Made by a program: the position numbers and the translations under genes | Assembly: GCA_024683935.1 (NCBI GenBank) | Contig: JAIKXV010000116.1 | Coordinates: forward strand, 1-61,845 | Direction of reading: 5' to 3' | Source of the DNA: Lachnospiraceae bacterium | GTDB lineage: Bacteria; Bacillota_A; Clostridia; Lachnospirales; Lachnospiraceae | Length of the DNA stretch: 61,845 nucleotides | Part shown: positions 1 to 61,845 of the stretch, piece by piece | How the letters are laid out: every line of letters begins with the position of its first letter | Position numbering within the stretch: the stretch's first letter is position 1 | Notes under the pieces: generated by a model | Databases searched by the model: none | Told to the model about the DNA's origin: nothing | Seen by the model: the letters and a program-made list of their open reading frames with translations, nothing else

Positions 1-45
1 TGCCATAAATGATTCCTCCTTGATTGAACTTTATTTCTTAACTTA

Positions 46-1083
46 TCAGGTGTTAAGCCTGTAAAATACGTTTCTTATCTTATCCTTAAAATCCTTCCAC
101 ACATATCCGGCGTTACCGGCCCTTATCTGGTAAAAGGATCCTTCCAAAAATCTCCAGAGCTTTACAAAGGGATGTCCCCAGCCGTAGATCCTGTAGGTCT
201 TTTCCCTGTAGGGCGTATACTCCGAAATCCCTTCCGGGCATTTGATACCGGAAGTATCAAGGTCATAGCGCCCCATCGTAAAGAGCCTTCTGTAGCCCTT
301 CGGGATCAGGGAAATATCGTCCTGATAATGGGCCGCGCCCTTTACGACTCCGATATTGCTTATCATATTTACTTTGGGAGAAAGAGTGAGACCTCCCCTC
401 AGATACTGATTCGATATCAGCACCGTTTCAAAATGCGGATACCCCTTTTCCCTGTGCTTCCTGCATATATTAACGAGGTTCTTCATCACGCCGTGGCTGT
501 CGGCGTAGGACTGCACTGCGGAAACCTTTGCCGGATCATCCAGCCAGGAGTACTTTTCATCCCAGCCGTCAACGACTCTCTTCCAGGACGCCCAGCCCCA
601 GGTGAAGGTCGCCGATGTAAAAAGGATGTCCTCCTTTACTTCCGGCGTCTTTTCCATCGGATTGAAGCCGGAGATCAGCATGACTTCCGGATCATTTTCG
701 TAGCGGTCAAGCATTTCCCTGCAGAAGGGGATAAAGGTATCGGACGGAAGTACATCATCCTCCAGGACTATGCACTTATCCGTATGGGAGAAAGCCCACA
801 CATCCGCCCGGTAGCCGGCCTCATCCGGTCCCAGGTTTTTTTCATTATAATTCCGGAATACCTCGCACTCCCAGTCAACGCTTTCCGCGATCTCCCGGCA
901 TTTCCTGATCCCCTCCGGATCATCGGGATTTCCCGGACGGGGGCCGTCCTGAAAAAGGAAGAGCCTTGAGGGCTTCGCGCGGCGCACTGCTTCGAACACT
1001 TCCGAAAACTGCCGGTATCTGGTAAAAAATACGAGAAGAACGGAGATATCCTGAGCTTCTCCCTGCCGGGGCGTATTACTCAT
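46..1083 (-). CDS. Glycosyltransferase, GT2/GNT-I-like, cytoplasmic
   Basis: A 345-residue protein of the nucleotide-sugar-dependent glycosyltransferase type (GT-A-like fold). The N-terminus shows a beta strand followed by a helix that fits the first Rossmann-like unit (ISVLLVFFTRY, then a loop ending LFLFQDGPR). An acidic metal-binding motif VLEDDVLPS sits near residue 120 and is followed by the aromatic stretch TFTWGWASW, typical of hemolysin-like or GNT-I-like sugar transferases. No signal peptide or membrane segment is visible. The start is set at the ATG at 1083 because a GGGAG lies 9 bases upstream; it overlaps the stop of the upstream c-di-GMP gene by 8 bases, so the two are probably translationally coupled. 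The sugar and acceptor cannot be told. The link to a c-di-GMP gene suggests an exopolysaccharide or surface glycan, which is inference. Confidence 0.75.
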   Translation of the reverse strand: MSNTPRQGEAQDISVLLVFFTRYRQFSEVFEAVRRAKPSRLFLFQDGPRPGNPDDPEGIRKCREIAESVDWECEVFRNYNEKNLGPDEAGYRADVWAFSHTDKCIVLEDDVLPSDTFIPFCREMLDRYENDPEVMLISGFNPMEKTPEVKEDILFTSATFTWGWASWKRVVDGWDEKYSWLDDPAKVSAVQSYADSHGVMKNLVNICRKHREKGYPHFETVLISNQYLRGGLTLSPKVNMISNIGVVKGAAHYQDDISLIPKGYRRLFTMGRYDLDTSGIKCPEGISEYTPYREKTYRIYGWGHPFVKLWRFLEGSFYQIRAGNAGYVWKDFKDKIRNVFYRLNT

Positions 1084-4000
1084 CTCCGGCTGCTCCCTTG
1101 CTCCGTCTCCACTCGTCCTTGTCAAGGAGCATCACATAGAATACGCTGCCGTAGAATTCGCTTTCCACATATCTGCCGCAGTCGATCACTTCCTTTACAT
1201 TTCCATTCTTGGTGATGATCCTGTAATCCACGTAGTCCTTGCAGCAATTTACATCCTTATCGATCTGCGCCCAGATGATGTCGTCAACTATCTGTATCTC
1301 TTCCGGATGGACTATGCCGTCAAAGGTGCCTCCGGTGTATTCCATGAATTCTTCCATGTTGCTGCATTCGAACATCGTGATAAGCTCTTCATTGGCGTAG
1401 AGTATCTTCTTATCGTCATTGGCCTCATAGACCAGTATCGCTCCGGGCACATAGCGGGCCACGTTCTTTACGTTAAAGGCTAACTGCAGCCTCTTTGTGA
1501 GCTTGATCTCGGGACCGAACTGCCTGTAGCTGTGCTTGCCCTCGCTCTTTACATAGTAGAGCGCGGAATCCGCCTGCCTCAGTAGCAGGGACAGGTCTCT
1601 GCTCTGATCGGGATAGCAGGAATAGCCGATGGACATCCTGAAGGTATAATACTTCCCTTCGAACATGAAGCCGTGCTCCGATTCGGAGAGCTCGCGGATA
1701 TATCTCTCCGCTTCCTCAGCACCGGCACCTATTACGGCGACGCTGAGCTCATCTCCCCCGGTCCTCGCTATAAGGGCATTATCCTTAAATAAGTCATTGA
1801 GATCGGCCGCCAGGTTCCTTAATACCTCGTCTCCCGTTATATGGCCGTACATATCGTTTATTATCTTGAAGTCGTCAATATCGATAAGCACCAGAGTGAA
1901 GGGATCGTCGGGATGCTTACTTAAGTATTCCTCCATCTCCGTATGATAACCGTGGCGGTTCAAAAGTCCCGTGAGCTCGTCGTGGTTGCTCATTATATTC
2001 AAACGGTTCATAAGATTCGTTGCAACCATTCTCGCGGAGATGAAATAGGATATTTCTTCCAGGAGCCTCCTCGTGACCGCCGTCTCATTCTTGCGGAAAT
2101 TATCAACTCCCACAAAGCCCATCACATCATTCTTGTTGTCGAAAAGAGGAATGACTATGTAGGAGCTGATGCCTTCGGACGCAAGGAATTCATAGGCCTT
2201 CGGATCTATTTTACGTATGACCTCCGTATCATCAACGACTATGCAGCTCTCCTCTATAAAGGCAAATTTCAGGGAGCCGAGATCGATATTCATGAAGTCG
2301 GTGCTTCCCCTGTTCTTTCTCGGGAGCACTCCGTCCGCGCACCACTCATGCATGGGAGCGCCGTCGGGAGCCAGCATATATACCCTGGCGGGATTCAGCA
2401 CCCGTCCGAGCTCCGACAGTGATTTATTGATGCCCTTATCAAGATCACCGGTATTTAAGAAACGGGCGATCCTTATTATCGCATTATCCGCAGCATGTCC
2501 GCGGGTCAGGAGATCCCTTTCATTCTTCGTATCCTCAACAGGCCAGAACACAAGGTTGCAGCAGCCAAGAACCGAAGAAGGAGTGGCGATATATTCCATC
2601 CACTGGCCGAAGGAAGCTTCAAAGACCCTGCCGGTCACGGTCTCGCCGTTTGAAGCGCGCCCCGCGTATGATAGCCAGTCCGGAGTCCCTCCGTAGAATT
2701 CCTTATAGCTCTTCCCCACCAGATCTATTCGGCTAAGGCCCGAATACTCGCAGTATCTGTTATTTGCAAAGATGAACTTCACGTCGGCGGTGCCGCCGAG
2801 AGTCATCACCGGCCTTACTATAATGAAGGGCAGCGGCATATCCTTAAATACATCAGGAGTGTCAAGCGCCACCTCATCATCCGTGATGCAGGCCTGTACG
2901 GCTTCCTTGGCTTCCTTTAAGCGTTTCAGAAGGAGGAGGAAAAGCTCCTGCATGGAGTTCTTTTCGCCGCCGCTTACGAGCGCCGTGCTTACCGTAAGCC
3001 CATGCTTTGTATAAAGCCCCTTTATCTCCTCAATACACTTTTCAAGCCTTTCTTCCATGTCCGCGGAAGAAACACCCTTGTCGCATACCATGAAGGTACA
3101 GTTGCCGGTCTTTGCCACAGTGGCATTTTCGGAGAAGGATCCCCTGATGGTATCCGCCGCTTTCCGTGCGAGGTTTTCCGCTTCCTCTTTGCCGCTCTCC
3201 ACATAGATCCGCTTATATTCCGCGACCTCTATCATGGCGATCCCGTATTCTTCGCCGCTTATCCTGTAATTATCGTCAAAGCTCCTGAATACCAGGAAAA
3301 ATCCCCTGGAATTCATGAGCCCGCTTTCCATATCCATAAAGAGGGCGTGATCCAGCTCTTCGCCGGAATCCAGCACCGTATCCGTATCGATAAAGTATCC
3401 GATCAGTCCCTCTATCCTGCCGTTTTTATAAATGGGATATTTGGTGGCAAGGATATTTACCCTCGCTCCCTTGGCATAGATCTGTCCGGGGGAATTGTGG
3501 ATAATGGCGCCCTTTTCGATGACCTCGAATTCATCGCTTCTGTACTGGGTGTCATCCGGATGCCATCCCATCTCCTCATCATTCTTGCCTAAAATCTCAT
3601 GCACGGAGTCAAAGCCGTAGAACTCAAGGAAGGATTTGCTGGCACCGAGGAATCTCCTGTCATTATCCTTCCAGAAGTACTTGACATCCGAGATCTCCAT
3701 AAGGGAATTCCATAAAAAGCCGTCGCTTAACAGATCTTCCCTGTCCTCGCATTCGGAAGCCCTGTTATCGCTGGTCTTTTCTATACCCATTACCTGTCTG
3801 GACATCTCCACGAAGTCGGCCTGAGATTCACGCTCTATTATTGTTATGCAGATAACGACCTTTGTCCCGCCGGAACCGGGAACGCTGCTCAAACGGACTG
3901 ATGCCCATTTGTAAACGCCGTTGATCTTCATCCTGAATACGTTTAAGACCGCTCCCCTTCCGGGATTGGAGAATCTCTTCCTGATATTCGCGGGATCAAA

Positions 4001-5869
4001 GAACTGGCTGTATCTGTCCAGATCCGCATCATATACCGCACCCGAGTCCAGGAAACGCTTTATCACGCTTTCGTAGCGGTGGCTCTCACCCTCCGAATCC
4101 GAACCGTAATCGGACTTTACGATATGCACCGAATCGTTTTCAAGATCCACCAGGTATATATTGTTGAAGGAAGCGAGAAGATCCTTTGAGACATCCGTGA
4201 TCAGGCTCTCTCTCTCCTCGTCGGATCCCCGGTCTTCGCTTAAGTACATAAGGAGCACTGCCCCGGAGCCGTTGACCGCCGCGAGGCGGGTATCCAGCCT
4301 GAAATGACAGGAATTATGGGAAAAGAGCAGATCCTCTGCCTTTCCTCCTGCCCGGATGCGTTTGGCCGCTTCCCTGAAATCCTGTATCACCGCCGGATCG
4401 GCAATACCGTTAAGTATCTCATTTATTTCATGTCCCGAGCGGGATATAATCCTGTAGAACTCATTATTTGCAAAGAAGACATCAAAGGTTTCACCATCAA
4501 AGAGAGTTAAAGCCATGGCCTTCTCAGTGATGATATTTATAAGCCCCGCCTCCGCAAAGAGTTCTCTCTCTCCGGAGCCCTCTCTTTCTGCAGTCCTGCT
4601 GTCTTTGAAGGTCTTTATCGTGTCATCGAAGGTTTTTAAGCCCCCGTAATAAAAGCCCTGAACGATCTCACAGCCGATGCTCCGCAGGAATTCTACCTGT
4701 TCCCGGGTTTCCACTCCTTCGGAAATCGTGTGGATCTTTAAGCTCTTTGCCATGACAACGACGGATTCCACTATCTTCCTGCTCCGCTCGTTAAAGGAGC
4801 GCATGAGCTCCATATCCACTTTTACGGCGGAGAAACGGAAGTCGCTCAGCATATTTATCGATGAATAACCGTTTCCGAAATCATCTATGACTACAGAGAT
4901 GTTATATGCGTGGAGTCGTTCTATCTCTGATTTCAGGAGCTCAGGATCCCTTAAGACCGTTCTCTCCGTAACCTCTATTACTATAAGGGAGGTTTCTATC
5001 CCCGTATCATGCACGATGCCGCTGACGGTTTCCGGCACATCCAGCACCAGGAAATCCGCATAGGTCAGATTGACCGCAATGGGAAGGGGATTCAGCCCCA
5101 TGTCCGAGCAGCGTTTGATGTTGGCCGCGATCTCACGTATTACAAAGGTATCCAGCTTCCATGTCAGATTATTCTCTTCAAGCACCTGCACATAGACCGA
5201 GGGCTCTATATTTCCGCGGAAGGGATCCTCCCAGCGGGTCAGGGCCTCAGCTCCGCAGTATTTGTCGTTTAAGAGCCTGACCTGGGACTGGTAATAAACG
5301 CTTATATCGCCGTTTTTAATGGCGGAATCAATATTTTCAACGACAAAAGAACGGATATCCATTGTCTCATCCATTTTGCTGTCGAAGTAGAATATCCCGG
5401 ACGTATTTCCCGTGCCCCCGTTAAGGCAGGCGAATTTAGCCTTCTCGCAGGCATTCTCCATTTTGTCCCTGTTTCTCTTATAGCCGTTATAAACCCCGGC
5501 TTTTACCGTGATCTTGCTTTTCCCCGCAAGGGAACGCATATCGTTTATGATGGCAGGGATATCCTCAGAAAGCCCGCTGTTATCCGCAAAGGCATAAAAA
5601 CAGAAGCCCCCGGAACGGGAACTGCCTGAATCACCGAAATACTTACGAAGGAGTTCCGCAAAGGCCTTTAATTTCCGCTCTCCCTCCTCTTCGCCATATC
5701 TGGCAATCAGGGGTCTTAAACCCTCCAGATCAAAATAGATCATTGCGGGATCCATGCCCTTTTCACAGGCATCGCGGAAGTATTCCTCTGCATTCTTCAT
5801 AAAGACCGCCGTTACAGGAAGGCGGGTCAGATTGTCATATTGATTTGCCTTTTCGTCCTTTTCAAACAT
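1076..5869 (-). CDS. Giant GGDEF/EAL c-di-GMP enzyme with PAS and GAF sensors
   Basis: A 1597-residue multidomain signalling protein, probably cytoplasmic since no membrane segment is seen. Order by eye: a degenerate GGDEF-like domain (about 10-165; the signature position reads RSGGFCFY), an EAL phosphodiesterase domain (about 170-425, EAL at 208-210, DDFGNGYSS at 329-337, KVD at 350-352, EGVET at 384-388, QGFYYG near 404), PAS-like segments (about 430-660 and 680-800), a second degenerate GGDEF-like domain (about 820-970), another PAS, a GAF-like domain (about 1145-1285), a C-terminal GGDEF with an intact-looking GGDEL near 1370, and a last PAS-like domain. The EAL catalytic residues are largely kept, so hydrolysis of c-di-GMP is likely and synthesis possible. 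Two opposing activities in one chain imply sensor-controlled switching. It is transcribed with the downstream glycosyltransferase and is divergent from a chemoreceptor. Confidence 0.9.
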   Translation of the reverse strand: MFEKDEKANQYDNLTRLPVTAVFMKNAEEYFRDACEKGMDPAMIYFDLEGLRPLIARYGEEEGERKLKAFAELLRKYFGDSGSSRSGGFCFYAFADNSGLSEDIPAIINDMRSLAGKSKITVKAGVYNGYKRNRDKMENACEKAKFACLNGGTGNTSGIFYFDSKMDETMDIRSFVVENIDSAIKNGDISVYYQSQVRLLNDKYCGAEALTRWEDPFRGNIEPSVYVQVLEENNLTWKLDTFVIREIAANIKRCSDMGLNPLPIAVNLTYADFLVLDVPETVSGIVHDTGIETSLIVIEVTERTVLRDPELLKSEIERLHAYNISVVIDDFGNGYSSINMLSDFRFSAVKVDMELMRSFNERSRKIVESVVVMAKSLKIHTISEGVETREQVEFLRSIGCEIVQGFYYGGLKTFDDTIKTFKDSRTAEREGSGERELFAEAGLINIITEKAMALTLFDGETFDVFFANNEFYRIISRSGHEINEILNGIADPAVIQDFREAAKRIRAGGKAEDLLFSHNSCHFRLDTRLAAVNGSGAVLLMYLSEDRGSDEERESLITDVSKDLLASFNNIYLVDLENDSVHIVKSDYGSDSEGESHRYESVIKRFLDSGAVYDADLDRYSQFFDPANIRKRFSNPGRGAVLNVFRMKINGVYKWASVRLSSVPGSGGTKVVICITIIERESQADFVEMSRQVMGIEKTSDNRASECEDREDLLSDGFLWNSLMEISDVKYFWKDNDRRFLGASKSFLEFYGFDSVHEILGKNDEEMGWHPDDTQYRSDEFEVIEKGAIIHNSPGQIYAKGARVNILATKYPIYKNGRIEGLIGYFIDTDTVLDSGEELDHALFMDMESGLMNSRGFFLVFRSFDDNYRISGEEYGIAMIEVAEYKRIYVESGKEEAENLARKAADTIRGSFSENATVAKTGNCTFMVCDKGVSSADMEERLEKCIEEIKGLYTKHGLTVSTALVSGGEKNSMQELFLLLLKRLKEAKEAVQACITDDEVALDTPDVFKDMPLPFIIVRPVMTLGGTADVKFIFANNRYCEYSGLSRIDLVGKSYKEFYGGTPDWLSYAGRASNGETVTGRVFEASFGQWMEYIATPSSVLGCCNLVFWPVEDTKNERDLLTRGHAADNAIIRIARFLNTGDLDKGINKSLSELGRVLNPARVYMLAPDGAPMHEWCADGVLPRKNRGSTDFMNIDLGSLKFAFIEESCIVVDDTEVIRKIDPKAYEFLASEGISSYIVIPLFDNKNDVMGFVGVDNFRKNETAVTRRLLEEISYFISARMVATNLMNRLNIMSNHDELTGLLNRHGYHTEMEEYLSKHPDDPFTLVLIDIDDFKIINDMYGHITGDEVLRNLAADLNDLFKDNALIARTGGDELSVAVIGAGAEEAERYIRELSESEHGFMFEGKYYTFRMSIGYSCYPDQSRDLSLLLRQADSALYYVKSEGKHSYRQFGPEIKLTKRLQLAFNVKNVARYVPGAILVYEANDDKKILYANEELITMFECSNMEEFMEYTGGTFDGIVHPEEIQIVDDIIWAQIDKDVNCCKDYVDYRIITKNGNVKEVIDCGRYVESEFYGSVFYVMLLDKDEWRRSKGAAGDE

Positions 5870-5887
5870 CGTCTCAGTTTAATTCGC

Positions 5888-5932
5888 AAGTCAAATGACT
5901 GTTTGAACAAGTTCAAAAGTCATTTTGACTTT
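5888..5932 (-). promoter_or_regulatory. Long imperfect palindrome in the 5' leader of the c-di-GMP gene
   Basis: The two arms (about 5888-5908 and 5911-5932) match as an inverted repeat over some 20 pairs with one bulged base on each side; the core reads TTTGAAC, two bases, GTTCAAA. It lies between the predicted start of transcription (about 5942) and the start codon at 5869, so it would fold as a hairpin filling most of a short leader of about 70 bases. It could instead be a protein-binding operator. It does not resemble a c-di-GMP riboswitch that I know. Confidence 0.6.
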
Positions 5933-5948
5933 TGGTGTTAGTTTCATT

Positions 5949-5978
5949 ATTTTACAACATCACTCTCATTTCCGTCAA
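5949..5978 (-). promoter_or_regulatory. Sigma-A-like promoter for the c-di-GMP gene
   Basis: Read on the minus strand: -35 TTGACG (5973-5978), an 18-base spacer, -10 TAAAAT (5949-5954). Five of six bases match the consensus in each box. Transcription would begin near 5942 and run into the palindromic leader. Confidence 0.6.
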
Positions 5979-5984
5979 AATATA

Positions 5985-5993
5985 TGTTATAAT
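5985..5993 (+). promoter_or_regulatory. Extended -10 promoter for the chemoreceptor gene
   Basis: TGTTATAAT, a perfect TATAAT with the TGn extension, about 60 bases before the start codon at 6053. No good -35 is present at the right distance. I looked for a sigma-D motility promoter here and found none. It is back to back with the promoter of the divergent c-di-GMP gene. Confidence 0.55.
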
Positions 5994-6052
5994 TCAGTGG
6001 TCATGTCTTATGGAAGGTAATCTTCTCTGTCTTAATTTCGAAAGGAGCGGGT

Positions 6053-8125
6053 ATGAAAGGAAAAAGAAAGGGATTGAGTTTAAAAGCAAAAATGCTTCTC
6101 GGCATCCTGCCCATCGTACTGATAGGGCTTGTGATCGTTACCATGGTTAGCACCAGCCAGGCCGGGAACAGCATAACCTCCCTCACGGAGGATAAGGCCG
6201 GGGAAATGCTCCAGGGCAATATCAACAGCATTGATTCCACCCTGCAGGAATTCCGTACCACGGCACTGACGCTGTCACGTTCCGTGGCCGCCACATACAA
6301 GACCACCGACCTCGCCACATACGAGGATATGTTCTCCAAGGTTGTAATGGATAATGATTCCGTTCTCGGCAGCGGCATCTGGTTCGAGCCCGGTTTATAC
6401 CAGGGCCAGGAATTTGCCGGACCCTACTGGACAAAGGACGGAAACGGCGGGGTTTACTATACGGATGAATATTCAAACGCCGAATACAACTATCCCGTTC
6501 AGGAATACTACCTGAATGCAAAGTCCATGACCACGATGGACGCCATCATCACAGATCCCTACTATGATCCGTCCAGCGGCCACATAATGGCCACCTGTTC
6601 AGCCCCCATGTTCAATTCCGAAGGGGAATTCATAGGATGTATCACCGTTGACACGGAGCTTACCCAGATACAGGAAATAGTTTCCGTTATGAAGCTCGGA
6701 AACGATTCCTCCGCAATGCTCTTTGATTCCACGGGAATCTTCCTCTATGACACCGACGAATCAAAGATGGACGGCACCTGCACCATAGAAAACGATTCCA
6801 ACACTACTCTGTCAGCCCTGGCGCCCACTATCATGAGCACCGAAAAGGGAACTGCCGCATATAAGGTAAACGGCGCGGAATACGAGATTTTCTACTCAAC
6901 GATACCCGAAGTAAACTGGAAGCTGCTCCTCACCTTAAGAAAGAGCGAGATCGAAGCTGCCACCGCAAAGATCATGAGAACTTCAGCCATCATCTGTGTT
7001 GTTGCGATCCTGATCTGCGGCGCTGTCATCCTCCTTCTGGTAAGCAGTATTTCAAAGAGCGTTGACAGGGTCAAGAAATTTGCAGGAGAACTTGCAAAGG
7101 GCGACTTCACCGTTGACAAGATCGTATCGAAGAGCGGGGATGAACTGGGACAGATGTCCGATTCCCTTAACGATATGTACGAGAGTAATAAGAGTGTTAT
7201 CGGGCAGGTTTCCGACGAGTCCGTGAAGATCAGCGAAGCGAGCTCCTCACTTTCCGGAATGGCGGACCAGCTTTCCACCGACTTTGAGCAGATCCGGAAT
7301 AACATGAGCGGAGTTAATGACGCTATGATGAGCGCATCTGCCGCCACTGAGGAGATCAACGCATCCGTTGAGGAAGTAAACGCATCCGTACAGCTCCTTT
7401 CCCAGGAAGCAAACGAAACAAAGCAGAATGCGGATGTTATACATGAGAGAGCCCGTCAGATAGAGAGGAATTCCAGAAAGGCCTACGACGCAGCGATAAG
7501 CACCGCAAAGGCCAGGGAAGATGATGTAAAGCTCGCAAACGAAAAGGCTGCCATAGTAAATCAGATCGGATCCCTGGCGGATTCCATCGCAAATATCGCA
7601 GACCAGATAAATCTCCTTTCCCTCAATGCTTCCATCGAGGCCGCGAGAGCCGGGGAACACGGAAAAGGCTTTGCGGTTGTGGCATCTGAGATCAATAAGC
7701 TCGCACTCGATACCGCAGAAGCCGTGGAACAGATTCAGGGCACCGTCGGTGAGGTTCAGGTTGCATTCTCAGGTCTCCTTGAGTCCACCAATGAGCTGCT
7801 GACCTTCATGACCACGACGGTTTCCAATGACTATAACGACTTTATCAATATGGCTAACCAGTACGGCACCGACGCCGCTTCCTTCGGAGAAGAATCCGAG
7901 CAGATCGCGGAGATGGTACAGACGATACGTGAGGCCATGGGAGAAGTCAGTGACGCCATCCAGAATATCGCAGAATCCACCCAGGAGACTGCGGAGCGCT
8001 CTACCAACGTTACCGATACCGTTGAGAGCGTAGGATATGTGGTCGACAACGTAACTGATATGTCCGGCAAGCAGAACACGATAGCGGCTTCGCTTACTGA
8101 GGTTGTTGGGAAATTCAAGCTGTGA
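6053..8125 (+). CDS. Methyl-accepting chemotaxis protein with dCache sensor
   Basis: A 690-residue transmembrane chemoreceptor. A short basic N-terminus is followed by TM1 (about 14-33), a large extracytoplasmic domain of the dCache type (about 40-305), TM2 (about 310-335), a HAMP linker (about 336-390) and the long cytoplasmic coiled-coil signalling domain. The conserved hairpin tip that contacts CheA and CheW is clear near residues 519-535 ([16 protein letters not shown]). The ligand is presumably a small molecule such as an amino acid, but the sequence does not identify it. AAAGGAG lies a few bases before the ATG. It is divergent from the giant GGDEF/EAL gene, so chemotaxis and c-di-GMP control sit together. 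No che or flagellar genes are in the window. Confidence 0.95.
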
Positions 8126-8141
8126 AAAAAAAGATAAAACA

Positions 8142-8173
8142 AAAAGGGCGCCCCGGAAAACCGGAGCGCCTTT
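8142..8173. terminator. Bidirectional intrinsic terminator
   Basis: A 10-pair GC-rich stem with one mismatch (8147-8156 with 8161-8170) and an AAAA loop between two convergent genes. On the plus strand a short T run follows; on the minus strand a longer T-rich tract follows, so it should end the DUF975-like gene's transcript well and also serve the chemoreceptor gene. Confidence 0.8.
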
Positions 8174-8188
8174 AATTCTTGCGACTCT

Positions 8189-8218
8189 TTGTCATTCTGA
8201 GCGAAGCGAAGAATCTTT
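8189..8218 (+). repeat. Dispersed 30-base repeat, copy 1
   Basis: Begins TTGTCATTCTGAGCG and ends GAAGAATCTTT. The same 30 bases occur in reverse complement at 38741-38770. It lies between a terminator and the end of the DUF975-like gene, outside coding sequence. I recall similar short elements scattered between genes in many bacteria, but their role is not something I can state. Confidence 0.75.
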
Positions 8219-8229
8219 GTTAAATCTTT

Positions 8230-8940
8230 TTATTCCTGAACCACAATGTTGTTCTCATCGCGGATGGCCTTGTATAGCTCTGCGCATGCGCAGTTATAAT
8301 AAGGACCCACATAAAGGACTTCCAGAATACCGCAGGTAATAAGGGAGAGCAGCCACCATCCCACAAAGGAAATATCAAAGCAGAATGCCTTCCACTTATT
8401 GCCCTTCATATACTGCCTTGAAAGAGTGATGGCTTCCGTTCCCTTCAGATCGGGATTTTCCGCCATGATATAGGGTACAAGCCTGTAAGAATAGATCTTC
8501 ACAAATCCCGGAATTATAAACACACAGAACCAGAGTCCCAGGAAAAGATCCGTAAGGAACATAGTAAGAACGTTATTCATCCAGCTCGGCTGAAAAGCTC
8601 TTCCCACCTCCCCGAGCTGCGCAGGTGCCTCGCTGTTCTTTATAAAGAAATTCCGACATCCGACATAAAGGGGATTGAAGAGAAATACCTTGAGAACGAA
8701 TCCCGCTATCATAATGATAACAGCGATACTTACTACCGCTGCCATAATGGCCACAAGAGCCTCGGGCGCGATACCGGAATTCTTTACCGCATCACCGGCA
8801 TTTTTTGAAACATTCGATCCCGTATAAGCTCCGCTTCCTCCTGCAAGTACAGTCATGATAAGAGAAACGACTACAGCCATCCCATAATTGGCCTTCATGG
8901 CCGCCTTCCCTCTCTCCTTTAATTCAACTCTGTTCCACAT
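8230..8940 (-). CDS. DUF975-like integral membrane protein
   Basis: A 236-residue membrane protein with about five to six hydrophobic segments and a short charged N-terminus beginning MWNRVELKERGKAAMKANY, the usual opening of DUF975 proteins (segments near 20-42, 70-100, 125-150, 160-190 and 195-215). AGGAGG lies about 11 bases before the ATG. It is the last gene of a three-gene same-strand set after an ECF sigma factor and a small double-glycine protein. The biochemical function of the family is not established; the set could be a stress or peptide-export unit, which is inference. Confidence 0.8.
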   Translation of the reverse strand: MWNRVELKERGKAAMKANYGMAVVVSLIMTVLAGGSGAYTGSNVSKNAGDAVKNSGIAPEALVAIMAAVVSIAVIIMIAGFVLKVFLFNPLYVGCRNFFIKNSEAPAQLGEVGRAFQPSWMNNVLTMFLTDLFLGLWFCVFIIPGFVKIYSYRLVPYIMAENPDLKGTEAITLSRQYMKGNKWKAFCFDISFVGWWLLSLITCGILEVLYVGPYYNCACAELYKAIRDENNIVVQE

Positions 8941-8971
8941 CTAACCAATACCTCCTTTTTTATAAGGGTTC

Positions 8972-9286
8972 TCAGATCCCGTTTATCCATTGATGACAAT
9001 TCCGGCAGAGTCCCTTTGCCCCCTTGTAAATATCCACAGTACGCTTTGTCTCTTCTTGCGTTTTGGGATCCTTGCTGCAATGCGGGCAAATCATATCAAC
9101 GGTTCCTAAAATACTCCCATCTTCTGTATTCTGTCCGCCGGCCGCAAATTCCAGCTCGTCGTCAGAAAGCTTTTTGAAACGCTTAGACGCCTTCAATGTG
9201 TCATTTATAACCCCCTGCAGCTTCGGTTCCTCTTCGAACCTCTGCAGATCGAATATTGCTCTAAGCTTACTACCGGTACCTTTCAT
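8972..9286 (-). CDS. Small protein with double-glycine leader and Cys4 tail
   Basis: A 104-residue protein. Residues 40-51 read LSDDELEFAAGG, matching the double-glycine leader motif (LS-x-x-E-L-x-x-V/A-x-GG) of bacteriocin and RiPP precursors that are cut after GG by C39-type peptidases. The 53 residues after the GG contain CPHC (67-70) and CRNC (94-97), a zinc-ribbon-like pair, followed by HQW. The N-terminus contains FDLQRF. GGAGG lies close before the ATG. The upstream gene is an ECF sigma factor and the downstream one a DUF975-like membrane protein. No C39 peptidase or RiPP-modifying enzyme is visible in the window, so the leader motif alone does not prove export. Alternatively it is a cytoplasmic zinc-binding regulator of the sigma factor. 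Confidence 0.7.
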   Translation of the reverse strand: MKGTGSKLRAIFDLQRFEEEPKLQGVINDTLKASKRFKKLSDDELEFAAGGQNTEDGSILGTVDMICPHCSKDPKTQEETKRTVDIYKGAKGLCRNCHQWINGI

Positions 9287-9346
9287 ATCCTTTCCCTCCG
9301 TGTGGTATTAAGACCTAATATGGCCGCGTTCAGTCTCTTTGGTAAT

Positions 9347-9847
9347 TTATACGAGGCTGAACCCTCCTCTGGCAGTTTTTATGAAAAAAATATTCATTTT
9401 TTTAAGGGCACTGTTGTGACGCAGCTTCACCTGACCGTAGGACAGACCCGTATTCTCCTCTATATCCTTAAGGGACAGACCCTCGTAATAGTGAAGAACT
9501 ATGACAGTCCTTTCTTCATCCGACAGCTTTTCCAGCGCATCCGCCAGGGCGCTTAAGGTCTCACGGTTAAGGAGACCTGAATCAACCTCGAAATCCGACG
9601 AGAGATCCTCGGGTATTTCTTCGGTCACCCGGGTTTTACGGTAAAAATCTATGACAGTATTTCTCGCAATGGTAAATATCCAGGTGGAAAGTGACGCCTT
9701 TTCGCTGTCAAAATCCGAAAACTTATTCTGGACCTTCATGAAAACGTCAGAGCAGATATCCTCCGCATCATCGACGCTGTTTACCTTACATCTGATAAAA
9801 TAAAGAACTTTTTCGTGATAGTCAGTGTATATAGTCTCTATATCCAT
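9347..9847 (-). CDS. ECF-type RNA polymerase sigma factor
   Basis: A 166-residue sigma-70 family protein. Region 2 spans about residues 5-70, with DAEDICSDVFMKV and the -10 recognition helix STWIFTIARNTVIDFYR. Region 4 spans about 105-155, with LSDEERTVIVLHYYEGLSL followed by a helix-turn-helix (DIEENTGLSYGQVKLRHN). It lacks regions 1 and 3, as is normal for ECF factors. GGAG lies 5 bases before the ATG. No classical anti-sigma factor with a zinc-binding HxxxCxxC motif is next to it; the next gene encodes the Cys4 double-glycine protein. It would direct RNA polymerase to a small regulon whose signal is unknown. Confidence 0.93.
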   Translation of the reverse strand: MDIETIYTDYHEKVLYFIRCKVNSVDDAEDICSDVFMKVQNKFSDFDSEKASLSTWIFTIARNTVIDFYRKTRVTEEIPEDLSSDFEVDSGLLNRETLSALADALEKLSDEERTVIVLHYYEGLSLKDIEENTGLSYGQVKLRHNSALKKMNIFFIKTARGGFSLV

Positions 9848-9933
9848 AGTATCTCCGTTTATCCATCCTTTATAATCATTAAAGGATTAAAACACCATAC
9901 AATGGCATAATACCATAAATCGGCATATAATGC

Positions 9934-10551
9934 CTACAGATATCTCACCGCCCCGGAAAGGCTCTCGGTAAGCTCATGTTTTAACGGTTCCGCCTTTTCT
10001 GCGGGAATGCTGAAGTAAAATGCCACCCGGTCAGTATACTCCGTGTTCTCCGGAACCACATCGTACTTTTCCAGGATCCTCCGGACCTTCCCCTCATTCT
10101 GGTAATCAAAGGAGATGGCGATATCGCTGTATTCACAGACCGTATATACAGCAGACTCCGCATCCTTAAGGGCTTCCTTTGAGGAATCGGTATAAGCCCT
10201 GACCAGTCCGCCGGTGCCGAGAAGGACGCCTCCGAAGTATCTCGTAACGACCAGTATCACATTTTTCAGCCCTGCACCGGTAAGCACAGACAGTATGGGC
10301 TTGCCTGCGGTCCCCGAGGGCTCCCCGTCATCCGATGAATGCAGGATGTCCGGTGCCCCGTCCTCTCCCGCTATGATGTAAGCACTGCAGTTATGCTTTG
10401 CATCATGGTGCTTCTTCTTTATGGATGTCAGGAAGGATAAGGCCTCCTCTTCCGAAGAAGCGTATGAGAGATAGGCGATAAAAGTCGATTTCTTTTCCGT
10501 GATCTTCCCGGTATAAACCCGGTCAGGCTTTACTGTTTTGTACTCAGTCAT
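9934..10551 (-). CDS. YigZ/IMPACT family protein (UPF0029)
   Basis: A 205-residue protein of the YigZ/IMPACT family. The conserved core is easily seen: KSTFIAY near the N-terminus, then DDGEPSGTAGKPIL and VTRYFGGVLLGTGGLVRAY. The C-terminal part is the smaller ferredoxin-like DUF1949-type domain. The family has been linked to translation control and nucleic acid binding, but its biochemical role is unsettled. The start is the ATG at 10551, preceded by an AGGA site; it overlaps the stop of the ferredoxin gene by 8 bases, implying translational coupling. A longer reading frame upstream is not supported. Confidence 0.88.
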   Translation of the reverse strand: MTEYKTVKPDRVYTGKITEKKSTFIAYLSYASSEEEALSFLTSIKKKHHDAKHNCSAYIIAGEDGAPDILHSSDDGEPSGTAGKPILSVLTGAGLKNVILVVTRYFGGVLLGTGGLVRAYTDSSKEALKDAESAVYTVCEYSDIAISFDYQNEGKVRRILEKYDVVPENTEYTDRVAFYFSIPAEKAEPLKHELTESLSGAVRYL

Positions 10552-10810
10552 CCTTTTTTTCCTGAGCTTTCTCCGGCGGGACGCCGTATTTAATGGCTGC
10601 GACCGGACAGACATAGGCGCAGCTCGCACACATCAGGCAGGGCTTCTCCCACTCCGGCTTATTGTCTATCCACTTGATATGCCCCGTCGGACATTCATCA
10701 TAGCAGAGCTTACAGGAGTCGCAGTCCTCCGTGGCATAAAACCTGGGATCCCTGCTCCTGTCAGACCATTTTTCCTTTTTTACCAGCCATTTCAGTATCT
10801 TGTCGATCAT
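10544..10810 (-). CDS. Ferredoxin-like protein with two 4Fe-4S clusters
   Basis: An 88-residue protein with two clusters of cysteines: CDSCKLCYDECP and CLMCASCAYVCP, each the CxxCxxCxxxCP pattern of bacterial 2[4Fe-4S] ferredoxins. It would carry electrons in the cytoplasm. I start it at the ATG at 10810; a GTG at 10819 is also possible, and neither has a strong Shine-Dalgarno site (GTGAG only). The gene begins just after the terminator of the DUF3048 lipoprotein gene and overlaps the YigZ-like gene. The extended basic N-terminus before the first cluster is longer than in the smallest clostridial ferredoxins. Confidence 0.85.
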   Translation of the reverse strand: MIDKILKWLVKKEKWSDRSRDPRFYATEDCDSCKLCYDECPTGHIKWIDNKPEWEKPCLMCASCAYVCPVAAIKYGVPPEKAQEKKDD

Positions 10811-10824
10811 AATACTCACTATTT

Positions 10825-10852
10825 ACAAAAGCCCGCCGTTACAGCGGGCTTT
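10825..10852 (-). terminator. Intrinsic terminator after the DUF3048 gene
   Basis: A perfect 9-pair stem (AAAGCCCGC with GCGGGCTTT) with a 7-base loop at 10828-10852, followed on the minus strand by TTTTGT. It lies 23 bases beyond the stop codon of the lipoprotein gene and directly before the ferredoxin gene, so the ferredoxin pair depends on read-through or on a promoter I did not find. Confidence 0.8.
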
Positions 10853-10874
10853 AAGGTCATATTCAGACTGTTGC

Positions 10875-12017
10875 TTACTCCATCTTGATATTGTCCCACT
10901 CTTCCTCGCGGATAAGGGCTACATAGGACTTACCTACATTGATCTTTATCTCATTGCCGTCCATATCATAGTAACGGGTAGCATCCAGGTCGTTCAGCTT
11001 TGTCCACTTAACAGGGATAGCCTTGCCCTGGGTTATGAACCAGCCGTCACGGTTGGATTCGCTGGGATAGTACATCATGTATCCGTGGTCATCCAGCTGC
11101 TCAAGCCTTGCATTCTGAAGAAGAAGGTTGGTGAAGGCGATCTGCTGGTTTCCGTTTCCTGCATCCACTTCCTTCTGGTTGTACTGGAAGTACTTGTAGG
11201 TCTTGCTTTCAGGATCGTACTCCAGCCAGGGGTTGTTGTGGTGGAAAGGAAGGGTTATCTTCTCGCACTTCTTCGCATCTGAGTACTGGGACAGGTCGTT
11301 CGGCTTCGTATGGGAAGCAAACTGATAGTGGGGAAGTCCCGAATAAAACTCATTATATGTAGTGCTGTATCCTGTATTCTTGAAGTTCTTCTCCAGGTCT
11401 CCGGGAAGGATGTACTCGGTAAACTCCCTGGGCTTGCCGTTATCCACACGGGAGAAGGTTCCGCTGAAACGCTCAACGAACTTGTTTGCATAGAAGTTTT
11501 CATTCCAGAAGGGTCCGCCGTCGTGGCAGAGAACTGCATTCCACTCTGGGAAGATCTGCAGGTTTGTGGGTCTGGTACTTCTGATGGAACCGAGCTGCTT
11601 GATAGCGCCCCAGTCCTTAACCATTACCATGAAACGGGTAACTCCCTCGTTCTGGGTGGAATTTATCATTTCATATACTATATCCGAAGTAGAGATACCA
11701 TAGTGGGGAAGGGCGGTCTTTTCATCATCCACCATTACCGCGATGGGTCTCTGATCCTTTAAGGAAAGATCTATCCACTCACCTGTGAGCTCGCTGGCAT
11801 ACATTCCGTCGGGAGCAACCTCGGGCTCTTCCTCTTCCGCTTCGGGCTCTTCGGAAGGTGCTTCTGATGCGGGCTCTTCCGGCTTCACGGCGATTATAGG
11901 CTCCTCGCTGGCCTCCGTAGGTGCGGCAGCAGGCTTTTCTTCCTCTTTCTTACAGCCGCCAAGCAGCATGGAAACTGTCAATGCTGCAATGATCGCAATA
12001 CTTATATTCCTTTTCAT
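10875..12017 (-). CDS. DUF3048 (YerB-like) lipoprotein
   Basis: A 380-residue predicted lipoprotein. A lipid-attachment box LLGGC follows a short hydrophobic signal; the mature part opens with an acidic, Pro/Glu-rich linker and then a DUF3048 region with RPIAVMVDD, YEMINSTQNEGVTRFM and GSIRSTRP. Related proteins such as Bacillus YerB are extracellular lipoproteins of unclear role. The ATG at 12017 is preceded by GGAG at a 7-base distance, and it places the lipobox correctly; the longer open frame upstream is not needed. It has its own terminator and promoter, so it appears to be a single-gene unit. Confidence 0.88.
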   Translation of the reverse strand: MKRNISIAIIAALTVSMLLGGCKKEEEKPAAAPTEASEEPIIAVKPEEPASEAPSEEPEAEEEEPEVAPDGMYASELTGEWIDLSLKDQRPIAVMVDDEKTALPHYGISTSDIVYEMINSTQNEGVTRFMVMVKDWGAIKQLGSIRSTRPTNLQIFPEWNAVLCHDGGPFWNENFYANKFVERFSGTFSRVDNGKPREFTEYILPGDLEKNFKNTGYSTTYNEFYSGLPHYQFASHTKPNDLSQYSDAKKCEKITLPFHHNNPWLEYDPESKTYKYFQYNQKEVDAGNGNQQIAFTNLLLQNARLEQLDDHGYMMYYPSESNRDGWFITQGKAIPVKWTKLNDLDATRYYDMDGNEIKINVGKSYVALIREEEWDNIKME

Positions 12018-12060
12018 AATAATCTCCAATCTGAATGGTTTATAACACAATACTTTGACA

Positions 12061-12069
12061 ATCATACCA
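12061..12069 (-). promoter_or_regulatory. Extended -10 promoter for the DUF3048 gene
   Basis: TGGTATGAT on the minus strand, a TGn extension with five of six -10 bases, about 44 bases before the start codon at 12017. No convincing -35 at 17 bases. Confidence 0.45.
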
Positions 12070-12107
12070 CATTTTTACAAGATATGGTATAGCAAAGTTA
12101 AAAAACA

Positions 12108-13400
12108 TTATTTAAGCGGACTTTTCCTGTAGATGATATCCGTTCTGGCAGGACCGTTGCTTACTATCGTAATGGGATAGCCAAGCTTCTCCTCTATAAA
12201 GTTTACGTAATCCTGCGCTTCCTTCGGGAGCTCTTCAAAGCTCTTTATTCCGCGGAGATCGCATTTCCAGCCCTTGAAGGTCTTTAACACGGGCTTGCAC
12301 CTCTCCAGATCCTTGGTAACAGGGAAATCCGTAATCTCCTTGCCGTCCAGCTCATAAGCCACGCATACGGGTATCTCATCCAGATATCCGAGGGCATCGA
12401 GAACCGTAAGAGCCACGTCGGTTGCGCCCTGCAGGCGGCAGCCGTACTTTGATGCGACAATGTCGTACCAGCCGACTCTCCTCGGTCTGCCGGTGGTGGC
12501 ACCGTACTCACCTCCGTCACCGCCGTGGTTCCTTAAGGAGTCTGCTTCGTCCTCAAAGATCTCGGAAACAAAGGCGCCCGCGCCCACTGCGGAAGAATAG
12601 GCCTTTGAAACCGCAACTATCTCCTTTATCTCATAGGGAGGAATGCCTGCGCCGATAGCACCGTAGCCCGCAATGGGACTGGAGGACGTAACCATGGGAT
12701 AGATACCGTGATCCGGATCCTTCATCGTGCCGAGCTGTCCCTCCAGGAGAACAGTCTTATTTTCCTTAAGAGCCTTATGGAGATAGAGAGAAACATCGCC
12801 GATGTAGGGCTTTACGAATTCCCTCTTTTCCTTTATCCAGTCAAGGAGGCCTTTACGGTCCATTTTTTCCTTATTATAGAGATTTGTAAGGAGGGGATCC
12901 TTAAGATCCGCAACCCTGTTGATCTTCTCCATAAGGGCATCGTCATCCTGGTAGAATTCGTTTATCTGCCAGCCGACCTTTGCGAACTTATCGGAGTAGA
13001 AGGGCGCGATACCTGATTTTGTGGAACCGAAGGACTTGCCTGCAAGCCTCTCCTCCTCTAAGGTATCAAAGAGTACGTGATAGGGCATCATTACCTGAAC
13101 CCTGTCGCTTATCATGATATTGGGCTTCGGCACGCCTCTTCCCGTGATATCGTTGATCTCATTCACAAATTTTTCGATATCAAAGGCCACGCCGTTACCC
13201 AGGATATTCATTATATTCTGGTGAAATACTCCGGAAGGGAGCAGGTGCAGCGCGAACTTTCCATAGTCATTTACTATCGTGTGTCCCGCATTTGCTCCGC
13301 CCTGAAAACGAACGACAATATCCGCCTTTTCCGCGAGGGTATCCGTGATCTTACCCTTTCCTTCATCGCCCCAGTTAACGCCAACAACCGCTTTTACCAT
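12108..13400 (-). CDS. purA: Adenylosuccinate synthetase
   Basis: A 430-residue enzyme that makes adenylosuccinate from IMP, aspartate and GTP, the first committed step to AMP. The N-terminal P-loop-like motif GDEGKGK is present, with the IMP-binding and catalytic segment GANAGHTIV, and GSTKSGIAPFYSDK. The length is normal for bacteria. AAAGGA lies before the ATG. It is separated by only 16 bases from purB upstream, which encodes the next enzyme in the same pathway, so the two form an operon transcribed from the promoter ahead of purB. No PurR box or riboswitch was found. Confidence 0.97.
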   Translation of the reverse strand: MVKAVVGVNWGDEGKGKITDTLAEKADIVVRFQGGANAGHTIVNDYGKFALHLLPSGVFHQNIMNILGNGVAFDIEKFVNEINDITGRGVPKPNIMISDRVQVMMPYHVLFDTLEEERLAGKSFGSTKSGIAPFYSDKFAKVGWQINEFYQDDDALMEKINRVADLKDPLLTNLYNKEKMDRKGLLDWIKEKREFVKPYIGDVSLYLHKALKENKTVLLEGQLGTMKDPDHGIYPMVTSSSPIAGYGAIGAGIPPYEIKEIVAVSKAYSSAVGAGAFVSEIFEDEADSLRNHGGDGGEYGATTGRPRRVGWYDIVASKYGCRLQGATDVALTVLDALGYLDEIPVCVAYELDGKEITDFPVTKDLERCKPVLKTFKGWKCDLRGIKSFEELPKEAQDYVNFIEEKLGYPITIVSNGPARTDIIYRKSPLK

Positions 13401-13416
13401 ACTTTGTGTCCTTTCA

Positions 13417-14865
13417 TTAAACAGATATTTCCGCTTTTATATCGGCCTGATCGCCGTATTCCTTAATGAGGGGATCCACATGATCCCTTATGTAGTCGGT
13501 AACCTGCTCTTTTGCAAGTCCCGTGTAATTTTCCAGTTTCAGATTCTTCTTTAAGTCTTCCTCGCTGAGGCCGAACTTCTTTCCGAGCCTCTCGTCTTCG
13601 GCAAGGAGCTTAAGGAGATCGTTATCCTCTCCATCTACCTTCACATGCTTTCCCGCGATCATGGAGTTCTCGCGGATCACTTCGTGGAGCTCCTGGCGGT
13701 CGCCGCCCTTTTCAACGCAGTCCATCATGATATTCTCCGTTGCCATGAAGGGAAGTTCTGCCCACATGTGCTTTTCAATGACCTTCGGATAGACCACGAG
13801 ACCGTCCACAACATTTAAGCAGAGATCCAGTATGCCGTCTGAGGCAAGGAAGCCTTCCGCTATGGAAAGACGCTTATTTGCGGAATCGTCAAGGGTTCTT
13901 TCAAACCACTGCACCGATGACGTGATGGCCGGGTTCAGTGCGTCGCAGATCACAAAACGGGCAAGGCTCGCTATACGTTCCGACCTCATGGGGTTCCTCT
14001 TATAGGCCATGGCGCTGGAACCGATCTGGCTCTTTTCAAAGGGTTCCTCCACCTCTTTCAGGTGCTGCAGAAGCCTTATATCATTACTCATCTTATGGGC
14101 GCTTTCGGCAATACCCGCTATCACATTCATGACCCTGGTATCCGTTTTTCTGGAATAGGTCTGTCCCGAAACCGGTACGCAGGAATCAAAGCCCATCTTC
14201 TCTGCTATCATGGGATCTATCTTTTTTATTCTTTCCAGATCCCCGTGGAATAATTCCTTAAAGCTGGCCTGGGTGCCGGTAGTTCCCTTGGAACCGAGTA
14301 ACTTCAGCGTGGACTTTACATACCTCAGGTCCTCTATGTCCAGCATGAACTCATTAAGCCAGAGTGCTGCCCTCTTTCCCACGGTGGTGGGCTGGGCCGG
14401 CTGGAAATGCGTAAATGCCAGAGTCGGCTGGGCCTTATACTTATCCGCAAAATCCCGGAGCTTTTTTATCACGCCCACAAGCTTCTTTTCCGTAAGCTCC
14501 AGGGCTTCACGCATTAAAATGATATCCGTATTGTCGCCCACATAGCAGCTGGTGGCTCCGAGGTGTATTATTCCCGCAGCCTTCGGGCACTGCTGGCCGT
14601 ATGCATAAACGTGGCTCATTACGTCGTGGCGGACTTCTTTTTCTCTCTGCTCCGCTACTTCATAATTGATATCGTCCGCATGCTCCTTTAACTCCCGGAT
14701 CATTTCCTCCGTGATCTCGGGAAGTCCAAGCTCCATTTCTGTTTCCGCCAGCGCTATCCAGAGCTTTCTCCAGGTCCTGAACTTCTTTTCCTGGGAGAAA
14801 ATGTACTGCATCTCCTTTGATGCATACCGCCCGGACAGCGGACTGATATATCTGTCTTTTGGCAT
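13417..14865 (-). CDS. purB: Adenylosuccinate lyase
   Basis: A 482-residue enzyme of the fumarase/aspartase superfamily. It cleaves adenylosuccinate to AMP and fumarate and also acts on SAICAR in IMP synthesis. The signature loop GSSAMAYKRNPMRSE is clear, and GATSCYVGDN lies near the catalytic region. GGAG sits 8 bases before the ATG at 14865; the longer frame upstream lacks a ribosome site. It is the first gene of the purB-purA operon. The other de novo purine genes are not in the window. Confidence 0.97.
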   Translation of the reverse strand: MPKDRYISPLSGRYASKEMQYIFSQEKKFRTWRKLWIALAETEMELGLPEITEEMIRELKEHADDINYEVAEQREKEVRHDVMSHVYAYGQQCPKAAGIIHLGATSCYVGDNTDIILMREALELTEKKLVGVIKKLRDFADKYKAQPTLAFTHFQPAQPTTVGKRAALWLNEFMLDIEDLRYVKSTLKLLGSKGTTGTQASFKELFHGDLERIKKIDPMIAEKMGFDSCVPVSGQTYSRKTDTRVMNVIAGIAESAHKMSNDIRLLQHLKEVEEPFEKSQIGSSAMAYKRNPMRSERIASLARFVICDALNPAITSSVQWFERTLDDSANKRLSIAEGFLASDGILDLCLNVVDGLVVYPKVIEKHMWAELPFMATENIMMDCVEKGGDRQELHEVIRENSMIAGKHVKVDGEDNDLLKLLAEDERLGKKFGLSEEDLKKNLKLENYTGLAKEQVTDYIRDHVDPLIKEYGDQADIKAEISV

Positions 14866-14912
14866 AAAGAACGCTCCTGTCTCTCTCCTTATATCCTCCA
14901 CCCAAATCATAG

Positions 14913-14941
14913 ATTATATCGTATGACACCCTCACAGGCAA
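14913..14941 (-). promoter_or_regulatory. Sigma-A-like promoter for purB-purA
   Basis: Read on the minus strand: -35 TTGCCT (14936-14941), a 17-base spacer, perfect -10 TATAAT (14913-14918). The start of transcription would be near 14906, about 40 bases before the purB start codon. Confidence 0.7.
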
Positions 14942-15099
14942 GCAGCTGTTGAAAAATGTAATAAACAATTATTTATTCAGGAAAAATGGCAGTCAGATCA
15001 TGGAAACAGCACAACCGGATACAGTCCGCACTGAACTTACGAACTGTCGGCAGAAATGAAAACATACAAAAAGTATACCTAAGAATCAAAAACTGATAT

Positions 15100-15298
15100 T
15101 TATAATACTTTCTGGCGCATACGGACGTGAACCGCGTCGACCTTTTCGATAAGCGGTTTCATCGTAACCACGTCCCCGAGATAAAGGGTACCGGTTCTGG
15201 CTTCTCTAATTGGAGAGGAGCTTCAGCTGATCCATAACTCCAATTGCATAGATCATGAGTTCTGCCTTGAATTTACTGTCCTGATCCGTGGCCATCAT
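15100..15298 (-). pseudogene. Small ORF, probably a frameshifted remnant
   Basis: The ATG at 15298 has a very strong ribosome site (GAGGAGG) and opens a 30-codon frame, starting MMATDQDSKF and ending KLLSN at 15206. If the frame is shifted by one base at the stop, reading continues as REARTGTLYLGDVVTMKPL to a TAA at 15100, giving a 60-70 residue product. Either the first 30 codons are a real small protein or a small gene has decayed by a frameshift. I do not recognise the family. The rest of 14942-15476 shows no other gene; 15330-15357 holds a weak inverted repeat (CTCCTG and CAGGAG). Confidence 0.4.
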
Positions 15299-15476
15299 AA
15301 TGTTTTTCCTCCTCTTTAATAAATCATAACTCCTGCGAGATAAATGTATCACAGGAGAATTGTATGGTCAATTTCCACTCTTTATTTGGATACCGCCCCG
15401 TGTTATCCTTATGGAAGCAGTTCAAAACGATGATCCGGCAGTCCTTTTTATGGATGCCGCAGAGAGGTAAATAGAT

Positions 15477-16202
15477 ATGAAAAAGAAGTTTTTATGTTTG
15501 ATAATGTCGACGCTGCTTGCTGCAACGCTTGTCGTACCGGTGATGGCAGATGAACCGGGCATTGCTGTTGACACCCCTGATAACTCTTCCGATGATCGGG
15601 AAGACGGAGATAATGAGGATGGCGGTAATAATGAGGATAATGGAGATGACAGGGAATCCGGGGATTCGTCGGAAAGTTCATCCGGCGATTCAGACAACGG
15701 AGAACAGATAACTTCATTTATGCAGCTGCTTACGGAAACTCCGGCGGCCACAGCCTCCGGGACAACCGATGCAAAACCTGAAATGGGCTTGATCGGTACA
15801 AACATTCAGCTTTCATTCCCGGACGGAGCTAACAGATTCACATTAAATCTAGCTGACATACAGCAGTTCATTTCGGCCGGTGTGGAAAATTATACTATAC
15901 ATACTCCAAATGGTTCGGTAACTATCCCTGTTTCGGAACTGCAGTCTTATCTGCAGACTGGTTTCCCTGTTTCTTTTGTCCTGAAAAATGATAACTCGAT
16001 AGAGCTTTACTCGAACGGATCCCTGATAAAGACCTCAAAACCGCAGGCAGCACCGGCTAAACAGCAGCAACAGGCTGAGCAGCCACAGCAGGAAACTCCT
16101 GTGACAACCGGTCAGAACGTGCAGGTTAAGGCCGGACTGGACGATGATTCGTTTTATATGAATTATAATCCTGATAACGGAGGACATCACTACACAACGT
16201 AA
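15477..16202 (+). CDS. Secreted protein with DUF5648-like repeats, 5' half
   Basis: 241 codons from a clear signal peptide (about 1-25, cleavage after VMA) to an in-frame TAA. The mature part starts with an acidic, Ser/Asp/Glu-rich linker (about 30-75), then a beta-rich region of unknown type (about 95-180), a Gln/Pro-rich linker, and the start of a DUF5648-like unit (YNPDNGGHHYTT). The stop lies exactly where the repeat should continue, and the same frame remains open for another 235 codons. GAGAGG lies 9 bases before the ATG. The protein was probably secreted and surface or extracellular. The unusual base use and the low-complexity linkers set it apart from its neighbours. Confidence 0.6.
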   Translation: MKKKFLCLIMSTLLAATLVVPVMADEPGIAVDTPDNSSDDREDGDNEDGGNNEDNGDDRESGDSSESSSGDSDNGEQITSFMQLLTETPAATASGTTDAKPEMGLIGTNIQLSFPDGANRFTLNLADIQQFISAGVENYTIHTPNGSVTIPVSELQSYLQTGFPVSFVLKNDNSIELYSNGSLIKTSKPQAAPAKQQQQAEQPQQETPVTTGQNVQVKAGLDDDSFYMNYNPDNGGHHYTT

Positions 16203-16907
16203 GAAGCGGAGTATCAGGGTCTGGTGAATAATAGTTGGAGCGGAGAAGGTACGGCATGGAAGGCTCCTCAGGAAAGAGAAACTCTGATTTCTAATACATA
16301 TAATCCTAACAGCGGAGAACACTATTTTACGACCGAAACAGAGAAGATAGCAGCAGCGCTAGCTATGGCTATGGGTGGGCTGGTTGAAGGTACGTTTCAT
16401 AATTCCGGTGATGCCGAGGGTGTACCGATGTATAGAGTATTTAGTTCTGAAAACTCTGCCGCCGGGTCACATTTTGCAAATAGTTCGGAAGCGGAAGCGG
16501 ATGCGATTATAGCCGCTGCTTGGAGTTGGAACGACAATACGGGTGAATCCCCGCTTTATTCTTTAGAAGGAGAGTCTCCAGAGAACGAGCAGTCAGGGAA
16601 CGATTCTCCTGATCAGGACACTTCCGGCGGAGAAGATTATTTAATTCATGCAGGTCAGCCGCAGCAGCAGGAGCAGCCACAGCAGCAGGCAGAGTGGGCT
16701 CAGAAAAGTGAACCGGGGCAATCGTATGGCTATTATCCCCATCTCAAAGGCTTTGAATACTCTGTTTCAGGCGAAGGTGAAAATTCAAAGCAGCTGACAG
16801 AAGGCTTGCCGCTTACAGGGCAGAGCCAGCAGGCAGAACAGTTACAGCAGCAGGCGGAACTGTTACAGCAGCAGACAGAAGAAGCAAAAAAGCCGGTAGA
16901 ACAATAA
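16203..16907 (+). pseudogene. 3' half of the DUF5648-like secreted protein
   Basis: The frame continues directly after the TAA at 16200-16202 with EAEYQGLVNNSW and then YNPNSGEHYFTT, completing the interrupted DUF5648-like unit and adding another. The end is Gln-rich (QQQ runs, 16660-16690 and 16825-16890). The first ATG-like or alternative starts after the stop lack a ribosome site and would make a protein without a signal peptide. It is therefore best read as the cut-off 3' part of one gene spanning 15477-16907. A single base change at one codon is enough to explain it. Stop-codon readthrough or a sequencing error are the alternatives. Confidence 0.65.
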
Positions 16908-16923
16908 GTTGTTATATCCCCCC

Positions 16924-18120
16924 TTACACCGGCTCGAAGCCTGAAACAATGTTTAAGACTTCCTGCCCGTATTCGGGGTAGTCATGCACTATGGAATTGA
17001 TCTCATCCCTTGAAATGTCCCTGGTCTGGGTATTGTATTCGATACGCTTCCTTATGGAAGAACGGCGTTCAAAGAGCTCGTGGCGGACTTCCACCATTTC
17101 CCCGGGATTAACAAGGGCTTCGCACTGATTGAGCCAGATGGTGGGATCCTTGACTCGGAGACTCCTTAATTCCTTAAGAAGGGCTGTACGCTCTGCCGAG
17201 AGATCGTCATTGGCTCTTTCCACCGCGATTCTCGCCTGCTTTTCTTCTATATAGGTATCCCACTGGTATGAAAGCTCGTCCGAAGCATTGACGGAATACT
17301 TCCTGTATTCGTACTCTAAAAGATTACTGGTATTCACAAAGCGGATCTTTACCTTATTAAGCTCCGCGATAACCGCATTTAAGTATCTCTCTGTCCTTTC
17401 CAGCTCCTTCGTGGCCTTAGTGTAGGTCAGATACTCGTAGATAAAGGCTCCCGCCGCAATAAAGGCCGCGGCGAGAAAACCTATCTCTGCATGCATAAAG
17501 AGACCGAACTGCAGGAAGGAAAGAAGTCCTATAAGGAGGAGGCCGAAAAGGAAGGTGATCAGAACCATGTTCTTCATATTCCGCATCGTGCCGCGAAGCT
17601 CCCTTATCTTGAACTCGCTTACCGCCTTTTCCCCTTCAAGCTTCTGGAGGTCAGAGCGTATCAGCTCCTTAAAATCCTCATTCTTCTTCATATTCCTGAT
17701 GTCGTCAGGAACCTCGTTCTCATAGCGGGAAAAGATCCTGTAGCGCTCGTCCGAGATCCGCCCTATGCTCTTCGTATTGGCGTGGGTCTGGCGGTTCAGA
17801 TTATTGATCTTGTCCGCGATCCGCTCTATCCGTCTCTTGGAATCATCAGGAAGAGCCTCTATCACTTCTATATCCGTCAGGTAATCGGTGACCAAACGGT
17901 ACTCCATTTTGGAGCGCTCTATCTCCTTATCCGCTTCTATCATCTGCTCGCAGCAGTTCTCGATATAGCGGTCCCTCTGGTCCTTCACGCGGATATTGAT
18001 GGAATCCCGGCGAAGGGGAGCATTTTCCTCCCGTATAGTATCGCCGTAATACTCATCATCATAGTCGTCGTCACGCCGGAGCGCAGATATTTTGTTTTTT
18101 ACCCAAGAAATAATATTCAC
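16924..18120 (-). CDS. Membrane-anchored coiled-coil protein, fourth gene of the DUF5717 operon
   Basis: A 398-residue protein of no family that I recognise. It begins with an amphipathic stretch and a charged segment, then long heptad-rich helices (about 45-180), two closely spaced membrane segments (about 188-210 and 215-235), and more coiled coil to the end (about 240-380). Both coiled-coil arms would lie on the same side of the membrane, giving a hairpin-shaped membrane anchor. The start ATG overlaps the stop of the TPR gene as ATGA, so it is coupled to the DUF5717/DUF5716 operon and probably acts with those proteins. No catalytic motif is seen. No terminator is visible in the 16 bases to the convergent gene. 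Confidence 0.75.
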   Translation of the reverse strand: MNIISWVKNKISALRRDDDYDDEYYGDTIREENAPLRRDSINIRVKDQRDRYIENCCEQMIEADKEIERSKMEYRLVTDYLTDIEVIEALPDDSKRRIERIADKINNLNRQTHANTKSIGRISDERYRIFSRYENEVPDDIRNMKKNEDFKELIRSDLQKLEGEKAVSEFKIRELRGTMRNMKNMVLITFLFGLLLIGLLSFLQFGLFMHAEIGFLAAAFIAAGAFIYEYLTYTKATKELERTERYLNAVIAELNKVKIRFVNTSNLLEYEYRKYSVNASDELSYQWDTYIEEKQARIAVERANDDLSAERTALLKELRSLRVKDPTIWLNQCEALVNPGEMVEVRHELFERRSSIRKRIEYNTQTRDISRDEINSIVHDYPEYGQEVLNIVSGFEPV

Positions 18121-18944
18121 CCTTTATTCCTGTATCTCGTTTTCCAGTCGTTAAGCACGCTCCGTCTAAGGGCAGTAAAGCCGGTGTAATCGCCCTCCTG
18201 CTTTTTCGTAAGAGCTTCCTTAAGTCGTTTTGCGTCATCTTTTCTGAGTGCCCTCTTCTCCGCTTCCTTCATGCGGTTAAGGCAGACGGAGTATATGCTC
18301 TCCGGGATACTCCGCCTTTCCATATAGGCAGAAAAGGCTTCATCATTCATTTCCAGCCTGGCGGCCACGATCAGTTTATCGAGGAGCGCGGGTTCGCCGG
18401 GAGACAGATTCAAAGCTTCCTCATAATATTTTAAGGCCCGGCCGAACTTGAAATTCCTCGCGGCAGCATTGCCCATGCCCGTAAGGAGCCTGGCGGCATC
18501 CGATGGATCCTCGTCCCTGTTGATAGTCTTAAGGGCCGCATTGTATTCGATAACGGCTTCCGGTATCCGGCCGCTCTTAAAGTAAAAGTCGCCCCTTACC
18601 CTGTGGGAGTCATTGCTGCTCATGCGTTCTCCCAGTTTAAGGGCCTTTTTCAGCGTTTCAAGCTCGCTGTCGGAAACAAATCGGGTCTCGGAAAAAAGCA
18701 TGCAGATCCTGTCGGAGAAATCCAATCCCCGGTCCAGCATCTCATCGTACTTCGAAGCGATATCCGGCAGGTTCAGCCGCTTTCTTATGAAGCGGGCAAG
18801 AGAAGCTCCGAAATCCTTCGGGTCCAGCATGAAGACATTTTCCCTGACATAGTAGAGAAGCTCCTCCATCGAATAGATGCCGGTGCCTGTATCCTTTATG
18901 ATATACGGTTTTTCACTTCTTTCCCCTATGCACTGATAGATCAA
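18117..18944 (-). CDS. TPR-containing protein, third gene of the DUF5717 operon
   Basis: A 275-residue, probably cytoplasmic protein. The N-terminal third (about 1-95) begins MIYQCIGERSEKPYII and contains GIYSMEELLYYVREN; it looks like a small recurring Lachnospiraceae domain. The rest carries at least two tetratricopeptide-like repeats (about 110-190, including RVRGDFYFKSGRIPEAVIEY and NFKFGRALKYYEEALNLSP), which usually bind partner proteins. The C-terminus is basic and helical. Both ends overlap neighbours by 4 bases (ATGA), so it is made in step with them. I cannot assign a biochemical function. Confidence 0.75.
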   Translation of the reverse strand: MIYQCIGERSEKPYIIKDTGTGIYSMEELLYYVRENVFMLDPKDFGASLARFIRKRLNLPDIASKYDEMLDRGLDFSDRICMLFSETRFVSDSELETLKKALKLGERMSSNDSHRVRGDFYFKSGRIPEAVIEYNAALKTINRDEDPSDAARLLTGMGNAAARNFKFGRALKYYEEALNLSPGEPALLDKLIVAARLEMNDEAFSAYMERRSIPESIYSVCLNRMKEAEKRALRKDDAKRLKEALTKKQEGDYTGFTALRRSVLNDWKTRYRNKG

Positions 18945-20191
18945 AGCAGTATTTCCTCTTCCCGTTCCTCATCCGTTGATCTGAATATCTCCCCGAAGCC
19001 CATATCCCTGATCTTCAGGATCATCTTTTCCGAAGAAACAAAGCGGAATTCGGCCCTTATCCTGCCGGCCCTGTCAGGACGGGCCGGCAGCCAGTCGAGC
19101 CTTATCACCTTGTTCCTTTCGGTTTTATCATAAATATCATTAATTACTATTATAAGCTCCCTGTCATGACCCAGCATGACTTCCAGGCTTTTGCCGGCAC
19201 TGTACCATTTTTCCCCGGCATCAGCTACAGACAGGAGAACTTCCTTCCCCTCCGAAAGAGCCCGGATGCTCACATTGGAGGTCAGGGAATCGCTCCCTAT
19301 ATATACATATCTCCTGCTGATCCTGATAAGGTCCACCATGTCGGCCGCAGCGTAGCAGGCGCCCTTGCTGAAGAGGTTCTGGCCCTTAAACACCCTGGAT
19401 CTGCTGCAGATATATCTTAGGGTCTTCTGCTCCCATCTCTCGTTAAAGGCTTCGCCGGTAAGATAGGTGCCGCTGACCCCGTTTTTCAGATCCTCCATCG
19501 CTATCATCAGGAGCTTTTCATCCAACTTTCTCCTGTCAGCTCCGAAAAAGGGTATCATGTCTTCCCGGATCTTACTCGTATTCCTTACCAGCGCCGGGCT
19601 GGTGGAATGGTCTATCGAAAGACAGCCGGACTGAAAGATGGAGTCATTGTAATCGTATAAGAGCACCCCGTTCTGCCAAAGTCCCACCGGCTGGCTCAGG
19701 GAATAGAAGAAAAAGCTCTCGCCGTAGCTGATAACCCTTATGGAGGGAATGCCGATACCCGCAGACTGTACCGCGGCGGCTATCACCTTCTCGGATAAGG
19801 GGTGAACCTTTCTCTCCGTAATGCAGAGCGCATTTACCTTTGCCATTGAGGTTTCCGGAGGGAGCCTCAGGAGATAGGATAAAAATTTCCCGAGCAGCAC
19901 GATCCACGGATCATCCCTGCTGACCCCGTTTTTCTCCGCGGAATCTAAAGCCTTCTTCAGAAGGCCGCTCTCATATCCCATGTTAAAGGAGGTCGCAGTA
20001 CTGACTGCCTCCTCTCCGAAGAGGATCCTTCCGCTGCCCGGAACCCTGAAGGCTGCCACCGGGATCTTAAAATTCTCATTCTCCTCATCGGGAGAATAGG
20101 TGGATACTCCTTCCGCGGGATCGTGGCAGATGGAGATAAGTGTGAACTTTTCCGACAGGTCTATTCCTATGACCATTGCCCTGCTATTCAA
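18941..20191 (-). CDS. DUF5716-like protein with an actin/Hsp70-type fold
   Basis: A 416-residue protein. The N-terminus (MVIGIDLSEKFTLISI) resembles the phosphate-1 loop of actin/Hsp70/sugar-kinase ATPases, but the usual GTT or GTS is replaced by SEKF. A second phosphate-like loop may lie near LLYDYNDS. The C-terminal part (about 300-410) is beta-rich and ends with MGFGEIFRSTDEE, which I recall from the DUF5716 C-terminal domain. It may be a chaperone-like or filament-forming ATPase, or an inactive relative. Start choice: a TTG at 20191 has GGAGGAG just upstream and overlaps the previous stop; an ATG at 20176 is the alternative. It lies in the four-gene operon between the giant DUF5717-like and TPR genes. 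Confidence 0.75.
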   Translation of the reverse strand: MNSRAMVIGIDLSEKFTLISICHDPAEGVSTYSPDEENENFKIPVAAFRVPGSGRILFGEEAVSTATSFNMGYESGLLKKALDSAEKNGVSRDDPWIVLLGKFLSYLLRLPPETSMAKVNALCITERKVHPLSEKVIAAAVQSAGIGIPSIRVISYGESFFFYSLSQPVGLWQNGVLLYDYNDSIFQSGCLSIDHSTSPALVRNTSKIREDMIPFFGADRRKLDEKLLMIAMEDLKNGVSGTYLTGEAFNERWEQKTLRYICSRSRVFKGQNLFSKGACYAAADMVDLIRISRRYVYIGSDSLTSNVSIRALSEGKEVLLSVADAGEKWYSAGKSLEVMLGHDRELIIVINDIYDKTERNKVIRLDWLPARPDRAGRIRAEFRFVSSEKMILKIRDMGFGEIFRSTDEEREEEILL

Positions 20192-23100
20192 AGAACTCCT
20201 CCACGGTCTCGGTTAATTTCATATACTGCTCCATCAGGTCATTCAGACTCAGATCGTCATTCACCGATTCTGAAAGGAGCATGTCATTTATCATATCGTA
20301 TCTGGAATCCGTCCTTCCGCCCCGGGTCACATCTCTTTCCAGAAGCTCACTCCGGACAGGTTCTCTCCCGTTTTCGTTCTCCTCCGTGATGTAATACTGC
20401 AGCTTTTCCCCGTAAAATAGCACAAAATCGCTGCTGTAAACACCCTGGTAATTCTCATCCATATTATCCGCGCGGAATTCGCCTACGTCATCCATATCAT
20501 CGGAGATGCGGTAATTTATCATAACCTTCTTCTCCGGGTCTGTCATATATTCCACAAAGGTCCTGTCGTGATAGAGGCTCATGGCAGGCACATTCTCCCT
20601 GTATTCCCTGAAGAAATCAAAGACGGTGCCTGCTTCCAGAAGCTTGTCAACCAGGGGTGAGAGCTGTTTCTTCACATCCGAATCCCGGAAATCGGAATAG
20701 TATTTTAGGAGGGAAAGCGCCGAAACATCATCCAGCTCCCCGTATTCCCTGTATCTCTTTAACAGTGCCTTGAAGATCTTCCGGTCAACTATCCTTTTAT
20801 TTATAAAGTATTCATGCGAGATATAGGCAAGGCTCGCGTCTATTATCTTGTCCCTGCCGCCGTTTTCTATGCAGCTTAAAAGTATCTCATCCCTGTCGGA
20901 TGTGAATGACTTTGCATAGAGCATCTGGGAGAGGATCCGCTCTTCTATCTTCACCGTATCCACATTGAATTCGTGGGCGGCTTTCCAGATATCCCGGAGA
21001 TCCTTTATCGTGCCCTGAAATTCCGCACAGAGATAGGTAAGTATGTTTTCATCGTACTTGCCCCTTTTAAGCGCTTCCCAGGCGAGGTTTATGAGACAGG
21101 GATCCTCTGTATTTATCCCCTCTCCTATCATACGGCTCAGGAGCCGCACCAGTATCACGGGATCCACGCCCTCAGGGCCGTACTCCTTTATAAGCTCATA
21201 GACCTTCCGGTGCATGCCCCGGGACACATAGAGCCTGGAGAGCTCTGCCCTGACATCCGGTGAAACCAGAGAAATATCCAGGTCGTCCAGGATATTGTCC
21301 AGTTCCTCAAACCGGTCATGATCCGAAAAGTATCTTATCAGCGCAAAATAGCACTCATCCCGTATGCTCCTCTCAATCTCGGGAGACGAGGATATCAGAC
21401 GGATGCTGCTCTCATTTACCTGATTTACCTGTATGGTATGACGTCCGCTGCCGCAGACATAGAAGGCCTGTCCCACATCTCTTTCAAGGCCGAACCTGAT
21501 GGCCTTTGTAAACTTCACGGGATTAAGGAGTATCCTGTCCTCTATGCCCTTTTTGCCTATGGCGCGGTGCATATCGCCGTATTCGAATATCAGATCGTAT
21601 TCCCCGCCGTAGAAGGTGATAAGGGCTCTGCCATTTGTCACATTGCCGCTTCTTTCCCTGACAAAGCCGTTCTCCACCGAGGACACCATCGTAACCTTTT
21701 TGTCCCTGACGCTTATCTCGTGGCAGAATATAAGGGGTCCCACCGCGAGCAGAAAGCGGTTTGAAAACTCCGGAATATTAAGTGTGGCCACATATTCGTA
21801 TATCACTGCGAGATCCCTGTTTATCAGGTTTTTCTCCGCTTCCTTTACCGCAAAGGCCGCGATCCGCTGCTCATTATCCTTTAAGATATCCGGGACTTCG
21901 TTCTTATGCTTTATCAGGTTCGCATAGAACAAAGACATCCTGTCATCGCCCACTCCGGCGCCGATGGAAAAATACATAAGTACCGGTTCCGGCATCAACT
22001 CTTCCCGGTCGGATGGAACCGTGTTCAGATAACACTCATAGAGACGGGTGATCTTCAACCCGTACCTTACCCCGGCTTCAAACCAGCGGAAATCGTCTGA
22101 ATTCCTCTTTCTTTCGCCCCTCTCCCGGATCAGCATCCTGCATATCTCTTCTAAAAGCTCCACGGATCCGGTCTTATTGTAATAAGCCTTCAGCACTGCC
22201 AGAAGTATCGGGGAATAGCTCTTTATGTTGTAGCTTAAGGATATCAGGGCAGTTACGAAATCATCATAGTAAATATCGTATTTTACGCCCCAGTGCAGGG
22301 CATAAACCTCTGCAAGGCCGTTAAGGCGGTATCTGTCACTCTTTTCTGTCATGGCCCTGAGGAGCTCGATATAGAGGAAGGGGCTCCGGACTCCCAGGTC
22401 AAACTGTCCGGATAAAAGCTCTATTCTCTGATCCGGGTGATTTTCCAGCTCTTCATCAAGGTATATCAAAAGCCAGAGGAGGATAGGCGAATCCGGCATG
22501 CTGTGGCTCAAAGCCTTTACATCCCGGGATATCTCCCTGGCGTAGGCCCTGTCCTTTCTGTGAAGGGCCTTCAGGTATTTATAGTATCCTTCCGCTTCAT
22601 CATGAATCTGTCCCAGCATGAACTCATTGCCTATAAGGGACAGCATCATATCAGCATCATTGTCCCTCCCCTGCATGAGATAGATGTGGGTCATGACGAG
22701 CCTCGGCAGTATATCCCTGTCATTATCGTCCGTCATCCTGCTGCAGATCACTGACATTTTTTCACAGACCGTATCGGGATCCGTCCTTTTCAGGCGGAAA
22801 TCCACATAGAGCTCCGTAATATCCGATATGTTCCTTTGCCGCCGCAACTCATTTTTTCTGTCTTCCCTGAGTTTCCTTTCGGATGCTCCGGCGTTTATTT
22901 CTATCTTAAGGACAGAGCTATGGGACTTCAGTCTGATCTGTCCGATATTTTTCCCTCTGTGCAGAGAATCCCTGTCGATGGAAAACTGAATGACAGCTAT
23001 ATCACCGTTAAAGTCCGCATCCGTGATCACGCTTTTTTTCAGGTGGATAAAAGGCTCAGCCGATGAAACTTCAAGCCTTATATAGCCCCAGCCGCTTTTC

Positions 23101-23750
23101 CTTATCCTGATCTCCGGCGGGTTTGCAAGATCCCCTTCTTCCGTAAGCTCCACCTTTTCCTGGTCAAGGGTGTAGATCACCGGGGATTTCTTATGTATCG
23201 CTACCAGAAATTCCTCTACGTTTACCGCAGAACCCGGATACACGGAAAAGGACCGGTAGAGATTCTTGAACCTCCTGTCCGGTGTCTGGAAGATATTTAT
23301 CATTTCCGGGGAATAGAAGACGTTCACCGCTTCCTCAAAGCGGTTTCTGGCAAGATTCGTGAAATGAAAGAGGTTTTTTATCGTTCCCTGGGAGCTTTCC
23401 GGGAACTTCATTACAACACTTACCGTAAAGGGAAGGCGGTATTCGCCGTCCTCGGTGACAAGGGAAATATCCCCCTTTATCACGGTGCCGGCGACAAGTC
23501 CCTTGGATCGGAAGATATAGTGGAGCTCTGCCTCGCCCTTTAAAAAGGTGACATTATCGCAGACCATACGGGGGTCCGAGGTCGCCACCATGCCGTTGAT
23601 CTCGCCCTTATCTTCCGAGAGCACATGAAAAACGCCTTCGGTATCCTCATTGGGATAAACCGCAAGCTCCAGCTTCTGCTCGGGAAATTCAAGGGTCGAA
23701 TGACCGTAACCGAACTCTCCGTTTAATATGCGTTCAATGTGGCTCTCCAT
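20184..23750 (-). CDS. Giant DUF5717-like protein, first gene of the operon
   Basis: A 1188-residue protein with no signal peptide or membrane segment, so probably cytoplasmic. Two beta-rich domains occupy about residues 1-130 and 180-310. A long helical-repeat region (about 320-640 and 800-1080, TPR-like solenoid) is split by another beta-rich segment near 680-790 that contains ITFYGGEYDLIFEYGDMHRAIGKKG. A C-terminal domain follows (about 1080-1188), with DFVLFYGEKLQYYITEE. It matches what I recall as DUF5717, usually found beside DUF5716. The start is the ATG at 23750 after a GGGGG; a TTG 69 bases upstream opens the same frame but lies before the leader hairpin's end. The size and repeats suggest a scaffold for the other three proteins. 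Confidence 0.75.
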   Translation of the reverse strand: MESHIERILNGEFGYGHSTLEFPEQKLELAVYPNEDTEGVFHVLSEDKGEINGMVATSDPRMVCDNVTFLKGEAELHYIFRSKGLVAGTVIKGDISLVTEDGEYRLPFTVSVVMKFPESSQGTIKNLFHFTNLARNRFEEAVNVFYSPEMINIFQTPDRRFKNLYRSFSVYPGSAVNVEEFLVAIHKKSPVIYTLDQEKVELTEEGDLANPPEIRIRKSGWGYIRLEVSSAEPFIHLKKSVITDADFNGDIAVIQFSIDRDSLHRGKNIGQIRLKSHSSVLKIEINAGASERKLREDRKNELRRQRNISDITELYVDFRLKRTDPDTVCEKMSVICSRMTDDNDRDILPRLVMTHIYLMQGRDNDADMMLSLIGNEFMLGQIHDEAEGYYKYLKALHRKDRAYAREISRDVKALSHSMPDSPILLWLLIYLDEELENHPDQRIELLSGQFDLGVRSPFLYIELLRAMTEKSDRYRLNGLAEVYALHWGVKYDIYYDDFVTALISLSYNIKSYSPILLAVLKAYYNKTGSVELLEEICRMLIRERGERKRNSDDFRWFEAGVRYGLKITRLYECYLNTVPSDREELMPEPVLMYFSIGAGVGDDRMSLFYANLIKHKNEVPDILKDNEQRIAAFAVKEAEKNLINRDLAVIYEYVATLNIPEFSNRFLLAVGPLIFCHEISVRDKKVTMVSSVENGFVRERSGNVTNGRALITFYGGEYDLIFEYGDMHRAIGKKGIEDRILLNPVKFTKAIRFGLERDVGQAFYVCGSGRHTIQVNQVNESSIRLISSSPEIERSIRDECYFALIRYFSDHDRFEELDNILDDLDISLVSPDVRAELSRLYVSRGMHRKVYELIKEYGPEGVDPVILVRLLSRMIGEGINTEDPCLINLAWEALKRGKYDENILTYLCAEFQGTIKDLRDIWKAAHEFNVDTVKIEERILSQMLYAKSFTSDRDEILLSCIENGGRDKIIDASLAYISHEYFINKRIVDRKIFKALLKRYREYGELDDVSALSLLKYYSDFRDSDVKKQLSPLVDKLLEAGTVFDFFREYRENVPAMSLYHDRTFVEYMTDPEKKVMINYRISDDMDDVGEFRADNMDENYQGVYSSDFVLFYGEKLQYYITEENENGREPVRSELLERDVTRGGRTDSRYDMINDMLLSESVNDDLSLNDLMEQYMKLTETVEEFFE

Positions 23751-23799
23751 ATTTCCCCCGTGGGAAGATAGTGATATACTGATATCCGGGTTTTCATTC

Positions 23800-23824
23800 G
23801 TCACCTGCGGTGATCGCAAGTGAC
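23800..23824 (-). promoter_or_regulatory. Nested palindrome in the leader of the DUF5717 operon
   Basis: GTCAC...GTGAC outer arms and TGCG/CGCA inner arms around a GTGAT loop. A second overlapping palindrome (TCACC, 3 bases, GGTGA) lies within. It sits between the predicted promoter (23847-23855) and the start codon, so it could be an RNA hairpin or an operator. Confidence 0.5.
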
Positions 23825-23846
23825 CGCTGTGAATATATCAACTTTT

Positions 23847-23855
23847 ATTATACCA
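23847..23855 (-). promoter_or_regulatory. Extended -10 promoter for the DUF5717 operon
   Basis: TGGTATAAT on the minus strand: a perfect -10 with TGn extension, with TTCAAA (four of six) 16 bases upstream as a possible -35. Transcription would start near 23840, giving a leader of about 90 bases. Confidence 0.65.
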
Positions 23856-23886
23856 TATATAACGTCACTTTGAACGGAGACTTATA

Positions 23887-24984
23887 ATGCTTGAACATAA
23901 AGACCATTTTCACGGAAGCGATCTGGAGATGATAGAAAGTATCTACGGGATCAAAAAGGAGGAGATAATCTCCTTCTCCGCAAATGTAAATCCCTTGGGG
24001 ATCTCCCCGCTTCTTAAAAAAACAGTTGCTGATGAGATCGACTGCATATCGTCATACCCGGACAGGGAATACCGGGAATTAAAGTCAGTTCTTGCTTCCT
24101 ACTGCATGTCGGATCCCGAAAAGATAATCCCCGGGAACGGCTCTACGGAGCTGATCTCCATGATAATAGACATTAAGAAGCCTAAAAAAAGCCTGATAGT
24201 CGGGCCCACCTATTCGGAGTACGAACGGGAGCTGTCCCTGGCCGGCGGCAAATCCTACTATTTCCAGTTAAAGGAAAAGGACGGATTCTTATTAGGACTT
24301 GAACGCTTTGACGAAGCATTAAAGCCGGATATGGATATGCTGATAATATGCAATCCGAATAACCCGACCTCTACCACCCTCGACCGCTCCACTCTCCGGA
24401 GCATTATGGATATCTGCAAGGAGCGGGATATCTTTGTGATGGTGGATGAAACCTATATAGAATTCGTGGATGACAAGGAAAAGAAGGAGGGCATCCCCCT
24501 CACCGACTACTATAACAACCTCTTTATCATAAGGGGTGTTTCCAAATTCTTTGCGGCGCCGGGGCTCCGGCTCGGCTACGCAGTGACCGGAAACCGGGAT
24601 CTTCTCCGTGAGATCAAGGCAAAGATGAATCCCTGGAGCATAAATACCCTGGCGGAAACCGCCGGGAAGGTAATGTTTCAGGACAGCGAATATATAGAAA
24701 ACACGGTATCCCTTATACGGAATGAAAGGAAATACGTGACGGAACGTCTGAGGGGATTTAAGGGCGTCACCGTTTACGAGCCCTCAGCGAACTTCGTACT
24801 TTTCCGGGTGGATTCGGATCATGCGAACGCCGATACCATTTTCGATACCTGCATCAGGGAAAAGATGATGATAAGGAACTGCTGCACCTTCCCCTTCTTA
24901 GATAACAGGTATATCCGCATCTGCTTCATGAACCATGAGGACAATGTACGGCTCCTTGACTGCATTGAAAAAGCGATCCTTTGA
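23887..24984 (+). CDS. CobD/HisC-like PLP-dependent aminotransferase
   Basis: A 365-residue fold-type I PLP enzyme. The opening HFHGSD followed by IISFSANVNPLGISP matches threonine-phosphate decarboxylase (CobD), which makes the aminopropanol arm of cobalamin; histidinol-phosphate aminotransferase (HisC) is the close relative. Seen motifs include CNPNNPTS, VDETYIEF and the Schiff-base lysine in GVSKFFAAPGLRLGY. CGGAGA lies 6 bases before the ATG. No cobalamin or histidine genes lie nearby, so the substrate cannot be assigned from context. It is divergent from the DUF5717 operon. Confidence 0.85.
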   Translation: MLEHKDHFHGSDLEMIESIYGIKKEEIISFSANVNPLGISPLLKKTVADEIDCISSYPDREYRELKSVLASYCMSDPEKIIPGNGSTELISMIIDIKKPKKSLIVGPTYSEYERELSLAGGKSYYFQLKEKDGFLLGLERFDEALKPDMDMLIICNPNNPTSTTLDRSTLRSIMDICKERDIFVMVDETYIEFVDDKEKKEGIPLTDYYNNLFIIRGVSKFFAAPGLRLGYAVTGNRDLLREIKAKMNPWSINTLAETAGKVMFQDSEYIENTVSLIRNERKYVTERLRGFKGVTVYEPSANFVLFRVDSDHANADTIFDTCIREKMMIRNCCTFPFLDNRYIRICFMNHEDNVRLLDCIEKAIL

Positions 24985-25001
24985 TCAAAGGACCGCTTTT
25001 T
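24969..25001. terminator. Bidirectional intrinsic terminator
   Basis: An almost perfect palindrome (arms AAAGCG-TCCTTTGA and TCAAAGGA-CGCTTT with one mismatch pair), overlapping the last codons of the aminotransferase gene. T runs flank it on both strands. It would end the aminotransferase transcript and, from the other side, the transcript of the fused sigma factor gene. Confidence 0.8.
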
Positions 25002-25024
25002 CTATATCTCTCATATTTACTCTC

Positions 25025-25093
25025 TCCGAAGATCCTTCCTGCTGCTTTGCATTTCCCCATTCCGGGAAGCAAAGCCCGAAGGATCTTTTAATA
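25025..25093. repeat. Long imperfect inverted repeat between convergent genes
   Basis: Outer arms GATCCTTC and GAAGGATC, inner arms GCTTTGC and GCAAAGC, with further matches near the loop. It lies between the terminator and the end of the sigma-fusion gene. It is a likely mRNA-stabilising or mobile-repeat hairpin. Its outer arms resemble, only loosely, the variant arm seen at 38705-38730. Confidence 0.55.
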
Positions 25094-25099
25094 CCTTAG

Positions 25100-27070
25100 T
25101 CACGAACCGCTTTCGGAAACCGTTGCGATCACGGACTCTGATACTGCCGTGGGTTCCGCTTCATAAAACTCGGGTAGCGGGACCTCTATCTCGGTCTCCT
25201 GCACGGGTACCGCACTTTCTGCAGGAGTTACATCCGTCTTTTCAGTCTTCTCGGACTTTTCGTTCTTCTCCTGCTTCTCTGCCGCCTCGTTTGCGGAAGT
25301 GCTTTCCTTCTTCTTATCCTTCTTGCTGGTATTCTCGGTCTTCGTCTCTCCTGCCTTGCTTATCTCCAGGTCGGTTGCATTGAAGTGTCCGAATACGCCC
25401 TTATTGTCGATCCTGTTTCCGTGAAGGACGAAGTTGTAATTCTCATAGACGAGACTGCCGTTCTCCTCTGTCTTTCCGACATCGAAACTGCCCTCTATCG
25501 TTATCACATCGCCTTCCTTAACGGAATTCACAACTGAAGGATGGCTTAAGAATACGGAATTTACCGAAAGTGCCTTTATCTCCTTCTTTGACTTAAAGAG
25601 ACTGTGCTCAAGTATATATGCAGCTTCCAGGTTCTCGTTATTCACGCTGCCACTGTATACGCTGCCGGATGTCATGAAGAGTGATGCCACAGCAGAAGCT
25701 ATGTGGTTCTTCAGCTTCTTGGACATGCCGTAACGGTCAACCTCATCCTCTGCGCTTTCGACAGTAGGTGCAGCCTCTGTGCTCTCTGCTGTGCTGTCAT
25801 GGGCACCTTCTTCAGCTGCGGTCTCTGTTCCCGCATTTTCAACTCCCTCATGCTCGGGAGATGCAACTGTGGATGCTTCTTCTGCGATCTCTGTGGCGGG
25901 TTCTGCAGTATCTGCGGTCTCTATGATCTCATCTGCCGCAGTGCTCTCAACTGTTTCAGCTTCATCATAGGTGCTGCCTTCTTCATTGGAAGATACCTTA
26001 TCCGCTGACGAAACAGTGCTTCTGTATATAGTAGTTCCGACCGTACCGCCGGTTCCTGCAACTGCAACTGCTACTGCTACTGCCAGGCCCTTGGCTGCTC
26101 CGGCTCCTGCCGCTGCTGTTCCTGCGGCGCCTGCTGCTGCCGTTCCTGCTGCTGTTGCCGCCGTTCCGGCTGCTGCTGTTGCTGCGGTACCTGCCACTGC
26201 CGTTCCGGCTGCTGCTGTTCCGGCTGCTGCTGTTCCGGCTGCCGCCGTGGTACCTGCTACTGCCGCACCTGTTGCGATGGCTGTGCTTCCGGCCACCGTT
26301 CCGGTAGCTGCGGATATGCCCGCTCCGCCTGCAAGTGCTGTTCCTGCTATAGCTGCGCCTGTAGCCGCTATGCCGAGTCCTGAACAGATATTTCCGAATA
26401 CTCCTGCAGCAACGGGTGCTGCGAGAACCGTCTCCTCGGAAAGGATCTGTACCGCACCGAAGATCAGGGCACCGGTAAGAGCCATCTTTCCTGCTCCGGT
26501 CTTTCCGCCCTTCTCTGCGGCTTCAAGCTTCTTCTTTAACGCCTGTCTCGCATAGCTGAGCCTGCTCTTGACCGTTCCTACTGAACAGTCCATAACTTCG
26601 GCGATTTCTTCGATCTTTATATTGTCATAATAGAAAGCCACCATTGTGGCACGCTGTACTTCGGGAAGAGAGTCAATGAGCGATGCAACAAGCCGCTGCT
26701 GCTCCTTCCTCTCGAATGAGAGCTCCGGCCTGGAATCGATGTCAGAGGTCTCCACACTGTCAAAGATGTTCTCGAAGTCCTCGTCCAGCAATATTTCTTT
26801 CTTTTTCTGGAATATCTTCATTCCCTGCCTGAAGGTAATCGAACTGAGCCAGGAATAAATGCTCTCTGCTTTGTCGAGACTTTTTATCGACTTATACGCT
26901 TCCATGTATACGATCTGCATGAGGTCCATTGCATCATCTTCATTCTTCATGACCTGCTTCGCACGGAAATATACATAGTTGTAAGTCTTCTGGTAAACCT
27001 CGTTAAAGGCTTCGTCATTCCCGCTCTTAAGTTTTTCAACAGCCGATTTGAGCTTAGGATCTACTTCCAT
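25100..27070 (-). CDS. ECF-type sigma factor fused to a membrane and extracytoplasmic region
   Basis: A 656-residue protein. Residues 1-185 are a sigma-70 family factor: region 2 (about 20-90, DAMDLMQIVYMEAYK) and region 4 (about 135-180, with IEEIAEVMDCSVGTVKSRL). From 196 a hydrophobic stretch (MALTGALIFGAVQIL) leads into an Ala/Gly/Thr tract (about 212-345), ending in a hydrophobic AVAVAVAVAG segment. Then come an acidic Ser/Thr/Glu linker, a folded-looking part with DVITIEGSFDVGKT and LHGNRIDNKG (about 445-585), and a charged tail. The layout suggests a sigma factor held at the membrane with a sensor outside the cell, to be freed by proteolysis, which is inference. GGAG lies 6 bases before the ATG. 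Confidence 0.8.
   Translation of the reverse strand: MEVDPKLKSAVEKLKSGNDEAFNEVYQKTYNYVYFRAKQVMKNEDDAMDLMQIVYMEAYKSIKSLDKAESIYSWLSSITFRQGMKIFQKKKEILLDEDFENIFDSVETSDIDSRPELSFERKEQQRLVASLIDSLPEVQRATMVAFYYDNIKIEEIAEVMDCSVGTVKSRLSYARQALKKKLEAAEKGGKTGAGKMALTGALIFGAVQILSEETVLAAPVAAGVFGNICSGLGIAATGAAIAGTALAGGAGISAATGTVAGSTAIATGAAVAGTTAAAGTAAAGTAAAGTAVAGTAATAAAGTAATAAGTAAAGAAGTAAAGAGAAKGLAVAVAVAVAGTGGTVGTTIYRSTVSSADKVSSNEEGSTYDEAETVESTAADEIIETADTAEPATEIAEEASTVASPEHEGVENAGTETAAEEGAHDSTAESTEAAPTVESAEDEVDRYGMSKKLKNHIASAVASLFMTSGSVYSGSVNNENLEAAYILEHSLFKSKKEIKALSVNSVFLSHPSVVNSVKEGDVITIEGSFDVGKTEENGSLVYENYNFVLHGNRIDNKGVFGHFNATDLEISKAGETKTENTSKKDKKKESTSANEAAEKQEKNEKSEKTEKTDVTPAESAVPVQETEIEVPLPEFYEAEPTAVSESVIATVSESGS
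26087..26275 (-). repeat. Ala/Gly/Thr-coding repetitive tract
   Basis: Repeated GCTGCTGTTCCG-like units on the plus strand, coding AGTAAAGT-type repeats (residues about 266-328 of the sigma fusion). Many copies differ at the third base only. The unit length is a multiple of three, so copy-number change would keep the frame. Confidence 0.75.
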
Positions 27071-27116
27071 CTATCGCTCCGATTACCTTTTCCTCCTTAC
27101 GGTTCCTTTACTTGAT

Positions 27117-27149
27117 ATCTCACAGTGCCATTATCCGGCACCGTGAGAT
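27117..27149 (-). promoter_or_regulatory. Hairpin upstream of the sigma-fusion gene
   Basis: Arms ATCTCAC-GTGCC and GGCAC-GTGAGAT, 13 bases each with one mismatch, around a 7-base loop, 46 bases before the start codon. No T run follows on either strand, so it is not a normal terminator; it may be a leader structure or an operator. The rest of 27071-27355 holds a perfect TTGACA on the minus strand at 27354-27359 with only a poor -10 behind it, and no gene. Confidence 0.5.
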
Positions 27150-27355
27150 GAGGTTTCATCCCGAAAACTTCCGTCCCTTTGTCCAAACGGCCCCCATTTC
27201 CCTCAATGCAAGGCACATTACATATCAAAAAACAAAAGCTGCCCGGACGCCGTTTCGGACGTCCCCGGAAATTACCCTTTTTAATCGGCTATACAATAGT
27301 ACAGCCATCGGAGAAAAAGGTTTTAAATTTTAATTAAGAAAATTTTTATTTTTTG

Positions 27356-29275
27356 TCAAACGGCCTTTAAGCCGGTATAGAGCTGATAGTATCTGCCCTG
27401 TTCCCGGATCAGGTCGTCATGGCTTCCCCTTTCAATGATGCGTCCGTTTTCGAGGACCATGATGCAGTCCGCGTTTTTAACGGTGGAAAGCCTGTGCGCT
27501 ATAACAAAGCTTGTCCTCCCCTTCATCAGAGAGTCCATGCCTGCCTGTATCACTTTCTCTGTTCTGGTATCTATGGAGCTGGTGGCTTCATCCAGTATCA
27601 GTGCCGGAGGATCTGCCACTGCAGCCCTTGCAATGGAAAGGAGCTGTCTCTGTCCCTGGGACAGGGAAGCGCCGTTTCCGGTTATAACCGTATCATATCC
27701 TTCGGGAAGATTCCTGATAAAGCTGTCGGCACTTACGAGCTTTGCCGCCGCTATCACTTCTTCATCCGTGGCGTCAAGCCGCCCGAAACGGATATTTTCC
27801 ATAATGGTGCCTGTAAAGAGGTTTGTGTCCTGCAGCACCATGCCGAGGGATCTCCGAAGGTCCTTCTTTTTTATCTTATTTATATTGATACCGTCAAAAC
27901 GGATCTTGCCATCCTGGATATCATAGAAACGGTTTATAAGATTCGTGATCGTGGTCTTTCCCGCACCGGTGGAGCCCACGAAGGCGATCTTCTGTCCGTT
28001 ATCCGCATATAGTTTTACGTCATGGAGTACGAAGTGCTCTCCGTCATAGGCGAAGTCTACTCCGTCAAGAGTGATGTCCCCCTTTAACTCCACATAGTCG
28101 ACGGATCCGTCGGCGCTGTGCTTATGCTTCCATGCCCAGAGTCCGGTATGAGCATCGGTTTCCGTTAAGGTTCCGTCTTCCTTCCTTACTGCATTGACGA
28201 GGCTTACATAGCCCTCATCCTTTTCCGGTTCCTCGTCCAGGAGTGCAAATATTCTCTCTCCCCCTGCCATAGCCATTATAACAAAATTGAGCTGGTTGCT
28301 TATCTGGCTTATCGGCATATTTATGCTTTTATTGAAGGTTAAAAATGATGCCAGTGCTCCGAGGGTCAGTCCTGATATGCCCGATACCGCCAGGAAACCG
28401 CCGGCTATAGCGCATACCACATAGCTTAAATTTCCGAGCTGGGCGTTTATCGGTCCCAGTATATTGGTATAGCGGTTAGCGTTAAAAGCACTTTGGAACA
28501 GTTCTTCGTTACGCTTCTTGAATTCCTCTACGGCCTCGTCTTCATGACAGAATACCTTTACAACCTTCTGCCCGGTCATCATTTCTTCAATATAGCCGTT
28601 TACAGACCCCAGGGCCTTCTGCTGGGACTTGAAGAATCTGCCCGAAATGCCCGTTGCGGTCTTTGATGCAAAAAAAGATATCCCCACCATGAAAAGCGTG
28701 AGAACAGTGAGCGGTATGCTTAAAAATATCATTCCGATCAGTACGCTCACTATGGTTATCAGCGAATTCAGAAACTGGGGCAGGGACTGGCTGATCATCT
28801 GCCTCAGGGTGTCGATATCATTTGTATATACTGACATTATATCCCCATGAGCGTGAGTGTCAAAATATTTTATCGGAAGGCTTTCCATTTTTTCAAAGAG
28901 CTCGAACCGGAGGTCCCTTAATGTCCCCTGGGAGATCTCCACCATTATCCTCTGGTGTATGAAGGTTGCTGCTATTCCGAGCAGGTAGATAACGGCCACC
29001 TTTGCCATTGCCGTCAGAAGGGGTGTAAAATCACGGCTGTTATTCTGCACCATGGGGAGGATGTAGCCGTCTATCAGGGTTTTGGTGAACAGTGTTCCCT
29101 GCACGCTGGAGAGCACGCTTACAAAGATACAGATTATGACTATTATCAGCCGTATTCTGTATTTCCCCATTATGCGGGTCATGAGGCGTTTGAAGATCTT
29201 GCCGGGGTCTTTTACTTTGACGCCGGGCATAGGGGGACGCCTGCCATGAAATTGTCTTACTTTTTCTTCTGCCAT
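27356..29275 (-). CDS. ABC exporter half-transporter, catalytically competent half
   Basis: A 639-residue protein with an N-terminal six-segment transmembrane domain (about 40-330) and a C-terminal ATPase domain. Walker A GSTGAGKTT (about 431-439), signature LSQGQRQL (about 535) and Walker B LILDEATSSID with the catalytic Glu are intact. The extended basic N-terminus and the DEATSSID motif are those of the EfrB/BmrD/LmrD-type half of heterodimeric multidrug exporters. Its natural partner, with a degenerate site, is the gene at 32628-34406 on the other strand. It could export drugs, peptides or lipids; the substrate cannot be told. There is no C39 peptidase domain. Confidence 0.9.
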   Translation of the reverse strand: MAEEKVRQFHGRRPPMPGVKVKDPGKIFKRLMTRIMGKYRIRLIIVIICIFVSVLSSVQGTLFTKTLIDGYILPMVQNNSRDFTPLLTAMAKVAVIYLLGIAATFIHQRIMVEISQGTLRDLRFELFEKMESLPIKYFDTHAHGDIMSVYTNDIDTLRQMISQSLPQFLNSLITIVSVLIGMIFLSIPLTVLTLFMVGISFFASKTATGISGRFFKSQQKALGSVNGYIEEMMTGQKVVKVFCHEDEAVEEFKKRNEELFQSAFNANRYTNILGPINAQLGNLSYVVCAIAGGFLAVSGISGLTLGALASFLTFNKSINMPISQISNQLNFVIMAMAGGERIFALLDEEPEKDEGYVSLVNAVRKEDGTLTETDAHTGLWAWKHKHSADGSVDYVELKGDITLDGVDFAYDGEHFVLHDVKLYADNGQKIAFVGSTGAGKTTITNLINRFYDIQDGKIRFDGININKIKKKDLRRSLGMVLQDTNLFTGTIMENIRFGRLDATDEEVIAAAKLVSADSFIRNLPEGYDTVITGNGASLSQGQRQLLSIARAAVADPPALILDEATSSIDTRTEKVIQAGMDSLMKGRTSFVIAHRLSTVKNADCIMVLENGRIIERGSHDDLIREQGRYYQLYTGLKAV

Positions 29276-29337
29276 GTGGTTATTTATATGTTTTGGCTGC
29301 GTTGTTGGCTGCGAAAGGGGCTATATTATATTTCTTC

Positions 29338-29404
29338 GCGCTCAAAAGTTCTAAGCTCAAGCGGCTTCTCATAGCAAGACGCTTTCGCTAAGAACTTTTG
29401 GCGC
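29338..29404. repeat. Long inverted repeat between divergent genes
   Basis: Arms GCGCTCAAAAGTTCTAAGC (29338-29356) and GCTAAGAACTTTTGGCGC (29387-29404) pair almost perfectly, with an inner pair of GCGG/GACGC-like arms. It lies in the 265-base gap between the ABC exporter gene and the beta-CASP gene. The gap otherwise holds the promoter at 29505 and no gene. Confidence 0.6.
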
Positions 29405-29504
29405 TTTAATCATATAATTTTCTTTCTTTTTGGGGTGGGTGTCAAGTTGGAGCGGTTATGAGGGCGGAGAGTTTTTTGGCTGTGACGGGGTGGTTTCGGG
29501 CAGC

Positions 29505-29533
29505 GTGACATTTCAGACAGGATTTGGTAAAAT
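29505..29533 (+). promoter_or_regulatory. Strong promoter placed for leaderless transcription
   Basis: -35 GTGACA (29505-29510), a 17-base spacer, and extended -10 TGGTAAAAT (hexamer 29528-29533). The next start codon, ATG at 29541, begins 7 bases after the -10, which is where transcription should start. No Shine-Dalgarno site lies between. Confidence 0.7.
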
Positions 29534-29540
29534 ATCAGGC

Positions 29541-31154
29541 ATGATATTAGAATTTATAGGAGCTGACCACGAGGTTACGGGAAGCTGCCATTATCTGAAT
29601 GTAAACGGTAAGAATATTCTCATTGATTACGGCATGGAGCAGGGCAGGAAGCTCTACGAGAATGCCGATCTTCCTGTGAACGCAGCGGAGATCGACTACA
29701 TCCTTCTCACCCACGCCCACATTGATCACTCCGGGCTTCTGCCTCTGGCCTACAAAAAGGGCTTCAGGGGACAGATCTTTGCCACGAACGCCACCGCGAA
29801 GCTCTGCAACATCATGCTCCGCGACAGCGCGCACATCCAGACCTTTGAAGCGGAGTGGCGGAACAGGAAGGCCAGGCGTAATGCCAATATCGATGCCTTC
29901 GTTCCCCTCTATACCATGGAGGATGCGGACGGTGCCATCAGGCTTCTGCATCCCGTCGATTACAGGGAAATGGTTCATATCGCCGACGGTATCGATGTGA
30001 GGTTCACTGATGTGGGACATCTCCTCGGTTCTGCGGCCATTGAGGTCTTTCTGAACGAGGACGGAGTTTCGAGAAAGATCGTTTTTTCCGGGGATGTGGG
30101 TAATATCGACCAGCCTATCATCAAGGATCCCGAGCCTGTGGAGGGCGCGGACTACGTCCTCATCGAATCCACCTATGGCGACAGGCTTCATTCCGCCGAA
30201 AAGCCGGATCATGTGAAAGAGCTTTCCGATATTCTTAACTACACCTTTGAAAGGGGAGGCAATGTTGTTATCCCCTCCTTTGCTGTGGGCAGAACCCAGG
30301 AACTTCTCTATTTCATAAGGGAGATAAAGGAAAAGGGTCTGGTTCATGGTTTTGAGGACTTCCCGGTTTATGTGGATTCTCCTCTTGCGGTGGACGCCAC
30401 CAGTATTTTCGGAAAGAGTTCTCTTGAATGCTATGACGAGGAGGCCACGGCTCTTCTTAATAAGGGCGTGAATCCCCTTTCATTTACCAATCTGAATCTT
30501 TCAATAACACCTGATGATTCAAAGAATATTAACTTTGATGACGAGCCGAAGGTTATCATCTCCGCTTCCGGAATGTGCGACGCCGGACGTATCAGGCATC
30601 ATCTGAAGCACAATCTCTGGCGGGCAGAATCCACGATACTCTTTGTCGGATACCAGTCGGTCGGCACTTTGGGCCGTGCCCTTATCGAGGGCGCCAAGAC
30701 CGTTAAGCTCTTCGGTGAAGAGATCTCGGTCAATGCCAATATAGAGATGATGTCCGGCTTAAGCGGACACGCTGACCAGAGGGGTCTTATCAACTGGGCG
30801 AGGGCCAGCTTTGATCCCGAAAAGACAAAGAAGATCTTCGTGGTTCACGGCGACGATCACGTGACTGACAGCTTTGCCGCCCTTCTTAATAAGGACTACG
30901 GCTTTGAAGCATATGCGCCCTACAGCGGCACGAAGTTCGACCTGATTACAAATGAGTTCATTACCGAGACCAAGGGCGTTCCCGTTGTCAGGAAGACCTC
31001 CGTCACAGCACGTATCAGTACTGTATTTGAGCGGCTTCTGGCGGCAGGTGAGCGGCTTCTCGGAGTCATTAAGAAATACGAGCACGGAGCAAACAAGGAT
31101 ATCGCAAAATTTGCGGATCAGATCAATGCTCTCTGCGATAAATGGGAGAAATAA
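29541..31154 (+). CDS. Beta-CASP metallo-beta-lactamase-fold hydrolase, probable ribonuclease
   Basis: A 537-residue enzyme of the metallo-beta-lactamase superfamily with a beta-CASP insertion and a C-terminal RNA-specificity motif, similar to CPSF73/RNase J relatives. The first two-metal motif is THAHIDHSG (about 53-61); further metal ligands fit GHLLGSAA, FSGDVG and SGHADQRGL. SASGMCDAGRIRHHL is the beta-CASP signature. Such proteins cleave RNA in the cytoplasm. The start ATG at 29541 fits the family (MILEFIGADHEVTGS) and is directly behind a promoter, with no ribosome site. The next gene, folA, begins 3 bases after the stop. Confidence 0.92.
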   Translation: MILEFIGADHEVTGSCHYLNVNGKNILIDYGMEQGRKLYENADLPVNAAEIDYILLTHAHIDHSGLLPLAYKKGFRGQIFATNATAKLCNIMLRDSAHIQTFEAEWRNRKARRNANIDAFVPLYTMEDADGAIRLLHPVDYREMVHIADGIDVRFTDVGHLLGSAAIEVFLNEDGVSRKIVFSGDVGNIDQPIIKDPEPVEGADYVLIESTYGDRLHSAEKPDHVKELSDILNYTFERGGNVVIPSFAVGRTQELLYFIREIKEKGLVHGFEDFPVYVDSPLAVDATSIFGKSSLECYDEEATALLNKGVNPLSFTNLNLSITPDDSKNINFDDEPKVIISASGMCDAGRIRHHLKHNLWRAESTILFVGYQSVGTLGRALIEGAKTVKLFGEEISVNANIEMMSGLSGHADQRGLINWARASFDPEKTKKIFVVHGDDHVTDSFAALLNKDYGFEAYAPYSGTKFDLITNEFITETKGVPVVRKTSVTARISTVFERLLAAGERLLGVIKKYEHGANKDIAKFADQINALCDKWEK

Positions 31155-31157
31155 CTA

Positions 31158-31646
31158 ATGATATTAATAGCGGCTGCAGACCGTAACTGGGGCATAGGCA
31201 AGGATAATGAGCTTCTGACCCATATTCCAGCAGACCAGAAGTTTTTCCGGGAGACTACCACCGGAAACGTGGTAGTGATGGGAAGAAAAACCCTGGAAAG
31301 CTTTCCGAAGGGGGAACCCCTGAAAAACCGCACAAATATAGTTCTTTCCAGGAACACTTCCTATGAAAAAGCAGGTGTTACGGTTTTCCATGATGTGGAC
31401 AGTCTTTTACATGAGATCGATAAATATCCGAAGGATTCGGTATTCTGCATAGGCGGAGCTTCTATTTACAAGGAACTGCTGCCCTACTGCGACAAGGCGC
31501 TGATCACCAGGATAGATGAGGCATACGAGGCTGATACCTTCTTCCCGAATCTGGATGAAATGCCCGAATGGGAAATAGTCGAGACCAGCGAGGAACAGAC
31601 CTATTTTGACCAGATCTATCACTTTGTGACATATATAAGAAAATAA
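31158..31646 (+). CDS. folA: Dihydrofolate reductase
   Basis: A 162-residue enzyme that reduces dihydrofolate to tetrahydrofolate with NADPH, needed for thymidylate and purine synthesis. Motifs include NWGIGKDNELLTHIPAD near the N-terminus, VVMGRKTLESFP, and CIGGASIYKELLP. GGGAG lies before the ATG, within the end of the beta-CASP gene. It is followed by manA 21 bases later. The length and motifs are standard, with no resistance-type change that I can identify. Confidence 0.96.
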   Translation: MILIAAADRNWGIGKDNELLTHIPADQKFFRETTTGNVVVMGRKTLESFPKGEPLKNRTNIVLSRNTSYEKAGVTVFHDVDSLLHEIDKYPKDSVFCIGGASIYKELLPYCDKALITRIDEAYEADTFFPNLDEMPEWEIVETSEEQTYFDQIYHFVTYIRK

Positions 31647-31667
31647 TATTTTAAGGAGATACAAGTA

Positions 31668-32600
31668 ATGTCCATTTTACGTTTAAAACCCGCCTATTTC
31701 AGCGATATCTGGGGCGGCAGCAGATTGAAGAAGGAATACAACAAGTCCGAATATCCCGGCTATGTGCTTTCCGAGACCTGGGAATTATCCTGTGACGAAG
31801 AACATCCTACGATGATAGACAGCGGTTCCTATAAGGGCAAGACCTTAAAGGAATTCTTTGATTCCGAAGGCGAGCGCGCCCTCGGCACCAACTACAGCCG
31901 TTTTGACGAGTGGCCTCTTTCCGTTAAGTTTATCGATGCCCACCAGAACATCTCCATAAAGGTGCACCCTTCCGATGAATATGCGGAGAAAAAGGGTCTT
32001 CCCAAGGGAAATGACGAGTGCTGGTATATCTGCGACGCTCTCCCCAACGCCGGCATATTCTACGGCGTGGACAGGGATGTTACCACCGAAGAATTTGAAA
32101 AGATGGTGCGCGACAACACCTTTAAGAAGGTGCTTCACTTCCAGACCGTCCAGAAGGGCGAGCTCTACTACTGCGGCCCCGGACTCCTTCATTCCATCGG
32201 AGCCGGCGTGCTGGTTGTTGAAGTAAAGCAGATCAAGCAGGTGAAATACAGGGTTTACGATTTCGGCCGGGTTAAGCCCGATGGAAGCCCGAGAGAGCTC
32301 ATGATAGATGAGGCAAGGGAAGCCGCTATCCTTAAAAAGAATATCCCTGCAAAGGATATGCACGGCCATCTATGCGACTGCGACACCTTTACGATCGACA
32401 AGGTTCACGTCAACGGAGAAACCGATCTGAAGACAGACGGCAGCACCTTCCACCATCTCCTTATCCTCGACGGTGACATGATCCTCACCTCCGACGATAC
32501 CAGAATGGAGCTCCTGAAGGGCAACGGTATCCTTGTCAGCGCGGATCACGGTGAATACAAGCTTAAGGGGCACGGAGACGTGCTGATGATCACCGTATAA
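31668..32600 (+). CDS. manA: Mannose-6-phosphate isomerase, class I
   Basis: A 310-residue cupin-fold zinc enzyme that interconverts mannose-6-phosphate and fructose-6-phosphate. Zinc-binding motifs include KVHPSDEYA (about 98-106), DECWYI with a Glu ligand, and a His in PGLLHSIGAGVLVVEV. The C-terminal beta domain includes TFHHLLILDGD. The size is that of the short Firmicutes class I enzymes. AAGGAG precedes the ATG. It probably serves mannose use or GDP-mannose supply for glycans. It is read with folA. Confidence 0.94.
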   Translation: MSILRLKPAYFSDIWGGSRLKKEYNKSEYPGYVLSETWELSCDEEHPTMIDSGSYKGKTLKEFFDSEGERALGTNYSRFDEWPLSVKFIDAHQNISIKVHPSDEYAEKKGLPKGNDECWYICDALPNAGIFYGVDRDVTTEEFEKMVRDNTFKKVLHFQTVQKGELYYCGPGLLHSIGAGVLVVEVKQIKQVKYRVYDFGRVKPDGSPRELMIDEAREAAILKKNIPAKDMHGHLCDCDTFTIDKVHVNGETDLKTDGSTFHHLLILDGDMILTSDDTRMELLKGNGILVSADHGEYKLKGHGDVLMITV

Positions 32601-32627
32601 ACGCAGTAAATAACACTTGTTTTATAA

Positions 32628-34406
32628 ATGAAACGATCATATGACAATATCTCCATGGGTGAGGTCTTCCGCACCCTTGGAGCTGAAATTAAGGAATATA
32701 AATTCGCTTCCGTTATGACTCCGATATCTATGGTATTAGAGGTCATAATGGAAATGATAATACCTTATCTGATGGCTTCCATCATTGATAAGGGAGTGAC
32801 CCCCGGTGATACGGCTCATATCAGGAGCACCGGGGGAATTATGGTTATTATAGCCATTCTCGGTCTCTTAAGCGGCCTTGTCGGAGCCCATTTCGGAGCC
32901 TATGCTTCCGCGGGGCTGGCAAAGAACTTAAGGAACCGCATGTTTGAAAAGATTCAGACCTACAGCTTTCCTAACCTTGACAAATATTCCACGGCAGGCC
33001 TTGTGACCAGACTCACAACAGATGTTACTAATGTGCAGAATGCCTATCAGATGATACTGCGCATGTTCATGAGGGCTCCGTCTTCCATAGTGATCGCCAT
33101 GGTAATGGCCTTTTCAATAAATGCCCGGCTGTCAACGATCTATCTCGTTGCAGTCATTTTTCTTGCCCTTTTTGTCTTCGGACTGATGAGGAAAGTAACA
33201 AAATATTTTGCCGAAGTATTTACGAAGTATGACGATCTTAATGAAAGCGTCCAGGAAAACGTATCCGGCATAAGGGTGGTAAAGGCCTTTGTGCGGGAGG
33301 ACTACGAAAAGGATAAGTTCTTCAAGGCCACGGAGAATATTTACCGCATGTTTGTTAAGGCCGAGCGCATGGTAATACTGAACATGCCGGTCATGCAGTT
33401 CACCGTATACAGCTGTGTACTTCTTCTCAGCTGGTTTGGAGCCCACATGATAGTTTACGGCTCCCTTACCACCGGAGAGCTGATGAGTCTCCTCGCCTAC
33501 TGCATGAACATCCTGATGTCTCTCATGATGCTCTCCTTTATCTTTGTAATGGTCAGCATGTCCTCAGCCAGTGCTAAAAGGATCACCGAGGTCATAAATG
33601 AAACACCCGTTATTACAAATCCCGAAAATCCCGTATTTGAGGTTGCAGACGGCAGCATCGTATTCGATAATGTCTCCTTCTCCTACTACGGCGAAAAGGG
33701 CGGCAATGTTCTGGAAAACATATGCCTCGATATTAAAAGCGGCGAGACCATAGGAATAATCGGCGGTACCGGCAGTTCAAAAACCAGCCTTATCAACCTG
33801 ATAAGCAGGCTCTATGATGTGGGTTCCGGCAGCGTAAGGGTCGGCGGAAGGGATGTCAGGGAGTACGATCTCACTGCCCTAAGGAACAATGTTTCCCATG
33901 TATTGCAGAAAAACGTGCTTTTCGCAGGTTCCATTCTGGACAATCTCCGCTGGGGCAAGGCGGACGCCACCATTGATGAATGCCGGGAAGCCTGCGCCCT
34001 TGCCTGTGCTGATGAATTTATTGAGAAATTCCCTCAAAAGTACGACACTATGATCGAGCAGGGCGGAAGCAACCTGTCCGGTGGCCAGAGACAGAGGCTC
34101 TGTATTGCAAGAGCCCTGCTGAAAAAGCCGAAGATACTGATACTTGACGATTCCACCTCAGCCGTGGATACCGCGACAGATGCAAAGATACGATCAGGTT
34201 TCAGGGAAGCCATTCCCGGTGTTACAAAGCTGATAATCGCCCAGAGAATATCGAGCGTTATGGACGCCGACCGCATAATAGTTTTGGACGAAGGCCGGAT
34301 CTCCGGCTTCGGAAATCATGAAGAGCTTATGGCCGTAAACGAGATTTACCGCGATGTATATGAATCCCAGCAGAGCGGCGCAGGACTGAAGGATTTTGAC
34401 GATTGA
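32628..34406 (+). CDS. ABC exporter half-transporter, degenerate-site half
   Basis: A 592-residue half-exporter with an N-terminal transmembrane domain (about 25-310) and a C-terminal ATPase. Walker A is GGTGSSKTS (about 379-387), the signature is LSGGQRQR (about 482), and Walker B is LILDDSTSAVD, with Asp where the catalytic Glu should be. This is the EfrA/BmrC/LmrC-type half of a heterodimer, whose partner is the gene at 27356-29275. The ATG at 32628 has no ribosome site, and a second ATG at 32655 has none either; coupling to manA, 27 bases upstream, may drive translation. Confidence 0.9.
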   Translation: MKRSYDNISMGEVFRTLGAEIKEYKFASVMTPISMVLEVIMEMIIPYLMASIIDKGVTPGDTAHIRSTGGIMVIIAILGLLSGLVGAHFGAYASAGLAKNLRNRMFEKIQTYSFPNLDKYSTAGLVTRLTTDVTNVQNAYQMILRMFMRAPSSIVIAMVMAFSINARLSTIYLVAVIFLALFVFGLMRKVTKYFAEVFTKYDDLNESVQENVSGIRVVKAFVREDYEKDKFFKATENIYRMFVKAERMVILNMPVMQFTVYSCVLLLSWFGAHMIVYGSLTTGELMSLLAYCMNILMSLMMLSFIFVMVSMSSASAKRITEVINETPVITNPENPVFEVADGSIVFDNVSFSYYGEKGGNVLENICLDIKSGETIGIIGGTGSSKTSLINLISRLYDVGSGSVRVGGRDVREYDLTALRNNVSHVLQKNVLFAGSILDNLRWGKADATIDECREACALACADEFIEKFPQKYDTMIEQGGSNLSGGQRQRLCIARALLKKPKILILDDSTSAVDTATDAKIRSGFREAIPGVTKLIIAQRISSVMDADRIIVLDEGRISGFGNHEELMAVNEIYRDVYESQQSGAGLKDFDD

Positions 34407-34484
34407 TGTGATTTTTATCAAAGAAGAACAAAAAAATATCACAAGATTTGTCAAAAAATATATCTTACATTTTTGATTTTTAAG

Positions 34485-34493
34485 TGATAAAAT
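34485..34493 (+). promoter_or_regulatory. Extended -10 promoter for the carD-like gene
   Basis: TGATAAAAT, with a TGn extension and five of six -10 bases. No strong -35. Transcription would start near 34500. A short perfect hairpin (34524-34540, 7-pair stem with AAA loop) lies in the leader before the start at 34562. Confidence 0.5.
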
Positions 34494-34561
34494 CTCTTTT
34501 ACACGGTTTAAATTTGGTTACAGACGGCTGAAACAGCCGTTATCTTAGGAAAGGAGCTCTC

Positions 34562-35065
34562 ATGTATAAAACCGGAGATTATGTTGTTCATAAGGTAGAC
34601 GGATTATGTAAGATCACTGATATTTCAAGTCTCGACATCCCGGATTGCGACGCTGATATCAAGTATTATTATCTGATCCCCACGGAATCCCCCGCCAGCA
34701 AGGTCTATGTGGCAGTGGGCACGGGAGAAGGATCTTTAAGGGATCCCCTCACCGAAAAAGAAGCACTTGATGTCATCGATTCATATAACGAACTGGATGA
34801 GATATCCGTTGAAAGCGAAAAGAACCGCCAGAACGCATATTCCCAGGCTCTTGTACAGAATGATGCTAAAGAGCTCATGCGCCTTATAAAGACTACTTTA
34901 AGGAGAAAGAATGAGCGGCTGAAGAAGGGACGCACCGCCACCACAGTGGACGAGCATTTCCTGAAGTCCGCAGAGCATGCGCTTTACGGTGAGCTGGCTT
35001 ACGCTCTCGGTATTGAAAGCGGCAACAACATGGTGGATTTCATAAAGGCCAGGATTTCAAAGTGA
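34562..35065 (+). CDS. CarD-family transcription regulator
   Basis: A 167-residue protein of the CarD/CdnL/TRCF family. The N-terminal RNA polymerase-interacting domain, a Tudor-like fold (about 1-60), opens YKTGDYVVHKVDGLCKITDI; the C-terminal helical domain (about 75-165) contains basic segments such as RLIKTTLRRKNERLKKGR that bind DNA near the transcription bubble. Family members stabilise open complexes at rRNA and housekeeping promoters. AAAGGAG lies 6 bases before the ATG. It is a single-gene unit ending in a strong terminator. Confidence 0.92.
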   Translation: MYKTGDYVVHKVDGLCKITDISSLDIPDCDADIKYYYLIPTESPASKVYVAVGTGEGSLRDPLTEKEALDVIDSYNELDEISVESEKNRQNAYSQALVQNDAKELMRLIKTTLRRKNERLKKGRTATTVDEHFLKSAEHALYGELAYALGIESGNNMVDFIKARISK

Positions 35066-35120
35066 GATATTAAATAAGTTATTTGTTTCAGGTTTTTCCT
35101 TATTTTATCTAATAGCAACA

Positions 35121-35146
35121 GGGGCAGCAAACGCTGCCCCCTTTTT
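35121..35146 (+). terminator. Intrinsic terminator after the carD-like gene
   Basis: A perfect 8-pair stem (GGGGCAGC with GCTGCCCC), a 4-base loop AAAC, then CTTTTT, 56 bases past the stop codon. A T run is absent on the minus strand, so it serves the plus-strand gene only. Confidence 0.88.
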
Positions 35147-35156
35147 GTACTATTTA

Positions 35157-37304
35157 CTATTGTGTTATGTATGACGGTATCTTTCCTTTATAGAAGTTTC
35201 TGAAGTAGGTCATGGTATTATTGCCGTCTGCCTGGGTTCCTTCCTTCGGATATATCTCCACCGAATGAGCATCGTTATCCAAAATAGAGTTTTTCATCCA
35301 TGCACTGTAGCTTACATTTGAAATGGAAGCGTCCATCAGCTCTTCTATCTTACCAGCCTCGGTAAACTCCTGAGTGTCACTGATAAATTCATCTGTTTCC
35401 TCATCATGCTTATTAAACTGGACCACTACCTTATCCACCTCCGAAGGTGTCAGGAATCCGCCACTCCAGAGTTCCTCCGACTCAAGGAAGGCTATGCTGT
35501 TATCATAGTTCTCGTAGATCGGCCAGGTCACATTGTATGCTTTGTTATCGTACAGATTTACATATCCCTCGGGATTATGCTCTGATGCCAGAGTGTAATT
35601 ATAGTGCTCCTGAAGGTCCTTACGATAAACATCCAGGAAGGCTTCCGCCACATCCTTCTTTGTTTCGATGCTGCCGTGCTCCGTAGTCGTGCTTATCGTG
35701 AAGGTTCTCTTCGGATCTGCATTTCTGGACTTTTCCATAAAGGGAACCACATCATCTATGTGATAAACACCTTTAACAAATTCCTCCGTTCCAACTATCC
35801 TGTCCATAAGGGCGGGGTCGATGCTTTCGGGGATCATCACCTTTCTGGTGACAATGCGGCCGTCCTTTAATCTCCAGCCGATGATCGCATAAAAGCATCC
35901 CGAATTCCATTCCTCTATCGAGTTTTTCCTGATCTCAACCGCCTTAGCCTGGCTTATTTCCGCAAGCTTCAGCATATCTGCGGTACAGTTAAGGAACATA
36001 TTCTTTTCCATATAGGCCGTGGTGGGAATATAATTATCGTAATCATCATAGCTATCCGTATTGTAGTTGTAGTTTAAGAGCCAGGAGCTTTCCACGCTGC
36101 TTTCTGCGGGGAGATATCTGTCATAGCCCGTCACGCCGGTTCTGAAGATAAAGAGTATCGCAATGGATATCACCGCTGTTACCGGCATATGCCAGGCTCT
36201 GTGAAAGGCCATCCTGACATTCTGGGCAAATATGGACTCCAGGATCAGCGATGTGATGAATACCGTAAGGAGTATGGTTATTATAATCGGCCCCAGATTT
36301 GCCGCCCGGCTTTCATTAAAGATCCAGTATATGAAGAGTCCGGCTTCCAGGGAGAAAAGAACTCCCGTAGTTATTTTAATGAACACTTCCAGCGGCCTGT
36401 ATATTACCGCCTTTCCCGCAGCCTCTGCCTTTCTGTTCTTATATACGAGATATGCGATGACTATGCTTATTACAAATAAAAGCAGGTTTATCAGCGTGCC
36501 TTTCGCATATGCTCCGGCGCAGGACAGTATGTCTGCCACGGTGTGGGATCCGCCGTTATCCAGCAGATTGCCGAGATTAGAGTCCATTATCCCTTTAATA
36601 TAGTTATAAGCCGGCACTGTGTATATATTGGACAGTATCCCGTCGCTTTTATCGCTGTCAAAGGTGGCATAGTAGGCTGCCCTGTATCCTAAGAGCGTGA
36701 AGCGGCAGATAAACTCGAAAGCGAATATAAAGAGGTTCATAAGTACCGCCGTAACCACTGTACCGGTCAGAAGCGAAGCCAGTATGCTCATTCCGTACAC
36801 CGCAAGGAAGATAATGGTCTGCAGGCAGTAACCTAGCAGCATATCGGCTATCAGCCAGGGCAGCAGGCAGCCGTTTGCCGCGGCTATCAGCATACTGAGT
36901 ATCATGCAGATAAAGGACGGCAGGAAGTAGATAAAGAAGCCGTTCACTGTGATATTTGCAAACCTCGTGCTCCTCTTCTCCGGGCGGCTCTCGTAGAAGT
37001 CCACGGTCTGGCTTTTATACAGATAGGCAAAGCCCTGGATCGCAAGGATTATCGCTCCCACAGATCCTATGAACCAGTTAAAGCCCCTCATTCCCATGAA
37101 TGCGGATATACCGTAAGCGCCCCTCGCTGCAAAGTCATCGTCCATAAAGAACTGTGATCTCTGTATCTGCAGTATCATAAAGGTTCCGAATACGTCATAG
37201 AGAAAATACATAATGCTTGAAAGTGCGAGAAGGGGGAGCCTTCTCCAGAGCATGGCCTTCTGTTCTTTTATGATTTTACCCAAGGATGAATTTGCGGATG
37301 TCAT
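35157..37304 (-). CDS. ABC transporter permease with long extracytoplasmic region
   Basis: A 715-residue integral membrane protein with roughly ten to eleven hydrophobic segments in the N-terminal 400 residues (for example near 35-60, 75-100, 115-145, 155-185, 255-285 and 305-380), followed by a long soluble C-terminal region (about 420-715) that is probably extracytoplasmic. I recall this tail as DUF6449-like. It is the membrane partner of the ATPase encoded just upstream, whose 3' end overlaps its start by 29 bases, and belongs to a YtrA-type operon. GGAGG lies 9 bases before the ATG at 37304. The substrate is unknown; related Bacillus Ytr systems respond to cell-wall-active peptides. Confidence 0.85.
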   Translation of the reverse strand: MTSANSSLGKIIKEQKAMLWRRLPLLALSSIMYFLYDVFGTFMILQIQRSQFFMDDDFAARGAYGISAFMGMRGFNWFIGSVGAIILAIQGFAYLYKSQTVDFYESRPEKRSTRFANITVNGFFIYFLPSFICMILSMLIAAANGCLLPWLIADMLLGYCLQTIIFLAVYGMSILASLLTGTVVTAVLMNLFIFAFEFICRFTLLGYRAAYYATFDSDKSDGILSNIYTVPAYNYIKGIMDSNLGNLLDNGGSHTVADILSCAGAYAKGTLINLLLFVISIVIAYLVYKNRKAEAAGKAVIYRPLEVFIKITTGVLFSLEAGLFIYWIFNESRAANLGPIIITILLTVFITSLILESIFAQNVRMAFHRAWHMPVTAVISIAILFIFRTGVTGYDRYLPAESSVESSWLLNYNYNTDSYDDYDNYIPTTAYMEKNMFLNCTADMLKLAEISQAKAVEIRKNSIEEWNSGCFYAIIGWRLKDGRIVTRKVMIPESIDPALMDRIVGTEEFVKGVYHIDDVVPFMEKSRNADPKRTFTISTTTEHGSIETKKDVAEAFLDVYRKDLQEHYNYTLASEHNPEGYVNLYDNKAYNVTWPIYENYDNSIAFLESEELWSGGFLTPSEVDKVVVQFNKHDEETDEFISDTQEFTEAGKIEELMDASISNVSYSAWMKNSILDNDAHSVEIYPKEGTQADGNNTMTYFRNFYKGKIPSYITQ

Positions 37305-38181
37305 ATCCAACCACCTCCGTTTCACTTATAAATATCTCTTCAAGGGAGAGCTTCAATACTTCGAAGAATACAGGTTCCGCTCCCCTGAAATGGGACTCTA
37401 TCTCATCCCTTCCGCCTCTTATCGTGAAGGTATGGAGTCTTCCCCTCTGCTCGGAAAGGATCACGTTCAGTCCTGAAAGGATCTGATCCTTATCCGCATC
37501 TTCCTTAAATACCACCTGCACCTTCTGGAGATTCAGCTTCATATCCGCCACATCCTCCGACAAGAGCACTCCGCCCTGATGGAGAAGTCCTATATGGTCG
37601 CAGATATCTTCAAGTTCCCGGAGATTGTGCGATGCTATCACGGGAACTATGCCCCTGTCATTCATATCGCTGGAGAAGATGCTCTTTATCCCCTGTCTCA
37701 TCACCGGATCTAGGCCGTCAAAGGTCTCGTCGCAGAGTATGTATTTAGCACCGCTTGATACCGCAAGGAGTACGGAAAGCTGCTTTCTCATTCCCTTGGA
37801 GAACTCGGCGATCTTCCTCGTAAGCTTCAGGTTAAAGCCGTTAAGGAGGTTCATGAATCTCTCCTTATCAAACCCGGGATAAAGTGAAGCATAGTAATCT
37901 CTCATCGTTTCCGGTGTTGCGTTCTGGAAAAAGTACGCATCATCCGAAATGAAGAATATCTTTTCCTTCACATCCGGCCTGTCATATACCGGTTCATCAT
38001 CAATGCTGATGGTTCCGCTGTCCGGCACCAGTATGCCTGTCATCATCCGCATGAGGGTTGATTTGCCGGCTCCGTTGGTACCGATAAGTCCGAAGACTTC
38101 CCCTTCCTTTACCGTCAGGGAAGCATTGTTCACTGCCTTTGTTTCCCCGAAGGATTTCGTGATATTTTCAATATTAATCAT
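37276..38181 (-). CDS. ABC transporter ATP-binding protein, YtrB-like
   Basis: A 301-residue cytoplasmic ATPase. Walker A GTNGAGKSTL (about 35-44), signature-like FSKGMRKQLSVLLAV (about 130-145) and Walker B KYILCDETFDGLD (about 150-162) are clear. The signature reads SKGM rather than the classic SGGQ, usual in this subfamily. It powers the permease encoded downstream. The ATG at 38181 follows GGGAGAGG and overlaps the GntR stop by 8 bases, so regulator, ATPase and permease are translated from one mRNA. Confidence 0.92.
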   Translation of the reverse strand: MINIENITKSFGETKAVNNASLTVKEGEVFGLIGTNGAGKSTLMRMMTGILVPDSGTISIDDEPVYDRPDVKEKIFFISDDAYFFQNATPETMRDYYASLYPGFDKERFMNLLNGFNLKLTRKIAEFSKGMRKQLSVLLAVSSGAKYILCDETFDGLDPVMRQGIKSIFSSDMNDRGIVPVIASHNLRELEDICDHIGLLHQGGVLLSEDVADMKLNLQKVQVVFKEDADKDQILSGLNVILSEQRGRLHTFTIRGGRDEIESHFRGAEPVFFEVLKLSLEEIFISETEVVGYDIRKFILG

Positions 38182-38572
38182 CCTCTCCCACCTTCTTTCC
38201 GGAAAGATCTTTTTTCTGCAGTCTCGACACGGCTTCGTCATATATCTCCTTATGTCCTATATGCAGCTCCTCTCCTTCCCTGAATATCTGTACGGCGCTT
38301 TCTATAAGCTCCATTCTCTTCTTATCCTTCAGTACGGAGGTTTCCGAAACAAACACTCCCCTTCCCCGGACCGTATATGTTACGCCCTGACGTTCCAGCT
38401 CCGCATAGGCTTTCTGTACCGTATTCGGGTTGGTGCCGTTTTCCATGGCCAGGCTCCGGACAGAGGGAAGCTGTTCCCCGGGCTGTAAAACGTCCATTAT
38501 TATCAGACGTTTTATCCTGTCTACGATCTGCTCGTAGATCGGGCGGCTGTCCCGCCAGTCTATAAGTGTCAT
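38174..38572 (-). CDS. GntR-family repressor, YtrA subfamily
   Basis: A 132-residue transcription regulator with a winged helix-turn-helix (about 10-75). Typical GntR motifs are YEQIVDRIKRLI, LPSVRSLA and NTVQKAYAELERQG. The short C-terminal tail of about 50 residues marks the YtrA subfamily, which dimerises without a large ligand-binding domain. GAGAGG lies before the ATG at 38572. It precedes its ABC ATPase and permease and probably represses the operon through the palindrome at 38623-38643. Confidence 0.93.
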   Translation of the reverse strand: MTLIDWRDSRPIYEQIVDRIKRLIIMDVLQPGEQLPSVRSLAMENGTNPNTVQKAYAELERQGVTYTVRGRGVFVSETSVLKDKKRMELIESAVQIFREGEELHIGHKEIYDEAVSRLQKKDLSGKKVGEDD

Positions 38573-38622
38573 ACGCTGTTCCTCTCTTTCTGTTGAGAGC
38601 CGGACTGTCATACATTACTATC

Positions 38623-38643
38623 TGTATTAGTTCGACTAATACA
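38623..38643. promoter_or_regulatory. Operator for the GntR-ABC operon
   Basis: A perfect 9-base inverted repeat TGTATTAGT / ACTAATACA with a 3-base spacer, directly downstream of the -10 box and about 50 bases before the GntR gene. Its position and symmetry fit an autoregulatory YtrA-type operator. Confidence 0.7.
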
Positions 38644-38644
38644 C

Positions 38645-38673
38645 ATAGTATACCATGGTACGGTTTCTGTCAA
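38645..38673 (-). promoter_or_regulatory. Promoter of the GntR-ABC-permease operon
   Basis: Perfect -35 TTGACA (38668-38673) and -10 TACTAT at 17 bases (38645-38650); an alternative -10 TATACT lies at 15 bases (38647-38652). The operator palindrome covers the expected start of transcription. Confidence 0.65.
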
Positions 38674-38704
38674 TACTATAAATTTAAAATAGTGAAAATA
38701 AAAA

Positions 38705-38770
38705 GACATCCCGAGCGTTAGCGAAGGATCTTATTCTAATAAAGATTCTTCGCTTCGCTCAGAATGACAA
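38705..38770. repeat. Paired dispersed repeats forming a hairpin
   Basis: An exact reverse-complement copy of the 30-base repeat at 8189-8218 lies at 38741-38770. A diverged copy in the opposite orientation (CATCCCGAGCG...GGATCTT, 38706-38731) precedes it, so the two can pair as a long stem. Degenerate tandem remnants of the GAATGACA end follow to about 38810. It lies just downstream of the Na+-dependent transporter gene, between it and the GntR promoter. Confidence 0.7.
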
Positions 38771-38822
38771 TATTTTTCTGAATGACAATGGTTTTCAGAA
38801 TGACAGCCGGGGTTTTACCTTA

Positions 38823-40211
38823 TCAGAACAGCCCGAATGACTCAATGAGTAGTATGGAAAGCAGCACCGGGGCCACAAAGCGTATCATCACTTTATAAAT
38901 GGTCTTGTTCCCGAACCCTTCACCGTTCTTGGTGGCTTCATTTATTACCATTTCCGGCTTTACGAACCATCCTATCAGAATGCAGGTGCCTATGGCAGCC
39001 ACCGGCATCAGTATATTATTGCTCAGGTAATCCATTACATCCAGCACCTGTCCCACGGATCCATTCGGCAGGGGAATCTCGAAGTACAGCAGATTATAGC
39101 CGAGGCACACCGCCAAGCCTATTAAAAACGCTATGATTCCCTCTATGATCGTGGCCTTTTTCCTGGAGCAGTTGAATTTCTCCATTATTGATGATACCAC
39201 CGCCTCCATAAGGGATATGGAACTGGTGAGCGCTGCTAAAAATACCATTACAAAGAATAGTGCTCCGAGAACAACTCCCGCTCCTCCCATGGAATCGAAT
39301 ACCTTCGGCATTGAAACAAACAGAAGTGAAGGACCGGATGCCCCCATGCCCTCTCTTCCCATGAACACATAGATCGGGAGTATGGTCATGACTCCGGCCA
39401 GCATTGCCACCATAGTGTCAAAGAAGTCTATCTGTGAAACGCCTTTTGTCATATCATCCTTATCTCCGAGATAGGAACCGTAGGATATCATTATTCCCAT
39501 GGCCACGCTTATGGAGTAAAAGAGCTGTCCCATGGCATCCATGAGCACTCTCATATAGTCCTTGAAGGTAAGGCCGCTGATATCCGGAATAAGGTATATC
39601 ATCAGACCCTGCACTCCGGTTCTGACAGTTGTTCCGTCGTCATACTTCAGGGTTATTGAAAATATCGCAAGAACTACAACAATAATCACCAATATGGGCA
39701 TCATTATCTTTGACAGACGCTCAATGCCCTGATTTATGCCCCTGTATATTACAAAGGAGGTGAGAAATACAAAGATCGCCATGAAGATCACGGGCTGAGC
39801 TACATCCGAGATATAGTTTCCGAAATAACCCTCTTCTACCGCAGCCTTGCCCTGTCCCGCAAGGAAGACGGTACAGTATTTCATAACCCATCCGCCGATA
39901 GCGCAGTAATACGGGAGTATTATGAACGGTACCAGGACTTCAAAGATTCCTATCCACTTCCACTTTGAATTCAGGCAGCCGTATGCTTTTAAGGGACTTC
40001 TTCTGGTATTCCGGCCAATGGCCACCTCTGTTATCAGCAGGGTATAGCCGAAGGTAAGGGCAAGGGCTATGTATGTAATAAGGAAGAGGCCGCCTCCGTT
40101 TTTTGCCGCAAGGTACGGGAATCTCCACAGATTGCCCAGTCCTACCGCGCTTCCTGCGGCTGACAGCACAAACCCCACCGAACCTGAAAATGAACTTCTT
40201 TTTTTCTCCAT
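38823..40211 (-). CDS. Sodium-dependent transporter, NSS/SNF family
   Basis: A 462-residue integral membrane protein with about eleven to twelve transmembrane segments. The first segment contains the family signature GSAVGLGNLWRFPYLAAKNGG (about residues 15-36), which forms part of the sodium and substrate site in LeuT-like carriers. It would move an amino acid or a similar solute with Na+. GGAG lies about 9 bases before the ATG. It is a single gene; the 211 bases upstream to 40422 hold no other gene, only the promoter of the divergent rRNA methyltransferase gene. Confidence 0.93.
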   Translation of the reverse strand: MEKKRSSFSGSVGFVLSAAGSAVGLGNLWRFPYLAAKNGGGLFLITYIALALTFGYTLLITEVAIGRNTRRSPLKAYGCLNSKWKWIGIFEVLVPFIILPYYCAIGGWVMKYCTVFLAGQGKAAVEEGYFGNYISDVAQPVIFMAIFVFLTSFVIYRGINQGIERLSKIMMPILVIIVVVLAIFSITLKYDDGTTVRTGVQGLMIYLIPDISGLTFKDYMRVLMDAMGQLFYSISVAMGIMISYGSYLGDKDDMTKGVSQIDFFDTMVAMLAGVMTILPIYVFMGREGMGASGPSLLFVSMPKVFDSMGGAGVVLGALFFVMVFLAALTSSISLMEAVVSSIMEKFNCSRKKATIIEGIIAFLIGLAVCLGYNLLYFEIPLPNGSVGQVLDVMDYLSNNILMPVAAIGTCILIGWFVKPEMVINEATKNGEGFGNKTIYKVMIRFVAPVLLSILLIESFGLF

Positions 40212-40407
40212 TTTATACTCTCCAAGTAAATTATTTAGTCCGTTGTGAAAGATGACTATTCTGATTTATGATGTCTAATTTATTATGCCGTTATTATTTG
40301 CTGCCCTTAAATGCATCACAGCAGTCTTTGTCATCCTTAGGGTCAGCGGCACATATTATAATATATTAATGACGATGACGGTAAAAGTCAAAAAAAGATC
40401 AATAATG

Positions 40408-40416
40408 TGGTAAAAT
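40408..40416 (+). promoter_or_regulatory. Extended -10 promoter placed for leaderless transcription
   Basis: TGGTAAAAT, then 6 bases, then the GTG start at 40423. No clear -35 is seen. The -10 contains an in-frame TAA, which rules out an upstream start in this frame. Confidence 0.55.
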
Positions 40417-40422
40417 AAACAG

Positions 40423-41844
40423 GTGTTTGAAGGAAATTTGCCGGAAGAATTTAAGATACGCATGAGGGGCAGCATGGAGGCAGAGGATTTCGCGTCCTTT
40501 CTGGCTTCATATAATGAAGAGCCCTGCAAATCACTGCGTATTAACCCTCTTAAAAAGCACTCTGCCGGGGTTCCTGCGCCGGACTGCAAAACCTTATTTG
40601 GGCTGGAGCCGGTAGAATGGTGTGAAAACGGTTTTTACTATGACGGCAGCACCCTGCCGGGAAAGCATCCGCTGCATGAGGCGGGGGCATTTTATATTCA
40701 GGAAGCGAGCGCCATGGCTCCGGTCAAGTGGCTGGATGTCAGGCCGGGCATGCGGGTTCTGGATCTCTGCGCGGCTCCCGGAGGGAAAAGCACCGAGATC
40801 GCTGAGCTTCTTCAAAATACCGGCTTTCTCGTTGCCAATGAGCCCGACAGAAACAGGGCAAAGATCCTGTCCCTTAATATTGAAAGACTGGGGATAAGAA
40901 ATGCTTTTGTAAGCAACGAAATGCCGGATAAGCTGGCGGAGTTATTCCCGGGCTTTTTTGACCGTATTCTGGTGGACGCCCCCTGTTCCGGAGAAGGCAT
41001 GTTCAGAAAGAACCCGGAGGCGGTGAAGGAGTGGAGCGAAGAAAACGTTTCCATGTGCGCCATGAGACAGGACGGCATTTTGGAAAGTGCCGCAAAAATG
41101 CTGGTTCCTGGGGGTATAATGGTGTATTCCACCTGCACCTTTTCCAAAGAGGAGGATGAGGGCAGCATTGAGAGATTCCTTAACAGAGAAAAGGATTTCT
41201 GCCTCATTTCTCCGGACAGTATCAGGAACATTCCCGACGGCTTTGTCCGGGCGGATATCCCGAACGGAAGCAGCGGATACGGGATCAGGCTGTTCCCTCA
41301 TAAAATCAGGGGAGAAGGGCACTTTTTCGCGGTATTAAAGAGGGATGGCTTTTCTCCGGAAGGCGGAATACGTTCCGCAGCGAGCGGCCTTCTTAAAGAG
41401 GCTTCCCAGTCTGCGAAAAAGCTTTTTAGCGATTTTGTCTGGGAATTTATTTCTGTGGAAAACGGTATTATCAGCGGTAAGTCTATACTTCATGAATTCG
41501 GGGATCAGCTGTATCTTGCGGACAGCATGATGCCGGGAATAAAGGGACTTAAGGTCCTCCGTCCCGGACTGCATCTCGGAACCCTGAAGAATAAGCGTTT
41601 TGAGCCGGGACACGCTCTCGCGCTTTTCCTTTCACCGGATGATGCCGCGCTGCAGGCCCATATTCCGGATGCGGAAACCGCCCTGCGCTATCTTAAAGGC
41701 GAGTCTCTTTCCGCCGATTATTTAACAAACGCTGACGGCAGGGGCTGGTGTATAATGGAATTTATGGGAATGAGCCTCGGCTGGGGAAAGTCGGACGGCC
41801 GTATGTTAAAGAACCATTACCCCAAGGGGTTAAGGAAAAATTAA
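40423..41844 (+). CDS. RsmF/NSUN-like rRNA cytosine-C5 methyltransferase
   Basis: A 473-residue SAM-dependent RNA methyltransferase. The SAM site LDLCAAPGGKSTEIAELL, the catalytic-Cys segment VDAPCSGEGMFRK and the second Cys in YSTCTFSKEEDEG are all present. The C-terminal third contains a PUA-like or RsmF-type domain. It likely methylates a cytosine in 16S rRNA. The GTG at 40423 is needed to include the conserved NLPEEF stretch and directly follows a promoter; a TTG at 40438 with GAAGGA is the alternative start. The short gap to the next gene suggests a two-gene unit. Confidence 0.92.
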   Translation: MFEGNLPEEFKIRMRGSMEAEDFASFLASYNEEPCKSLRINPLKKHSAGVPAPDCKTLFGLEPVEWCENGFYYDGSTLPGKHPLHEAGAFYIQEASAMAPVKWLDVRPGMRVLDLCAAPGGKSTEIAELLQNTGFLVANEPDRNRAKILSLNIERLGIRNAFVSNEMPDKLAELFPGFFDRILVDAPCSGEGMFRKNPEAVKEWSEENVSMCAMRQDGILESAAKMLVPGGIMVYSTCTFSKEEDEGSIERFLNREKDFCLISPDSIRNIPDGFVRADIPNGSSGYGIRLFPHKIRGEGHFFAVLKRDGFSPEGGIRSAASGLLKEASQSAKKLFSDFVWEFISVENGIISGKSILHEFGDQLYLADSMMPGIKGLKVLRPGLHLGTLKNKRFEPGHALALFLSPDDAALQAHIPDAETALRYLKGESLSADYLTNADGRGWCIMEFMGMSLGWGKSDGRMLKNHYPKGLRKN

Positions 41845-41864
41845 AGGAAAGGAAGTAGGAAAAA

Positions 41865-42314
41865 ATGAGTGAAGAAATCAAAAATGCCGGAGATCTTAAT
41901 GACAGGGAAGCAAAGGAAATCCTGAAGGAGCTGCTGGAATTTGAAAAGAAGGAGGCCAGGTATCAGAAGGTTACTTCTCTCCTTATCTTCTGTCTGGTGG
42001 TTATCATGGGTATCGTTTCCTTCATGATAGTTCCCGTTGCGGTTGAGACCCTTAAAACAGCAAATGCGACGATCGTCATTGCCCAGGATGCGCTGGCAAA
42101 GATCGATGAAGAGATGGACAACATCAACACGATGACCAGCAGCATTACCGCTACCAGCAACAATATGAACAATATGGTGATCGAGAATTCCGAGGAGCTC
42201 TCTAAGGCGGTGGAAAGTATGTCAAATATCGACTTTGAAGGTCTTAATAAGGCGATTAAAGATCTGGAAGATGCAGTAGGACCTTTTGCAAAGGTTACAA
42301 GGTTATTTAACTAA
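41865..42314 (+). CDS. Small single-pass membrane protein with coiled coil
   Basis: A 149-residue protein of no family that I recognise. An N-terminal charged helix (about 1-38) precedes one strong membrane segment (about 40-62, SLLIFCLVVIMGIVSFMIV). The rest is a Ser/Thr/Asn-rich coiled coil facing the outside if the N-terminus is inside. A strong ribosome site, AAGGAAG, lies before the ATG, 21 bases after the methyltransferase gene. Its 3' end overlaps the convergent epimerase gene by 8 bases. Confidence 0.7.
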   Translation: MSEEIKNAGDLNDREAKEILKELLEFEKKEARYQKVTSLLIFCLVVIMGIVSFMIVPVAVETLKTANATIVIAQDALAKIDEEMDNINTMTSSITATSNNMNNMVIENSEELSKAVESMSNIDFEGLNKAIKDLEDAVGPFAKVTRLFN

Positions 42315-43236
42315 AGGGGATCTGCGCTTCCCAGCCCGTGTCCCTTTTTATCTTTTCGACTGAGGGACGGAGTGACAGCAGCGGTTTTCCGGGATCAGTC
42401 TCTGCATAGTCTATTTCCATGCCGGGATTGATCCTTTTTCTTATATCCTCGGTAAAGTCCTTTAAGGGCTTATAATCCCCGGAAGCGAGGTTATAGATCT
42501 CTCCGTTCTTTCCCTTTTCGGCCACGGCGATAAGAGCCTCCGCCGCATCCTTTACATCCAGATAATCCCAGGTCTGTTCGCAGGATGACAGCGAGGGGGT
42601 TACGTCCTTTAAGAGGCAGCGCCTAAGGTAAGAAAGCATTGTGGAATCATGCTCGCACTCGCCGTATAGGCTGAAGATACGGACCCAGTTCCACTCCATG
42701 CCAAGATGCCGGGCCAGATCCCGGCTTAGATACATGGCAGCTGTTTTGGCTGCGCCGTAAGCGTTTACAGGCTCCGGAAGGGCATCTTCTGTTACTGGTG
42801 TCAATGTGCCGTCAGCGGCCTCGATACCGCCGGATTTCAGGCCGTATTCCGCCTGGGAGCCGGTTATTATTATTTTCGATGCTCCTATTCTGGAGGCTGC
42901 GGCCACGGTGTCAACGCAGGCCGTTACATTTGCATACTGGGCATCAAAATCGTCCCGCCCTCCGGTCCAGGCGAGATGGAAGAAGAGACAGCCGGAGACA
43001 TCCATTCCCTTGGTCTTAAGCCAGTTGGGAAGCATTCTCATATCCTTCATATCGAGATTAAAGGTAATGATTTCACCTGCTTCACTGCCCCTATTATTTT
43101 TTAATTCTTCAAGTCTTTCATTATGCGAAGAGCCCGGTCTCACAGGGCAAATGACTCTGAATCCTCTTAAATAAAGGGATTTTACGAGACTGTATCCTGC
43201 AAAACCGGCTCCTCCCGTGACTACTGCATTTTTCAT
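42307..43236 (-). CDS. NAD-dependent sugar epimerase/dehydratase
   Basis: A 309-residue extended short-chain dehydrogenase. The nucleotide-binding TGGAGFAG (about 7-14) and the active-site arrangement S...YxxxK (ITGSQAEYG near 124-132, NAYGAAKTA near 160) are present, as is DYLDVKDAAEAL. It probably alters an NDP-sugar for surface polysaccharide. The start ATG has only a weak CGGAA site. It stands alone on its strand, with a DUF6033-like gene 36 bases upstream, and ends tail to tail over the small membrane protein gene. Confidence 0.85.
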   Translation of the reverse strand: MKNAVVTGGAGFAGYSLVKSLYLRGFRVICPVRPGSSHNERLEELKNNRGSEAGEIITFNLDMKDMRMLPNWLKTKGMDVSGCLFFHLAWTGGRDDFDAQYANVTACVDTVAAASRIGASKIIITGSQAEYGLKSGGIEAADGTLTPVTEDALPEPVNAYGAAKTAAMYLSRDLARHLGMEWNWVRIFSLYGECEHDSTMLSYLRRCLLKDVTPSLSSCEQTWDYLDVKDAAEALIAVAEKGKNGEIYNLASGDYKPLKDFTEDIRKRINPGMEIDYAETDPGKPLLSLRPSVEKIKRDTGWEAQIPFS

Positions 43237-43272
43237 TTTTATTTCCGATGCCGTTCCGGCTTCAATTTATAT

Positions 43273-44067
43273 TTATGCCGTGAAGTCCACCTTGGATCCT
43301 ACAATGAGCTTCTGCTCACTCTGAACGCTGTCCCAGTCAAAGTTCTTTATCTTTTCAAGAAGCTCTTCTGCGGAGTCCGCCTTGATCTCGGCTTTCTTGA
43401 TCTGATCCTTGCCGAAGTCCTTATAATCATGCTCTCCGCCGTATTTTTCCTTTAGGCGTTTCTCTCTTCTCTTTGCTTCCCGGGCAGCTTCCTCTGCCTT
43501 CTCTTCTTTATTCTTCTCGATACGCTCAGCCTGCTCTTTTGAAGACTGCTCAAGCTTTGCAAAGAAGCTTAAGGTGCCGTCCTTATTTACGGAGAAGCCT
43601 ATATTCTTTACTTCTCCTTCTTTTCCGGACTCCTTTAACTGCTCTTTTATCTCATCTAACTGCTTGGTTCCGTTCTCTATGATGCCCATGTACTTTTCTT
43701 TGGTTTCGGCATCCTTTGCCATCTCCTCCAAAAGCTCGGGCTCGATCAGAACGCTGTATTCCTTTGTTCCTCTGGACAGATATTCCTGTGCTTCCTCATC
43801 GGAGGAATAATTGGCTACGAAGAAATCGGTATTGTTTCCGTATTTTTCCTTCAGCTCCTCCAGGATCTTCTTTGCGCCGTCAGACAGCTCCACGCCGTTC
43901 TGCACGCCGTTTACATGATCTGTCTTTTTATCCCTGACATACTCGGCAGCAGGTCCCTGATCCTTTACAGCATTGTCGTTTTCAGGCCTCTTTCCGCCGA
44001 ATTTCCGGATGTTTTCACCAACCATTCCGGTATTGTTCAAAAAGTTAAATCCGCTTACATTGTTCAT
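43273..44067 (-). CDS. DUF6033-like hydrophilic protein with sigma-D-like promoter
   Basis: A 264-residue, strongly charged, hydrophilic protein without a signal peptide or membrane segment. The start MNNVSGFNFLNNTG is followed by a disordered linker, a globular part (about 60-170, with VELSDGAKKILEELKEKYG and IGFSVNKDGTLSFFAKL), a Lys/Glu-rich helix (about 175-215) and the end KLIVGSKVDFTA. I recall this as DUF6033, of unknown role. AAGGAGG lies 8 bases before the ATG. A motility-type promoter stands upstream, so it may belong to the flagellar or chemotaxis regulon; that is inference. Confidence 0.72.
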   Translation of the reverse strand: MNNVSGFNFLNNTGMVGENIRKFGGKRPENDNAVKDQGPAAEYVRDKKTDHVNGVQNGVELSDGAKKILEELKEKYGNNTDFFVANYSSDEEAQEYLSRGTKEYSVLIEPELLEEMAKDAETKEKYMGIIENGTKQLDEIKEQLKESGKEGEVKNIGFSVNKDGTLSFFAKLEQSSKEQAERIEKNKEEKAEEAAREAKRREKRLKEKYGGEHDYKDFGKDQIKKAEIKADSAEELLEKIKNFDWDSVQSEQKLIVGSKVDFTA

Positions 44068-44151
44068 TCCCTGAACCTCCTTTTTTCCACTATTCCCTGT
44101 GTAAGATTGCTATGAGCTTACGCTCAATTAACGATACTCATGTTTATATTA

Positions 44152-44178
44152 TTATCGTCATTTTTTTATTATAGTTTA
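44152..44178 (-). promoter_or_regulatory. Sigma-D (sigma-28)-like promoter
   Basis: Read on the minus strand: TAAA (44175-44178), exactly 15 bases, then GACGATAA (44152-44159), matching seven of eight of the consensus GCCGATAA. It lies about 85 bases before the DUF6033-like start codon. Such promoters drive late flagellar and chemotaxis genes in Firmicutes. The rest of 44068-44214 shows a short TGAGC-GCTCA palindrome and no gene. Confidence 0.65.
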
Positions 44179-44214
44179 GTCATGTATTAAAAATAGTGCA
44201 ATAAAAACGATTTA

Positions 44215-45450
44215 TCAGCAGGCCAGCACGAATTTTGTGGTGAAACAGCCATCTTTTTCATCAAAGCCCACGGTTCCGCCGTACTTTTCCGCCACCATCC
44301 TGATATTCTTTGTGCCGATGCCGCTCTTTATCTTCTTTGTGCTCTCCGGCAGACCTTCCTCATTGAATTTCGTGCCGGGCACACAGCTGTTTACTATCAT
44401 TCCTTTCAGCTTTCCGTTTGCGTGATCGAGTTTCACGTCCATCGTACGCTCATATTCCGGCAGCTTTTCCAGGGCCTCGGCGGCATTTTCCAGTATGTTT
44501 GATATCAGGGCGGAAAGGTCAAAATCCGTGATAGACAGCTTCTCCGGCACTCCTGCCCGTATCTTCATATGGCAGTTCAGTTTACGGAGCCGTTCATGAT
44601 ATACGGAAAGTATGCCGTTTATCAGCCTGTTATCACAGTAGGTCATGGACGGCACGTTTGACAGGCTGTCGTCCAGATCTTCAAGGTAATTTAAGGCCTT
44701 TTCGCTGTCGCCCTCATTCAGCATCTGCCGAAGCACCCTCGTATAATGGCGCATGTCATGCTGGTGACGGTTTACGAGCTTTATATTCTCCTCGTAGGCC
44801 CGGAGTTCCTTCTCCATATTTTTAAGCCGGTCCTGCTGCCGCATTTTTTCCGCTTCCTCAGCCCGGAGCTCTTCATTATGGTTATACACTATCTCATACT
44901 GCTGTATCCAGGCAATGAAAACGGAAACCAGGTAAATTATGGGGTAAAAAAAGAGTATGTCTTCTCCGTAGCCGCTGAAATGATCCTTCAGGATCCACAT
45001 ATAGATAACGGACAGGATAAAGCCTCCCAGGGATATCTGGAAGCCGGTTATCAGTCCGGCAAAATAGTCTGCCATAAAGGGAATTAAAAGCATCCACAGC
45101 CAGAAAGCGTCAAGTCCGCCATTTTCGGGATAGGGATTAATATAGAAGCTCACCGCAAAGACCAGGAAACATCCGCATCCCGCGATCGTTGCCGCGGTGC
45201 CTGTGGATTCGGTGCGGTAAAGGAGTATAAGTGACACTCCAAGAAAGAATATGAGGAAGGCATAGGTCATGAACAGTGAATAATTCCCGTCCAGCATCGG
45301 ATAAATGCAGAAAATAAGACAGAAAAGCAGGAGGATGCTGATACCGATACTCATTATAAAGATACGGTGTTTCTTGAAATTACCGTATTCCTCCGCCTTG
45401 TCCAGCTCCACGATCCTCTTATTGAATTCGGCAATTTTCCTAAAGATCAT
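44215..45450 (-). CDS. Sensor histidine kinase of the GHKL/AgrC type
   Basis: A 411-residue membrane kinase. About six to seven transmembrane segments fill residues 28-195, then a coiled linker (about 198-240), the phosphoacceptor motif NRHQHDMRHY (about 225-234), and a GHKL ATPase domain with NILENAAEALEK and GIGTKNIRMVAEKYGG. It resembles quorum-type sensors such as AgrC, which read peptides or other extracellular signals. No response regulator (LytTR or other) adjoins it. GAGGGA precedes the ATG, which overlaps the RNase HI stop as ATGA, so it ends the leuS co-directional run. Confidence 0.9.
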   Translation of the reverse strand: MIFRKIAEFNKRIVELDKAEEYGNFKKHRIFIMSIGISILLLFCLIFCIYPMLDGNYSLFMTYAFLIFFLGVSLILLYRTESTGTAATIAGCGCFLVFAVSFYINPYPENGGLDAFWLWMLLIPFMADYFAGLITGFQISLGGFILSVIYMWILKDHFSGYGEDILFFYPIIYLVSVFIAWIQQYEIVYNHNEELRAEEAEKMRQQDRLKNMEKELRAYEENIKLVNRHQHDMRHYTRVLRQMLNEGDSEKALNYLEDLDDSLSNVPSMTYCDNRLINGILSVYHERLRKLNCHMKIRAGVPEKLSITDFDLSALISNILENAAEALEKLPEYERTMDVKLDHANGKLKGMIVNSCVPGTKFNEEGLPESTKKIKSGIGTKNIRMVAEKYGGTVGFDEKDGCFTTKFVLAC

Positions 45451-45926
45451 CCGATTATTCCCTCACCGGATTTATCCGCAGCCTCCGTGGCCAGTTTGTC
45501 ACATCTTTCGTTTTCTTCGTGTCCGTTATGGCCCTTTATCCAGGTGAATTCCAGCTCGTGTCCTTCGGCGGCCTTTATAAGCCTCTGCCAGAGATCCACG
45601 TTCTTTACCGGCTTTTTGTCAGAGCCCTTCCAGTTATTCTTCTGCCACGAGTCTATCCAGTGCTTGTTAAAGGCGTTAACCACATACTGGGAATCAGATA
45701 TAATATGAACCTTACAGGGTTTTGTAAGCTTTTCAAGCCCCGCTATCACACCCATAAGCTCCATCCGGTTATTCGTCGTGTCGGGAAAGCCTTCCGAATA
45801 CTCTCTTTCAAAGACCTCGCCCTTCTGATCCACATATCTTAAAATGGTGCCGTAGCCTCCGGGTCCCGGGTTTCCCCTGCTGGATCCGTCGGAAAAAAGT
45901 GTTACGGCCGTTAAAGTTTCTCCCAT
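45447..45926 (-). CDS. rnhA: Ribonuclease HI
   Basis: A 159-residue enzyme that cuts the RNA strand of RNA:DNA hybrids. The four acidic catalytic residues fit: Asp in LFSDGSSRGNPGPGGYG, Glu in NNRMELMGVI, Asp in IISDSQYVV, and Asp in ERCDKLA; the handle region with the basic loop WQKNNWKGSDKKP is also present. The length is that of E. coli RNase HI. The start overlaps the MutS-like gene by 16 bases, and the stop overlaps the histidine kinase start, so it lies in a tightly coupled gene set. Confidence 0.95.
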   Translation of the reverse strand: MGETLTAVTLFSDGSSRGNPGPGGYGTILRYVDQKGEVFEREYSEGFPDTTNNRMELMGVIAGLEKLTKPCKVHIISDSQYVVNAFNKHWIDSWQKNNWKGSDKKPVKNVDLWQRLIKAAEGHELEFTWIKGHNGHEENERCDKLATEAADKSGEGIIG

Positions 45927-47407
45927 ACGCCCTCTTTCAGGAAGGAATCGCTTAAGCGGAATGCTTCCCCGGTTATCTCCTTATCAAAGCCCATTACGGA
46001 TAAGAGCATTATAGCATCTTTTGAATCGCTCCTCCCCTTTTTTAATTCATAGGGGAAGGATATGCCCTCTTCCGTGACCTTTTCGTCAAAGTGGTAATTA
46101 TCGTATATGTCCTGCAGAATCTCCGTAAGCGGCGTATCATGGGTCGCCGCGAAGCAGAGGGCGCAGTCTGAAAAGTTCTTTAAGAGTACGGAAAGGGAGG
46201 CTATCCTCTCAACCGTATTCGTGCCCTTTAATACTTCATCCAGGAATACCGCTATCCTTACTCCCGCTTTCTTTCTCTCCACTATCCTTTTTACGGACTT
46301 GATCTCTGTCACATAGAGGGAATCCCCTTCCGTGATATTGTCCCTTAAGGACATGGAGGAGAATATCTCCACGGGCTCCGTACTCATGCTTTCCGCCGGC
46401 ACGGTATATACGGTTTCCGCAAGTATCAGATTAAGGGCTGCGCTTTTCAGGAAGGTGGATTTACCGGAGGCATTGGAGCCGGTAAGCAGCATATGGGAAA
46501 CATCCCTGATATCATAGGGCACGGGATTATCAAGTAACGGGTGATATCCTTTGGTGATGGTGATTCCGCGGCCTTCGTTGAATTCCGGTTCCGTAAAATA
46601 AGGAAGGGAATCCCTGAAATATGACAGGGAAATCATGGAGTCCAGGAAGCCAGTTACGTCAAAGAGCTCCTTAACTGCTGCCTTCTCTTTCTTTACCAGC
46701 CTTATGATGCTGTTATATTTAATGAGATCCGGATGAAGAAAGATCCGGATAAAGTCCAGGGGCAGCTCCATTATGCCGCCGGTAAGGTTCTTTCCGCTTA
46801 AGATCAGGAATACTCCGTTTTCCAGGCTTTTTAAGGCGGTAACCGCATTAATGAGCCTTTCCCTGTATTCCGAAAGACCGGGTGTGTCGATCACTGCAAG
46901 CCTTCTCACTTCCCGTATTTCCCTCAGCAGATACCTGATAAGCGGTATATGGCAGTCGATCTCATTCTTTCTCTTAAAGTAGGAAAATACATTGAATATG
47001 GCTGCTATTATAAAAAGCACAAAGCCCGCCGGAGGATAGATAAAGATAAAGGCAAGTGAAATGACGCCTGCGAATAGCGACAGAAAGTGCAGGATATCCG
47101 GGTCGGTCTCCGCCTCAAAAAGGCCTTCAAGCCTTGTTCGAAAACGGTCGTTCTTAAATTCTTCATCCCCCGACAGAGCCTTTATATACCTGTCCCGCAG
47201 ATCCTTATCCTTACGGAAAAGCTCCGAAACCCTGCCCCTTTCCTTTAATTCCTCTATGCCTTCTCCGGAAATAAGCGGACGGCGAAGCATATCATAAAGA
47301 TATTCCCCGCCGTTTCGTGAACAAGTCTTATCGAAGTTCCTGAAAAAGATATCAAGATCCAGGTCGTTCCAGGTGATGTCGTCTATCGGATATTTATTAT
47401 CAGTCAA
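45911..47407 (-). CDS. Membrane-anchored MutS-like ATPase
   Basis: A 498-residue relative of the MutS core and ATPase domains, lacking the mismatch-binding N-terminal domain. Walker A is LLTGSNASGKSTFLK (about 304-318), followed by Walker B-like IAVFLDEVLKGTNTVER and the dimer-contact ATHDTPLTEIL. Two membrane segments (about 106-124 and 126-144) interrupt the N-terminal helical part, which is unusual for MutS proteins and suggests an inner membrane location. It is not the mismatch repair MutS; I would place it with the poorly studied MutS4-to-MutS8-like relatives. A TTG at 47407 with GGGAG 7 bases upstream is the start; no ATG is near. It overlaps its neighbours on both sides. Confidence 0.82.
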   Translation of the reverse strand: MTDNKYPIDDITWNDLDLDIFFRNFDKTCSRNGGEYLYDMLRRPLISGEGIEELKERGRVSELFRKDKDLRDRYIKALSGDEEFKNDRFRTRLEGLFEAETDPDILHFLSLFAGVISLAFIFIYPPAGFVLFIIAAIFNVFSYFKRKNEIDCHIPLIRYLLREIREVRRLAVIDTPGLSEYRERLINAVTALKSLENGVFLILSGKNLTGGIMELPLDFIRIFLHPDLIKYNSIIRLVKKEKAAVKELFDVTGFLDSMISLSYFRDSLPYFTEPEFNEGRGITITKGYHPLLDNPVPYDIRDVSHMLLTGSNASGKSTFLKSAALNLILAETVYTVPAESMSTEPVEIFSSMSLRDNITEGDSLYVTEIKSVKRIVERKKAGVRIAVFLDEVLKGTNTVERIASLSVLLKNFSDCALCFAATHDTPLTEILQDIYDNYHFDEKVTEEGISFPYELKKGRSDSKDAIMLLSVMGFDKEITGEAFRLSDSFLKEGVWEKL

Positions 47408-48713
47408 TACTGATCTCCCTGTTGATACGTTCCACTATGTTCTGCACTTCTTTATATATCTTTTCCTCATCCTCTCCGATATTGAAGCTGCCGTTCTCAT
47501 ATCTTACGACGCCGTCTATCATCGTGAAGATAACATTCTGCTTTGAACCGGAATAAACTAAATTCTTTACAATATTGTTTTCCGGCTGCATATTGGGCTG
47601 TTTAAGATCTATGACAATGAGATCCGCTTTCTTTCCGGGTGCGAGGCTGTCACACTCAGGAGTGCCTATGGCCTTTGCACCGTCAGAGCAGGCAATCTTA
47701 AGCACATCGGCCGCATCCACGGCAGCCGCGTCATTTTCCCGAAGCTTTGCCATAGCTGTTGTCAGGAACATCTCCCTGAACATATCCAGGCAGTTATTGC
47801 TTGCCGGGCCGTCGGTTCCTATGCCGAGAGTGATGCCCTCTTTTAAGTACCTGTCTATAGGTGCTATGCCGCTTGCCAGCTTTGCGTTGGAAGCAGGATT
47901 GGTAACAACTGATATATTTCTCTTCTTTATTATATCTATGTCATTATCCGTTACATGTACTCCGTGGAAGAATACCGAGCCATAGTCAAAGAGTCCCAGT
48001 GAATCTAAATACTCTACCGGACTGAGTCCGCCGTGCCTTTCCCGGCAGCCATCTACCTCGTGAGCAGTCTCGGACATATGCATATATACCGGAGCCTTCA
48101 GATCATGGCTGATCCCTGCTACCCTTTTCAGAAGTTCCTCAGAACAGGTATATTCCGCATGGATACCGAGCCTGAAGGAATTAAGGCTGTTCTCCTTATT
48201 CAGGTTCTCATACCATTCAATGAGCAATTCCGGAGTCTGTGAAAAGTCATTCAATGATCCGCACTGCACGCAGCGCATTCCGGTCTCCTCCACTGCCCTG
48301 GCAATGGAAGGGGGCGTCAGATACATATCGCAGATCTCAGTAACACCGCTTGTTAAATACTCCATTACGGCAAGCTTTGTGGCGAAATAGATATCATCCT
48401 CCGAAAGAAGGGCTTCCCTCGGAAAGATCTGTTTATTCAGCCACTGATCCAACTTCATGTCATCAGCTGCGGATCTCAAAAAAGTCATGCCTGAATGTGT
48501 ATGGCAGTTTTTGAATCCCGGCAGGATCAGATTGCCCTTAAGATCTATCTCCCTGTCGAATTTTATTTCAGAACAGGCGCTTTTATATGCCGGATCGTCC
48601 GCTTTTCCTGCAAAAACAATGCTGCTGCCTTTAACAGCAACAGCAGCATTATTTATGACTTCAGGGGCACCCGCAAATGTTATCAGTTTTCCATTTGTAA
48701 ATAAGGTATTCAT
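47400..48713 (-). CDS. Amidohydrolase, SAH/MTA deaminase-like
   Basis: A 437-residue metal-dependent amidohydrolase. Metal and substrate motifs are NCHTHSGM (about 68-75), GIHAEYTCS, MHMSETAHEV, FFHGVHVT and GTDGPASNN, typical of 5-methylthioadenosine/S-adenosylhomocysteine deaminase (MtaD) and chlorohydrolase-like enzymes. The reaction would turn adenosyl compounds into inosyl ones in the cytoplasm. It overlaps the purine nucleoside phosphorylase gene by 4 bases (ATGA), which supports a role in purine salvage from methylation by-products. Confidence 0.9.
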   Translation of the reverse strand: MNTLFTNGKLITFAGAPEVINNAAVAVKGSSIVFAGKADDPAYKSACSEIKFDREIDLKGNLILPGFKNCHTHSGMTFLRSAADDMKLDQWLNKQIFPREALLSEDDIYFATKLAVMEYLTSGVTEICDMYLTPPSIARAVEETGMRCVQCGSLNDFSQTPELLIEWYENLNKENSLNSFRLGIHAEYTCSEELLKRVAGISHDLKAPVYMHMSETAHEVDGCRERHGGLSPVEYLDSLGLFDYGSVFFHGVHVTDNDIDIIKKRNISVVTNPASNAKLASGIAPIDRYLKEGITLGIGTDGPASNNCLDMFREMFLTTAMAKLRENDAAAVDAADVLKIACSDGAKAIGTPECDSLAPGKKADLIVIDLKQPNMQPENNIVKNLVYSGSKQNVIFTMIDGVVRYENGSFNIGEDEEKIYKEVQNIVERINREISID

Positions 48714-49540
48714 ACGTTAAAGCCCTCTATTGATCTGATTATCAGTTCTTTGAATTTGGGAGCGGCATTTGCACCGGCTTCCAGAACTTCTTCCTCGGTA
48801 AGCTTATGCTCGGAGATGCCTGCCGCAAGGTTAGCGATACAGGATATTCCTACTACCCTCATTCCGGCGTGGTTAGCAGCTATAGCCTCCACAACGGTGC
48901 TCATTCCCACCGCATCGGCTCCCCAGCTCTTAAACATCTGTATCTCCGCGGGAGATTCATAGGAAGGGCCGGTGGTCTGGATATATACGCCCTCTTTAAG
49001 GTCTATTCCCGCATCCTTTGCCTTTTCACGTATCACATCATTGAGCTCGGGATCATATACATAGGACATATCCGGGAACCTTACCCCGAATTCGTTTATA
49101 TTCGGACCGATAAGGGGATTGGGAACCAGGGATGATATGTGATCCGTCATCAGCATGAAATCCCCTGCCTTGAAGGAAGGATTGATGCCTCCTGATGCGT
49201 TGGTCAGGAAGAATACCTTTGCTCCCATGAGTTTCATGATCCTTAAGGGTAAAACAACATCCGTTATGGGATATCCCTCGTAGTAGTGGATCCTGCCCTT
49301 CATGCAGATAAGCTTCTTTCCGCCCAGGGTTCCGTATATAAACTGTCCGGCATGTCCCGGAGCTGTGGAAACAGGGAAGCCCTTGATATCCTTATAATCG
49401 ATCACTCCCTCGACCTTTATGTTGTCTGCGAAGTCACCGAGACCTGATCCCAGGACCAGAGCTATCTCCGGCTCAAAATCCGTTTTTTTCCGTATATCGT
49501 CAAAGCAGCTTTTTACTTTTTCATATACTTCGTTTGCCAT
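48710..49540 (-). CDS. punA: Purine nucleoside phosphorylase, trimeric type
   Basis: A 276-residue enzyme that splits inosine and guanosine with phosphate to the free base and ribose-1-phosphate. Motifs are LVLGSGLGDFAD near the N-terminus, the phosphate-binding GHAGQF, NASGGIN, and TGPSYESPAEI; VGMSTVVEAIAA is also typical of the NP-II type. A ribosome site GAGGAAG lies before the ATG. It is coupled to the downstream SAH/MTA deaminase gene and follows an unknown 110-residue gene by 8 bases. Confidence 0.95.
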   Translation of the reverse strand: MANEVYEKVKSCFDDIRKKTDFEPEIALVLGSGLGDFADNIKVEGVIDYKDIKGFPVSTAPGHAGQFIYGTLGGKKLICMKGRIHYYEGYPITDVVLPLRIMKLMGAKVFFLTNASGGINPSFKAGDFMLMTDHISSLVPNPLIGPNINEFGVRFPDMSYVYDPELNDVIREKAKDAGIDLKEGVYIQTTGPSYESPAEIQMFKSWGADAVGMSTVVEAIAANHAGMRVVGISCIANLAAGISEHKLTEEEVLEAGANAAPKFKELIIRSIEGFNV

Positions 49541-49548
49541 GGTCTTCC

Positions 49549-49881
49549 TCAGTCCTCCTCGTCAAAAAACTCAATATCCTCTTTTCCTGATCCGCTTTTT
49601 TTCTCGCCGTCCCTCAGAGCCTTTATCTTGTACTTGTGGCGGGAGACATCGCCCTCCCCGCGCTCTACTTCTCCGAGGATCTCGCCTGCCCTCTCCTTCT
49701 GGTTATCATTTATCATGATAACACATACTTCCTTTGCACCGTTATATTCGCGTCTCTTGAAAAAGGGCACCTTCTCCCACTTTTCAAGATAGGAAATACC
49801 TGCATTGACAAGGCGTCTTACAAAAGCGTCCTTTTTATCAATATCAACTGTTTTTAATATTTCTATTTCGTTATTAACCAT
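49549..49881 (-). CDS. Unknown 110-residue basic/acidic protein
   Basis: A small cytoplasmic protein of no family that I recognise. It begins MVNNEIEILKTVDID and has an amphipathic, Lys/Arg-rich middle (YLEKWEKVPFFKRREYNGAKE), then an acidic tail ending DIEFFDEED. The ATG at 49881 shares one base with the stop of the L,D-transpeptidase gene (TGATG) and has only a weak ribosome site, so it is coupled to that gene. A GTG 15 bases further upstream is the alternative. It lies in the leuS co-directional run. Confidence 0.65.
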   Translation of the reverse strand: MVNNEIEILKTVDIDKKDAFVRRLVNAGISYLEKWEKVPFFKRREYNGAKEVCVIMINDNQKERAGEILGEVERGEGDVSRHKYKIKALRDGEKKSGSGKEDIEFFDEED

Positions 49882-50723
49882 CAGGAATGTACCCACACGG
49901 GAGTTCCCACAGGAACTGCTTCATAAAGAGGCGGCATCAGTGAAGGAGGTACGTTGATACAGCCATGTGATCCGTTTTTCTGATAGATGCTACCACCGAA
50001 GTCGCTCCTCCAGTTAGCATCATGTATTCCAACGTTATTTACTATCCTCATCCAGTAGTGTACAAAGGACTCGTAATCCTCTCCCTTCAGGGTTCTGTCC
50101 AGCTGCTTGTACTGAACTGCGAAAAGACCCTGGGGCGTATTGTGTCCCGCACGTACATTTCCGGTAACAACAGGCACCGCATAGGTTGCTGCGCCGTTCT
50201 GGTATAGAGTAAGTGTCTGGGTTGTAATATTGATATCAATGTAATTACCGTTATTGATATCCATATTAACAGGTGTGGAAATAACTCCTGATGTTCCCGG
50301 AGCCGGCTGGGGCGCAGGTACTTCTGCCGCCTGAGGCACGCTCTGGGGTACAAACTGGGGCACAGCCGGAGCCGCCGGCGCTACTGCCACATAAGCCGGT
50401 ATATGATTTCCCGGAGCCGCTGTTCCGTTTACCACTCCGAGGAGATAATTTACTTCACTCATCTGATCGATAACCGCTACCGGAGTATTATACCTTTCAG
50501 CCAGCGCGGATACGAAAACATTTATAACCGCCGGATTCTGACGGAAAAGCTCGATAGTAGCCGCATCCACCGGGAATATATCGCTCTGTCCCTCAGGTAT
50601 TGCCAGCCCGGAAAAAACATATGTTACCGTTTCCCCTTCAGCCCTTGTTTCCTTTAATCCAGTTAAAGGAAGCAGCGCCATTGCAATAAAAGCTATAAGC
50701 GCTATTTTTTTGATCAATCTCAT
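49881..50723 (-). CDS. Secreted L,D-transpeptidase (YkuD domain)
   Basis: A 280-residue exported enzyme. A signal peptide (about 1-28, cut after TRA) is followed by a short N-terminal region, an Ala/Pro-rich linker (about 110-145), and a YkuD catalytic domain (about 155-280). The active-site motif SHGCINVP is preceded by the upstream His in GIHDANW. It makes 3-3 cross-links in peptidoglycan or attaches proteins. GGAGG lies before the ATG. The gene is in the run from leuS and is likely co-expressed with the membrane protein gene upstream. Confidence 0.93.
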   Translation of the reverse strand: MRLIKKIALIAFIAMALLPLTGLKETRAEGETVTYVFSGLAIPEGQSDIFPVDAATIELFRQNPAVINVFVSALAERYNTPVAVIDQMSEVNYLLGVVNGTAAPGNHIPAYVAVAPAAPAVPQFVPQSVPQAAEVPAPQPAPGTSGVISTPVNMDINNGNYIDINITTQTLTLYQNGAATYAVPVVTGNVRAGHNTPQGLFAVQYKQLDRTLKGEDYESFVHYWMRIVNNVGIHDANWRSDFGGSIYQKNGSHGCINVPPSLMPPLYEAVPVGTPVWVHS

Positions 50724-50763
50724 ATGGAATCTCCTCCTACCCTCATTAGTCCATTATAAGAAT

Positions 50764-51360
50764 TTATGACTTTTTTATAACCCTGAATCTGGGTTCATTG
50801 TCCTCTTCCGTATCTAAAATATCCTCATCCTCATACAGATCTTCATCGAAATCCTGATGAATTTCCTTTGAAGAGAGATCCATGGATGACCTGAAACTTC
50901 TCCCCGTATCCAGATCCTCCCCGGAATCATCCTCATCCGTATCGCCGTCGTTTCCGCGCATAAAGAACGAGTGTTTTTCATTCTGACTCTTCTTTATGAA
51001 TCTCCGCTTCTGCAGTTTTGCGGCTTCATGGCCTGAAACAAGCGCCACTATGGCTATTATCAGCACCGCTACCGGTATCTCTATGATAACCCTTAAAAAT
51101 GCGGTTCCCGAATCCCCGGTAGCCCTGATATAGAGATAAGCCTGAAGCAGTATTCCCACAATGGATGCGATCAGAAGATTTCCGCACCAGAGATATGCGC
51201 TCAAGCGCCCTTCGGCAAAGAAAGTGTCCAGGAAGGCTATCCCCATGGTGATCGGAAATATGATAAGTGCGCTGATCACTTCCAGCCTGAACCAGAACAT
51301 CCAGGCAAATATGATTATGTAATTAAGGGTCAGCATCAAAAGAGTTTTTCTTATTGACAT
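50764..51360 (-). CDS. Membrane protein with acidic tail, unknown
   Basis: A 198-residue protein with four predicted membrane segments in the first 112 residues (about 8-25, 27-45, 56-77 and 87-110), then a basic stretch and a very acidic C-terminal tail (about 130-190, many Asp and Glu). It looks like a cytoplasmic acidic tail on a small membrane core. I recognise no family. GAGAGG precedes the ATG, 24 bases after the leuS stop, and the L,D-transpeptidase gene follows 40 bases on. Confidence 0.68.
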   Translation of the reverse strand: MSIRKTLLMLTLNYIIIFAWMFWFRLEVISALIIFPITMGIAFLDTFFAEGRLSAYLWCGNLLIASIVGILLQAYLYIRATGDSGTAFLRVIIEIPVAVLIIAIVALVSGHEAAKLQKRRFIKKSQNEKHSFFMRGNDGDTDEDDSGEDLDTGRSFRSSMDLSSKEIHQDFDEDLYEDEDILDTEEDNEPRFRVIKKS

Positions 51361-51384
51361 GGCAGAACCCTCTCGTAATTACCC

Positions 51385-53787
51385 TCACTTCACCACTAAA
51401 TTGACGATCTTTCCGGGCACATATATCTCCTTAACGAGATTGCCGGTCATCCTGTCCTTAACCGCTTCCTTCGCGATACTAAGCACATCTTCCTTCGAGG
51501 CATCGGCGGCAACACTTATCGTAGCCCTCATCTTGCCGTTAACCTGTACAGGAACCTCAATAGTGTCATCCTTCATGGCGTCCTTATCTGCCTTCGGCCA
51601 TTCAGCCTTGAACACTGAAGTATCGTGTCCCAGCTGCTGCCACAGCTCTTCTGCCATATGGGGGGCAAAGGGAGCAAGCAGGATAACATATGTTTCCAAA
51701 GTTTCCTTATCCACGCCGTCAAGCTTTGCAAGGGCGTTATTAAACTCCATAAAGCCTGATATAACCGTATTTAAGGAGAAGCTCTCAAGTCTGGTGGTTA
51801 TCGTATCTATGAGCTTATGTCTTAAGCGTATAAGTCCGGTATCGGCGGTCACATTCTTGTCTTTGTTGTCCATTACAAGATTCCAGAGCTTGCAGAGGAA
51901 TCTGAACACACCGTCTATACCCCTGTCATCCCAGGCGCTGTCCTGCTGGGGAGGTCCGATAAAGAGCTCATAGAGACGGAGGGAATCACAGCCGTAATCC
52001 CTTATCATATCGTCAGGGCTTATTACATTGCCCAGCGACTTACTCATTTTGATGCCCTGCGGGCCAAGTACCATTCCCTGATTGAAGAGCTTAAGGAAGG
52101 GCTCTTCAAAGCCCACAGCTCCTATGTCGTACAGGAACTTGGTCCAGAATCTGGAATAAAGGAGATGGAGCACCGCATGCTCCACGCCGCCTATATACAT
52201 ATCAACAGGCAGATACTTATCAGCCTTTTCGCGGCTGACAAGAGCCTTGTCATTATTCACATCCACATAGCGGAGGAAATACCAGGAGGAACCTGCCCAC
52301 TGGGGCATCGTGTTCGTCTCCCTCTTCGCATCCTTTCCGCACTTCGGGCACTTGCAGTTTACCCAGGAATCGATAGCCGCAAGGGGTGATTCTCCTGTGT
52401 CCGTAGGCTGGTATGACTCAACCTCGGGAAGCAGAACGGGAAGCTCTTCTTCGGGCACGGGCACAGCTCCGCAGTCCGGGCAGTGAATGATGGGAATGGG
52501 CTCGCCCCAGTATCTCTGCCTGGAGAATACCCAGTCACGTATCTTAAAGTTCTTCTTTGCCCTTCCGAAGCCTTTTTCTTCAACAATGTGGGGTGCCTTT
52601 ACCTTCAGATCGGCTGATTCCATGCCATTCCAGTCACCGGAATTGATCATGGTGCCGCTGGCCTCTGTATAGGCTTCCTCCATGTTCTCTATCTCTTTAC
52701 CGTCCCTGGCGATAACCTGAATGATGGGCAGGTCGAATTTCTTTGCAAAGGCAAAGTCTCTGTCGTCATGGGCAGGAACGCACATGATAGCACCTGTTCC
52801 GTAATCGGCTAAAACGTAGTCGGAAAGCCAGATCGGAACCTTTGCGCCGTTCAGGGGATTTATGCAGTAGGAGCCCGTGAAAACACCTGTTTTTTCTTTG
52901 CCCTGAAGCCTGTCCACATTGGATTTATTTGCGGAATCCGCTATATACTTCTCAACATCCGCCTTTTTGTCGGGAGTTGCGAGACCCAAAGCCAGCTCAT
53001 GCTCGGGAGCAAGAACCATGAATGTTGCTCCGTAAAGGGTATCGGGTCTTGTCGTATATACGGTAACGGCATCATCCCTGCCGTCTATCTTGAAGTCAAC
53101 CTCGGCTCCGTAGGACCTTCCGATCCAGTCGGTCTGCATCTTCTTAACCTTTTCGGGCCAGTCAAGCTTGTCCAAACCGTCCAAAAGCCTGTCGGCATAC
53201 TCCGTGATCTTTAACATCCACTGACGGAGATTCTTCTTCGTAACATCGCTGTGGCAGCGCTCGCACTTACCGTCCACAACCTCTTCGTTGGCAAGAACGG
53301 CACGGCAGTTGGGACACCAGTTTAACGGCATCTCCTTCTCATAAGCAAGACCGTGCTTAAAGAGCTGTACGAATATCCACTGGGACCACTTGTAGAAGTT
53401 CGGATCCGTCGTATCCAGCTCCATGTCCCAGTCGTAGATAGCGCCAATCTGCTTTACCTGACGCTTTATATTCCTGATATTTTCAGCGGTGGAAATCCTG
53501 GGGTGCTGCCCTGTCTGTATGGCATAGTTCTCCGCAGGGAGACCGAAAGCGTCCCAGCCCATCGGATGTACGATGTAGTAGCCGTTCATCATCTTGTAGC
53601 GGCTCCATACGTCGCTTATCACATAGCCTCTCCAGTGTCCCACATGGAGTCCTGCTCCGGAGGGATACGGGAACATATCGAGACAATAGTACTTGGGCTT
53701 CTTCCCATCATCAGTATTTACAGGGTGCTCCTCCCAGACCCTGGTCCATTTATCCTCAATTTCGGAATGGTTATAATTCTCCGCCAT
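51385..53787 (-). CDS. leuS: Leucyl-tRNA synthetase
   Basis: An 800-residue class I aminoacyl-tRNA synthetase. The HIGH-type motif is HVGH in [17 protein letters not shown], the KMSKS motif is [11 protein letters not shown], and the CP1 editing domain shows [12 protein letters not shown]. CxxC pairs (near CPNC, CERC and CPKC, CPDC) form the zinc insertions seen in bacterial enzymes. AAGGAG lies before the ATG at 53787. The 112-base upstream gap shows no T-box: no specifier stem or antiterminator sequence is visible. It heads a long co-directional gene run. Confidence 0.97.
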
Positions 53788-53834
53788 GATATTCTCCTTA
53801 AACCAACACATATTTTTTCCAGTCTAATTTTACA

Positions 53835-53863
53835 AGTTTAATGCGGACACTAACTAAAGTCAA
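53835..53863 (-). promoter_or_regulatory. Sigma-A-like promoter for leuS
   Basis: On the minus strand: -35 TTGACT (53858-53863), a 17-base spacer, -10 TAAACT (53835-53840). Its -35 abuts the terminator hairpin of the upstream gene. Transcription would start near 53828, about 40 bases before leuS. Confidence 0.6.
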
Positions 53864-53900
53864 GGGAGATATGTTAACCACAACGTATGCCACATCTCCC
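53864..53900 (-). terminator. Terminator-like hairpin after the GT39-like gene
   Basis: Arms GGGAGAT and ATCTCCC (7 pairs, extending with ATG/CAC mismatches) around a 23-base loop, beginning at the stop codon of the gene. Only a weak T-rich stretch (TTGACTTT) follows on the minus strand, so it may be a poor terminator. Confidence 0.45.
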
Positions 53901-55399
53901 TAATCCTTCATTCTGTACAGTTCTTCTCCGTCGTTATCCGCGACCAGCTCGTAATTTGAAAAGACAAAGTTTTTCACATCCTCATCATCAAAGTCCCACA
54001 TTCGTTCCGAGATGATCCATTTGGGCGTATGACGCTCCAATCTTTCCATAACATTCGTTTTTATCTGTGGATCCAGGTGCAGAAAATAAGGCAGATTCAC
54101 GGGATATTTATTGGTAGGCAGCGTCTGCGTCACCTCATAGTAGATCATTCCGGATTCCAAATTAAAGATATCGGATCTCTCCCACTCCGGAACCAGCTGA
54201 TAGATCTCCCGGCAGTCAAGCACCTGGTTTTTTCCGTGATCATCCTCATAGATCATTATGTTCTCAAGGAATTTATCTGAGGTAAGCGCCCAGTAATTTA
54301 CAATAACTATTGATATTGCAAGAAAAATTGCAAGATCACGAAGCTCAGGGACATAGATCCGCACTTCAGATTGTAAAACTTCTGTTATTTTATCTCCCAC
54401 ATCCTTGAAAAAGTATATCGCCATCACAGTGAACACCGGCAGCTGTACCAGGAAGTAATAGAGATAGGGGGTTCCGAGATGCAGAAGCAGGAACTGTATG
54501 ATCCCAAGGATAATGATATAGAGCCTCCTGTCATCATCGCTCCTGTTTACATGCTTCATCCATAGACCGTAGAACACCGCAGCATAGCAGATCATCAGGC
54601 TCAATTCCCAATGGAGGGAAAAGGGTTCATAGTAGTCGGTGGAACGCTTAAAGGCAAATAGAAAGGCACAGTATATAAAATCATACAGGGCTCCGTTCAC
54701 GATGAAATAAATAAAGATCGGAACCGAAACGATAAGGATCCCTTCCATGAACTGCAGGGCACAGGTCCCTATAGCCTTATATTCCTTATCCCTTATTAGT
54801 ATGATAATAACCGTCAGGGCAGAGGATACTATGACCGCCGCCACGGTCACCTTGGAATACAGACAGACTCCGAAACCGAGCCCCATTATCAGGGCAGCGC
54901 GGCCCGGAGGGAAAAAGGCCTTTTCCCTGTTTTTGATATAGTTCAGGGTAAGATATACCGCTGCCATTGAAAAGGGCATAAACAGCTCTTCCACTGAGTT
55001 TCCGCCCCAAATAAGGGCGTATGAAACATAGTAATATAAAGCGAGAACCAGCGCGGATCCGAAACGGTTAAGGAAAAGCCCCGCAGCTTTCCAAAGTAAC
55101 ATAACGGTCAGGGATATGGATATGCACTGTATCAGAAAGATCCCGCCCCTGTTCTTTATAAAAAGCTGTCCGAAGGCCTCGTAGAAAAAGAGGACCGGAC
55201 CCTTAAGGTCAAAATAATCCCTGTAGGGCACCTTTCCCTTGGTTATCGCTCTTCCCATAAGGGAATACCAGGAACTGTCATATCCGTAGGCATAGGGGTA
55301 CAGAGGGCTTGTCCAGCTGCTGCACTGCAGGATAAACAGTATCCCGGAAAGCGACACCAGCAGGTATTCTATTACACTCTTAACTGAAAGGTTTTTCAT
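53900..55399 (-). CDS. GT39-like multi-pass glycosyltransferase or mannosyltransferase
   Basis: A 499-residue integral membrane protein with about ten to eleven transmembrane segments (for example near 15-35, 85-105, 120-140, 150-170, 180-210, 225-250 and 330-360). The first outer loop contains YDSSWYSLMGRA and ITKGKVPYRDYFDLKGP, acidic and aromatic motifs typical of the GT-C fold of the dolichyl/polyprenyl-linked-sugar family (PMT/ArnT-like). The C-terminal soluble part (about 380-499) is likely outside. It would transfer a sugar from a lipid carrier onto an exported acceptor. The ATG at 55399 lacks a good ribosome site. It is separated by a strong terminator from the EF-G-like gene. Confidence 0.75.
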   Translation of the reverse strand: MKNLSVKSVIEYLLVSLSGILFILQCSSWTSPLYPYAYGYDSSWYSLMGRAITKGKVPYRDYFDLKGPVLFFYEAFGQLFIKNRGGIFLIQCISISLTVMLLWKAAGLFLNRFGSALVLALYYYVSYALIWGGNSVEELFMPFSMAAVYLTLNYIKNREKAFFPPGRAALIMGLGFGVCLYSKVTVAAVIVSSALTVIIILIRDKEYKAIGTCALQFMEGILIVSVPIFIYFIVNGALYDFIYCAFLFAFKRSTDYYEPFSLHWELSLMICYAAVFYGLWMKHVNRSDDDRRLYIIILGIIQFLLLHLGTPYLYYFLVQLPVFTVMAIYFFKDVGDKITEVLQSEVRIYVPELRDLAIFLAISIVIVNYWALTSDKFLENIMIYEDDHGKNQVLDCREIYQLVPEWERSDIFNLESGMIYYEVTQTLPTNKYPVNLPYFLHLDPQIKTNVMERLERHTPKWIISERMWDFDDEDVKNFVFSNYELVADNDGEELYRMKD

Positions 55400-55411
55400 A
55401 TAAAGTAAACG

Positions 55412-55442
55412 GAACCCGGGCACGTAAGCCGCACCCGGGTTC
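55412..55442. terminator. Intrinsic terminator between EF-G-like and GT39-like genes
   Basis: A perfect 9-pair stem (GAACCCGGG with CCCGGGTTC) around a 13-base loop. On the plus strand TTTT follows; on the minus strand the tract is TTTACTTT. It ends the EF-G-like gene's transcript. Confidence 0.75.
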
Positions 55443-55465
55443 TTTTAATAAAGAAATAAAGAAAA

Positions 55466-57556
55466 TCACTCTTCTATATTCTCTATCTTGTCCTTTCTTG
55501 CTTCTATCTCCTTAGCCTGAACGTCTGCCGGAGCGGGCTCGTAACGGTTGAACTCATATGCGTATTCTCCGATACCTCCTGTCATGGAACGGAGATCCGT
55601 ATTGTAACCGAAGATGCTGCTCTCAGGAATCTCGGCTTCGATAACCTGCTTTCCGCCCTCTATCGGATTCATTCCGAGAACGCGGCCGCGGCGCTTATTC
55701 AGGTCTCCCATTACGTCTCCGGTGAACTGATCGGGAACCGTAACCTTAAGAGTCATGATGGGCTCTAAGAGGATAGGCGTAGCCTTCATGAAACCGTCCT
55801 TGAAAGCAAGCTTTGCAGCGGTCTTGAAGGACTGCTCGGATGAATCAACGGGGTGATAGGATCCGTCATACAGTGTAGCCTTAACGCCCACAACCGGGTA
55901 AGCAGCCAGAGGTCCCTTTTCAACGGACTCGGCAAGACCCTTTTCAACTGCGGGGAAGAAGTTCTTCGGAACGGCTCCGCCCACAACCTTTTCTTCAAAG
56001 ATGAAGGGCTTTTCCATATCTCCGCTGGGCTCGAATATGATCTTAACATCACCGAACTGTCCGTGTCCGCCGGTCTGCTTCTTGTAGCGGCCCTGAACAT
56101 CGGATCTGCCCTTGATCGTCTCGCGGTAAGCAACCTTGGGAGTTGAAAGCTCTATCTGAACCTTGTACTCGCTCTCAAGCTTTGCCTTAACCACGTCTAT
56201 CTGCTGGTCGCCTATGCCGTAGAGCAGAGTCTGGCGGTTAAGCGAATCATTGACATTCTTTAAGGTGAGATCCTCTGCACACATCTTTGCGAGTGCCTGG
56301 GAGATCTTGTCCACGTCGCCCTTGTTTACAGGCCTGTAGCGTACTGCCGTATAAGGTGTGGAAATAAGCGGTTTTCCGAATCTGATGGCAGTTGCCTTGG
56401 TTCCCAGGGAATCTCCTGTCTTTGTAACAGCGAGCTTCGCAAAGGCTCCGATATCACCGGCATGAAGCTCCGGAACCTCAATGGCCTTGTTTCCGCAAAG
56501 GGTGTAGAGCTTTCCTGTCTTCTCCTCGGTGTCCTCATTTACGTTATACAGAGCATCTCCGCTCTTGATAACACCGGAACATACCTTAAAGAGTGAATAC
56601 TTACCGATGAATGGATCGATGATGGTCTTCCATACGATGGCTGTCTTCGGCTTTTTGAAATCGTAGTCCGCTTCAAATACTTCGGAACTGGCGGTATCAA
56701 TACCTGCCATCTTCCTGCCCTCGGGGCTGGGAAGATACTTAACACAGTCATCCAAAAGGGTGTATACGCCGCGAACAAGGGTATTGCTGCCCATTGTGAT
56801 CGGAACGATCGTGCCGTCGCATACGCTGGTATGAAGAGCTGCCCTGATCTCTGCTTCAGAGAAGGTATCTCCTCCGAAATACCTGTCCATGAATTCCTCA
56901 GAGGTCTCTGCAACAGCTTCCATAAGGGAATCCCTGTAAGCCTGCAGATTTTCCCTGGAATAATCGGGGATCTCGCACTCCTCGGCCTGTCCCTTGTCGT
57001 TCCAGCGGAAAGCCTTTTCAGCTACCACATTTACATATCCTACAAACTTTTCATTCTCCCTGATGGGGAAATGGAAAGGTGCTATCTTTTTTCCGTAGAG
57101 GTCTGTAAGCTCCTCAAGAACATTCTTGAATGAAGCATTGTCGATATCCATATTTGAAACATAGATCATTCTGGGAATATTATACTTATCGCAGAGATCC
57201 CAGGCTTTCTTTGTGCCTGTCTCAACTCCTGCCTTGCCGTTAACCACGATAATTGCAGAAGCTGCAGCAGTTGCTGCCTCCTCAACTTCTCCCACGAAAT
57301 CGAAGAATCCGGGAGTATCCATGATGTTGAGCTTTGTGTCTTCCCATTCTACAGGGATAAGGGATGTGCTGATGGAGAATTTCCTCTTCTGCTCCTCCTT
57401 GTCATAATCGCTGATGGTGTTGCCATCATCGATGGTTCCCAGTCTCGTTGTAAGCCCCGAAAGATTCGACATTGCTTCCACAAGGCTGGTCTTACCGGAG
57501 CCGCCGTGGCCCAGGAGGACGATGTTACGGATCTTCTCTGTCGTGTAAACCTTCAT
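55466..57556 (-). CDS. EF-G-like translational GTPase paralogue (EF-G-II type)
   Basis: A 696-residue protein with the five-domain EF-G layout. The P-loop is GHGGSGKTS (16-24) and the G3 motif DTPGFFDF (80-87) has Phe where EF-G has the catalytic His. The G4 motif, normally NKxD, reads SNMD (134-137), which departs from the guanine-specificity pattern. Domain IV is present with TGGHGQFGDVKI and domain V ends normally. I take it to be the second EF-G-like family (FusA2-like) of Firmicutes, not the essential FusA. The role of these paralogues is unclear. It has its own promoter and a good ribosome site, GGAGG. Confidence 0.88.
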   Translation of the reverse strand: MKVYTTEKIRNIVLLGHGGSGKTSLVEAMSNLSGLTTRLGTIDDGNTISDYDKEEQKRKFSISTSLIPVEWEDTKLNIMDTPGFFDFVGEVEEAATAAASAIIVVNGKAGVETGTKKAWDLCDKYNIPRMIYVSNMDIDNASFKNVLEELTDLYGKKIAPFHFPIRENEKFVGYVNVVAEKAFRWNDKGQAEECEIPDYSRENLQAYRDSLMEAVAETSEEFMDRYFGGDTFSEAEIRAALHTSVCDGTIVPITMGSNTLVRGVYTLLDDCVKYLPSPEGRKMAGIDTASSEVFEADYDFKKPKTAIVWKTIIDPFIGKYSLFKVCSGVIKSGDALYNVNEDTEEKTGKLYTLCGNKAIEVPELHAGDIGAFAKLAVTKTGDSLGTKATAIRFGKPLISTPYTAVRYRPVNKGDVDKISQALAKMCAEDLTLKNVNDSLNRQTLLYGIGDQQIDVVKAKLESEYKVQIELSTPKVAYRETIKGRSDVQGRYKKQTGGHGQFGDVKIIFEPSGDMEKPFIFEEKVVGGAVPKNFFPAVEKGLAESVEKGPLAAYPVVGVKATLYDGSYHPVDSSEQSFKTAAKLAFKDGFMKATPILLEPIMTLKVTVPDQFTGDVMGDLNKRRGRVLGMNPIEGGKQVIEAEIPESSIFGYNTDLRSMTGGIGEYAYEFNRYEPAPADVQAKEIEARKDKIENIEE

Positions 57557-57625
57557 ACGGAAAATACCTCCAAAATTATAATTATTGCCCGCGGTCGGTT
57601 AATTTCCGCCGCGCACTTTCATAAC

Positions 57626-57654
57626 ATTGTACCAAATAAAATGGAGATAAACAA
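57626..57654 (-). promoter_or_regulatory. Promoter of the EF-G-like gene
   Basis: On the minus strand: -35 TTGTTT (57649-57654), a 17-base spacer, extended -10 TGGTACAAT (hexamer 57626-57631, five of six). The leader is about 60 bases; a GC-rich stretch near 57590-57615 (CCGCGG, CGCCGCG) could fold. Confidence 0.6.
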
Positions 57655-57682
57655 TAGATTTTGGTGAATTTGATGATAACAG

Positions 57683-57710
57683 GGAGAGGTCGGATACAGA
57701 ACCCCTCTCC
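57683..57710 (-). terminator. Terminator-like hairpin after aroA
   Basis: GGAGAGG (57704-57710 on the minus strand) pairs with CCTCTCC (57683-57689) around a 14-base loop; the stem begins right at the aroA stop. No T run follows, so it is a stem-loop with possible pausing rather than a textbook terminator. Confidence 0.4.
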
Positions 57711-59018
57711 TTATTTCAGACTGTCCAGATCAGAGTAGAATGTGGGATAGGAAATACCGACAGAGGCAGAATCCCTTATTTCAACCGGCCTGACATCGGA
57801 GCTCGCCAATGCGGCAACAGAAAAGCTCATCGCGATGCGGTGGTCTCTCGCGGTCTCAATAACTGCGTGGCGTAAGGGCTTACCCCCGTGTATCACCATG
57901 CCGTCTTCCCTTTCCTCAGCGTCCGCACCCATGGCCTTCAGATTATTTACGGTAAGGTTTATCCTGTTAGATTCCTTTACCTTTAACTCGGCAGCGTCCT
58001 TTATCACGGTATCTCCCTCTGCAAGGGCCGCCACAACGGCTATAAGAGGGATCTCGTCGATAAGGGCGGGAATGATATCTCCGCCGATCTCCGTCCCCTT
58101 AAGGGAAGGAGAATGCTTTATAATAAGGTCAGCGGTCTTTTCACCGCTTTCATAACGCTCGTTTTCTAAACTTATATCCGCTCCCATCTCCTTAAATACC
58201 CGGAGGATACCGTCCCTTGTGGGGTTTATCCCTACGTTTTTAAGCAGAACCTCCGAACCGGGAACTATAAGAGCTGCACCGATAAAATAAGCCGCACTGG
58301 AAATATCCCCTGGAACACTGATATTCATGCCGCGCAGGGTATTTCCGGGTCTCAGCGACACCTTCGGTTCAGAAAAAGAACCGGGTGTTATGTCCGCGCC
58401 GAAGGCAGACAGCATAAGCTCGGTATGGTTTCTTGAAAGAGCAGGTTCAATAACAACCGTCTCATTATCAGCATAAAGCCCTGATAACAGAATTGCGGAC
58501 TTCACCTGGGCAGAGGCCACCTTCGTCCTTATCTCTCCTCCGTGCAGTTCTCCTCGGCTTACGATAAGCGGCAGAAGGCCGTTTCCCTTTTCGGATCTTA
58601 TGGAAGCTCCGAGGGCTGTGAGCGGTTCCGTCACACGCTTCATAGGGCGTTTGGACAGGGACTCATCCCCTGTCAGCCTGCTTTCAAAGTCCTGTCCCGC
58701 AAGTATCCCTGAAATAAGCCTTGTGGTGGTTCCGGAATTACCGCAGTAGAGATCGGATTCCGGCCTGGAAAGCCCGTGCAGTCCCTTTCCGTGCACCAGT
58801 ATGAAATCTCCCTCTTTGTCGCTGCCTTCCTCGATAGCGACGCCCATGGCCTTAAAACACTCCATCGTCGATATGCAGTCAGCGCTTTTAAGAAAGCCCC
58901 GGATAAGGGTATCACCTTCGGAGATGGCGCCGAACATTATGCTTCTGTGTGAGATTGATTTGTCTCCGGGAACCGTGAGTTCACCCCGGAGCCCGTTAAA
59001 TGCACGTGTAATTTTCAT
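57711..59018 (-). CDS. aroA: EPSP synthase (3-phosphoshikimate 1-carboxyvinyltransferase)
   Basis: A 435-residue enzyme of the shikimate pathway that joins shikimate-3-phosphate and PEP. The motifs GDKSISHRSIM near the N-terminus, LYCGNSGTTTRLISG in the middle and ELKVKESNRI near the end of the sequence are standard. The ATG at 59018 has only a distant AAGGGA, but the frame start fits the family. It lies 30 bases after tyrA, forming a tyrA-aroA unit for aromatic amino acids. The PEP site appears to be class I/II of bacterial type; I did not classify it further. Confidence 0.96.
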   Translation of the reverse strand: MKITRAFNGLRGELTVPGDKSISHRSIMFGAISEGDTLIRGFLKSADCISTMECFKAMGVAIEEGSDKEGDFILVHGKGLHGLSRPESDLYCGNSGTTTRLISGILAGQDFESRLTGDESLSKRPMKRVTEPLTALGASIRSEKGNGLLPLIVSRGELHGGEIRTKVASAQVKSAILLSGLYADNETVVIEPALSRNHTELMLSAFGADITPGSFSEPKVSLRPGNTLRGMNISVPGDISSAAYFIGAALIVPGSEVLLKNVGINPTRDGILRVFKEMGADISLENERYESGEKTADLIIKHSPSLKGTEIGGDIIPALIDEIPLIAVVAALAEGDTVIKDAAELKVKESNRINLTVNNLKAMGADAEEREDGMVIHGGKPLRHAVIETARDHRIAMSFSVAALASSDVRPVEIRDSASVGISYPTFYSDLDSLK

Positions 59019-59047
59019 GAATGATCGTAAATCCCTTATCTGCAGTC

Positions 59048-60151
59048 CTAAGTCCTGCTGAAGATCCTGTAGCCCTTCTCCATCAGATCCGCTATGGCGA
59101 GGGACATGGACTCCTGGTCATAGAATTCAATACGGAGTGCCCCTTCCTCATAGATCCTGTTATGTACAATGCCGATATTCTTTAACGACAGCCCGTGTGA
59201 AGAAAGAATGGTCGCAACTATCGCTATGGCTCCCGGTTCATCCTCCACATCAAGATGGATAACATATGTATTTTTAATGGGTCCGAGAGGTGCATCCTGC
59301 ACGGAATCCCTGTAATTCTTTGCTTCTTCGAAGGTGGCGCGGAGTGCATCCCCGTCCTTCCGGCTGATCTTATTCCTGAGTTCGCCCAGCATCTCCATGT
59401 ACTTATCCATGAGCTCCAGCATGTGATCCGGGTTTTCAAGGCAGATCTGCTCCCACATATCGGGGTCTGAAGACGCGATCCTGGTGATATCCTTGAAGCC
59501 TCCGGCCGCAATGGCCTTCATATACTGCTCCGGGGAATCCTCCTTCTCGATAAGCCGCACCAGGGTATAGGCTATCATATGCGGAACATGGCTTATTGCC
59601 GCCGTTACCCTGTCATGCATCGAAGGCTCCAGCACAAGGGGAATGGCTCCCAGCGCCTTCACAAAGCCTTCATAACGATCTATATGTTCTTTCCCCGCAT
59701 TTTCTCCCGGGGTCAGGATATAATAGGCATTCTCTATCAGGCGGTCGCTGGAATTCCTGTACCCGGATTTTTCGGATCCGGCCATCGGATGCCCTCCGAT
59801 AAATACCGCATTCTTCAGCTTTTCCGAAACAGCACTGTGAATAACGTTCTTTACCGATCCCACGTCCGTAAGTATCGTATCCGGCGTAAGATAGGGCTCC
59901 AGCTTTGTAAGATATGAAATATTGGTCTCCACCGGAGCGCATAAAAAAATAAGATCACAGTCCATGAAACTGTCATCCAGCTCCAGTGTTCCGTGATCTA
60001 TTATTCCGTCTTCAAAGGCCAGATCCAGCGTTCCCCTGGATCTGTTCAATGCTGTTATATATGCGTCAGGAAACACCTTCCTGATGTTCTTTGCTATGGA
60101 ACCACCGATAAGCCCCAGTGCGATAAAGCCTACCTTCAGAGGGGCATTCAT
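59048..60151 (-). CDS. tyrA: Prephenate dehydrogenase with ACT domain
   Basis: A 367-residue enzyme that turns prephenate to 4-hydroxyphenylpyruvate in tyrosine synthesis. The NAD-binding loop is GFIALGLIGGS (about 9-19), with Ala in place of the first Gly of the usual GxGxxG. The substrate motif GGHPMAGSEKSG is intact, and the helical dimerisation part follows. The C-terminal ACT domain (about 295-367, HLDVEDEPGAIAIVATIL) suggests tyrosine feedback. Its start overlaps the stop of a 43-residue membrane protein gene by 4 bases (ATGA), and aroA follows. Confidence 0.95.
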   Translation of the reverse strand: MNAPLKVGFIALGLIGGSIAKNIRKVFPDAYITALNRSRGTLDLAFEDGIIDHGTLELDDSFMDCDLIFLCAPVETNISYLTKLEPYLTPDTILTDVGSVKNVIHSAVSEKLKNAVFIGGHPMAGSEKSGYRNSSDRLIENAYYILTPGENAGKEHIDRYEGFVKALGAIPLVLEPSMHDRVTAAISHVPHMIAYTLVRLIEKEDSPEQYMKAIAAGGFKDITRIASSDPDMWEQICLENPDHMLELMDKYMEMLGELRNKISRKDGDALRATFEEAKNYRDSVQDAPLGPIKNTYVIHLDVEDEPGAIAIVATILSSHGLSLKNIGIVHNRIYEEGALRIEFYDQESMSLAIADLMEKGYRIFSRT

Positions 60152-60279
60152 TTCTCTTCTTCATCCCTTCTGGACTCGACATATGCAACGCTGGCAACCA
60201 CGGCTATCATTATTCCCACCGCGATCAGTACCATAACGCCAAAAGCCGATAACGCTACAACTACTCCTGTATTTAACAT
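60148..60279 (-). CDS. 43-residue single-pass membrane protein
   Basis: A small gene too short for most gene finders. ATG at 60279, AGGAG 7 bases upstream, stop TGA at 60148-60150, overlapping the tyrA start by 4 bases. The product begins MLNTGVVVALSAFGVMVL, continues as one hydrophobic segment (about 4-33) and ends YVESRRDEEEK, a charged tail that would lie in the cytoplasm if the positive-inside rule holds. The ribosome site falls across the end of the PilZ gene. It is a supported small protein by ribosome site, coupling and composition; its role is unknown. Confidence 0.72.
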   Translation of the reverse strand: MLNTGVVVALSAFGVMVLIAVGIMIAVVASVAYVESRRDEEEK

Positions 60280-60289
60280 TTCAGTCTCC

Positions 60290-60721
60290 TCACATCTCGA
60301 AATTAAGCGCCTGATCCATAATGCTCATCAGCTCATCCCGCTCTTCTTCCTCGGTCTTCGGGGGATTGCCTGCCCCATCCGTATTCTCCTGATAGGTCTC
60401 ATATACTGCAATCCTGCAGGAATCCGATTCCGGCATGCCGATAAAGATGCCGCCGTAGATATATCCGTCTTCCTGACGGCTGACCCTCACCACATTGATA
60501 AAGGCAGGGATCACGTCTCCGGTCCAGATCTTTATATTGGCCTTGTAGATCACGCCGTTCATAAGCTCCTGCTCGCAGAAAAAGCCTACTCCGGCAGTAG
60601 AGATATCAAGAACTTCAACCGGGATACCGATGCCCTTATCGTCATCGACCCTGGTCATAAAAAGCTTAACGTTAAGAGTGTACCTCTTATACCTTCTTCT
60701 GTTCAGATTAATATCGCCCAT
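60290..60721 (-). CDS. PilZ-domain c-di-GMP receptor
   Basis: A 143-residue protein. The PilZ signature is seen as RRRYKRY near the start (RxxxR type) and DISTAGVGF (DxSxxG), which together bind c-di-GMP. The rest of the beta barrel follows to about residue 105; the C-terminal tail is acidic and helical (TEEEERDELMSIM). No flagellar-brake N-terminal domain (YcgR) is present. GGAGGG lies 4 bases before the ATG at 60721, which is why I prefer it to longer in-frame starts. It has its own promoter and is followed by a small membrane protein, tyrA and aroA. Confidence 0.9.
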   Translation of the reverse strand: MGDINLNRRRYKRYTLNVKLFMTRVDDDKGIGIPVEVLDISTAGVGFFCEQELMNGVIYKANIKIWTGDVIPAFINVVRVSRQEDGYIYGGIFIGMPESDSCRIAVYETYQENTDGAGNPPKTEEEERDELMSIMDQALNFEM

Positions 60722-60825
60722 AATACCCTCCGGGCTGAAATACAGCCACCTTCTCTCTGTCATCCTGGGTAATGGCGAAGGATCTTTCACCCCAAATCCC
60801 TTCACCTTTTTTCAGAACGATTTTA

Positions 60826-60854
60826 ATTATAATATATCAGCGAAAAAATAACAA
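60826..60854 (-). promoter_or_regulatory. Promoter of the PilZ-tyrA-aroA unit
   Basis: On the minus strand: -35 TTGTTA (60849-60854), a 17-base spacer, perfect -10 TATAAT (60826-60831). The leader would be about 95 bases. The region 60722-60861 holds nothing else. Confidence 0.65.
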
Positions 60855-60861
60855 ATCCGAT

Positions 60862-61845
60862 TCAGATTATGATCATCGCATCCCCGAAGGAAAAGAAACG
60901 GTAACGCTCGCGTATCGCCTCCTCATAGGCTTTAAGCACCTTCTCCCTTCCGGCAAGAGCCGAAACCAGCATGAGAAGTGTACTCTCCGGCAGATGAAAA
61001 TTGGTGATGAGGCAGTCCGTAACCCTGAACTTATAGCCCGGATATATGAAAATATCCGTTTCCTCATTGTCAAGGGCACTGACCACTCCCTTTTCATCAG
61101 CTGCAGACTCTAAGGTACGCACACTGGTGGTTCCCACACACACTATTCTGCCGCCGTTTTTCTTTGTTTCATTTATAATATCAGCCGTTTCTTTACTGAT
61201 AAAATATGTCTCCTTATGCATGTGGTGATCCAGGATCTTCTCTTCCTTAACGGGTCTGAAGGTACCCAGCCCCACATGAAGGGTAACATATGCTGTTTTT
61301 ATCCCCTTATTCTTCAGACTGTCCAGCAGCTCCCCGGTAAAATGGAGCCCTGCCGTCGGCGCGGCGGCTGAACCGTCATGTTTTGCATAAACGGTATTAT
61401 ATCTGTCCCGTTCTTTAAGCTTATGTGTAATATAGGGAGGAAGGGGCATCTCACCGAGGCTGTCCAGTATTTCCTCGAAAATACCCTTATACTCAAAACG
61501 TACAAGCCGGTTTCCCTCTTCGAGAACATCTGTTATTTCAGCTTTAAGGGCTCCGTCCCCGAAGCTTACCCTGGCACCCGGCCTAAGCTTTTTTCCCGGC
61601 CGCACTATGGTTTCCCAGGTATCGTCACTCCTTCTTTTCAGAAGAAGGATCTCCACCGCTGCACCGGTATCTTCCTTTACACCGAGAAGCCTTGCCGGTA
61701 TGACCTTTGTATTATTAAGAACCAGGCAGTCTCCCGGTTTCAGGTATTCCCCCACGTCCTTAAAGGTTCTGTGGGAAACAAGGCCAGTTTCACGGTCCAG
61801 CACCATGAGCCTCGACTCATCCCTTTTATCCAGCGGATCCTGGGC
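60862..61845 (-). CDS. queA: tRNA ribosyltransferase-isomerase QueA, 5' end outside the window
   Basis: The 3' 327 codons of QueA, which transfers the ribosyl part of SAM to preQ1 in tRNA to form epoxyqueuosine. The frame runs through the window edge: the last residues read [19 protein letters not shown], the expected segment near the N-terminus, so about 14 residues are missing. Other motifs are [25 protein letters not shown] and [11 protein letters not shown] near the C-terminus, and [15 protein letters not shown]. The stop is at 60862, with the PilZ promoter just downstream. The neighbouring tgt gene is not visible here. Confidence 0.95.

What the first reader, a model, noticed from the sequence alone, without database searches (positions are those of the whole stretch)
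16924..23750. Four-gene coupled operon with a DUF5717-like giant, an actin/Hsp70-like protein, a TPR protein and a membrane coiled-coil protein
Seen: the four genes overlap in series (20184/20191, 18941/18944, 18117/18120) behind one promoter with a palindromic leader. Known from memory: DUF5716 and DUF5717 occur together and have no assigned function. Inference: the giant solenoid-plus-beta protein is a scaffold, the actin/Hsp70-like protein an ATPase or an inactive relative, and the last protein a membrane anchor, so the set may form a cytoskeletal, secretion or defence complex. This is the strongest candidate here for an undescribed system.
Basis: partly seen in the sequence, partly recalled or inferred. 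Interest (0 to 1): 0.8.

Follow-up and report, generated by a model that had tools for sequence, protein, structure and literature searches.

The report
Stripped-down Hsp70 chaperone operon of Lachnospiraceae
These four genes look like what is left of a larger bacterial chaperone machine after its energy-burning Hsp70 parts were lost: a giant scaffold, an apparently inactive Hsp70, a repeat protein and a membrane protein, the first three of which stay together in nearly all sampled members of this bacterial family.

The parts
20184..23750 (-). A: giant protein, DUF5717_N + DUF5717 (1188 aa): two Ig/PapD-like domains, TPR-like solenoid, beta domain, second solenoid, C-terminal beta domain; scaffold role inferred
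   Evidence: Pfam; AlphaFold pLDDT 85.8, pTM 0.59; fold matches
18941..20191 (-). B: pseudo-Hsp70 (DUF5716_C, 416 aa): NBD with degraded phosphate loops + SBD-beta, no lid
   Evidence: fold of its homologue P0121; motif counts; Hsp70 tree
18117..18944 (-). C: TPR protein (275 aa), naturally fused to the end of B in some relatives
16924..18120 (-). D: membrane protein with hydrophobic stretch about residues 181-231 (398 aa); coiled coil on either side is my reading of the sequence; membership least certain
   Evidence: 32 of 67 loci, 1 of 17; outgroup copies
23847..23874 (-). promoter-like site TTCAAA-16-TATAAT with TG before the second hexamer
   Evidence: consensus match only
23800..23824 (-). 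leader hairpin, 10-bp stem; not conserved in five relatives

Best explanation
Supported by computation: the operon is a reduced form of a larger Hsp70 operon of the order, A-Hsp70-GrpE protein-B-Hsp70-Hsp70/VWA-C, with D at the end in some. In Lachnospiraceae the three Hsp70s with intact ATPase residues and the GrpE-domain protein are gone from the locus, while A, the Hsp70 descendant with degraded phosphate loops (B) and the TPR protein (C) are kept and under purifying selection; D is kept in fewer than half of the loci read. Inferred: A is a cytosolic scaffold that holds B and C; B no longer runs an ATP cycle and acts like Ssz1 or Hsp110, through its substrate-binding domain and/or as a docking platform for the housekeeping DnaK; C presents clients or partners through its TPRs where the missing lid would be; D, where present, may hold the complex at the membrane. 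The likely job is constitutive holding or assembly of a client set common to the family.
Against: No functional data. The columns of the catalytic Lys and Glu are alignment-dependent in B (88% have a Glu two columns away), so only the loss of the phosphate loops is robust; B may still bind a nucleotide. No J-domain protein among the operon genes scanned and no test of a DnaK contact. D is missing from 35 of 67 loci and from 16 of 17 further reduced ones. In L126 B and C are not next to A, and in L134 C was not found. A-B and A-C contacts were not modelled. One h2 row (L116) falls outside the h2/B clade on a very long branch.
Confidence: 0.55

Rival explanations
1. The complex is not a chaperone any more: A-B-C(-D) is a structural or trafficking scaffold (cytoskeletal, secretion or envelope-linked) in which the old Hsp70 fold serves only as a binding module.
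For: Phosphate loops degraded in B; A has PapD/ASH-like Ig domains and solenoids like many scaffold proteins; D is a membrane protein.
Against: The model keeps the substrate-binding beta domain; the larger operon has three intact Hsp70s and a GrpE domain.
Confidence: 0.25
2. Only A-B-C is the system; D is a neighbour. (Raised from 0.35 to 0.4 when I recounted the second set of loci.)
For: D adjacent in 32 of 67 and in 1 of 17 further reduced loci; no strong D match anywhere in 34 of 35 genomes whose A locus lacks it, two of them with weak matches; D next to a valS-sized ORF away from the operon in 2 of 4 outgroup loci read (L179, L180).
Against: 4-nt overlap with C in the window; a D match elsewhere in 9 of 9 outgroup genomes tested that lack it in the operon, one of them partial; in G036 B-C-D moved together away from A (L178).
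Confidence: 0.4
3. B is still an ATP-cycling Hsp70 with unusual catalytic residues.
For: Asp8 column kept in 51 of 63; a Glu near the E171 column in 88%.
Against: GGGT loop lost (G196 2/63, T199 11/63), T11 2/63, T12 9/63; no dedicated GrpE-domain gene in the reduced operon.
Confidence: 0.08
4. The large operon is a later elaboration and the window's form is ancestral.
For: A alone cannot be rooted, and support for the reduced clade in the DnaK tree is 91/95, short of a star.
Against: The DnaK tree rooted on three external Clostridia puts full operons outside and reduced ones inside (100/98* for the node that splits the full ones); G540 is intermediate.
Confidence: 0.06
5. Anti-phage defence system.
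For: Hsp70 + GrpE + TPR combinations are reported in GTPase-centred conflict systems (PMC7159879, section 29 read). The outgroup Hsp70s h1, h3, h4 of L114 match the PADLOC candidate model PDC-M61B at E 1e-4, 2e-8 and 8e-6.
Against: 247 of 250 genomes; no PADLOC hit for the window's four; no GTPase among the operon genes scanned; housekeeping neighbours.
Confidence: 0.03

Closest known systems
Hsp70 / DnaK superfamily (PF00012)
   Same: B's homologue models as NBD + SBD-beta; B's outgroup orthologue h2 matches PF00012 above cut-off in 2 of 3 scanned
   Different: Phosphate loops degraded, no alpha lid, window B shows no PF00012 match up to E 1
Ssz1 of the fungal ribosome-associated complex (atypical Hsp70)
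   Different: Ssz1 still binds ATP and pairs with a J-protein; no J domain among the operon genes scanned; no ribosome link known here
Hsp110 / Sse1
   Different: Sse binds ATP and uses its SBD-alpha (same passages); B has no lid in the model and no partner is shown
GAP1-N2 GTPase-centred conflict systems, HSP70/GrpE theme (PMC7159879)
   Same: HSP70, GrpE, in a subset a second lesser HSP70, and an FNIII protein with TPR or DnaJ (section 29)
   Different: Centred on GTPase and GAP1, not found among the genes scanned here; the second HSP70 there lacks the peptide-binding domain, B has it; tied there to a multicellular habit, here near-universal in one family
DUF5717 / DUF5716_C Pfam families
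   Same: A and B are members
   Different: Pfam gives no function; the Hsp70 origin of DUF5716_C and the larger operon are what is added here

Membership tests
DUF5717 (PF18984+PF18983) | match over curated cut-off along the whole protein | tested here: met
   756 and 318 bits against 25 each
DUF5716_C (PF18980) | match over cut-off | tested here: met
   269 bits against 34.7
Hsp70 superfamily | NBD + SBD-beta fold | tested here: met
Hsp70 superfamily | ATPase motifs intact | tested here: not met
   0 of 63 B proteins keep all seven residues; Lys/Glu columns alignment-dependent
Hsp70 superfamily | SBD-alpha helical lid | tested here: not met
   no helix between the SBD strands and the start of the C part in the model
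Hsp70 superfamily | PF00012 over cut-off for window B | tested here: not met
   not among matches up to E 1
Ssz1/RAC-like | J-domain partner in the same unit | tested here: not met
   no J domain in A-D or the seven L114 operon genes scanned
Ssz1/RAC-like | ATP bound but not hydrolysed; docks a canonical Hsp70 | not testable with these tools
   needs biochemistry
GAP1-N2 conflict system | TRAFAC GTPase / GAP1 component | tested here: not met
   no GTPase domain among A-D or the seven L114 operon genes
Actin/MreB/ParM cytoskeletal ATPase | intact ATP site | tested here: not met
   phosphate loops degraded
Actin/MreB/ParM cytoskeletal ATPase | filament formation | not testable with these tools
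   needs microscopy or sedimentation
Known anti-phage system | PADLOC model match | tested here: not met
   0 for the four window proteins at E 1e-3

The most novel reading that the evidence does not exclude
A dedicated multi-Hsp70 machine lost every ATP-competent Hsp70 and its exchange factor in one event, yet its pseudo-Hsp70, scaffold and TPR protein became a near-universal, single-copy, ATP-cycle-free proteostasis complex of the Lachnospiraceae: a bacterial counterpart of the non-hydrolysing Hsp70s known from eukaryotes.
Probability: 0.45. Interest if true: 0.85.

Novelty: new variant of a known kind. Interest (0 to 1): 0.72.

Why it matters
Lachnospiraceae are among the commonest gut bacteria (recalled), and a gene set present in nearly all sampled species without an assigned role is a real gap. 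If the reading is right it gives two unassigned Pfam families an origin and a testable role, shows that the Hsp70 fold can be kept as a non-cycling part in bacteria as Ssz1 and Hsp110 are in eukaryotes, and offers a natural experiment (full operon in sister lineages, reduced in this one) on which parts of a chaperone machine are indispensable.

Tried and rejected
Rejected: defence; conserved leader element (no Rfam match over gathering score in the window); f1 as ancestor of C or D (no profile signal; the C alignment then still held two fusions). The h2-C profile match was spurious for that reason, and I rebuilt the C profile without fusions. The class search with the short-A profile found 12 of 293 genomes and the phylum search 5 of 249, two of them marginal: G861 and G935, where no A-D or h-type neighbour was found in L140 and L141. 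Fold matches of A's solenoid (Naa15, Ski3, IFT-A) are generic and I draw nothing from them. Weak matches of D to keratins were ignored. In one search the A tree placed the three fusion loci in two places, but one of them (L124) is a long branch joined to another long branch, so two independent fusions is likely, not shown. The loci that I took for early-diverging (L123-L139) proved to be scattered through the clade. Literature searches.

Full report
Observation. A is DUF5717_N + DUF5717, B has DUF5716_C, C is a TPR protein, D matches no Pfam family over cut-off and nothing in NCBIfam up to E 1. A starts at the ATG at 23750. The promoter-like site and the leader hairpin exist, but the hairpin is not conserved: the stem is missing from five aligned relatives and their leaders fold no better than shuffles.

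Distribution. No genome is held for the window, so I worked from its relatives. The six closest loci are named Lachnospiraceae records at 63-73% identity for B. In the family of one of them, G001, DUF5717 is found in 247 of 250 genomes; 242 show one match and five show two, which in these five lie on one contig as pieces of one gene. The three genomes without it also lack DUF5716_C. In a class sample 13 of 293 have DUF5717, in an order sample 94 of 196; DUF5716_C is in 92 of the same 196. None of the 14 named control genomes has either.

Neighbourhood. I took 60 regions, 54 placed by the printed part and six, chosen by hand down the ranking and favouring long contigs, and added L001-L006 and the window: 67 loci. 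With a six-frame search A is in 67, B in 66, C in 66 and D in 32. The exception, L055 (G036), has A without B or C nearby, and B-C-D together on another contig. Spacing is tight: B-C median -4 nt (63 loci), A-B +14 (65) and C-D +14 (32). Because the printed ranking stopped above the weakest matches, I looked up 20 weak-scoring genomes and fetched 18. One, G540, has the full operon. Of the other 17, B is next to A in 16, C (alone or fused) is there in 15, and D in only one, L132. Neighbours are housekeeping genes that I named from their sequence (adenylosuccinate lyase, other purine genes, valyl-tRNA synthetase, an aminotransferase); the same kind of aminotransferase lies upstream in 35 of 67 Lachnospiraceae loci and 12 of 20 outgroup loci.

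B and C belong together. L079, L090 and L124 carry B and C as one protein. Searching with the L090 fusion returned 65 proteins, of which 44 are fusion-sized (687-726 aa) and align with 89-100% of the query.

The larger operon. In 20 loci of more distant members of the order, 17 show A-h1-f1-h2-h3 in a row; the other three (L117, L119, L121) are broken or differ. A is often split in two. Pfam names h1 and h3 of L114 as HSP70, h4 (2 scanned) as HSP70 + VWA, and gives f1 a C-terminal GrpE domain in 4 of 4 scanned. h2 aligns with B over 423 columns (probability 100, E 6e-43). Sixteen loci extended downstream show h4 in 16 and C beside it in 14; D is present in five, four after C and one (L149) after an ORF that the C profile did not match. 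D is elsewhere in the genome in 9 of 9 outgroup genomes tested that lack it in the operon (one match partial), but strongly in only 1 of 35 Lachnospiraceae whose A locus lacks it, G036, with two more weak matches. G540 has A (split), h1, f1 (short), B, h3, h4 (split), C (split), D and a valS-sized gene.

Direction. In the A tree (54 rows, quick search, SH-aLRT only) the 36 reduced rows form one clade (97*), G540 is its sister (99*), 17 outgroup rows lie outside, and one change of state suffices. In the DnaK tree (20 rows) rooted on three external Clostridia the six reduced genomes form a clade (91/95), G540 is sister (100/99*) and the ten full ones are paraphyletic. In the Hsp70 tree (57 rows) rooted on DnaK, h1, h3, h4 and B are each one clade; B nests among h2, the G540 copy is sister to B (99*); h2+B has 86 support, and one h2 row (L116, branch 4.4) falls outside it. 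So loss is the better reading.

Are the lost Hsp70s elsewhere? In 30 Lachnospiraceae the HSP70 search printed 17 further ORFs of about 500 aa or more besides the main DnaK (the listing was cut at weak matches). I fetched all 17; 16 could be scored. The best h1, h3 or h4 score is 309 bits, in a protein that scores 947 as DnaK, whereas the G540 copies, not in the profiles, score 692-848. None is an h1, h3 or h4.

Selection. Among near relatives (four pairs of L001, L003, L005, L006) dN is 0.04-0.09 against dS 0.66-1.31 for the four genes, ratios 0.04-0.08, so B is not a decaying copy.

Mechanism. I think A is a scaffold, B a non-cycling Hsp70 that binds clients or docks DnaK, C its TPR partner in place of the lid, and D a membrane tether where present. 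Only the anatomy, the history and the constraint are supported by computation. Ssz1, a fungal Hsp70 that hydrolyses little or no ATP and has no lid, is the closest working parallel (passages of PMC8476630).

Prior knowledge. The only paper that holds either family name is one unrelated paper with one mention of DUF5716 (listing). PMC7159879 (passages; section 29 read) describes HSP70/GrpE themes in GTPase-centred conflict systems, which need components not found here. A word search of PMC11019930 on DnaK duplication finds no mention of Lachnospiraceae. Other searches gave nothing on this operon in their listings. The library lacks most subscription journals.

Noticed in passing
window 15477-16907 (+): Two ORFs in one frame, the second with a DUF5648 match, are separated by an in-frame TAA at about 16200; a broken gene, a read-through or a sequence error.
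   Followed up: partly
window 25100-27070 (-): A 656-aa protein with an ECF sigma factor at its N terminus and a long Ala/Gly/Thr-rich and acidic tail; kept beside the operon in near relatives L001, L003, L005, L006.
   Followed up: no
L142-L157: h4, a ~696-aa Hsp70 with a C-terminal VWA domain, is present in 16 of 16 extended outgroup loci (Pfam run on 2 such proteins).
   Followed up: partly
L102, L108, L113, L117: A gene for a membrane protein sits directly upstream of split A in four outgroup loci; no Pfam family over cut-off in the two scanned.
   Followed up: partly
L001, L005, L006 upstream of A: Their leaders hold a 7-bp inverted repeat unlike the window's palindrome; not better than shuffles as an RNA fold.
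   Followed up: partly
window 1076-5869 (-): 1597-aa protein with EAL, GGDEF and PAS domains, EAL placed before GGDEF.
   Followed up: no
window 35157-37325 (-): 722-aa ORF without any Pfam match at E 1e-5.
   Followed up: no
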